A DNA stretch of 29,371 nucleotides from a virus. The position numbers and the translations under genes are program-made. Numbering within the stretch: position 1 is the first letter of the stretch; every line of letters starts with the position of its first letter. The DNA is taken from IMG/VR virus record IMGVR_UViG_3300006805_000114, positions 1-29,371 of that record, one strand, 5' to 3'. Below the pieces are notes generated by a model, which was given only the letters and a program-made list of their open reading frames with translations, did no database searches and was not told the origin of the DNA. Of the stretch, positions 1 to 29,371 are shown piece by piece.

Positions 1-288
1 CTGCGCCCGGAGTGCGTCGCGCTCATCCCGATCCTTGCGTGCGCTGATATGCAATGCGTTATGCTTTTCCATTAGTGCGTCGCGCTCTGCCATCAATTCC
101 TGGTGCGACTTATCAATCGTGTTTGTGTTCCTCCATGCGAAATCTGCGTGTTCGGTCTGAGCAGCTATCTCAGCTTCCAACCCCTCAATTCGGGCGTGCA
201 GTTCGGCAATGTCTTGCTGAGCTTCGTCGCAAATAGCCGCCTGTGGAATACCTCTTGCAGCTGCCCACTGCTCTTTTGTGCGGTTCAT
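1..288 (-). CDS. Partial coiled-coil protein, 3' end outside window
   Basis: An uninterrupted minus-strand frame runs from ATG at 288 off the left edge, giving 96 residues without a stop. It begins MNRTKEQWAAARGIPQ and continues as a Glu/Ala/Leu/Arg-rich helix with coiled-coil spacing, including two ERDAL repeats. GGAG lies 9 bases before the ATG. The reading direction is that of the leftward early operon. I do not recognise a family; long coiled-coil proteins of this kind are common in phage early accessory regions. It may sit in another cassette, because a half attC lies just to its right, but its left boundary is outside the window. Confidence 0.75.
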   Translation of the reverse strand, partial: MNRTKEQWAAARGIPQAAICDEAQQDIAELHARIEGLEAEIAAQTEHADFAWRNTNTIDKSHQELMAERDALMEKHNALHISARKDRDERDALRAQ

Positions 289-341
289 GTCGTATTTCTC
301 CGTGTCATATTCATCCACAAGCCGTAGCGGCGCTGGTTTGC

Positions 342-385
342 GGGCGATTCGCCCTAAATGTCGTAAAACTCCGCGACATTTAGGG
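342..385. repeat. Two adjacent perfect hairpins next to the array edge
   Basis: A 6-bp palindrome, GGGCGA-T-TCGCCC (342-354), overlaps a perfect 12-bp inverted repeat, CCCTAAATGTCG (352-363) and CGACATTTAGGG (374-385), with a 10-base loop. No T-run follows on either strand, so an intrinsic terminator is unlikely. It lies directly left of the first attC core of the cassette array. It may be the remnant of a site's left half, an attI-like element or a protein-binding site; none of these is proven. Confidence 0.6.
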
Positions 386-390
386 GGTCT

Positions 391-405
391 ACTCAGCGTT
401 ATGCC
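391..405 (+). other. Right half of an attC-like site (site A)
   Basis: The bases ACTCAGCGTTATGCC have the spacing and sequence of the right ends (L' to R') of the attC sites further right. The R' core is GTTATGC at 398-404. No matching R''/L'' left half is found in the preceding 110 bases. The first cassette starts here: its first ten bases, GTTATGCCTA, are the reverse complement of the bases ending at its own R'' (875). Confidence 0.6.
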
Positions 406-868
406 TAAACCCATTCCATCGCATGATGATGTGCGTTCCGCCTTTGACGACGGAAGCATTATCAACGCCTCGAAAGAAGACCTTGAGCGGTTTCTTGTCG
501 CAAACGGCCAAGCGCGCATCCTTCACGAAGCAAACCAAGCCCGCGCATCTGAAATGGGCGAAACCATGCGACAGTTGCTGGCTGCGAGACAGAGTCAAGA
601 AATGCATAGTGAGGCTCTCCGTATTTCTAATGTTGCTCTGTGGGTATCGGTTTTTGCTCTTGTTGTTGGGCTTGTTGGAGCCGCCGCTTCTCTATGGCCG
701 TTCGCATTTCCGTCACCCACTCAGGTTTATTCCGTTCAAACCATTCCCGTGCATGTGGTGAACTCCGCGCCACAACTGCCGCAAACTGAATCAAAGAAAA
801 AAACACAGCCGCAATCGAAAACCGAATTGCCCACCGACAATTCCGCTCATGGTCGCCAAAAAAACTAG
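401..868 (+). CDS. Small single-pass membrane protein (cassette 1), unknown function
   Basis: This 155-residue protein is the only cassette gene on the plus strand, the normal orientation for attC cassettes. Its ATG lies inside the R' core (GTTATGCC) and its TAG (866-868) abuts the R'' core of the next attC, so the gene fills the cassette. A polar helical N-terminal half is followed by one transmembrane helix (about residues 75-100, around ALWVSVFALVVGLVGAAASL) and a Pro/Gln/Lys-rich tail. No family is recognised. AGGGGG lies 13 bases upstream, rather far for a ribosome site. It would not be transcribed by the leftward phage promoter, so it needs its own or a host promoter. Confidence 0.85.
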   Translation: MPKPIPSHDDVRSAFDDGSIINASKEDLERFLVANGQARILHEANQARASEMGETMRQLLAARQSQEMHSEALRISNVALWVSVFALVVGLVGAAASLWPFAFPSPTQVYSVQTIPVHVVNSAPQLPQTESKKKTQPQSKTELPTDNSAHGRQKN

Positions 869-928
869 GCATAACTTGGCGCTCAACCCGGACGGCGCGA
901 AGCGCCGCCGGTTAGCTCTACGTTATGC
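869..928 (+). other. attC site B
   Basis: R'' is GCATAAC (869-875), L'' GCTCAACC (881-888), L' GGTTAGC (910-916) and R' GTTATGC (922-928). L'' has one extra C relative to L', which defines plus-strand polarity. The middle folds as GGCGC-GAA-GCGCC (894-906). It separates cassettes 1 and 2. Confidence 0.93.
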
Positions 929-1170
929 GGCTCAGTCTCCGTATCGCCAGCGCCGACTTTCTTGCACTCACTCAGTGCGTATTGTTTGGCGCATGTTTCC
1001 GGCCGGTCATCGTCAGGATGGCAGGTGCATGGCCTTTCTTGCGCCCGAACCTCAGCCACAAACGATGCCAAGTCCTGCCGCCGAAACTCGATCATCTCGT
1101 CAGCGCTGCCTTGCTTTACGTACTGCCCGTGCATAACTGCCAAATTCCAATCTTTTTCCATTTGGTTCAT
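883..1170 (-). CDS. Hypothetical cassette protein with attC-encoded C-terminus (cassette 2)
   Basis: A 95-residue product starts MNQMEKDWNLAVMHGQ. An AAAGGA ribosome site lies upstream of the ATG at 1170. It contains a CTCHPDDDRPETC stretch that could bind metal. From about residue 72 the protein reads KVGAGDTETEPHN, encoded by the shared cassette-end repeat, and the last 15 or so residues are encoded by attC B read backwards. No family is recognised. It overlaps a second possible frame (1100-1288). Confidence 0.65.
   Translation of the reverse strand: MNQMEKDWNLAVMHGQYVKQGSADEMIEFRRQDLASFVAEVRAQERPCTCHPDDDRPETCAKQYALSECKKVGAGDTETEPHNVELTGGASRRPG
922..961 (+). repeat. 40-bp cassette-end repeat, copy 1
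   Basis: These 40 bases, beginning with the R' core of attC B, match 4467-4506 (start of cassette 9) with one mismatch (T/C at base 23). They include the 16-mer CGCCAGCGCCGACTTT (945-960). On the minus strand they encode the tail KVGAGxTETEPHN of the resident gene. Confidence 0.9.
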
Positions 1171-1288
1171 TTTGGGTATCCTTTCCCGTGATTACAAAGC
1201 CCACAAGTTCCATAGGCGTCTCGTTCGTGCTTTCCATCAATCGCATTGCTTGCCGGGCATCCGTCTCGCGGTAGTGGCGGGGCATAAC
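1100..1288 (-). CDS. Alternative small ORF in cassette 2
   Basis: A 62-residue frame, MPRHYRETDARQAMRLMEST onward, starts at an ATG lying in the reverse complement of the R'' core of attC C (GTTATGCC read leftward). It overlaps the start of the 883-1170 gene by 71 bases in another frame. No clear ribosome site precedes it. It could be an upstream coupled cistron or a chance frame; a shorter start at the MESTNET methionine is also possible. Confidence 0.35.
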   Translation of the reverse strand, partial: VMPRHYRETDARQAMRLMESTNETPMELVGFVITGKDTQNEPNGKRLEFGSYARAVRKARQR

Positions 1289-1338
1289 CCGGCAGTCCAG
1301 CGGACGCCGTTCCGGCACCGCTGACTTTTGCGTTAGCA
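1282..1338 (+). other. attC site C
   Basis: R'' is GCATAAC (1282-1288), L'' GTCCAGCGG (1295-1303), L' CCGCTGAC (1318-1325) and R' GTTAGCA (1332-1338). The extra C in L'' gives plus-strand polarity. It separates cassettes 2 and 3. Confidence 0.9.
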
Positions 1339-2019
1339 GTCAGCATGTGCAAGGCTCCATAGAGCCGCCGCTGCCACAATCGGAACTTGTCCGTTTCCAG
1401 TTGCCTCGTATCGCTCCATCCTTCCGGCCAGCCCATCAACCATTCGTGATTGATCGGGTTCGGCCTCCCAAACACTTCCACAAAATTCTGGCAAACCGGC
1501 CATTTCTGCATCGATGTGGCTGCGTAGTTCGCTTTTGTCGTTGGTGTATGCAATAAGCCAAAATCTTCTCCTTTCGTGGTCAGCACCCAAGTCTTTCGCT
1601 GAAAGGGAAAGCATTTCGGTTTTGTAACCCATCGCGGCGCACTCGTTTGCTGCTTGCTCAATGGCGACTGGTGACACGTTTTCTGCAAATACATAGTCCG
1701 GCCCCGCTTCAAAAATTACCCTACGCATCTCTGGCCAGAGGTTAGGCGCATTGTTGCGCCCTCTAGCCGCCGTGCTAAATGCCTGACAAGGAAATCCTCC
1801 AGTAACAATGTCAACTCTGCCGCGCCACGGTCTGCCGTCAAAGGAACGAACGTCATCCCATATCGGGAAAACACTTCGTAGGTGTCGCTCATTTTGTCGC
1901 TGTGTGAGAACGCATCTGCGGTGCCAATCCAATTCAACAGCGCAGATTGTTCGTAGCCCGAGTGCTTCCGTTCCAAGCAGTCCTCCACCAGCGCCCGCGA
2001 ATAAAGCCAACTCATTCAC
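1333..2019 (-). CDS. C5-cytosine DNA methyltransferase (cassette 3)
   Basis: This 228-residue enzyme would transfer a methyl group from S-adenosylmethionine to cytosine C5 in DNA, and in a phage most likely protects against host restriction. Motifs are in canonical order: I LALFAGAGGG (4-13), IV GGFPCQ with the catalytic Cys (74-79), VI ENV (113-115), VIII HERRRFW (148-154), and X GNGQVP (208-213). The recognition region is short, as in compact phage Dcm-type enzymes. The start is GTG at 2019, preceded by AAGGA; the ATG four bases on is in another frame. The stop codon lies in the R' core of attC C. No restriction endonuclease partner is next to it. Confidence 0.95.
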   Translation of the reverse strand: MNELALFAGAGGGLLGTEALGLRTICAVELDWHRRCVLTQRQNERHLRSVFPIWDDVRSFDGRPWRGRVDIVTGGFPCQAFSTAARGRNNAPNLWPEMRRVIFEAGPDYVFAENVSPVAIEQAANECAAMGYKTEMLSLSAKDLGADHERRRFWLIAYTNDKSELRSHIDAEMAGLPEFCGSVWEAEPDQSRMVDGLAGRMERYEATGNGQVPIVAAAALWSLAHADC

Positions 2020-2042
2020 TTTCTTCCTTTCCCACGCCGTCT

Positions 2043-2058
2043 CGCCAGCGCCGACTTT
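2043..2058 (+). repeat. 16-bp cassette repeat, copy 2
   Basis: CGCCAGCGCCGACTTT lies 10 bases left of attC D, at the right end of cassette 3 and upstream of the methyltransferase start. The other three copies sit at the left ends of cassettes 2, 4 and 9, so this copy is differently placed and is probably not coding. Confidence 0.85.
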
Positions 2059-2067
2059 TCAAAAAAC

Positions 2068-2135
2068 TGCTAACACGTCGCTCAACACGGACGCAGGCGA
2101 TAAAGCCGCCTGCACCGGTTAGCTAGGCGTTGGCA
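2068..2135 (+). other. attC site D
   Basis: R'' is TGCTAAC (2068-2074) and R' GTTGGCA (2129-2135). L'' GCTCAAC and L' GGTTAGC differ by the usual extra C. The inner stem is GCAGGC...GCCTGC. R'' matches the start of cassette 3 (GTTAGCA), whereas R' opens cassette 4, so the two arms differ, as expected for neighbouring cassettes of different origin. Confidence 0.93.
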
Positions 2136-2797
2136 GGCAAAAGCATGTCGCCCTGCACCGCCGTCCCGCCAGCGCCGACTTTGTCCTCGAACAGCCGTGG
2201 CTGCGCGTAGGCTTGCTCTATCCTCCGACACGCGATGTCAAAGTATTTGCGCTCGCGCTCGATGCCGACGAACTGCAAACCCATCCGGGCGCAGGCAACT
2301 CCGGTTGTTCCGCTGCCCATGAAGGGGTCTAAAACGGTTTCTGCCTTCGGTGCAAAGCTAAGGCACCACTCAATCAGGCGCAGCGGCTTCTGTGTCGGGT
2401 GCTGCTCTTTGTCGCCATTGCACCGCTCGCAGGCCAAGTGACGGCACGGCATGGCTAAGTTTGTCCAGCACAGTTCAGTCGTGCCGTAGCTCGGCAATCT
2501 AGGTGGCTTCACCCATGACAACCAACCGCGTGTCGGCGGAAGCGGAAAATGATTACCACCCCAAACCATCGCAAACTTCCCCTTCGCAACTATGGGCAGA
2601 ACATCGGGCAACTCGTCGTCCCATTCTTCAGCTTCCCTCGCCACGTTGTCCCGGCTCCATTTGGTTGGCTGTGCCGCGTAGCCAATCCCATACGGCGGGT
2701 CGGTCAGCACCAAATCGACGGGCGGCAGCAGCGGCAGCACTTCGCGGCAGTCGCCGTGCCAGAGTTCGCAATTACCGATTGTCACTTTCTCAGCCAT
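2123..2797 (-). CDS. DPPY-type DNA methyltransferase (N6-adenine or N4-cytosine), cassette 4
   Basis: A 224-residue S-adenosylmethionine-dependent amino-methyltransferase with permuted, beta-class-like order: catalytic motif DPPY at residues 33-36, QHPTQKP at 132-138, then the cofactor-binding motif DPFMGSGTT at 157-165. It probably modifies phage DNA against restriction, next to the C5 enzyme of cassette 3. The target base cannot be read from sequence. The ATG at 2797 is chosen because AAGGAG stands 5 bases before it; GTG 2803 and ATG 2800 are too close. The last 20 or so residues (KVGAGGTAVQGDMLLPANA) come from the cassette-end repeat and attC D. Confidence 0.94.
   Translation of the reverse strand: MAEKVTIGNCELWHGDCREVLPLLPPVDLVLTDPPYGIGYAAQPTKWSRDNVAREAEEWDDELPDVLPIVAKGKFAMVWGGNHFPLPPTRGWLSWVKPPRLPSYGTTELCWTNLAMPCRHLACERCNGDKEQHPTQKPLRLIEWCLSFAPKAETVLDPFMGSGTTGVACARMGLQFVGIERERKYFDIACRRIEQAYAQPRLFEDKVGAGGTAVQGDMLLPANA
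2167..2182 (+). repeat. 16-bp cassette repeat, copy 3
   Basis: CGCCAGCGCCGACTTT lies 32 bases right of attC D, in the 3' end of the cassette 4 methyltransferase gene, where its complement encodes KVGAG. Confidence 0.88.
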
Positions 2798-2822
2798 CAT
2801 CACTCCTTAGTTATGTTTTGCC

Positions 2823-2879
2823 TGCCAACCCGTCGCTCAAGCGGGACGGCTGTCGCCGCCCCTTAGCTCTGCGTTATGA
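2823..2879 (+). other. attC site E
   Basis: R'' is TGCCAAC (2823-2829) and R' GTTATGA (2873-2879). L'' GCTCAAG faces L' CTTAGC. R'' with its flank is the exact complement of the first 14 bases of cassette 4, the longest end match in the array. Confidence 0.92.
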
Positions 2880-3086
2880 GGCGACCTTGATGAGCCACAA
2901 CTCCCAAAACGCAGGGTGCATGCGCCGGTTGCCGGCCTCCCACTCTTGCCACCCGCGCAGAGTGCAATGGATGAGCGCGGCGGCTTCGGTTTGCGAAAGC
3001 CCAGCAGCTTCGCGGGCTGCCCGGACATCGGCTGGAGAAGGGTTGGACGAAGGCCCTTTCGGGCCTCGGTTTGGGTGGTTAGTCAT
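2874..3086 (-). CDS. Xre-type helix-turn-helix protein (cassette 5)
   Basis: A 70-residue putative DNA-binding protein. After a basic, Pro-rich N-terminus comes an HTH segment, VRAAREAAGLSQTEAAALIH, followed by an aromatic-rich helix (GWQEWEAGNRRMHPAFWELW). This pattern recurs in small phage and prophage regulators. The ATG at 3086 overlaps the stop of the upstream gene by 8 bases, so translation is probably coupled. The stop lies in the R' core of attC E. It is likely co-transcribed from the promoter at 3365-3392 and may repress it, though no operator is obvious. Confidence 0.85.
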   Translation of the reverse strand: MTNHPNRGPKGPSSNPSPADVRAAREAAGLSQTEAAALIHCTLRGWQEWEAGNRRMHPAFWELWLIKVAS

Positions 3087-3300
3087 TGGCGGAATACTGA
3101 GCTTCACGCAGCAACTCTTCCGCCCAGCCGGCGAATATCACTCCAGCCGTTTCGTCGCGGCCATTGTGCATTTTGGTTCCGTTTCCGTCGACGGTGACGT
3201 GCACCGCGCCGTCGCTCATGATGCGGACGTTGCGGCCGTTGCGATCCTCGTAACGAGAGGCAACGTAGTTGCGGACGGTGGTCTTTTCGGTCTTGGTCAT
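3079..3300 (-). CDS. Small hypothetical protein, first gene of the cassette 5 pair
   Basis: A 73-residue product starting MTKTEKTTVRNYVASRYEDR. The start at 3300 is supported by GGAG six bases upstream; the frame stays open further upstream, but that part precedes the promoter's start point. The region NVRIMSDGAVHVTVDGNG looks like beta-strands. No family is recognised. It is coupled to the HTH gene, and a toxin-antitoxin-like pair is conceivable but unsupported. Confidence 0.8.
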   Translation of the reverse strand: MTKTEKTTVRNYVASRYEDRNGRNVRIMSDGAVHVTVDGNGTKMHNGRDETAGVIFAGWAEELLREAQYSAND

Positions 3301-3364
3301 TTTTGGCTCCAGCCCCTGTTTTTCCCGAGGCGCGGTGGGTTGCGATGCGCTACCCATGAACCGA

Positions 3365-3392
3365 ATTATATACGCATTGCGTGCAAATGCAA
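3365..3392 (-). promoter_or_regulatory. Sigma-70-type promoter inside cassette 5, leftward
   Basis: On the minus strand TTGCAT (3392-3387), a 16-base spacer and TATAAT (3370-3365) form a near-consensus promoter. The start point would be near 3358, giving a leader of about 58 bases before the ATG at 3300. It fires in the same direction as the phage leftward operon and could also express cassettes further left. Confidence 0.75.
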
Positions 3393-3431
3393 GAACTATT
3401 TGCAACAATTTACAAGGCGGTGGCTTTCGCC

Positions 3432-3498
3432 TCATAACCCGTCGCTCGTGTGGGACTCGCCGATAATGCCGGCGAGCCCCACAGCTTTTGCGTTAGAG
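3432..3498 (+). other. attC site F
   Basis: R'' is TCATAAC (3432-3438) and R' GTTAGAG (3492-3498). L'' GCTCGTG faces L' CACAGC. The central stem contains GCCG/CGGC arms. The R'' flank complements the first 12 bases of cassette 5. Confidence 0.9.
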
Positions 3499-3692
3499 CG
3501 CAGCGGGCACCATGCTGGTATCGCCGGCTTTGGGTCGTTCCGGTCCAGCGTTGCCACAATCGCCCCATGGCTTTTTGTGCACTTCCAGTCAAACACCATC
3601 TCGAACGAATCTGCTGTGTAGTGCCGTTCGGCCTTCATGCAAGGGCACGCCGAACAATCGTCAATCTCTACTGCAAAAACCACTGTCATCAT
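3432..3692 (-). CDS. Cys-containing small protein (cassette 6)
   Basis: An 86-residue product starting MMTVVFAVEIDDCSACPCMK. The N-terminal CSACPC, a later Cys and CPLR resemble small zinc-binding phage proteins, but the family is not identified. GGAGA precedes the two adjacent ATGs (3692 and 3689). The C-terminal third is encoded by attC F read backwards and the stop codon is the complement of the R'' core. Confidence 0.75.
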   Translation of the reverse strand: MMTVVFAVEIDDCSACPCMKAERHYTADSFEMVFDWKCTKSHGAIVATLDRNDPKPAIPAWCPLRSNAKAVGLAGIIGESHTSDGL

Positions 3693-3713
3693 CTTTCTCC
3701 GTAGTTACCCGCG

Positions 3714-3785
3714 CTCTAACCCGTCGTTCCAGGCGCGACCTCACGCGATGATGCCGCGTGAGTCGGCCTGAACTCTGCGTTATGC
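3714..3785 (+). other. attC site G
   Basis: R'' is CTCTAAC (3714-3720) and R' GTTATGC (3779-3785). L'' GTTCCAGGC faces L' GCCTGAAC, a textbook pair with one extra C in L'', and this is the clearest polarity marker in the array. The inner stem is CACGCG...CGCGTG. Confidence 0.95.
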
Positions 3786-3974
3786 GCCCACATACCACGG
3801 GCGCCCGGACAGGATGCAGTCGGTGTCGTCAATCCGCCGTGCCTGCGCTTGCAACGCCTTCCGCAGCGTGTCGGGCATCTGGTTCAACGCCTGCCAGTTC
3901 TTCTCCTGCTTGCAGCCGTCGCACTTCGGTGTGCCGTTGCCGAGGCAGTAGTGAGTAATTCCGTTCTCGCTCAT
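3780..3974 (-). CDS. Small Cys-motif protein (cassette 7)
   Basis: A 64-residue protein starting MSENGITHYCLGNGTPKCDG. C...C-x2-C near the N-terminus suggests a zinc knuckle, and the rest is helical. Its ATG overlaps the stop of the upstream 47-residue gene (ATGA). The stop is in the R' core of attC G. The family is unknown. Confidence 0.8.
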   Translation of the reverse strand: MSENGITHYCLGNGTPKCDGCKQEKNWQALNQMPDTLRKALQAQARRIDDTDCILSGRPWYVGA

Positions 3975-4114
3975 TGCGGCCTTTCCTCTTCGTCAAACGT
4001 CATGTCTTCCGGGTGCGGCACGTCGTCGTGCACAATCACCCCGTCCTTGTCGGCGGGCAGGTGGCGCCCACAAACCACGCACCAGTACCCGCCAGCGCAT
4101 AACAAGTCGTTCAA
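3971..4114 (-). CDS. 47-residue zinc-knuckle protein with a TTG start inside attC H (cassette 7)
   Basis: The frame reads MNDLLCAGGYWCVVCGRHLP and continues ADKDGVIVHDDVPHPEDMTF to an acidic end. WCVVCG and the following VIVHDDVPHP resemble small phage zinc-type proteins. The only plausible start is TTG at 4114, with GGGAG six bases upstream; it overlaps the stop of the cassette 8 gene as TTGA, so translation is coupled across the recombination site. Confidence 0.75.
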   Translation of the reverse strand: MNDLLCAGGYWCVVCGRHLPADKDGVIVHDDVPHPEDMTFDEEERPQ

Positions 4115-4174
4115 GGTTCGCTCCCTTCGGTCGCCGGACCGCCTTCGGCAGCCGCCTTAACTCCAGCGTTAGAA
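4097..4174 (+). other. attC site H
   Basis: R'' is GCATAAC (4097-4103) and R' GTTAGAA (4168-4174). L'' GTTCAAGG and L' CCTTAAC match the canonical aadA-type boxes with the extra C in L''. At 78 bases it is the longest site. Read leftward it carries a stop codon, a ribosome site and a TTG start. Confidence 0.94.
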
Positions 4175-4398
4175 CTCATCTTGTTCCGCCTGTGAATCTC
4201 GCGCTTGATCGTCTTAACGAACCACACCCGCTGATGATGGTGCGGGCCTGACGTGGCCCTGTCAGCCTGAGGGAAATCCCCTCGCTTTATTGCCGCAGCA
4301 AGTGCCGCCGCGCTTTTGAACTCAAACATTGCCATCACGTCCCGTAACGTCATCCCGGACATCGGGTTCACTTCGTTCAACCACGTTGGCATCTGCAT
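4111..4398 (-). CDS. Putative small DNA-binding protein (cassette 8)
   Basis: A 95-residue product with the core MTLRDVMAMFEFKSAAALAA, then a basic stretch ending WFVKTIKREIHRRN. This resembles short winged-helix/AlpA-like or phage activator proteins, but I cannot assign a family. The ribosome site GGAGGG (complement of 4408-4413) lies in attC I, 9 bases from the ATG at 4398. The last 20 or so residues are encoded by attC H. Confidence 0.75.
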   Translation of the reverse strand: MQMPTWLNEVNPMSGMTLRDVMAMFEFKSAAALAAAIKRGDFPQADRATSGPHHHQRVWFVKTIKREIHRRNKMSSNAGVKAAAEGGPATEGSEP

Positions 4399-4401
4399 GT
4401 G

Positions 4402-4473
4402 TTCTAACCCTCCGTTCCAGGCTCGACTGGCCGCGATGAAGCCGCGTCCAGCGGCCTGAACTCCACGTTATGC
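4402..4473 (+). other. attC site I
   Basis: R'' is TTCTAAC (4402-4408) and R' GTTATGC (4467-4473). L'' GTTCCAGGC and L' GCCTGAAC are the same boxes as in site G, so G and I are related. Read leftward, the R''-L'' spacer supplies GGAGGG for the cassette 8 gene. Confidence 0.95.
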
Positions 4474-4829
4474 GGCTCAGTCTCCGTACCGCCAGCGCCG
4501 ACTTTCTCGGCATCCTCTCGGCAGAATTCGCGCCACTGCTCCAGCGCCTCATGCCCAGAGTCCCACCACTTGCTTACCGCTGCTGTGTCCTTGGTGTCGA
4601 GCAGCAGGCATTCCAACTCCAGTGCCAGCCGGTGCGCTGCGGGGAAAACATCACGCATCCCGTCCGCCAACGAATCAACCTTGGCGCGCAGCTTCACGTT
4701 CTCGACTTGCAGTGCCAAGTAGTGCTGCGAAAGCCTGTCCGCATTCGCGTGGCAGGTGGCCGCGTAGTCCTTTGCCGAGGCAGCTTGCGAGCGTATCGCC
4801 AGCAGGTCGGCTCCTGTTATTTGTCCCAT
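4404..4829 (-). CDS. Coiled-coil phage protein (cassette 9)
   Basis: A 141-residue product starting MGQITGADLLAIRSQAASAK. Residues 25-110 are predicted helical, with a coiled-coil segment (YLALQVENVKLRAKVDSLAD), a layout resembling Ead/Ea22-like phage early proteins, though the assignment is tentative. The ATG at 4829 has AAGGA five bases upstream. From about residue 113 the tail KVGAGGTETEPHN and what follows are encoded by the cassette-end repeat and attC I. Confidence 0.85.
   Translation of the reverse strand: MGQITGADLLAIRSQAASAKDYAATCHANADRLSQHYLALQVENVKLRAKVDSLADGMRDVFPAAHRLALELECLLLDTKDTAAVSKWWDSGHEALEQWREFCREDAEKVGAGGTETEPHNVEFRPLDAASSRPVEPGTEG
4467..4506 (+). repeat. 40-bp cassette-end repeat, copy 4
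   Basis: Same element as 922-961 with one mismatch, starting at the R' core of attC I and containing the 16-mer CGCCAGCGCCGACTTT (4490-4505). It shows that cassettes 2 and 9 share a common left end although their genes differ. Confidence 0.9.
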
Positions 4830-4849
4830 CGTCGTCCTTTCGTTGCGCC

Positions 4850-4913
4850 GCCTAACCCGGCGCTCAAGCGGGACCGTCCGCAAGCGGCAGGCCGAGTTAG
4901 CTCTACGTTAGCC
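4850..4913 (+). other. attC site J
   Basis: R'' is GCCTAAC (4850-4856) and R' GTTAGCC (4907-4913). L'' GCTCAA faces L' TTAGC. The flank complements the start of cassette 9 over ten bases with one mismatch. Confidence 0.9.
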
Positions 4914-4949
4914 GGCATGAGTTCTCGCGTCTTCATGCCGGCCGCCAAA

Positions 4950-5252
4950 TCAAGCCGCGAGCTTTTCGCGCAGCACGTAGCCTTCGAGCGCCCAAATCTT
5001 GTCGCGGGCGTTGCTCCTGGCAATCTTGCGGCCCAACTCCACGTCGAAGTTCTCCGGGCTGGCCGCCGCGCTCTCGCCGGTCACGGTGAAGCCGTTGCGC
5101 AGCTTCAGGCAGCACACCGTCAGCGTCGTGCCGGGGAATACGTGGTAGTCCTCGCCGGTAATCACGGCGTCGATCTTCTCGGGCGAGAGGCGCGGCGCGT
5201 TGAGTCCCTTGGCTTGAATTTCGGTTTCAATTGCTTGTTCGTCTTTGCTCAT
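4950..5252 (-). CDS. N4 gp49/Sf6 gene 66-family phage protein (cassette 10)
   Basis: A 100-residue protein with the family hallmark TGEDYHVFPGTTLTVCCL (about 32-49), then RNGFTVTGESA, the segment SPENFDVELGRKIARSNA (65-82), and the C-terminal KIWALEGYVLRE. The family is widespread in phage early regions and its role is unknown. Length is typical. AAGGAA precedes the ATG at 5252. It is the only leftward cassette gene whose stop lies outside an attC (37 bases to the right of site J). This is clear phage cargo in an attC-bounded unit. Confidence 0.93.
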   Translation of the reverse strand: MSKDEQAIETEIQAKGLNAPRLSPEKIDAVITGEDYHVFPGTTLTVCCLKLRNGFTVTGESAAASPENFDVELGRKIARSNARDKIWALEGYVLREKLAA

Positions 5253-5289
5253 GTTCGTTCCTTTGTGTTTCCGGCCTTTGGTGGGAGCC

Positions 5290-5359
5290 GGCTAACCCAT
5301 CAATCAACCGGACGCGCCGCGATAAATCCGCGTCGCTCCGGTTATCTTAGGCGTTGTGC
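5290..5359 (+). other. attC site K
   Basis: R'' is GGCTAAC (5290-5296) and R' GTTGTGC (5353-5359). L'' ATCAACCGG faces L' CCGGTTAT with the extra C. The R'' flank complements the first ten bases of cassette 10. Confidence 0.92.
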
Positions 5360-5574
5360 CCCATACAACCACCGTCTTTCCCGTGGTTAAAGTTGTCGCA
5401 TGGTCCGCACGGAATGCACTCATGGCCTTCCGTCAGGTGATCCATGAGCAATTCGCGCACTTCGTCTGGCGTCAAGTGCTTGCCGGTTTCCTTGTTGCGA
5501 AACATTCCTTTAAGCCTGCTTTTCGGCCATTTGAGAGCACCGCGCACTTCGATGTGCATGTGGTAAGTCGTCAT
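5347..5574 (-). CDS. Conserved-looking small phage protein (cassette 11)
   Basis: A 75-residue product beginning MTTYHMHIEVRGALKWPKSR, with HLTPDEVRELLMDHLTEGHE and a Cys-rich end (CIPCGPC...GCMGH) that could bind zinc. The style is that of small phage early proteins; no named family. The ATG at 5574 has GGAG eight bases upstream; the in-frame ATG at 5598 lies next to the attC core and lacks a ribosome site. The stop is inside attC K. Confidence 0.85.
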   Translation of the reverse strand: MTTYHMHIEVRGALKWPKSRLKGMFRNKETGKHLTPDEVRELLMDHLTEGHECIPCGPCDNFNHGKDGGCMGHNA

Positions 5575-5594
5575 CAAAATATCTCCGGTATGTG

Positions 5595-5642
5595 GCACAA
5601 CCCGTTGGTCAAGCCGCCCGCCTGTGAATTCAGGCGTTATGG
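5595..5642 (+). other. Shortened attC site L at the right edge of the array
   Basis: R'' is GCACAAC (5595-5601); its flank complements the start of cassette 11 over 13 of 14 bases. R' is GTTATGG (5636-5642). The site is only 48 bases long and L'' (GGTCAAGCC) has no matching L'; instead CGCCTG-TGAATT-CAGGCG (5619-5636) forms a hairpin reaching R'. It looks like a trimmed site fused to phage backbone. Confidence 0.7.
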
Positions 5643-5683
5643 GCCATCAGTTGCCGGGAAACATCAAATACGCCCGGTGCGGT

Positions 5684-5926
5684 TCATTCCCCGCTCTCCA
5701 GTGCTTCGGTGATGGTGGCGATGGCTTCACGCGCCTTTGGATGGATCGGCCACTTGTATTCATCTACCAGGATTAGCGCTTCCTTCGCCATGCGCAGGGC
5801 GGCGGTGATGGTGACAATCTGATCGGCTTGTTTCCTGAGCAAATTCGCCGCGCATTTTGCATAGTCGCCATACGCTGGAATCTTGTCGGCCAGCCATCCG
5901 GCTTTTTCGTAGTCGGGCATTCTCAT
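5684..5926 (-). CDS. Hypothetical early protein downstream of ssb
   Basis: An 80-residue, mostly helical protein starting MRMPDYEKAGWLADKIPAYG, with AALRMAKEALILVDEYKWPI in the second half. The start at 5926 lies 1 base past the ssb stop; the frame extends upstream through ssb, but that part is antisense-like and without a ribosome site. Tight spacing implies coupling to ssb. This is the last backbone gene before the cassette array; the 40 bases between its stop and attC L show nothing. Confidence 0.75.
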   Translation of the reverse strand: MRMPDYEKAGWLADKIPAYGDYAKCAANLLRKQADQIVTITAALRMAKEALILVDEYKWPIHPKAREAIATITEALESGE

Positions 5927-5927
5927 G

Positions 5928-6389
5928 TCAGCAGACCATTGCAATCTTGTCATTGATGCGGTTAAAAGGGATGTCCGACTCGAGGTAATTATTAACGGGC
6001 GGCGTAGCTTGACGGCTCTGTGCAGGGCGCTGCGGAGGTTCGCTTTTCGCTCCGTCCGACTTGCCAAGCATCTGCATGGAGTCGGCAACAATCTCGGTGG
6101 TATATCGATCATGACCGTCCTTGTCCTGCCACTTGCGCGTTTTAAGTGCGCCCTCGATATAGACCTGCGATCCCTTCTTCAAATATTGCCCAGCGATTTC
6201 AGCGAGCTTTCGAAAGAACACAATTCGATGCCATTCGGTGTTCTCTTTCTTCTCGCCGCTTACCTTGTCCTTCCAGCTGTCCGTGGTCGCAAGGGTGATG
6301 TTGGTCACCGCATCGCCATTCGGCATGTAGCGAACTTCCGGATCTTTGCCCAGATTTCCAACGATGATTGCTTTATTGACTGATGCCAT
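5928..6389 (-). CDS. ssb: Single-stranded DNA-binding protein
   Basis: A 153-residue SSB with an OB fold: [20 protein letters not shown] at the N-terminus, TEWHRIVFF at 51-59, [15 protein letters not shown] at 73-87. It binds single strands during replication and recombination, next to the nuclease gene. Odd feature: the usual acidic tip SDIPF is at 138-142 but is not terminal; eleven more residues ([11 protein letters not shown]) follow. A CCCTTTT slippery-type heptamer encodes the PF; a -1 shift there meets TAA at once and would restore a canonical end. The ribosome site is AAGGA. Confidence 0.95.
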
Positions 6390-6400
6390 GATTTCTTCCT

Positions 6401-7018
6401 TTAGTTCTGAATCGTCTTAATTGTTTCGGCTACAAGCTCTAGAAACTTTTCCCGCCGCTCTTGAAGCCGTGATATTTCGTCTTTGCAATCGTCTCGGTAC
6501 AGCCGATAAACGATCAGCTGTTTATCGGATGGGAACTCTGAGCAGTAGCTAACAAAGTCAAACCATTCGCGCCCGGTGCAATCAAGGTGCCCGACAAGCT
6601 GCCAGCGATAGGCTGGGTCGAAGCTTCCTCGAATCATCGTGGCGTAATGCGTTGGCGCAATCACGGATTTGATCTCGATTCCGCCATCGCGCCCTACCAG
6701 TCCATCGGGAGAATCTCCGTAATGAAAGTGATCAAAGAACCCGCCGTTCTGAACATCGACAAAGTTTTCCTCTTCGTACAGCATCTTTGCGACGGGCTCT
6801 TGTTCGTGGCCGCGCTCGGTGTGGTCATTGGAAAAGCCGATTTCCGCCTTGTTCCCGGTAATCCGCTCTAGCGCAAGCTGTAGTGCATAACGTTTAGCCG
6901 GCTCTCCAAACGCTTTCCCGTCGTTCGCCATGAAGCATGCAAAATTTGATGCGGTGGCCTTCCCTACGCGAAGCTGTAGCCATGCGTCCGTGTTCTGTTC
7001 TACGTCGTGGAAAATCAC
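6401..7018 (-). CDS. YqaJ/lambda-exonuclease-type recombination nuclease
   Basis: A 205-residue PD-(D/E)XK nuclease. It begins (M)[20 protein letters not shown], the usual start of the YqaJ/lambda exo fold; [10 protein letters not shown] supplies the conserved Glu, and [19 protein letters not shown] carries the D...E-x-K active site. It would resect double-strand ends in phage recombination together with ssb and the upstream gene. GTG at 7018 is chosen because it overlaps the previous stop (GTGA) with GGAG eight bases upstream; the ATG at 7036 has no such site. Confidence 0.93.
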
Positions 7019-7524
7019 GGCGCCGGCTCCATACATTCGTCAATCAACTGCTCCTGGTGTTCGCGCGACATATCAACGCGAGCGAGAATTGCTATCAAGT
7101 TCCCGTCACGTTTATATGCGGCCTTAGCGCTATCCCATGCCTTCGTTTGCTCCGGGGTTAGCGACTTTTTTTCGGGGGCGTGCGGGCTGATTCGAAGCCC
7201 CTCTACAGTCTCCCGGCCAAAGCGGACGTTGTGATCTACATATACGGTTATCTTGATTCCGCGCCAGTCGTCAATGAAGGGGGAGTTCGCCAGCGCCTTC
7301 ATCGTCTTGCTGTTTGATGCGTTCAGGATCATCGGCTTTAGCTTTTCTCCGGGCCGCAGTTCCTTTTCTGCGAAGTGCGCGGTGTTAAACATGTCCTGCG
7401 TTTTCTTTGTTCGATCTTTCTCAAGCGAGACGTGACTTACCGTAAGCAGGGTCGGTTCAACGATGTCAGCGCTGCTTAGATAAGGCGAGTCGAACGCCTT
7501 GCGATAATGTGTTTTTTCAGTCAT
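7015..7524 (-). CDS. Conserved phage protein upstream of the exonuclease
   Basis: A 169-residue product starting MTEKTHYRKAFDSPYLSSAD. The central part, KLKPMILNASNSKTMKALAN, and VYVDHNVRFGRETVEGLRIS are in the style of a phage protein repeatedly found beside exonuclease and ssb genes. By position it may assist recombination, but it does not read as RecT, Redbeta or Erf, and I assign no function. AAGGGAG lies upstream of the ATG; its TGA overlaps the next GTG. Confidence 0.85.
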   Translation of the reverse strand: MTEKTHYRKAFDSPYLSSADIVEPTLLTVSHVSLEKDRTKKTQDMFNTAHFAEKELRPGEKLKPMILNASNSKTMKALANSPFIDDWRGIKITVYVDHNVRFGRETVEGLRISPHAPEKKSLTPEQTKAWDSAKAAYKRDGNLIAILARVDMSREHQEQLIDECMEPAP

Positions 7525-7702
7525 TCAAGTTCTCCCTTCGTTCTTTCCTCAAGTCATCCGCCATGTCATACATCCGCTCGGCATACCCTCTGCGCTTATG
7601 TGCTGGCAGGCAGTCCTCGTCGAACTCGTCCAGGCTAGCGAGGTATTCCTTGCGCTTGGCTTCGATGTAGGCGTCGGAGTAGGTTTCGCCTTCGTCAGAC
7701 AT
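7517..7702 (-). CDS. Small acidic/charged hypothetical protein
   Basis: A 61-residue product, MSDEGETYSDAYIEAKRKEY onward, highly charged and helical. The ATG at 7702 overlaps the previous stop by 8 bases, and its own stop overlaps the next ATG by 8 bases. It is part of the coupled leftward operon; no family recognised. Confidence 0.75.
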   Translation of the reverse strand: MSDEGETYSDAYIEAKRKEYLASLDEFDEDCLPAHKRRGYAERMYDMADDLRKERRENLND

Positions 7703-7934
7703 AGCGCGCCCACCCATCCGCCAGCTTTGCGCGATCAGCCAGCGCCTTCCGCGCCTCGCTGACCTTGTACTGGTAGCGCGTCTTAATCCATGCCTCGGTG
7801 CCCAGGTCCATCGGTCCGCGTGTCATGTCTTCCATGCGCTTGTTTTTCGTGTTCGGCGTCTTGATCTGATTAACGATCAGCGCACCAATGCCAATGATTC
7901 CGGTAACAAGTAGATAGGCGAGTTCGTTGCTCAT
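7695..7934 (-). CDS. Small membrane-anchored hypothetical protein
   Basis: A 79-residue product with one N-terminal transmembrane segment (ELAYLLVTGIIGIGALIVNQ, residues 4-23) and a basic cytoplasmic-type remainder. The ATG overlaps the previous TGA (ATGA). Function unknown; one membrane segment in an early operon argues against a holin role. Confidence 0.78.
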   Translation of the reverse strand: MSNELAYLLVTGIIGIGALIVNQIKTPNTKNKRMEDMTRGPMDLGTEAWIKTRYQYKVSEARKALADRAKLADGWARYV

Positions 7935-8164
7935 GCTGCAATCCTCATTTCTTCAATAGCTTCGAGACACAGCGGAGCGATCAGATCGTCGCAGCGCTCT
8001 TGTCCGATCATGCTGCTGATGTCGGTCATTGATCCGCCGACGAATACGGCCTCAACGTCGAACGATTCAGGGTTTCCGGGATATTCGTAGGTCATATGCT
8101 CTTTTGGCTGGTAGTAGCCCTGCACGATGCAATCGACGCCTTCAAAGTTGATTCGTACGTCCAT
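7931..8164 (-). CDS. Hypothetical early protein
   Basis: A 77-residue product starting MDVRINFEGVDCIVQGYYQP, with alternating beta-type segments and a helical end (LIAPLCLEAIEEMRIAA). The ATG at 8164 is chosen over the upstream in-frame ATG at 8245, which would overlap the previous gene by 71 bases. The ribosome site is weak (ACGAG). No family recognised. Confidence 0.75.
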   Translation of the reverse strand: MDVRINFEGVDCIVQGYYQPKEHMTYEYPGNPESFDVEAVFVGGSMTDISSMIGQERCDDLIAPLCLEAIEEMRIAA

Positions 8165-8174
8165 GACGGGCTCG

Positions 8175-8351
8175 TTACGCTGAGATGCCGCGATACATGC
8201 GGGCGAAATAAACATTAATGACGTATTCGGATTCCCAATTTTCAAGCTTTCCGCCGGCCGCTCCTACCGCATACCCCCATCCGGCAGCTCTCCATGATTT
8301 GTCTTCGCTACGCGCCCACTCCAGCGCCATCTCGAATAATTGATTATGCAT
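8175..8351 (-). CDS. First gene of the leftward early operon, hypothetical
   Basis: A 58-residue product starting MHNQLFEMALEWARSEDKSW, with an AVGAAGGKLENWESEYVINV second half. GGAGAG lies six bases before the ATG at 8351. The frame is open to another ATG at 8543 (122 residues), but the extra 64 residues are low-complexity, have no good ribosome site and cover a hairpin-rich leader, so the short form is preferred. Confidence 0.7.
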   Translation of the reverse strand: MHNQLFEMALEWARSEDKSWRAAGWGYAVGAAGGKLENWESEYVINVYFARMYRGISA

Positions 8352-8583
8352 CACTCTCTCCAATAAGTCCGGGGTATCCGCTCCCGGCAGGGGCTGTCTT
8401 TCCAGCGTCAGACCCTTGGGGGTCAGGCCTCCCGAGTTGAGCGCCGGGCCTTCGCTTGCTACTACTTCCGCTGCCAGTCTTCGCGTGGCCTTCGCATGTG
8501 CTATCTCTGGCGCAACCGGGGTAGTCGTCCCTTTGCTGCCCATTCGCTCGGCTAGGTCTCGGCTGGTGGGCGGTTGCTGCTGA
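8352..8583 (-). promoter_or_regulatory. Long structured leader of the leftward transcript
   Basis: About 230 bases separate the predicted leftward start point from the first well-supported ribosome site. Hairpins include GACCC-TTGG-GGGTC (8411-8424) and an arm pair AGGCCTCCCG with CGGGCCT (8425-8451). Such leaders can carry antitermination or attenuation signals; no boxA-like or T-run sequence was identified. It could instead be the 5' part of the longer frame starting at 8543. Confidence 0.4.
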
Positions 8584-8590
8584 TGGACGT

Positions 8591-8620
8591 ACTATAGGTT
8601 TATATGCCAACACCTGTCAA
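8591..8620 (-). promoter_or_regulatory. Leftward early promoter (PL-like)
   Basis: On the minus strand a consensus -35 TTGACA (8620-8615), 18-base spacer and -10 TATAGT (8596-8591). Start near 8584. It drives the recombination operon and is positioned to read on through the reversed cassette genes. An operator-like repeat abuts the -35. Confidence 0.82.
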
Positions 8621-8632
8621 GGTATTTTCGCC
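8621..8632 (+). promoter_or_regulatory. Operator-like repeat 1
   Basis: GGTATTTTCGCC abuts the -35 box of the leftward promoter. It matches the second copy at 8656 in 10 of 12 bases, in the same orientation and 35 bases apart, and is weakly dyad-symmetric at its ends (GG...CC). Likely target of the adjacent HTH protein (inference). Confidence 0.55.
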
Positions 8633-8655
8633 ATCGGAAGGAAAATAAAACAGTA

Positions 8656-8667
8656 GGCATTTTCACC
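8656..8667 (+). promoter_or_regulatory. Operator-like repeat 2
   Basis: GGCATTTTCACC directly abuts the -35 of the rightward promoter at 8668. Same element as 8621-8632; together they flank the space between the two divergent promoters. Confidence 0.55.
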
Positions 8668-8696
8668 TTGCCTTATTGTGCCGTTATGCCTATCAT
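8668..8696 (+). promoter_or_regulatory. Rightward promoter giving a leaderless transcript
   Basis: TTGCCT (8668-8673), 17-base spacer, TATCAT (8691-8696). The expected start, seven bases after the -10, is the A of the ATG at 8703, so the message would begin with AUG, as lambda cI does from PRM. Confidence 0.65.
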
Positions 8697-8702
8697 GTGG
8701 TC

Positions 8703-8903
8703 ATGATGAAAAACGACCATCTCACTCAAGTCAGAGAAGCCCTTCGTGCAGACGAAGGGAAACTTCGCCACGTAGCCAACAAATGCGGCCTTTCGTACGA
8801 CACCATTCTTCGGATCAAGAATGAGGAAGGCGATCCAGGGTACAGCAAGGTAAGCGTACTTGTTGCGTATTACCGTATCGGTAAGAAACGCAAATCCGTA
8901 TAA
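8703..8903 (+). CDS. Small helix-turn-helix regulator (Cro/CI-like)
   Basis: A 66-residue protein beginning MMKNDHLTQVREALRADEGK. The HTH lies at about residues 21-42 (LRHVANKCGLSYDTILRIKN) with a basic tail, and the size is close to Cro. No Shine-Dalgarno sequence precedes either ATG (8703, 8706), consistent with leaderless translation from the overlapping promoter. It sits between divergent promoters with two operator-like repeats, so it probably controls the early switch. No larger CI-like repressor is in the window. Confidence 0.85.
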   Translation: MMKNDHLTQVREALRADEGKLRHVANKCGLSYDTILRIKNEEGDPGYSKVSVLVAYYRIGKKRKSV

Positions 8904-8920
8904 CTAGTTTGGAGTTAAAC

Positions 8921-9052
8921 GTGGTCCCCTACATCATCCTGTTCGCTGGCCTCATCTTAGACGTGCTAATCGTCCTTGCGATTGCCCGCGTCATTGGCTA
9001 CGGCTCTGACCAAGGCGCAGACCCGTTGCGGGATTGGGAGGGCGAAGAGTGA
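8921..9052 (+). CDS. 43-residue single-pass membrane protein
   Basis: The GTG start at 8921 has GGAG six bases upstream. The product, MVPYIILFAGLILDVLIVLA and beyond, is one transmembrane helix followed by an acidic tail ending DWEGEE. Its TGA overlaps the next GTG (GTGA). Function unknown. Confidence 0.8.
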   Translation: MVPYIILFAGLILDVLIVLAIARVIGYGSDQGADPLRDWEGEE

Positions 9053-9444
9053 CTGCCATCTCTGGAACACGTCGCCAAATGAAGGAAATGGCCGATGGAA
9101 CGATTCGCGTGATGATCGATATTGATCCGATCCATCGCCCTGCGTTTCTTGAGTTGTTCTCGGCAATCGATATGCCTGTGGCGCTGGCGCCCTTGGTTGC
9201 CAACTTCGAGCAGCGCAATGAAGAAGAAAAACCCAAGGGCGGAGCGCTGGCGAAGCTGGCTGGGATTCTCTGCAAAGACCCTATGTTCTTAGCTTTCTAC
9301 GGCTTCGATGATGAAGCTGACGCTGAATATCACGTTCGCTTCGTCTGCGGGATTGAAAGCCGCGCAGAGCTTGATCACAACACCGAAGCCGCTGCCACCT
9401 TTCACCGGGAATTCCGCATTCCATTTACGGAGCGCCCCGCATGA
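9049..9444 (+). CDS. Conserved-looking phage replication-region protein
   Basis: A 131-residue product; GTG at 9049 is chosen for its GTGA overlap and the GGAGGG six bases upstream. Contains VMIDIDPIHRPAFLELFSAI and a C-terminal VRFVCGIESRAELDHN, a C-x-I-x-S-R motif seen in phage early proteins whose role I do not know. It precedes the replication genes in a chain of overlapping cistrons. Confidence 0.82.
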   Translation: MTAISGTRRQMKEMADGTIRVMIDIDPIHRPAFLELFSAIDMPVALAPLVANFEQRNEEEKPKGGALAKLAGILCKDPMFLAFYGFDDEADAEYHVRFVCGIESRAELDHNTEAAATFHREFRIPFTERPA

Positions 9445-9710
9445 AACTTCCCCTCTCCCAAGAATCCGCCTGCCTCGATCAAAAAGGCATGGGCGCGCTC
9501 GTTCGCATGCAGAAGCACTACGGCACCGTAACCAACGAAGGCAAGCGCGAATTCTCGCTGGTTGGCATTAAGGGTCAGGACGGTGAATTCTGGGCTGATC
9601 GCGTCACCGGACAACTCTATTCGCCGGAAGACGGACACTGCCTATCTAACCGCACCATGTGGCTTGAGCTTGGCTCGCTGAAAGAGTCTCGGCTGAAGGT
9701 GGCGGCATGA
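9441..9710 (+). CDS. Hypothetical early protein
   Basis: An 89-residue product starting MKLPLSQESACLDQKGMGAL, with GKREFSLVGIKGQDGEFWAD resembling a small beta-rich domain. Overlaps both neighbours by ATGA. No family recognised. Confidence 0.8.
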   Translation: MKLPLSQESACLDQKGMGALVRMQKHYGTVTNEGKREFSLVGIKGQDGEFWADRVTGQLYSPEDGHCLSNRTMWLELGSLKESRLKVAA

Positions 9711-9829
9711 CCTTCAAGCACGCCCTTTACGAAGCGATGAAACAACGATGGATCGTATCGAATCCAGACGCTACCCAGCAGCAATACGAACAAGCAATGC
9801 GTGAGATTGCGCGTCAGCTGGGTTTGTAG
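9707..9829 (+). CDS. 40-residue hypothetical protein
   Basis: ATGA overlap with the previous gene; reads MTFKHALYEAMKQRWIVSNP then an amphipathic helix ending RQLGL. Small, helical and basic; length and overlap are typical of coupled phage cistrons. Confidence 0.75.
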   Translation: MTFKHALYEAMKQRWIVSNPDATQQQYEQAMREIARQLGL

Positions 9830-9860
9830 TAAAGTAACCCTAGCGCCGTAGGAAGCGCAT

Positions 9861-9962
9861 ATGGGGTATTGCAGCAGTCTCTTATGGGGGCGGCCTCGAT
9901 ACCGAATTAGACCGCAATGGTCGGATGCCCCCGGAACTCCTACACGGGGTCGCCCACCATAG
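9861..9962 (+). CDS. 33-residue Arg/Pro-rich small protein
   Basis: MGYCSSLLWGRPRYRIRPQW then SDAPGTPTRGRPP. AGGA lies seven bases upstream, in the loop of a GCGC-CGTAGGAA-GCGC hairpin (9843-9858), so access to the ribosome may be regulated. The TAG overlaps the ribosome site of the next gene. It fills the otherwise empty gap before the replication gene. The region also folds well as RNA, so a non-coding role is possible. Confidence 0.5.
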   Translation: MGYCSSLLWGRPRYRIRPQWSDAPGTPTRGRPP

Positions 9963-9971
9963 GAGATTGTT

Positions 9972-10637
9972 TTGCATTATTACCAATTCAATATCGGTGA
10001 CTACAAAAGTCACACAGAGCATCTTTCTGAGATGGAAGATTTGGCTTATCGCCGTTTGCTCGATTGGTATTACCTTCACGAAACACCTATTCCGCTAGAT
10101 ATTGCTGAAACATCGCGCCAGATTAGGATGCGTTCGCATAGCGATTGCATTGCGAACGTGCTGCAAGAGTACTTCGTTCGCACTAGTGATGGATGGATGC
10201 ATGGACGCGCTGATAAGGAAATAGCAAAAACATCCGAGAAGTCTGCAAAAGCATCAGAAAGTGCAAAAAAACGGTGGGTCAAGGATTCGAAGGCAATGCG
10301 AACGCATAGCGAAGGCAATGCTACACATAACACAAGACACATAACACAAGACACAAATACAAAATACACCTCTACGCCTATCGGCTTCGCTGAGTTTTGG
10401 GCTGCTTACCCAAAACGGAGAAACAAGGGTGATGCCGAGAAATGCTGGAAGCGCTTGAAGCCTGACGCCGATCTGCAAGCCCGAATCTTGAAAGCCGTAG
10501 AGGTCGCTACCCGTAGCGATGACTGGCGCAAGGACGGCGGGCAGTTCATCCCATACCCAGCTTCATGGCTTAACGCAAAGGGATGGGAAGATCAGCCGAC
10601 CGTTACGATTCAGCCAATTCGGAGGGTAGCCGCATGA
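9972..10637 (+). CDS. DUF1376 replication protein
   Basis: A 221-residue protein. The N-terminal DUF1376 domain (MHYYQFNIGDYKSHTEHLSE, then AYRRLLDWYYLHETPIPLD) is winged-helix-like and found in phage replication modules; the C-terminal segment (FAEFWAAYPKRRNKGDAEKC, then PYPASWLNAKGWED) is typical of helicase-loader or initiator proteins. The start is TTG at 9972 with AGGAG six bases upstream. It probably helps load the helicase encoded next. The middle (about residues 100-135) is a low-complexity Ser/Lys/Thr-rich linker. Confidence 0.9.
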   Translation: MHYYQFNIGDYKSHTEHLSEMEDLAYRRLLDWYYLHETPIPLDIAETSRQIRMRSHSDCIANVLQEYFVRTSDGWMHGRADKEIAKTSEKSAKASESAKKRWVKDSKAMRTHSEGNATHNTRHITQDTNTKYTSTPIGFAEFWAAYPKRRNKGDAEKCWKRLKPDADLQARILKAVEVATRSDDWRKDGGQFIPYPASWLNAKGWEDQPTVTIQPIRRVAA

Positions 10638-12376
10638 AAACCTTCGGCGACTTCAACATCGATACGGGCGGACGCTCTGGGACGGAAATCAAAGTTCCTT
10701 GCCCCCAGTGCTCAGCGGCGCGAAAGAAAAACCGCTATCCCTGCCTGAACGTGAATACGGACAAAGGCGTCTGGCATTGCTGGCATTGTGGGTGGTCTGG
10801 AAGCCTGAAAGCGGGCGAATACGATCGTCCGCAGATCAAGCGCGAATGGATCCGCCCGGCCTACGTTGAAAACACAACCGGACTGCCTCAGAACGTCATT
10901 GACTGGTTTCAAGGGCGTGGGATAACCCAAGCGGTGCTGCGTCGTAATCAAGTCGGCTATAGCTCGATTTACATGCCCCAGCTTGAGGAGGAAGTCACCG
11001 CAATCACGTTCCCGTACTTTCGCGGCTCCGAGTGCATCAACATCAAGTATCGAGACGGGAAAAAGAATTTCCGCATGCATGGCGGCGCAGAGCGCGTGCT
11101 GTACGGGTTGAATGATCTGGCGGACACGCTGGTCTGGGTGGAAGGTGAAATAGACAAGCTTTCGCTGGAAGTAGCAGGCTATCCGAACTGCGTTTCTGTC
11201 CCCGATGGTGCGCCGACCCCGAACACGAAAAACTATTCGACCAAGTTCGACTATCTCGACGCGCCAGAGCTTGCAAAGGTTCAGAAACACATCATCGCCG
11301 TGGATAACGACGCACCCGGGGTTCGCTTGAAGGAAGAGCTTACCCGGAGGCTTGGCGCTGAAAACTGTCTGATCGTGACGTGGCCGGATGGGTGTAAGGA
11401 CGCAAACGAGGTTTTGGTGACGCACGGATCAGCGATGCTGTCATCAGCAATCGAATCCGCTAAGCCGATGCCTATCGTTGGCGCGTTTGAAGTCTCCGAC
11501 TTTGCCGAAGCGTTGGCGAATCACTACGAACATGGGCAGCCCGGCGGATCAAAAACGGGATGGTCTGAGGTTGATGAGCTATTCACCGTCCGCCCGGGTG
11601 AATGGACGCTTGTAACGGGTATCCCCGGGCATGGGAAATCAGAATGGCTAGATGCCTTGATGATCAACCTCTGCGCGTCTCAGGGCTGGGGATTTGGCGT
11701 TTGCTCGTTTGAGAATCAGCCGCCAGAGCTTCACCTTGCGAAGATGGCCGAGAAGTACGTCGGCAAGCCATTCAACAAAGGATTGAGCCATCGGATTAAC
11801 CCGACAGAGTACGACATTGCTGTTTCTTGGCTTGATCAGCATGTGACGTTCATCCTTCCTGAGCATCCGACGATTGAGTCAATCCTTGATGTAGCTCGTC
11901 AGCTTGTATTACGAAAGGGGATTCGCGGGCTGATCGTTGATCCGTGGAATGAAATCGATCACGCGCGGACTGACGGAACAACGGAAACGGAATACATCTC
12001 CGCTGCACTTTCAAAGATCCGAAAGTTTGCCCGGGATAACGGCGTGCACGTTTTCTTGGTAGCTCACCCGACGAAGCTACAGAAGGGGCCGGATGGGAAA
12101 TACCCCGTTCCTACGCCTTATGACGTGAGCGGGTCTGCGCATTGGCGGAACAAGGCAGACAACGCGATCAGTGTGTGGCGCGACCACATGGATGAGCACA
12201 CCCGGGACGTTGAGGTTCACGTCACAAAAATACGGCACAAGATCGTTGGAAAGATCGGGCTTGCCACTCTCAAATATGACCGATTGACCGGCCGCTACCA
12301 CGGCAACCAGGGAAAGCCCGCGCCAATCATTTACCGCGACCGCGTGATTCCAGACGATGAAATGGTGGAGATCTGA
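10634..12376 (+). CDS. Primase-helicase (T7 gp4/TWINKLE-like)
   Basis: A 580-residue bifunctional replication enzyme. Zinc finger with C23, C26, C49 and C52 (CPQC...CWHCG); TOPRIM primase fold with WVEGEID (168-174) and AVDNDAPG (222-229); DnaB-like helicase with Walker A GIPGHGKS (329-336) and Walker B LIVDPWNE (433-440). It makes RNA primers and unwinds the phage fork. The ATG overlaps the DUF1376 gene's stop (ATGA), making a two-gene replication unit. All key motifs are intact. Confidence 0.96.
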   Translation: MKTFGDFNIDTGGRSGTEIKVPCPQCSAARKKNRYPCLNVNTDKGVWHCWHCGWSGSLKAGEYDRPQIKREWIRPAYVENTTGLPQNVIDWFQGRGITQAVLRRNQVGYSSIYMPQLEEEVTAITFPYFRGSECINIKYRDGKKNFRMHGGAERVLYGLNDLADTLVWVEGEIDKLSLEVAGYPNCVSVPDGAPTPNTKNYSTKFDYLDAPELAKVQKHIIAVDNDAPGVRLKEELTRRLGAENCLIVTWPDGCKDANEVLVTHGSAMLSSAIESAKPMPIVGAFEVSDFAEALANHYEHGQPGGSKTGWSEVDELFTVRPGEWTLVTGIPGHGKSEWLDALMINLCASQGWGFGVCSFENQPPELHLAKMAEKYVGKPFNKGLSHRINPTEYDIAVSWLDQHVTFILPEHPTIESILDVARQLVLRKGIRGLIVDPWNEIDHARTDGTTETEYISAALSKIRKFARDNGVHVFLVAHPTKLQKGPDGKYPVPTPYDVSGSAHWRNKADNAISVWRDHMDEHTRDVEVHVTKIRHKIVGKIGLATLKYDRLTGRYHGNQGKPAPIIYRDRVIPDDEMVEI

Positions 12377-12377
12377 C

Positions 12378-12641
12378 ATGGCAACCGTAAGCAAAGCCTT
12401 CATGGCGAAATTTGATCGATGGGCGAAGTACATGATCGAAGGCGGAGAACTGACTGAAGACGACGTCGCCAAAACAAAAGAGGCCATTCGACTCGATGCA
12501 GAAGACGGTCCAGACCTAGTGCGAAATCCTGAGCACGCAATAAATACGCGGGAAGAACGGATTGAGCACTGGGACCGATATTTTGACTTTTGGCTTCCGG
12601 TTGAATCTGGAATTAACGAACGAATCAGGAATGCAGCATGA
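12378..12641 (+). CDS. Hypothetical protein downstream of helicase
   Basis: An 87-residue acidic, helical product starting MATVSKAFMAKFDRWAKYMI. GGAG lies seven bases before the ATG at 12378, one base past the helicase stop. The stop overlaps the next ATG (ATGA). Family unknown. Confidence 0.82.
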   Translation: MATVSKAFMAKFDRWAKYMIEGGELTEDDVAKTKEAIRLDAEDGPDLVRNPEHAINTREERIEHWDRYFDFWLPVESGINERIRNAA

Positions 12642-12970
12642 ATGAAGTCATCAGTCCTTGGGGAATGGCGGTACGCGCTTTGTCACCAGCATCAGGACAG
12701 GCCACTCGGAGTGTTCCGAAGCGCGAACGAAGCCATCGAATTCCAGCAGAGGTTAATCCTGCTCGATGGAAGAACGGATGCGAAAAGCTGACGGACGGAC
12801 AGATTCAAGAGGTCTGCAAAACCGTGATGATCCGCGAAAAGCTGCTCAAGAAAATAGATGACGAAATGAGCGCAAAGGCACTGGCAAAAAAACATGGCGT
12901 TTGCGTGCGGACGATTACCCGTGCGGTGCGGATGAATACGCAGGTGGTGCATGTGGGGGGCGAAGATTGA
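12638..12970 (+). CDS. Helix-turn-helix protein upstream of ninG
   Basis: A 110-residue product whose C-terminal half carries a clear HTH: KIDDEMSAKALAKKHGVCVR then TITRAVRMN (about residues 71-100). The N-terminal half is basic and less convincing, and another frame (12642-12791) also reads as protein-like across it. The start is by ATGA overlap with AGGA seven bases upstream. Possibly a DNA-binding regulator; no named family. Confidence 0.75.
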   Translation: MNEVISPWGMAVRALSPASGQATRSVPKRERSHRIPAEVNPARWKNGCEKLTDGQIQEVCKTVMIREKLLKKIDDEMSAKALAKKHGVCVRTITRAVRMNTQVVHVGGED

Positions 12971-13488
12971 CCCGCTGCAAAGTCTGCAAGGGTCAATTCA
13001 CCCGCCTACGCATGACGCAGAAAGCCTGTTCCCCTGAGTGCGCTCAAAAGCTTGCGGAGCAGGAGCGGATTAAGAAGGCCCTGCGCGATCACCGGGAACA
13101 AAAGGAACGTCTTAAAACCCGGCAGGACTGGCTAAAGGAGGCACAGAGTGTATTCAACAGCTTCATCAGAGAAAGAGACCGTGACTTGCCGTGTATCTCT
13201 TGCGGACGGCACCACACTGGAAGTTACGACGCGGGACATTACCGCTCTGTCGGCGCTGCTCCGCAACTTAGGTTTGACGAGAGAAACGTCCATAAGCAGT
13301 GCGTCCCCTGCAACCAGTACAAATCAGGAAACGCCATCGAATACCGGCTGGGACTTTCCGCGCGAATTGGTAGTGCATCCGTCGAACTGCTAGAAGCCAG
13401 CAACGAGATAAAGCGCTGGACGATAGAAGAGGCCAAGGAAATCAAGGCAACGTACAAAGCCAAGCTGAAGGAGTTGAAGAATGGATGA
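12967..13488 (+). CDS. ninG: NinG recombination protein
   Basis: A 173-residue NinG (lambda Rap) homologue, a structure-specific nuclease of phage recombination. The N-terminal zinc-like motif MTRCKVCKGQFTRLRMTQKA with CSPECA, a long charged coiled coil (42-80), then a second cluster CISCGRHHTGSYDAGHYRS and NVHKQCVPCNQYKSGN matching the family. TTG at 12967 overlaps the previous TGA (TTGA). It suggests a lambdoid-type nin region and agrees with the exo/ssb recombination set. Confidence 0.95.
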   Translation: MTRCKVCKGQFTRLRMTQKACSPECAQKLAEQERIKKALRDHREQKERLKTRQDWLKEAQSVFNSFIRERDRDLPCISCGRHHTGSYDAGHYRSVGAAPQLRFDERNVHKQCVPCNQYKSGNAIEYRLGLSARIGSASVELLEASNEIKRWTIEEAKEIKATYKAKLKELKNG

Positions 13489-13687
13489 TTTGTACTCTAA
13501 CCCGGTACCCGCCGATGCTGAATATTGCTGCACATCAAAGTACAAATGTAATTACCTGTTGATTCCTCCATCAAACAGCTTTCTAAGCGATAGCTGTTTG
13601 AAAGGACATGGATTGATAGACAGGGACGATAAACAGCATCCGATTAGAAACGAGAACTGCAAAGGGAGAGAAATCAAATGGGACTAA
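13481..13687 (+). CDS. Small Cys-containing hypothetical protein
   Basis: A 68-residue product with AAGGAG upstream; overlaps the ninG end by 8 bases. Contains CCTSKYKCNYLL, a later Cys and NENCKGREIKWD. Lower GC than its neighbours. No family. Confidence 0.7.
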   Translation: MDDLYSNPVPADAEYCCTSKYKCNYLLIPPSNSFLSDSCLKGHGLIDRDDKQHPIRNENCKGREIKWD

Positions 13688-13887
13688 TTCCTAAGGTTGG
13701 AACGCTTGAACGAAAAATGCTCGACAAGCTTGTTGAAAAGTTTGATGCGGGAGAGCCTGGTGTTACATATTTTGACTTCACTCCAGATGAAGGGATAACA
13801 GAGGAAAACATCGACCTGGTTGTTCAAAACCTTAGAAACGGGATTTTTGAATCCGAGGATGACGACCTTATTAGGTTTGACAGCTAA
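13678..13887 (+). CDS. Small acidic hypothetical protein
   Basis: A 69-residue product starting MGLIPKVGTLERKMLDKLVE, with an acidic C-terminus (ESEDDDLIRFDS). GGGAG precedes the ATG by nine bases, and the gene overlaps the previous one by 10 bases. Function unknown. Confidence 0.75.
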   Translation: MGLIPKVGTLERKMLDKLVEKFDAGEPGVTYFDFTPDEGITEENIDLVVQNLRNGIFESEDDDLIRFDS

Positions 13888-14150
13888 TGCCCGTCCTTGA
13901 CCATCCAACCCACGAAAAGACCGTCGGCGGGGATCGGTATGGGTGCCATAACCGGAAGCCGTTTGAGAAGTCGTATCTAGTCAAAGACTGGTATTCGTTT
14001 CACGGGCGGCTTAGGGTGCGGATCGTAAATCACACCATGAGCACCGAATGCCGATACGACCAATCACTAGCTGACCCCAAATGCTCCAATTGCAAACACG
14101 CAGGGAGCGGGGAGGCTTACGCGGAAGGGGTGAGAGTTAATGGCGCTTGA
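13887..14150 (+). CDS. Cys-motif hypothetical protein
   Basis: An 87-residue product starting MPVLDHPTHEKTVGGDRYGC. A C-terminal cluster with CRYDQSLADPKCSNCKHAG suggests zinc binding. Start overlaps the previous stop (TAATG). Not identified. Confidence 0.75.
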   Translation: MPVLDHPTHEKTVGGDRYGCHNRKPFEKSYLVKDWYSFHGRLRVRIVNHTMSTECRYDQSLADPKCSNCKHAGSGEAYAEGVRVNGA

Positions 14151-14319
14151 TTCATGGCGCTACCGCGACCCGCTCGAAATCCTCATCCGGGAAGAGGGGA
14201 GAACCTGTAAAGGATGCGCACATAAGCTCGTGCTGATCGTGATGGGAGACAAGCTCGAAGCGTGCTCAAAGGGAAAGAAAAAGATGGTTCGTTGCAAGCT
14301 ATACAAGGAGGCGGAATAA
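14140..14319 (+). CDS. 59-residue zinc-type small protein
   Basis: MALDSWRYRDPLEILIREEG followed by RTCKGCAHKL...ACSKGKKKMVRCKLYKEAE. C-x2-C, a Cys and a final C-K-L-Y resemble small phage zinc-ribbon proteins. It overlaps the previous gene by 11 bases; its stop is directly followed by the next ATG. Confidence 0.78.
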   Translation: MALDSWRYRDPLEILIREEGRTCKGCAHKLVLIVMGDKLEACSKGKKKMVRCKLYKEAE

Positions 14320-14778
14320 ATGACGCATGAACTCTACCGGGTAGAGCAAACCATTTCCGCTGTATCAAGCGGCAACCTCGACCCGGAAGGGTGGCAGCAT
14401 AGTTGTGTCATGGCGCTAGGACTGGCAGGGCAGAAGAATCGGCTTGGAGCGGCTTTGTTGCACCTGATAGAGCACCCCAACCAAGACAACTACCGCCTGA
14501 CGATCAACTTTCTGGCCGTCACAATCGTTCATGATGGAATCGCCAAAGAGAAAGAGTCAATCGACATCGCTAACCAGGCGCTCGAATGGTACGAAGCGCG
14601 GCACTGTCCGAACTGCGATGGGCGTGGCGTGTTGAACTTTGAGCAGTCTCCTTGCATGGCGTGCGGAGGAACAGGTGACCGAGCTAGGCCGGGGAACAGG
14701 CAAGTCGCTGATGCGGTGGCGTTGATAGTGCATTCGCTGGATTGGCTGGAGAGTCAGCAGCGGGTGAGGCTGAAATGA
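14320..14778 (+). CDS. DnaJ-type zinc-finger protein, candidate late antiterminator
   Basis: A 152-residue protein. Helical N-terminal half, then CPNCDGRGVLNFEQSPCMAC followed by GGTGD: two C-x2-C-x-G-x-G type repeats, as in the DnaJ zinc finger and in phage Q-type antiterminators, which combine helices with such a finger. It lies three genes before a promoter followed by two terminators, where a Q protein would act. The Q assignment is inference; AAGGAGG is present upstream. Confidence 0.72.
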   Translation: MTHELYRVEQTISAVSSGNLDPEGWQHSCVMALGLAGQKNRLGAALLHLIEHPNQDNYRLTINFLAVTIVHDGIAKEKESIDIANQALEWYEARHCPNCDGRGVLNFEQSPCMACGGTGDRARPGNRQVADAVALIVHSLDWLESQQRVRLK

Positions 14779-14804
14779 GTTTTCAGGAATAAAGTGATTT
14801 CGGC

Positions 14805-15140
14805 ATGCCATACAAAGACCCAGAGAAGTCAAGGAAATATAAAGCTGAATGGGCAAAAGTAAACCGTGAAAAACGGGAGGCGTCTCGCAAAAAATGGAAG
14901 GAAGCAAACCCAGAGAAAGACAAAGAAGTAAAAAGAAATTGGAAGAAGCGAAACACAGAAAAGGTTTTATCGCAATCGAGGGAGGAAATCAGGAATCTTG
15001 GTACTAGCTACATAAAATGCCTGCTTGTTCAGCATTCGAATATTCGGCGTACCGATTTGCCAGCGGGCCTTGTGGATGCGCATAGGGAACTTTTACGAGT
15101 TAAACGGGAGCTATGGAAATGCAAAACTGCGAAGAATTAA
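14805..15140 (+). CDS. Basic protein with HNH-like N-terminal region, no HNH core
   Basis: A 111-residue product. MPYKDPEKSRKYKAEWAKVN and the following Lys/Arg/Glu-rich helix resemble the leader of phage HNH endonucleases, but no Cys pairs or HNH motif follow; instead comes LGTSYIKCLLVQHSNIRRTD and an end helix. It could be a decayed HNH gene or a separate basic DNA-binding family. Lower GC than its surroundings; ribosome site weak. Confidence 0.65.
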   Translation: MPYKDPEKSRKYKAEWAKVNREKREASRKKWKEANPEKDKEVKRNWKKRNTEKVLSQSREEIRNLGTSYIKCLLVQHSNIRRTDLPAGLVDAHRELLRVKRELWKCKTAKN

Positions 15141-15313
15141 GGAAAGAGTTAGCAAGCGTTTTTGAGAAATTAAGGAATGGAGAAATTAAACCAAAGGAAG
15201 CCGCAGAGCTTGCTAACTTGGCCGGGAAAATGATTTCAAGCGCAAAAGTGCAGGTTGAGTATTACGCATTACGGAAAGAGGCTCCAACAATAGCGTTTCT
15301 TAATCCACCATAA
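15119..15313 (+). CDS. Small conserved-looking phage protein
   Basis: A 64-residue helical product starting MQNCEELRKELASVFEKLRN, with IKPKEAAELANLAGKMISSA and ALRKEAPTIAFL, a pattern seen in small phage proteins near replication genes. ATG 15119 sits eight bases after GGGAG; ATG 15113 is too close. Last gene before the late control region. Confidence 0.78.
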   Translation: MQNCEELRKELASVFEKLRNGEIKPKEAAELANLAGKMISSAKVQVEYYALRKEAPTIAFLNPP

Positions 15314-15319
15314 TCCCTA

Positions 15320-15346
15320 TTGACAGGCATGCAATACTCTTAATAG
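15320..15346 (+). promoter_or_regulatory. Candidate late promoter
   Basis: Consensus -35 TTGACA (15320-15325) with TAATAG at 15341-15346 (15-base spacing, short) or AATAGG one base on. A terminator follows within 30 bases. This lambda PR'-like arrangement suggests late genes are held off until an antiterminator acts. The -10 is uncertain. Confidence 0.55.
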
Positions 15347-15358
15347 GGGATATTGCAT
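15329..15358. repeat. Inverted repeat over the late promoter
   Basis: ATGCAATA (15329-15336) and TATTGCAT (15351-15358) are perfect 8-base complements separated by 14 bases, spanning the -10 region. It may be an operator or a promoter-proximal hairpin. Confidence 0.6.
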
Positions 15359-15373
15359 CCCATAACTCACAAG

Positions 15374-15394
15374 ACCGCCTCCGGGCGGTTTTTT
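15374..15394 (+). terminator. Intrinsic terminator t1
   Basis: ACCGCC-TCCG-GGCGGT stem-loop (15374-15389) running into TTTTTT. It stands between the candidate late promoter and the terminase genes. Confidence 0.9.
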
Positions 15395-15499
15395 GCTTTC
15401 TATCCCTCGATTGGAGGTGATCGTTAGCCGCGATGTGAATCGCACTCTTCCTGCTCAAAAGGGAAACCAAACTCCTCCTCTCTTGCTTCGGCGAGAGTT

Positions 15500-15523
15500 A
15501 GCCCGCTACGTGCGGGCTTTTTT
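15500..15523 (+). terminator. Intrinsic terminator t2
   Basis: AGCCCGC-TACGT-GCGGGCT stem-loop (15500-15518) followed by TTTTT. Just upstream is another hairpin with a TTCG loop (CTCTTGC/GCGAGAG, 15479-15496). The stretch between the two terminators (about 105 bases) shows no supported gene. Confidence 0.88.
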
Positions 15524-15558
15524 ATTCTCAATCGGACAATCCGTAAGGAACCCGGACC

Positions 15559-15840
15559 ATGAACGACAAGCCCACTAAAAAACCTCCAAATGCTGGTAAC
15601 GGTCGCCCAAAAGGGGCTTTGAACAAAGAAAACAAAGCCCTGCGCGAAATGATCCTGCAAGCCTTGGACGAGCAGCCGGGGGGCGGCGTTGGGTATCTGA
15701 AGATTCAGGCCAGCGAGAACCCTAACGCGTTCATGACGCTGCTAGGTAAGGTTCTGCCGACGACGCTGGCGGGCGATCCGAATTCACCGATAAAGCACGT
15801 CGCCCGTATTGAACTGGTGGCAATGAGTGGAAACGGCTAG
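15559..15840 (+). CDS. Terminase small subunit
   Basis: A 93-residue protein. NGRPKGALNKENKALREMIL is the usual start of small terminase subunits of this type (DUF5681-like), followed by a helical FMTLLGKVLP segment. It binds the packaging start site and recruits the large subunit encoded next, with which it overlaps by 14 bases. Confidence 0.85.
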   Translation: MNDKPTKKPPNAGNGRPKGALNKENKALREMILQALDEQPGGGVGYLKIQASENPNAFMTLLGKVLPTTLAGDPNSPIKHVARIELVAMSGNG

Positions 15841-17137
15841 GGTAGAGCTTCCCGACAAGCTGATTCCTGTATTCACAGGCAAGGCAGACGTCAGGGCGTC
15901 GTGTGGTGGCCGGGGCTCAGGGAAAACGCGGTCATTTGCAAAGATGATTGCAGTACGTGGATACATCTACGGATCACAAGGGATCATCGGGCAGCTTCTT
16001 TGCGCGCGCCAGTTTATGAACTCGCTTGATGATTCAAGCCTTGAAGAGTGCAAGCGGGCGATTGAGGAAGAGCCGTTTCTTGCGGCGTATTACGAGATTG
16101 GCGATAAGTACATCAAGAGCCGAGACGGGCGCATCTGGTTTGCGTTCGCCGGGCTTGATCGGAACATCTCTAGCATTAAATCGAAGGGCCGCATTCTTAT
16201 CTGCTGGGTGGATGAGGCCGAGCCAGTGACTGAGGCCGCGTGGCAGACGTTAGAGCCAACGCTGCGCGAAGAAGGATCAGACTGGAATGCGGAACTGTGG
16301 GTGACATGGAACCCGCTTCGCAAGACCGCGCCAGTGGAAGGCCGGTATCGGTTCTCTAAAGACCCGCTTGTTAAGTTTGTCGAACTCAACTGGAAAGACA
16401 ATCCAAAGTTCCCGGCGAAGCTAGAGCGAAATCGGCTTCGCGACTTGGAAGAGCGCCCCGATCAGTACCCGCACATCTGGGAAGGCGAGTACGCGACCGC
16501 AGTTGCTGGCGCTTATTTTTCACAACAGCTTGTTAAGGCCAAAGAAGAAGGCCGCATCTGTCGTGTTTCGTTCGACCCCATGTTTAGAACAAAGGTCTTT
16601 TGTGACCTTGGTGGGACGGGGGCGAGAGCAGATGCTTTCGCAATGTGGCCGGCTCAGTTCGTCGCAAAAGAGATTCGCACCCGCGACCATTACGAAGTCC
16701 AAGGCCAGCCGCTTTCTGCGCATATACAGTGGTTGATGTCTAAAGGCTATCGACCCGACACAACAGATATTTGGCTTCCCCATGATGGCGGAACAAATGA
16801 CCGGGTGATTGATACGTCGTTCCAAAAAGGATTTCAAGACGCTGGATACACGGTTGAGATTGTTCCAAACCAAGGCAAAGGGGCAGCAAAGCAACGCGTT
16901 GAAGCGGCCCGGCGACGGTTCCCAATGATCTGGTTTGACGCAGAAACAACCGAACCTGGACGAATAGCGCTCGGCTGGTATCACGAAAAGATCGATGATA
17001 TTCGCGGGATCGGGCTTGGCCCTGAGCATGACTGGTCATCTCACTCTGCGGATGCTTTTGGCTTGATGTGCGTGGCGTATCAAGAGCCAGTCCAGTGGGG
17101 CGGCTCCTTGAACTATCCAAGGATGAACAACGCCTGA
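15827..17137 (+). CDS. Terminase large subunit
   Basis: A 436-residue packaging motor. Walker A GGRGSGKT (27-34), Walker B and catalytic Glu ICWVDEAE (125-132), coupling region VTWNP (159-163), nuclease acidic residues at CDLGGTG (259-265), HDGG (319-322) and HSADAFG (406-412). It translocates DNA into the prohead and cuts the concatemer. The start is GTG at 15827, overlapping the small subunit, with GGTGG upstream. Intact and typical length. Confidence 0.95.
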   Translation: METARVELPDKLIPVFTGKADVRASCGGRGSGKTRSFAKMIAVRGYIYGSQGIIGQLLCARQFMNSLDDSSLEECKRAIEEEPFLAAYYEIGDKYIKSRDGRIWFAFAGLDRNISSIKSKGRILICWVDEAEPVTEAAWQTLEPTLREEGSDWNAELWVTWNPLRKTAPVEGRYRFSKDPLVKFVELNWKDNPKFPAKLERNRLRDLEERPDQYPHIWEGEYATAVAGAYFSQQLVKAKEEGRICRVSFDPMFRTKVFCDLGGTGARADAFAMWPAQFVAKEIRTRDHYEVQGQPLSAHIQWLMSKGYRPDTTDIWLPHDGGTNDRVIDTSFQKGFQDAGYTVEIVPNQGKGAAKQRVEAARRRFPMIWFDAETTEPGRIALGWYHEKIDDIRGIGLGPEHDWSSHSADAFGLMCVAYQEPVQWGGSLNYPRMNNA

Positions 17138-17148
17138 CAAACAACCCT

Positions 17149-17168
17149 AACGCCGTGATGGCGCTGGA
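17149..17168 (+). ncRNA. GNRA-type hairpin leader element, portal copy
   Basis: CCTAA followed by CGCC-GTGAT-GGCG (17151-17163) and TGGAGAA. Same layout as the elements at 22729, 23746 and 24741, with a different stem sequence; the ribosome site follows the stem directly. Confidence 0.6.
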
Positions 17169-17180
17169 GAAAGAAACGAC

Positions 17181-19526
17181 ATGACCCGAATGACTGAGGA
17201 CGAGCTGCGCGCTCTGACCGATGGAGAGTTGCGCCAGTCTGTCGGCTATTGGGGCGGCAAGCTCGCAGGGCAGCGGCAGAAGGCCGAGTATTACTACCTC
17301 GGATTGGCTAAGGGTGACCTTTCCCCCCCTGAGATTGAGGGCCGCTCTAAGGTCGTTTCCACCGATGTGCGGAATACCATCGAATCGATGCTTCCGCAGC
17401 TCATGGTTAAGTTCGTCTCCGGTGATACGGTGGTGGAGTTTGAGCCGACGCAGCAGGACGACGAAGAGCGCGCGAAGCTCTGCACGGACTACCTGAATTA
17501 TTTGTTCCTGAAGAGGCAGAACGGCCATGCAATTACCTATGCGTGGTTCAAAGACGCGCTGCTGCAAAAGAACGGAATCATTAAGGTTTGGTGGGACACG
17601 CGAGCCGAAGAAACGCGCGAGGAGTACAAGGGTCTTGATGATGTTGAGCTTGCTCAGATCATGGATGACGAGGAAGTCGAAGTCACAGAACACGACTCCT
17701 ATCCCGACGAGGAAGACCAAGAGCAGCGGCAGGAGGCGATTCAGCACCTGACAGCGCAAGCGCAACAGGCTATCCAGGCCGCGCAGCAGAGCCCGCAGGC
17801 CATGCAGGCGGTTCAACAGATTCAGGCGCAGATACAGCAGATCGAACAGACGCCGCCGAAGTTCTTGCACGACGTGACCTGCAAGCGCTCCAAGAAGGGC
17901 GGAAAGCTCACGGTTGAGAACGTCCCGCCTGAAGAATTCCTGATCACTCGCAACGCAAAGAGTATCGAGACGGCCAGGTTCTGCGCGCATCGTCGCTCCT
18001 TCACGATGTCCGAACTCAAGTCAATGGGCTACGACACGAAGAAGATCGAGCTTTCATCTGACGATTCCGGCGCAGTGATGAATGCAGAGCGTGTCGAACG
18101 TCTTGCATGGGATGACGAATACGCCTATCTGAACGAAGAGCACCAGACCATTGACGAGTCGCAGCGCGTTGTCTGGGTCAGTGAGTGCTACATCCGGGCA
18201 GACTATGACGGCGACGGCATTGCAGAGCTCCGCAAGGTAACCCGCTGCGGAAATGCGATTCTGGATAACGAGGTGGTTGATGTTGCGCCGTTCGTTTCCA
18301 TCTGCCCCATTCCGATGCCGCACAAGTTCTACGGCCTGTCCATTGCGGATGTAGCCGAAGAAGCGCAGCGCATCAAAACCTCGCTCCTCCGTTCCCACCT
18401 TGACCAGCAGTATCTGAACGTAAACGGCCGGATGTACGCGGTCGAAGGGCAGGTTAATCTGGATGACTTGCTGACCTCTCGCCCTGGCGGCGTGGTGCGC
18501 GTCAAACAGCCTAATGCAGCAGGCCCATTGCAGCCGTCCTATGGTGATCCGGCCGGCGTCATGCATTCGCTTGAGTACATGGAGGATTTCCTAGAGAACT
18601 CCACCGGATGGACACGCTATAGCCAGGGTAACGACTCAGGAAGCCTGAACAAGACCGCGACCGGCGTGAACATCATCACGAACCGCTCTGACATGCGGCT
18701 TGATCTGGTGGCGCGCAATTTCGCGGAAGGCTTTGTTTCGCTGTTCCGCATGATGTTGAAGTTGGTCACTCAGCACCAGGACAAGGAAGTCATCGCCAAG
18801 ATTTCTGGTCAATGGGTGCCCGTCGATCCGCGTGAATGGCGCAATCAGTTTGACGTGTCGATTAACGTTGGTCTTGGGACGGGCAACAAAGACCAGCAAG
18901 CCGCGCACCTTATGAACCTGATGCAGGTGCAAGGCAACGCCCTGCAAATCGGCGCAGCGACCCCGGAGAACATCTACAACGCCGCCTGTGAGCTTGCGAA
19001 GCTGAACGGGTTCAAGAACGGCGACAAGTTCTTTAGTGACCCGTCCAAAGCCCCGCAGCAGCAGCACCAGCCAGACCCGGCAATGATGAAGGTTCAGGCG
19101 GACCAGCAAAACAGCCAAGCATCGTTGCAACTGGAAGAGAAGAAGCATCAATGGCAGGCACAGGTAGAGCAGCAGCGCAACCAGATGGAAGCGGAGCGAG
19201 AAGACCGTCACAAGGCGCTAGAGGCGCAACTTGAGCAAATCAAGGTTCAAGCCGAGAACCAGCGCGAAGCACAGCGGCTGGAGTTTGAGCGCTGGAAAAC
19301 GGAATACGAAGGCTCTGTAAAGATCACTCAAGCGCAGATCGCGGCGGACCAGCAGAACAACGCGGCACTGATTCAGGCAGAACAGGCCGCAAATCAAGTC
19401 GTATCGGGTGGTGAGTCGGACCCGAATACCCAAATCCTGCAAACCCTTCAATCCTTGGTTGAGCATCTCGCCCGACCAAAGCAAATCGTTCGCGGGCCTG
19501 ACGGCCGCGCAATAGGAGTCCAGTAA
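17181..19526 (+). CDS. Portal protein
   Basis: A 781-residue portal of the podovirus type (P22/SU10 portal superfamily by layout). A helical N-terminus (RSKVVSTDVRNTIESMLPQL), a central domain with FVSICPIPMPHKFYGLSIAD (about 372-391), the stem region, and NKTATGVNIITNRSDMRLDL (about 491-510). Two low-complexity parts stand out: an acidic then Gln-rich insertion (about 165-232) and a long Gln/Glu coiled coil (about 625-750). It forms the dodecameric DNA gate. GGAG precedes the ATG after a GNRA hairpin. Confidence 0.92.
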   Translation: MTRMTEDELRALTDGELRQSVGYWGGKLAGQRQKAEYYYLGLAKGDLSPPEIEGRSKVVSTDVRNTIESMLPQLMVKFVSGDTVVEFEPTQQDDEERAKLCTDYLNYLFLKRQNGHAITYAWFKDALLQKNGIIKVWWDTRAEETREEYKGLDDVELAQIMDDEEVEVTEHDSYPDEEDQEQRQEAIQHLTAQAQQAIQAAQQSPQAMQAVQQIQAQIQQIEQTPPKFLHDVTCKRSKKGGKLTVENVPPEEFLITRNAKSIETARFCAHRRSFTMSELKSMGYDTKKIELSSDDSGAVMNAERVERLAWDDEYAYLNEEHQTIDESQRVVWVSECYIRADYDGDGIAELRKVTRCGNAILDNEVVDVAPFVSICPIPMPHKFYGLSIADVAEEAQRIKTSLLRSHLDQQYLNVNGRMYAVEGQVNLDDLLTSRPGGVVRVKQPNAAGPLQPSYGDPAGVMHSLEYMEDFLENSTGWTRYSQGNDSGSLNKTATGVNIITNRSDMRLDLVARNFAEGFVSLFRMMLKLVTQHQDKEVIAKISGQWVPVDPREWRNQFDVSINVGLGTGNKDQQAAHLMNLMQVQGNALQIGAATPENIYNAACELAKLNGFKNGDKFFSDPSKAPQQQHQPDPAMMKVQADQQNSQASLQLEEKKHQWQAQVEQQRNQMEAEREDRHKALEAQLEQIKVQAENQREAQRLEFERWKTEYEGSVKITQAQIAADQQNNAALIQAEQAANQVVSGGESDPNTQILQTLQSLVEHLARPKQIVRGPDGRAIGVQ

Positions 19527-19918
19527 TGACCACAGGCTATTCCACCGCTCTGCGAAATGCTCGGCTAGACGCTATCACCACGGCAGTGGGTTCTGCTGGA
19601 AAGCTCCAGATCTATGATGGAACTCGACCCGCTACGGGCGGAACAGCAACTAACAAGCTTGCTGAATTCACGTTAGGGAGTCCCTTTTCTGCGGCGGCTT
19701 CGGGTGGCGGACCACTCAGCCCAACGCTACCGTCAAACGTAACCGCGCTGCTGTCGGGTACGGCGACATGGTTTCGCATCACAACTTCTGGCGGGACCTT
19801 CGTCATTGACGGTTCTGTTGGTACGTCTGGCGCTGATTGCAACCTGAACACGACCACGATTAGCTCAGGCGGAACAGTAAGCATTACATCGTTCTCGATT
19901 GCAACCGGGAACGCCTGA
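19526..19918 (+). CDS. Beta-rich virion protein
   Basis: A 130-residue product starting MTTGYSTALRNARLDAITTA; GKLQIYDGTRPATGG and ATWFRITTSGGTFVIDGSVG form a pattern shared by many phage structural proteins. It is Thr/Ser/Gly-rich and probably all-beta. Its location between portal and scaffold suggests decoration or head-associated use, which is not proven. ATG overlaps the portal stop (TAATG); AGGAG upstream. Confidence 0.8.
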   Translation: MTTGYSTALRNARLDAITTAVGSAGKLQIYDGTRPATGGTATNKLAEFTLGSPFSAAASGGGPLSPTLPSNVTALLSGTATWFRITTSGGTFVIDGSVGTSGADCNLNTTTISSGGTVSITSFSIATGNA

Positions 19919-20157
19919 TGTTCGACCACGAAGACATCGAGTACGGCATGTTTCTCGGCGAAGAGCTTGAACGCCGCATTGCGCGCCAAAGGCGCATCAA
20001 CACGGTCGTGTCCTGGGTGTCTCTCGCGTTGGCCTGTATCGCCGCCCTTGTTTTTTTGGTCTGGCTGCCGCTCGGAGCCTATGCCGACTCCATGCTCCTG
20101 CAACTATCCGGGCGGCTACCGTCGCCCGCACACGTCGGGCCACACCCATGCTGCTGA
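19918..20157 (+). CDS. Small single-pass membrane protein
   Basis: A 79-residue product with a charged N-terminus and one transmembrane helix (VVSWVSLALACIAALVFLVW, about 30-49). TGATG coupling to the previous gene. A holin-like role is possible, but neither neighbour is a lysis gene, so unassigned. Confidence 0.7.
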   Translation: MFDHEDIEYGMFLGEELERRIARQRRINTVVSWVSLALACIAALVFLVWLPLGAYADSMLLQLSGRLPSPAHVGPHPCC

Positions 20158-20540
20158 CCATCACCCAGTTTCGCCAGCGTTTTACGCTTGAGGAGAAACG
20201 CCGCATTTACACCGCCGCCGAGACGGCGGTCGACATCCGCATCTGGCTGGATGACCTCGCCTCGGTAAAGGACTCCGAAGTCGACACCGCAGACCCGGAA
20301 ATGATCGCCGCCATCATGGGGCTGGAGGCCGCCGGCCTGCTGGATGCCGGGCGGACGGCAAATCACATTCTTGGCACCACCGCGATCACGACCAACGGCG
20401 TGTTCTTTGTGGGAGACCGGGTCGCCATAAAGCCGCCGTTCGGGGATGGTGTGACCGCGTGTCCGGTAGAGGGATTTGACGGCGATGTTGTCCTGGTCAA
20501 TGGCGGCGCGTACTCAATGGATTATTTGGAGGCCGTCTAA
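20148..20540 (+). CDS. Hypothetical head-region protein
   Basis: A 130-residue product starting MLLTITQFRQRFTLEEKRRI; helical first half and beta-rich second half (GVFFVGDRVAIKPPFGDGVT). Overlaps the previous gene by 10 bases and the next by 1. No family recognised. Confidence 0.8.
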   Translation: MLLTITQFRQRFTLEEKRRIYTAAETAVDIRIWLDDLASVKDSEVDTADPEMIAAIMGLEAAGLLDAGRTANHILGTTAITTNGVFFVGDRVAIKPPFGDGVTACPVEGFDGDVVLVNGGAYSMDYLEAV

Positions 20541-21352
20541 TGGCAATCTCAACGATGGATCAACTGGTCGCAGCATTGGCGTTAAGCCAAGACCAGAAGC
20601 TATTCTTCCCGGCGTTTTCGGCTACCGCCTCTGCGTGGCACAACTATAACCAAGTCGTGACGGGTTCGATGGGCACGTTTTCCGTCCCTGCGGCGGCTGG
20701 CTCAGGCGGCAAAACCTATAACCAAAGCACAACCAGTACAGGAATCCCAAAATGGTCGGCAGATGGCGCAAAGACGCCTTATATCGGGCGCTGGTCAAAC
20801 ACAGGGACGATAGCGGCAACCGTACATTTATATGATGTGCATTGGGCATGCTCCGGTTTTTCCGGGGCGCTAAACACCGCGCAAACTGTAACCGGATTCT
20901 CTGGAATGCCAGCTCGAAACACGAACGGGGATGGCTGCGAAATCTGGATTGGCTGCTCGGGTGCCATCGGGGCGACGGCCCATAACGTCACGGTTCAATA
21001 CACAAACCAGGCGGGGACTTCTGGGCGGAATACAGTGAGTGTTGCTGGCATCGCGTCAATGCCCAGCGGGCGCATGTATCAACTGGTCTTGCAGTCGGGT
21101 GATACCGGCGTCCAGTCAGTACAGGGGATCACCCTGTCTGCCTCCTCCGGAACGGCGGGCAACCTGTGGGTGCTGGTGATGAGTCGTGCGGCCGCGATCT
21201 CTCAAGTCGTGGGCAGTGTCGGGGTTGTTTCAGATGCTATTTCGCTCGGCCTGCCGGTATTAGCTGACGAGTCCTGCCTGCTCTTCGTCTTGCAGTCGGC
21301 CACATCGGCGGCGGTGACTACGATGGGGCAGCTGTCGATTATTCAGGGGTAA
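20540..21352 (+). CDS. Beta-rich structural protein
   Basis: A 270-residue Ser/Thr/Gly/Ala-rich product. MAISTMDQLVAALALSQDQK, then many short beta-type segments (TVHLYDVHWACSGFSGALNT, MYQLVLQSGDTG). It looks like a phage virion protein, perhaps a cement protein or a component loaded with the head. TAATG overlap with the previous gene. Confidence 0.78.
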   Translation: MAISTMDQLVAALALSQDQKLFFPAFSATASAWHNYNQVVTGSMGTFSVPAAAGSGGKTYNQSTTSTGIPKWSADGAKTPYIGRWSNTGTIAATVHLYDVHWACSGFSGALNTAQTVTGFSGMPARNTNGDGCEIWIGCSGAIGATAHNVTVQYTNQAGTSGRNTVSVAGIASMPSGRMYQLVLQSGDTGVQSVQGITLSASSGTAGNLWVLVMSRAAAISQVVGSVGVVSDAISLGLPVLADESCLLFVLQSATSAAVTTMGQLSIIQG

Positions 21353-21355
21353 GCG

Positions 21356-22366
21356 GTGGCCGGCTACAAGTCCAGGTTTTCCCGCCCGCAGCTCACAAAG
21401 ACCAGCGGCGTTGCTCCGATTGCGGAGGGCTGGTTTTTTGGGGCGGCGGGCGGTGGCGGTGGAACCGTATCAGGATCGGTTGCCTGGACCGAAGCAAACG
21501 ATACGGCGTCACTATCCGGTAGCGTAATTGCTTCGGGTACTGTCGCATGGACTGAGGCGAACGACACCGCAAGCCTGATCGGGTCTGTAATCGCTTCTGG
21601 GTCCATTTCTTGGACAGAAGCCGATGATGTAACCAGCATCTCCGGAACATTCGGCAGTGGCGTATTTGCTTCTGTCGCATGGATAGAAGATGCCGATACG
21701 TCGGCTATTGCCGGTAGCGTTCTAAACCCGGTTTCCGGGGCAATCAACTGGACAGAAGCCAACGACACGGCGAGCCTGTCGGGCGGGGTAACGGCATCCG
21801 GGGCAGTAGCCTGGACAGAGCAAAACGACACAACAAGCATTTCTGGCTCGGTAATTAGCACCATTACAGGGGCGCTCTCGTGGGTTGAGGGTGACGATGT
21901 AACTAACATTTCCGGCGCATCGTTCTCCGCAGCGTCCGGGTCAGTTGCATGGGTAGATCAGGACGATGTGTTCGCGATATATGCGAGCGCGCCAATCGAA
22001 GGCGGGGCGGCCCCTGACTACTCTGTAAAGAAGAAATACGTCGTCAAAGTTGGCGACCGGCTCATGGTGTTCTCTCGCAAAGAGGACGCCCTTGCTGCGA
22101 TACAGAGCGACGCTCCGAAGAAGCAATACCCAGCGAAGAAGGGCAGGGCTTCGCCTTCTGAAGCCAGTCTTGACGCAGTTGCTAAGATTGAACCAGAGGA
22201 GACGATAAGCCTCCCTGAAGTCAAGGCAATGGCGAAGGTGTATGACCATGCCGCCCAATACGAAGCGCTGATCCAGCAGCACAAATATGACGCCCTTCTC
22301 GCGCTGCATCAGATATTGATTGAGCGCGAAGAAGAAGACATCGAACTTCTACTCTTGGCGATGTGA
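21356..22366 (+). CDS. Structural protein with eight tandem beta repeats
   Basis: A 336-residue product starting GTG at 21356. Residues 38-212 contain eight copies of a 21-24 residue repeat with consensus G-x-[VI]-x-W-[TV]-E-x-x-D-x-x-x-[IL]-x-G; the C-terminal third (VKKKYVVKVGDRLMVFSRKE onward) is non-repetitive, basic then acidic and helical. Such repeats are typical of phage fibre or decoration proteins. Ribosome site weak. Confidence 0.8.
   Translation: MAGYKSRFSRPQLTKTSGVAPIAEGWFFGAAGGGGGTVSGSVAWTEANDTASLSGSVIASGTVAWTEANDTASLIGSVIASGSISWTEADDVTSISGTFGSGVFASVAWIEDADTSAIAGSVLNPVSGAINWTEANDTASLSGGVTASGAVAWTEQNDTTSISGSVISTITGALSWVEGDDVTNISGASFSAASGSVAWVDQDDVFAIYASAPIEGGAAPDYSVKKKYVVKVGDRLMVFSRKEDALAAIQSDAPKKQYPAKKGRASPSEASLDAVAKIEPEETISLPEVKAMAKVYDHAAQYEALIQQHKYDALLALHQILIEREEEDIELLLLAM
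21467..21985 (+). repeat. Eight-unit coding tandem repeat
   Basis: DNA encoding the repeated W-T-E-A-[ND]-D-[TV] unit; adjacent copies diverge in codons (TGGACCGAAGCAAAC, TGGACTGAGGCGAAC, TGGACAGAAGCCAAC) while the residues are kept, so the repeats are old or selected at protein level. Confidence 0.85.
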
Positions 22367-22650
22367 TGGAAATCTCCGAACGCATATACAACGGTAACCG
22401 CGCCCGCGAAGTGCTCGATAACGAGTCATTCCAGTGGGCGATCAACGAAATCAAGAACGAGGTGACAGAGCAATGGAAGAACTCACCAGCCCGCGACGAG
22501 GCAGGCCGCGAAAAGTTGTGGATGCTGCTTCAGATGGCGAACAAGCTGGAGCTGGTGCTGAAATCAACACTGGAGACGGGGCAGCTAGCGGAACTAGAAC
22601 TCCGTCACCAGCGGACGCTGTTAGAGCGCGCCAAAAACGCGATATTTTGA
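22366..22650 (+). CDS. Small helical phage protein
   Basis: A 94-residue product starting MEISERIYNGNRAREVLDNE. The WKNSPARDEAGREKLWMLLQ segment is typical of a small protein found near portal/scaffold genes of podoviruses. ATG 22366 overlaps the previous TGA (TGATG); GTG 22363 is an alternative start. Role unknown, perhaps head assembly. Confidence 0.82.
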   Translation: MEISERIYNGNRAREVLDNESFQWAINEIKNEVTEQWKNSPARDEAGREKLWMLLQMANKLELVLKSTLETGQLAELELRHQRTLLERAKNAIF

Positions 22651-22697
22651 TTGCCAATTCCATGATCGCAGGGACTTCATTTCTCATGCGAAAGTAG
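22473..22697 (+). CDS. Possible overlapping gene with an AT-hook-like motif
   Basis: A 74-residue frame starting MEELTSPRRGRPRKVVDAAS and ending RQKRDILIANSMIAGTSFLM. It overlaps 178 bases of the previous gene in another frame, has GAGGTGA nine bases upstream, and extends 47 bases beyond that gene. RGRPRK resembles an AT-hook. It may be genuine or chance. Confidence 0.45.
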   Translation: MEELTSPRRGRPRKVVDAASDGEQAGAGAEINTGDGAASGTRTPSPADAVRARQKRDILIANSMIAGTSFLMRK

Positions 22698-22708
22698 TTT
22701 CAAAGCTA

Positions 22709-22774
22709 GGCATCTAGCTCTCCGCGAACGCTGTGAAGCGCCGCAATTCCCTCTGATGCCGAGAGGGGGAATTC
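22709..22774 (+). ncRNA. Hairpin-rich leader of the scaffold gene
   Basis: A GNRA-type hairpin CGCT-GTGA-AGCG (22729-22740) followed by CCG, then a longer stem AATTCCCTCT (22745-22754) with AGAGGGGGAATT (22762-22773, two unpaired G). The first matches the elements before portal and capsid genes; here the ribosome site does not follow directly. No T-run, so not a typical terminator. The 97 bases between 22697 and 22794 contain no supported gene. Confidence 0.6.
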
Positions 22775-22793
22775 TGACTAGGACACTCCATAA

Positions 22794-23738
22794 ATGGAAT
22801 CCGCACCCCTTGATGTAAATACCGGGGCTGTTGCCCTTGCCGCGCTGTTGGGTGGTGAAGAAGCAAAAGAACCGGAAGCCGCAGAAACCGAAGAGCAACC
22901 GGAAACGGAAGCGCCAGAGGTTGAAGCGGAAGCGACTGAAGACGAGCCGGAAGGCACGGACGAGTCTGCCGACGACGAGGAAACTGTCACCATCGAAGTT
23001 GATGGCAAGCCAGTGACCATGACTAAGGCCGAGCTTGCCGAAGCCTACAAATCCGGGCTCAGGCAGTCGGACTACACCCGCAAGACGATGGAAGCAGCAG
23101 AGACGCGAAAAGCGGCTGATGCCGAAATCCAGAAGGCGCGGGAAGAGCGGGCGACGTTCGCCCAAAAGCTCCAGCAGCAAGAGGCCGTTCTTAACGCTTC
23201 GCTGCAAGAGCAATCGCAAATTAACTGGAACCAGTTGTTAGAAGCCGACCCGGTTGAATACCTGAAGCAGCAGCACCTCTTTCAACAGAGACAAGCCGCG
23301 CTCCAGCAGACGCAACGGGAACAGCAGAGCCTCTACCAACAGGCTCAGGCCGAACAGCAAGCCAATGTGCAGAAGTTCCTTCAAGAGCAGCAGGATCAAC
23401 TCCTCGCCAAGCTCCCGGAATGGAAAGACGAAGGCAAAGCAAAGGCCGAAAAACAAGCAATCCGCGAATTCCTTAAAAGCTCGGGATATTCAGACGATGA
23501 AATCAGCCAGGCGGCTGACCATCGAATGATCGTCATTGCGCGCGAAGCCATGAAATTTCGCGAAACGATGGCGAAAGCAAAAGCCGCTGCCAAGAAAGTT
23601 GAGAACCTTCCTAAAAAGGTTGTTAGCTCTGGTTCCGGCAATTCCCCGAGCGTAGATAAACGCGGTAGCGCATTCCAACGACTCTCCAAGAGCGGAAGCG
23701 TGGAAGACGCGGCAGCGGTATTCGCATCCATCCTTTAA
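22794..23738 (+). CDS. Scaffolding protein
   Basis: A 314-residue protein just before the capsid gene. Very acidic N-terminal quarter (residues 22-65), a Gln/Glu-rich central coiled coil (about 95-210), and a basic helical C-terminus (MAKAKAAAKKVENLPKKVVS) that would contact coat protein. Composition and position are those of phage scaffolds, which guide procapsid assembly and then leave. Ribosome site weak. Confidence 0.85.
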   Translation: MESAPLDVNTGAVALAALLGGEEAKEPEAAETEEQPETEAPEVEAEATEDEPEGTDESADDEETVTIEVDGKPVTMTKAELAEAYKSGLRQSDYTRKTMEAAETRKAADAEIQKAREERATFAQKLQQQEAVLNASLQEQSQINWNQLLEADPVEYLKQQHLFQQRQAALQQTQREQQSLYQQAQAEQQANVQKFLQEQQDQLLAKLPEWKDEGKAKAEKQAIREFLKSSGYSDDEISQAADHRMIVIAREAMKFRETMAKAKAAAKKVENLPKKVVSSGSGNSPSVDKRGSAFQRLSKSGSVEDAAAVFASIL

Positions 23739-23740
23739 AT

Positions 23741-23765
23741 CCTAATGCCGTGAGGCACCGGAGAA
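23741..23765 (+). ncRNA. GNRA hairpin leader element, capsid copy
   Basis: CCTAA, stem TGCC-GTGA-GGCA (23746-23757), then CCGGAGAACGAC and the ATG at 23770. Stem bases differ from the other copies but pairing is kept. Confidence 0.65.
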
Positions 23766-23769
23766 CGAC

Positions 23770-24699
23770 ATGACTGCACCTACCAATACCTTCCTCACGT
23801 CTGCCGCGATTGGCAACCGTGAGGACTTGACTGACACCATTTACCGCATTTCCCCGACCGCTACACCATTCATCTCAATGGCAGCGAAGGGCAAAGCAGC
23901 CCATACCATTCACGAATGGCAAACCCAAGACCTCGCGTCTGCGGTAGCTAACGCGCAGGCCGAAGGTGATAACGCCTCGGCAAAGACCGTTACCCCAACC
24001 GTTCGCCTGCAATCCCGCACGCAGATTTCGACAAAGACCGTGATTGTCTCTGGCACGCAACAAGCCATGAATCCGGCTGGGCGAAAAGACGAAATGGCCT
24101 ATCAGTTGAGCCTTGCCGCGCTGGAACTGCGCCGCGACATGGAATTCGGCCTGTTGCAGAACGGCGCGGGTGCAGCTTCTCCGCGTTCCGTCAAGGGCCT
24201 GCGTATCTGGGTTGGTGACAACGTGGATCCCGGCGCGGGTTATGTTGCCCCGGTCTATACCTCGACCGATGGCACCGTGAATACGGACGGAACCCCGGCC
24301 GCATTCACCGAGGCCCGACTGAAGAATGCGCTGCAAAAGGCATTCACGGCAGGCGGCGACCCTGACACCATCCTGATGTCTCCGGCAGCCAAACAAACCT
24401 TCTCCACCTTCACGGGTAATTCGACCCGTTACGACAAGGGCGAAGACTCCAAGCTGTTCGCGGCCATCGATGTTTATGTGTCTGACTTCGGCGAACTGAA
24501 AGCGGTTCCTTCCCGCTTCCAGCGCACTCGCGACGTGTTCATCCTCCAGTCCGACAAGTGGGCGGTGGCCTATCTGCGCCCCTTCACCACCGTGGAACTG
24601 GCGACCACGGGCGATGCGTCTCAACGTGAGCTGGTGGTCGAATACGCGATTGAGGCCCGTGCCCCGAAAGCGAACGCTGCTGTGTATGACATCACCTAA
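23770..24699 (+). CDS. Major capsid protein (SU10/DUF5309 type)
   Basis: A 309-residue coat protein. TNTFLTSAAIGNREDLTDTI at the N-terminus, TPFISMAAKG, HEWQTQDLA, the spine helix QLSLAALELRRDMEFGLLQN, then DTILMSPAAKQTFSTF and VYVSDFGELKAVPSRFQRTR, the order expected for the SU10 major capsid family (HK97 fold). It follows scaffold and precedes a strong terminator. Expected to be the most expressed late gene. Confidence 0.93.
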   Translation: MTAPTNTFLTSAAIGNREDLTDTIYRISPTATPFISMAAKGKAAHTIHEWQTQDLASAVANAQAEGDNASAKTVTPTVRLQSRTQISTKTVIVSGTQQAMNPAGRKDEMAYQLSLAALELRRDMEFGLLQNGAGAASPRSVKGLRIWVGDNVDPGAGYVAPVYTSTDGTVNTDGTPAAFTEARLKNALQKAFTAGGDPDTILMSPAAKQTFSTFTGNSTRYDKGEDSKLFAAIDVYVSDFGELKAVPSRFQRTRDVFILQSDKWAVAYLRPFTTVELATTGDASQRELVVEYAIEARAPKANAAVYDIT

Positions 24700-24711
24700 G
24701 TAACAAGCCTG

Positions 24712-24735
24712 CGGGGGGCTTCGGCTCCCCGTTTT
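24712..24735 (+). terminator. Terminator after the capsid gene
   Basis: CGGGGGGC-TTCG-GCTCCCCG (24712-24731) with a UUCG loop, then TTTT. It would reduce downstream transcription after the abundant capsid message. Confidence 0.85.
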
Positions 24736-24737
24736 CC

Positions 24738-24760
24738 TAACGTCGCGAGACGCCGGAGAA
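24738..24760 (+). ncRNA. GNRA hairpin leader element, post-capsid copy
   Basis: CTAA, stem CGTC-GCGA-GACG (24741-24752), then CCGGAGAA and the ATG at 24765. The loop is GCGA, a GNRA tetraloop; the stem differs from the other copies. Confidence 0.65.
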
Positions 24761-24764
24761 TTAA

Positions 24765-25076
24765 ATGTCAAACCGATTCGATGATGCGATTACCGTTATC
24801 AAGACGGGCGTTGCTCAAGCCTCTGGGGCCGCTTCTGCTGGAACCACGATACCCGCTGATTTCTCAGGTAATACCCCCAAATTCATCCGTGTTGCTGCAA
24901 CAGCCCCGGCGTGTTTCAAGCTTGGGTTTGGATCGCTGCCAACGGCAACTACGGGCGACCTTCAAGTGCAGCCCGGCGATGCAGTAATTCTCGCTGTTGG
25001 CTATGCCACGCACTTTGCTGTTATTCAAGTTGCTGCGGCAGGTGTTGTCCAGGTTTCTCCGTTGGAGAACTGCTAA
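24765..25076 (+). CDS. Small virion protein downstream of capsid
   Basis: A 103-residue, mostly beta protein: FIRVAATAPACFKLGFGSLP, then VQPGDAVILAVGYATHFAVI. The style is that of small head decoration or stabilising proteins encoded next to coat genes. No family assigned. GGAG upstream, after the hairpin. Confidence 0.8.
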   Translation: MSNRFDDAITVIKTGVAQASGAASAGTTIPADFSGNTPKFIRVAATAPACFKLGFGSLPTATTGDLQVQPGDAVILAVGYATHFAVIQVAAAGVVQVSPLENC

Positions 25077-25369
25077 TGGACGCGCTGGATCTGGAAACAA
25101 AAATTCATCTGCACGATGGAAACATGACGGTCCAGCGCACTCAGGACTGCACGCCAATCCTTGACTATGCGAAGGAGCAGCATCTTTCCGGGGCGCACGG
25201 CACCAGCGAGATGAGGCACGCTGCGTCCATTCCTTTTGTACTGGTTGAGCAGTATTGCAACATCAACAACATCGAGTTCCACGAGTGGTCAAGCAATCCG
25301 GTTCATTTGAAGCGGATGCTGAATGACCCCGATCTAGCCCACTTCCGAATTTGGCCGGGGCGCGTCTAA
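25076..25369 (+). CDS. Hypothetical virion-region protein
   Basis: A 97-residue product starting MDALDLETKIHLHDGNMTVQ. ASIPFVLVEQYCNINNIEFH and HLKRMLNDPDLAHFRIWPGR give it a mixed alpha/beta look common in podovirus head modules. TAATG overlap with the previous gene; next gene starts one base after its stop. Confidence 0.8.
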   Translation: MDALDLETKIHLHDGNMTVQRTQDCTPILDYAKEQHLSGAHGTSEMRHAASIPFVLVEQYCNINNIEFHEWSSNPVHLKRMLNDPDLAHFRIWPGRV

Positions 25370-25981
25370 ATGGCGCTCGCTACCTATTCCGACCTGCAAT
25401 CGTCGATTGCAGCGTGGCTGCATCGCTCTGATCTGACCTCGGTTATCCCCGACTTCATCACGATTGCGGAAAAACGCATTGCGGGCGATCTGGTTGCGCG
25501 TCTGATGGATACGGTAGTGACCATTTCTACCGTTGCCACACAGGACTACATTCCTGCCCCGTCTGACCTGTTGAACATCCGTTCAATCACGGTCAAGTCA
25601 AGCCCGAATCAGGTGCTTGATTACCTGACGCCTGACCAATTCAACACGCAGTACATCTATGCCGATGCCGGTACGCCACGGGCTTACACAGTCATCGGAA
25701 CAAACATCTATCTGGCCCCAATCCCCGATGACATTTATTCGGTGGAGGTGAGCTATCAGGCCAGCATTCCCGCGCTTTCATTGTCGGGCACGAATTGGCT
25801 GATGACAAATTACCCGCACGTCTATCTGTTTGCCTCTCTCTGCGCCTCGGTGATGTACACCAAGGACACCTCTGCGATTCCGGCATGGGAGCAGGCCTAT
25901 AAAGAGGCGATTGAATCCGTCAATGCTAATGACTGGTATTCAGGCTCAACAATGGTCATTCGTACGGACGTGCGGAAATGA
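25370..25981 (+). CDS. Head-tail adaptor protein
   Basis: A 203-residue protein beginning MALATYSDLQSSIAAWLHRS, with FITIAEKRIAGDL, the typical start of podovirus adaptor (gp4-like) proteins, and NYPHVYLFASLCASVMYTKD near the end. It would bind below the portal. Order capsid-adaptor-gp10-like fits P22-type tail assembly. Confidence 0.85.
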   Translation: MALATYSDLQSSIAAWLHRSDLTSVIPDFITIAEKRIAGDLVARLMDTVVTISTVATQDYIPAPSDLLNIRSITVKSSPNQVLDYLTPDQFNTQYIYADAGTPRAYTVIGTNIYLAPIPDDIYSVEVSYQASIPALSLSGTNWLMTNYPHVYLFASLCASVMYTKDTSAIPAWEQAYKEAIESVNANDWYSGSTMVIRTDVRK

Positions 25982-27420
25982 CGATCCAGTTCGCCCCTGA
26001 TCTTGACCCGACGACGCCGAACATCTTCATGGACGTTAAAAACGCCGTCCCCACAGTGAAAGGGTATCGGGGCGCGCCGATCGGGATCAACACGTCTTAT
26101 GCAGCGCTAGCGACGGACGTTCGCTCCATCGTCAATGCCAGGCTGCTGGATAACTCCCGTCGTCTGTTTGTTGGGCTCCAAACGAAGATATGGGAAGGAT
26201 CAGGAGGAACTTGGACCGACCGCAGCGGGAGTGCTTACGACATCGGCACAGAAGCCCGCTGGTCATTCGGTCAGTTTGGTAATACCTCTCTGGCGATTGC
26301 TAAGGCCGTCAATCTACAAGCATCTGCCTCCGGTGCTTTTGCCACGGTGGCCGGTGCTCCAAAAGCAACCCACCTTGCAACCTCGCAAGGGTTCGTCATG
26401 CTGGCAGATACCAACGATGGGACCTATGGCGACCAGTCGGATCGGTGGTGGTGCTCGGCTCAATACGACCACACCTCTTGGACGCCATCCGTAACGACTC
26501 AGGCAACGACGGGGCGGCTAGTTGATACACCAGGCCCAATCACGGCAATGGTCGCCTTTGGTGGCGGTTTCGTGGCGTTTAAAGAGAACTCCATGTATGT
26601 CGGAACCTATACCGGCGCGCCTGCGGTGTTCTCTTGGCAGCTTATTCCGGGTGAAGTTGGGTGTCGATCAAAGGATGCGATTGTCAGTGTCGGATCGGCC
26701 ATTTACTTTCTCGGCAATGACAACTTTTACGGCTTCGACGGTTCGCGCCCGGTTCCGATTGGGAATCCACTCAGAGAGTGGTTTTTCTTCTCCGAATCAT
26801 CCCCGGCCTACCGATACAAAACAGTCTCGACGTATGACCGACCAAACCAGCTAGCCATCTGGTTCTACGTGTCGAATTCTGGCGCCGGGGGGCTTAACAA
26901 AGCGCTGTGCTACCACGTCCCCACACAGCGCTGGGGGGCGATGACCGTCAGCATTGAAGCGGCGGCCATCTACCTTTCTGACGCTGTGACATATGACGGG
27001 CTAGGGTCGCTTTATTCCACATGGGATGACCTGCCTACAAACATCTCCTATGACTCGCCATTCTGGAATGCAGAGTCTCAAGTCGTCGCGATTGCCAACA
27101 CGTCGCACACGCTGCAAACCCTGTCGGGCAGCAGTGCTACATCGACCATCACGACGGGATCAGTTGGAGACCCAGAACAAAGAACGCTGGTTCGCCGAAT
27201 TCGCCCCCGCTTCTCAATCTCCCCAACATCCGCATCGCTTCAGCATCAATTCGATCTGGATTACGGCGACGACTGGACCAATGGCCCCACGTCAAACCTG
27301 ACAAACGGGAGCTTTGACGTTCTTTCGGATGCGCGCTGGCACCGTGAAGTCATGACTATCAACGGGCCATGGGAGATGATCGATTACAAGGTCATGCTTC
27401 AGCCAACGGGGGCCATATGA
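25978..27420 (+). CDS. Tail accessory factor (P22 gp10-like, packaged-DNA stabilisation)
   Basis: A 480-residue all-beta protein: AVPTVKGYRGAPIG early, GRLVDTPGPITAMVAFGGGF, CRSKDAIVSVGSAIYFLGND, YRYKTVSTYDRPNQLAIWFY and WGAMT repeats suggest a beta-propeller, as in gp10 of P22-like tails, which plugs the portal after packaging. ATGA overlap with the adaptor gene. Confidence 0.86.
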   Translation: MTIQFAPDLDPTTPNIFMDVKNAVPTVKGYRGAPIGINTSYAALATDVRSIVNARLLDNSRRLFVGLQTKIWEGSGGTWTDRSGSAYDIGTEARWSFGQFGNTSLAIAKAVNLQASASGAFATVAGAPKATHLATSQGFVMLADTNDGTYGDQSDRWWCSAQYDHTSWTPSVTTQATTGRLVDTPGPITAMVAFGGGFVAFKENSMYVGTYTGAPAVFSWQLIPGEVGCRSKDAIVSVGSAIYFLGNDNFYGFDGSRPVPIGNPLREWFFFSESSPAYRYKTVSTYDRPNQLAIWFYVSNSGAGGLNKALCYHVPTQRWGAMTVSIEAAAIYLSDAVTYDGLGSLYSTWDDLPTNISYDSPFWNAESQVVAIANTSHTLQTLSGSSATSTITTGSVGDPEQRTLVRRIRPRFSISPTSASLQHQFDLDYGDDWTNGPTSNLTNGSFDVLSDARWHREVMTINGPWEMIDYKVMLQPTGAI

Positions 27421-27740
27421 GGATTGACTTAGACCCTCGGCTTCCTCAAGTCGGAAACGATCAGGACTACCCCAAGCGACTGAATGCCCGTCTGTATGAC
27501 GTCTTCCGATCTATCGCATCTCAATTGAACGGGATCAGCGAGGGGAAGTTGTCGGCTTCAACTTCAGCGACCACCGCCGCCCCGACAACGGGGACGTGGG
27601 CCAAAGGCGACAAGATTTACAACACCGCCCCGGCCGAACTTGGCACGGTGGGCAGTAAGTACGTCATTGAGGGCTGGCAGTGCATCACTGGCGGCACTCC
27701 TGGAACGTGGGTGCAAATGCGGTATTTGACGGGTAACTGA
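27417..27740 (+). CDS. Small tail-module protein
   Basis: A 107-residue product starting MRIDLDPRLPQVGNDQDYPK; ends with a beta part (YVIEGWQCITGGTPGTWVQM). ATGA overlap with the gp10-like gene. The second half resembles a small fibre-type fold; the first part may bind the tail hub. Unassigned. Confidence 0.78.
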   Translation: MRIDLDPRLPQVGNDQDYPKRLNARLYDVFRSIASQLNGISEGKLSASTSATTAAPTTGTWAKGDKIYNTAPAELGTVGSKYVIEGWQCITGGTPGTWVQMRYLTGN

Positions 27741-27741
27741 T

Positions 27742-29371
27742 ATGTTAGTAATGAGCGGCGACGGCGGATCGACGTACGACGACGGGCAGGCAGGCCAGTG
27801 GGTGTCTGACGGCGATGGCGGCAACAAGATTTGGCAGCCCGCCGGTAGCGACAGTGGAAATGTGCTTCGCCGGCTCATCGCCGATAAGTACAAGCCCATC
27901 GCATACAGTGCCCCGGCCAACGTCTACGGCACGCATGCCGACACCATGCAGTATGGCGTTAATCGGGTATTCAATAACGGCGCTTGGGTCGATGTAAATT
28001 CTCTCGCAGGAAATACCCCGTACTACATCGACCAATCTATGGTTGTGCATGCTGGTGCCGACCTAGGAAATGGAAAGCTGTGGTTTCCTCAGATCACGCC
28101 AGACCGCACAGGAACGGCTGGTATTCAGTGGGGATTCGCAGACCCTAATTCTGCATGGTCGCAAGCCAATCTGGCTAGCGGAACCTACAACGGACAATCC
28201 GGATTCACGGTCAATAAGGCGAACGCCAACGAGCTGCAATCTAACCTGAAGATTAACTCTGTCAATAACGGGCAGTTTGCAAAAAAGGATGATGGCGGAA
28301 TCCTTGGGTCATTAGCTCCGGCGCTTGGTTTAGCCTCATTCGTTCCCGGCCTTCAGTTCCTTGCGCCAATTGCAGCGGGGCTTAACGTAGCACAGGGGGT
28401 TTCCTCTGGTAATTGGGGGCAGGCGCTAGGTGGCGCGTTAGGTCTTCCTGGCGTTTCAAGCCTCACTAGCGGGCTAAGTGGTTGGGTGGGAAACACGCTA
28501 GGAACCGGGGCGCAGGCATCGTCAGCAATAACAAACGGATTGATTGGCGGTGGCTTGACCGCTGCGGGCGGAGGAAGCTTTAAAGATGCGCTCACCTCTG
28601 GACTATTGACCGGCTCCGGGGCGTATGGCGCGAGCCAGGTTGCTGACTATCTCAAGTCCGCAGGTATCACTGACCCATCCGTTATCAAGGCGCTTACCTC
28701 TGGAACGAAGTCGCTGATTAGCTCGGGCGGAAACCTGACCGCTGGCGCGCTATCCGGTCTTGGCTCTTACGGATCGTCCCTCGCCTCTCCCTATCTCCAG
28801 TCTGCACAGAACAGCATCAACAGCCTGTTCAGCGGCACGCCTACGCAGTCCAATGGAAACACGCTAGCCAACACGGCTAACCAAGCAGCAACCTCCGCGA
28901 AAACAGGTGGAACTATGGCCGACACAAATTGGTATGACTCGCTTTTTGGAAACTTGACTAGTTCTAGTAATTTGAGCGACCCGACGATTTATAACCTAGC
29001 GCAAGACGCCCCCGCGACAAGTTCAGGAATTCAGGATTATCTGAACTATGCCGCGCAGAACGGCGGCTTGTCGGGTACGGATTGGCTTTCTGCTCTAGGC
29101 CTTGGGAATGGTGGTGTAACCGGAATGGGAACAGGATCCGCAGCAGATGGGGCGCTAGCGTCTGCGTCATCTGGAAACTGGCTTACAAGTGCGATCAACG
29201 CGCTAACGTCGGGCGGCACAGGGACAAAGCTTGTATCAGCAGGGCTCGGCGGACTCTTGGGCGGCGTTAATGGATCAAAGCAGACCGGAACGCAGACCAA
29301 CACAACCGCCCCATGGGCGGCGCAACAGCCGTACCTGCTCGATCTTTTCAACAAGGCGCAGCAAGCACAGC
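27742..29371 (+). CDS. Large Gly/Ser/Ala-rich virion protein, 3' end outside window
   Basis: An open frame of at least 543 residues from ATG 27742 to the right edge with no stop. N-terminal part MLVMSGDGGSTYDDGQAGQW and a mixed domain to about residue 180, then long small-residue stretches with hydrophobic runs (LAPALGLASFVPGLQFLAPI; GGGLTAAGGGSFKDALTSGL), and AAQQPYLLDLFNKAQQAQ at the edge. Composition is that of podovirus internal/ejection or tail-needle-associated proteins. ATG 27751 is an alternative start; the ribosome site is weak. Confidence 0.85.
   Translation, partial: MLVMSGDGGSTYDDGQAGQWVSDGDGGNKIWQPAGSDSGNVLRRLIADKYKPIAYSAPANVYGTHADTMQYGVNRVFNNGAWVDVNSLAGNTPYYIDQSMVVHAGADLGNGKLWFPQITPDRTGTAGIQWGFADPNSAWSQANLASGTYNGQSGFTVNKANANELQSNLKINSVNNGQFAKKDDGGILGSLAPALGLASFVPGLQFLAPIAAGLNVAQGVSSGNWGQALGGALGLPGVSSLTSGLSGWVGNTLGTGAQASSAITNGLIGGGLTAAGGGSFKDALTSGLLTGSGAYGASQVADYLKSAGITDPSVIKALTSGTKSLISSGGNLTAGALSGLGSYGSSLASPYLQSAQNSINSLFSGTPTQSNGNTLANTANQAATSAKTGGTMADTNWYDSLFGNLTSSSNLSDPTIYNLAQDAPATSSGIQDYLNYAAQNGGLSGTDWLSALGLGNGGVTGMGTGSAADGALASASSGNWLTSAINALTSGGTGTKLVSAGLGGLLGGVNGSKQTGTQTNTTAPWAAQQPYLLDLFNKAQQAQ

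Follow-up and report, generated by a model that had tools for sequence, protein, structure and literature searches.

Could a short hairpin that recurs before the structural genes of a phage be an RNA element of its virion messages, and what would it do there? The window, which is the whole stretch of 29,371 bases that was analysed, is a virus record, and Pfam matches to its portal and capsid proteins (Table 1) and its adaptor protein (E = 8.8e-35) identify an SU10-type phage. The original prediction counted four copies of one form in this phage, at the portal, scaffold and capsid genes and after the capsid gene, and proposed that they are a true RNA element of the messages for virion proteins.

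The hairpin in the window

Complete copies were found before the portal gene, the capsid gene and a gene for a 103-amino acid protein (Table 1). All three have the ribosome site right after the stem, as had been predicted, with GGAG starting 2 nt further on. The portal copy differs in having CTGGAGAA and a loop of 5 nt, GTGA plus T. The copy described as lying after the capsid gene was placed correctly, but it stands before the gene for the 103-amino acid protein in the same way as the other copies stand before theirs. The fourth member does not share the form. The hairpin in the leader of the scaffold gene is a degenerate copy at best, having GCGAA in place of CTAA and CCGCAATT in place of CCGGAGAA. 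It lies 53 nt before the ATG at 22794 with other predicted stems in between, and the covariance model recognises the hairpin alone (model positions 11-25 only, E = 0.044).

Table 1. Positions of the hairpin copies and of the genes behind them in the window
Feature	Position	Strand	Remarks
CCTAA 5' flank, portal copy	17146..17150	+	columns conserved in 77-sequence alignment
Hairpin CGCC[GTGAT]GGCG, portal copy, 5-nt loop	17151..17163	+	covariance model E = 5e-11, training member
CTGGAG (2-nt spacer and Shine-Dalgarno GGAG), portal copy	17164..17169	+	
Portal protein (SU10_portal), ATG 17181	17181..19526	+	PF23899, E = 1.7e-211
Degenerate hairpin CGCT[GTGA]AGCG, scaffold-gene leader	22729..22740	+	without CTAA and without adjacent Shine-Dalgarno
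Scaffold-type gene	22794..23738	+	position as phrog_3927 scaffold gene in a hairpin-bearing relative
CCTAA 5' flank, capsid copy	23741..23745	+	
Hairpin TGCC[GTGA]GGCA, capsid copy	23746..23757	+	covariance model E = 3e-10, training member
CCGGAG (spacer and Shine-Dalgarno), capsid copy	23758..23763	+	
Major capsid protein (SU10_MCP), ATG 23770	23770..24699	+	PF17236, E = 2.3e-91
CCTAA 5' flank, third full copy	24736..24740	+	just 3' of GGGGGGCTTCGGCTCCCC hairpin and its T run
Hairpin CGTC[GCGA]GACG, third full copy	24741..24752	+	covariance model E = 1.6e-10, training member
CCGGAG (spacer and Shine-Dalgarno), third full copy	24753..24758	+	
Gene for 103-amino acid protein after capsid, ATG 24765	24765..25076	+	

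A pattern covering the capsid copy and the third copy matches twice in the window, and 100 dinucleotide shuffles give no match. The covariance model was trained on 77 sequences including all three full copies of the window, so independent evidence comes from other phages. The scaffold-type gene gave no match in a Pfam scan, and the gene for the 103-amino acid protein none in PHROG and Pfam scans. In size and position the latter corresponds to the family that most often follows the hairpin, with 47 of the 199 raw instances.

Other repeated or structured sequences are present in the window. A stem-loop of 10 bp (AATTCCCTCT...AGAGGGGGAATT) lies at 22745-22773, between the degenerate hairpin and the scaffold start codon. 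Imperfect 63-nt repeats (VAWTEANDTASLSGSV) at 21465-21960 make up the gene at 21356-22366, which probably encodes a tail or fibre-type repeat protein. Repeated imperfect palindromes at 860-5000 (e.g. 866-932, 3715-3786 and 4403-4474) look like integron attC sites between cassette-like genes on the minus strand, two of which encode DNA methyltransferases (1333-2019 and 2123-2803, minus strand). The three palindromes that were tested give strong folds as single-stranded DNA (z = -2.8, -3.7 and -2.8), and a search for attC sites by the strict core-site rule, covering the left part of the window, yielded no pair. Clusters of attC sites in phages have already been reported (PMC9892861).

Conservation of pairing in other phages

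A search by capsid protein similarity brought in 47 related loci, many of which have the hairpin before capsid, portal, scaffold and post-capsid genes. When IMG/VR was searched with a pattern in which the flanks were fixed and two stem pairs were free (YY..RR, 16 combinations), at least 119 stretches matched. Pairing was counted with a pattern that makes no demand on pairing (TAACGYYGNGARRCGCYGGAG) and that gave 134 distinct contexts. The two free pairs are Watson-Crick pairs in 131 of these (CC..GG 58, CT..AG 44, TC..GA 24 and TT..AA 5), with G-U in two and a mismatch in one. The outer pair over IMG/VR is C-G in at least 119 stretches, G-C in seven, C.C in none and G.G in two, and the G.G matches were judged from their context to be chance.

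In the alignment of 77 copies, changes on both sides are found in three of the four pairs, where 41 such cells compare with 7.7 in shuffles, and the signal collapses once the register is slid; this alignment was gathered with a pairing filter, and the fair test lies in the unfiltered counts from the 134 contexts and in the collection scans. On a tree of 88 capsid proteins, for which many of the loci had been found by the motif itself, the stem type at the orthologous SU10-type capsid site has switched at least 13 times with the pairing kept, and the presence or absence of the element changes 11 times. Some close relatives lack the element at the same gene, which can therefore do without it. 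Judged from the compared sequences, the stem is demonstrably maintained by compensatory change.

The original prediction had called for a covariance search across phages and had made its case depend on further covarying examples upstream of structural genes. Such examples were found in both related and unrelated phages, and there is good support for the proposal that virion messages carry an RNA element here. Aberrant versions precede the capsid gene at four loci (L247, L245, L125 and L041), with an AAGA loop, a shifted stem or three pairs only; they are useful natural variants.

Structure of the element

The consensus reads CYUAA, a 4-bp stem, a GHGA loop, CYGGAG, five to seven nucleotides of any kind and AUG. 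In a set of 177 copies, for which the AA of the upstream flank was demanded by the filter, C is found at -5 in 156, a pyrimidine at -4 in 164 and U at -3 in 156. The base directly after the stem is C in all copies but one (176/177), and the second stem pair is G-C in each of the 77 aligned copies. GGAG starts at exactly +3, i.e. 2 nt after the stem, in 156 of the 177 copies, and the distance from the stem to the start codon varies between 8 and 16 nt (mostly 11-12). This combination of a fixed GGAG spacing and a varying start distance means that the hairpin and the Shine-Dalgarno sequence are one unit, and to judge from the spacing the position of the start codon is set by the usual rule.

Because the collection patterns contain GGAG, the sets gathered with them over-represent copies with a Shine-Dalgarno sequence, and the control for this used loci mostly fetched by capsid protein similarity. 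In these loci a TAA-hairpin is followed by a Shine-Dalgarno sequence 51 times, compared with four times in reversed sequence. Among the 26 control TAA-hairpins without a Shine-Dalgarno sequence, only two entries, identical in sequence, resemble the motif.

The hairpin is a GNRA tetraloop, with a G-N-R-A loop on a stem kept by covariation, and is limited to GHGA: the loop is GAGA in 64 of the 177 copies, GTGA in 51, GCGA in 50 and carries a fifth base in 12. Every scored copy lies in the gene sense that makes the loop GNRA. Loops of the GNAA and UUCG types are also very stable, yet with the same flanks neither was found in IMG/VR (0 and 0). This absence disfavours a stabiliser that works by mechanical means alone and favours recognition of GNGA.

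RNAalifold predicts two further pairs outside the stem, C-5/G+4 and Y-4/G+3, over a UAA/CY internal loop. They are compatible with 94-98% of the copies, and the invariant GG precludes a covariation test. Pairing further out showed no covariation across the copies. An extended pairing of the upstream pyrimidines with GGAGAA, present in the fold of one window copy, was discarded, as it shows no covariation across copies. In an RNA thermometer a temperature-labile stem holds the Shine-Dalgarno sequence; the GG-CY pairing considered for this role has a probability of about 0.2 and shows no covariation, the GG being invariant. A UUCG terminator as a constant upstream neighbour was rejected, as it was seen in only three of 41 copies. 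Tandem hairpins 24-42 nt apart stand before a single gene at three sites (L058 3942-4013, L119 909-971 and G016:C1 7711-7768).

Genes and genomes with the element

The genes downstream of 199 raw instances were grouped by protein and scanned against PHROG and Pfam. Four types of head protein are found behind the hairpin, namely the SU10 type, the P22 type (PF11651), the Mu gpT type (PF10124) and phrog_6671. The other genes encode portal, scaffold, ejection, major tail, minor tail and tail spike proteins as well as unknown families, with the small terminase as a possible addition. Whole contigs mostly have one to five copies, and in 15 phage contigs the element stands at 41 of the 1244 ORF starts that were scored. 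As far as gene families reveal it, the element is shown to be used on late structural genes of mutually unrelated phages.

Bacterial genomes gave a different picture from a host-wide signal: the pattern matched 11 stretches in 84,980 genomes and was present in 1/300, 2/201 and 1/195 genomes of three host groups, and host-wide use was rejected because of this rarity. Phage genes follow the hairpin in Variovorax, a second genome of the same family, Undibacterium and Thiobacillaceae, and one further match is in a metagenome-assembled genome labelled Hyphomicrobiales. Nitrosomonas and another proteobacterium have integrase-bearing integrated elements with the hairpin before a small gene. The element is thus almost absent from bacterial genomes except for integrated elements, and the hosts that were identified are mostly Betaproteobacteria. 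Two of the collected loci, L067 (753-6517) and L064, are integrated elements with a tyrosine integrase and the hairpin before a small gene; L067 also encodes a PriCT_2/AAA_25 primase. Both are possibly phage satellites.

Comparison with known elements

Rfam release 15 gave no match at the gathering score over the window and none at E <= 1 over positions 16900-25500. A BLAST search of 50,697 GenBank phages with two consensus sequences gave nothing beyond short, partial matches, most of which fall within annotated genes. No description of the element was found in the literature searched, and an earlier description elsewhere is possible.

Hairpins at ribosome-binding sites are already familiar from phages such as T4 and MS2. 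The intercistronic CUUCGG hairpins of T4 are short, very stable tetraloops reused between phage genes, and the present element is likewise a short tetraloop hairpin reused at phage genes. However, its loops are GAGA, GTGA and GCGA instead of C(UUCG)G, and it is tied to the Shine-Dalgarno sequence at a fixed distance, unlike the T4 hairpins. The MS2-type operator between coat and replicase is also a phage hairpin at a ribosome-binding site with a specific loop, but it has one site per genome, the coat protein as ligand and the ribosome site inside the hairpin. Here several genes are involved, the conserved stem ends 2 nt before GGAG, and the one outer helix that could form, CY-GG, is weak. The boxB hairpins of lambda and P22 have a similar short stem and a GNRA-like loop, which in some of them contains a fifth base. 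They belong to nut sites, which occur once or twice per genome together with an upstream boxA, whereas the present copies stand at the Shine-Dalgarno sequence of each gene and have no conserved boxA, as positions upstream of -5 carry little information.

Stabilisers of the ompA type resemble the element in that a hairpin lies 5' of a single-stranded Shine-Dalgarno sequence, but require no sequence-specific loop. The sites of CsrA/RsmA have GGA in the hairpin loop, while here GGA is outside and the loop is GNGA, and the stem is followed by CYGGAG and not by the U run that follows the GC stem of an intrinsic terminator. The CCUAA...GG arrangement presumably resembles the GAAA tetraloop receptor, but without the 3' strand of the receptor. 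The phage-borne structured RNAs manA, wcaG and c4, which stand in published lists of RNA candidates, were also found by comparison, and manA and wcaG accompany metabolic genes; their structures and genes differ from those described here (PMC2864571). A single covarying module of hairpin and Shine-Dalgarno sequence that serves many virion genes in unrelated phages is apparently new.

Possible functions

The element is probably a structured ribosome-binding site, an RNA module that acts in cis from the leaders of virion genes. Its 4-bp hairpin with a GNGA-type GNRA loop, set between the conserved UAA and the conserved C, is tied by the 2-nt spacer to GGAG, with the start codon usually 5-7 nt on, and would act in the mRNA at translation initiation, which the fixed spacing favours. 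The strictness of the loop favours recognition over mere stability, and the loop may be read by the ribosome or by a protein. In local folding the hairpin forms (mean pairing probability 0.88), and the Shine-Dalgarno sequence is unpaired with a probability of 0.31, compared with 0.37 when the hairpin bases are shuffled. A simple insulator that keeps the site open is unsupported, since folding gives the Shine-Dalgarno sequence no extra accessibility. The hairpin probably keeps it half-closed, with CY paired to GG around the UAA/CY internal loop. The outcome would be virion proteins made strongly and in step late in infection, and both raising and gating of translation are compatible with this.

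A translational operator overlaps with the structured ribosome-binding site as its protein-read, gated version and would be like a small phage regulon. In such an operator an RNA-binding protein of the phage or the host would sit on the GNGA hairpin, cover the Shine-Dalgarno sequence and repress or activate the set of virion genes. The strict loop, the invariant second pair and the nearly invariant C after the stem exceed what stability needs, several copies per genome stand on different genes, and the integrated elements in Nitrosomonas and the other proteobacterium have the hairpin before a small gene. Against this, no protein family was found that is common to all hairpin-bearing genomes and missing from hairpin-less relatives in a search at the blastp level, which short, fast-evolving RNA-binding peptides would escape, and the operator is best regarded as a tentative explanation. 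Processing or stabilisation of the mRNA is less likely still. Stem-loops at the 5' end can protect messages, and cleavage in the single-stranded CYUAA, which is unpaired beside the hairpin, would place a protective hairpin at the new 5' end; one window copy also directly follows a terminator-like GC stem with a T run. However, any stable tetraloop should serve this purpose, which does not agree with the missing GNAA and UUCG versions, and protection does not need a fixed 2-nt spacing to the Shine-Dalgarno sequence.

A signal at the DNA level, either a partly palindromic operator or a promoter for a phage polymerase, would account for a near-palindromic and gene-proximal sequence. It is nevertheless improbable given that the arms change in a compensatory way, that the asymmetric loop is constant and always GNRA in the mRNA sense, and that the distance to the Shine-Dalgarno sequence is fixed, as DNA sites conserve sequence rather than pairing. 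The poorest candidate, with hardly any likelihood, is translational coupling, in which UAA is the stop codon of the upstream gene and the hairpin times re-initiation. Of 164 copies, 21 have the TAA of the motif as the upstream stop and 24 have a stop that ends 7 nt before the stem. The distance ranges from 0 to more than 200 nt, but most copies have the upstream stop further off than these, and UAA is conserved anyway. These variable distances refute coupling as a general function.

It is conceivable, though rather doubtful, that the hairpins form a regulon in which one trans-acting reader recognises GNGA hairpins tied to the Shine-Dalgarno sequence and switches on the synthesis of virion proteins as a set across unrelated phages. 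This speculative reading would have as its reader either a factor supplied by these proteobacterial hosts or a small RNA-binding protein of the phage, and would imply, just as tentatively, that phages with four unrelated head types, and possibly the integrated elements, have adopted the same RNA address tag.

Significance

Because the promoters of uncultivated phages are unknown, the control of their late genes usually cannot be seen. The hairpin is an RNA tag that can be searched for with a covariance model and that marks virion genes across unrelated phages. With such a tag, virion genes of unknown families would be easier to annotate, among them the one for the protein of about 100 amino acids after the capsid, and the element could become a compact part for translation control. 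It also raises a testable question for the biology of these phages, namely what reads a GNGA hairpin 2 nt before the Shine-Dalgarno sequence.
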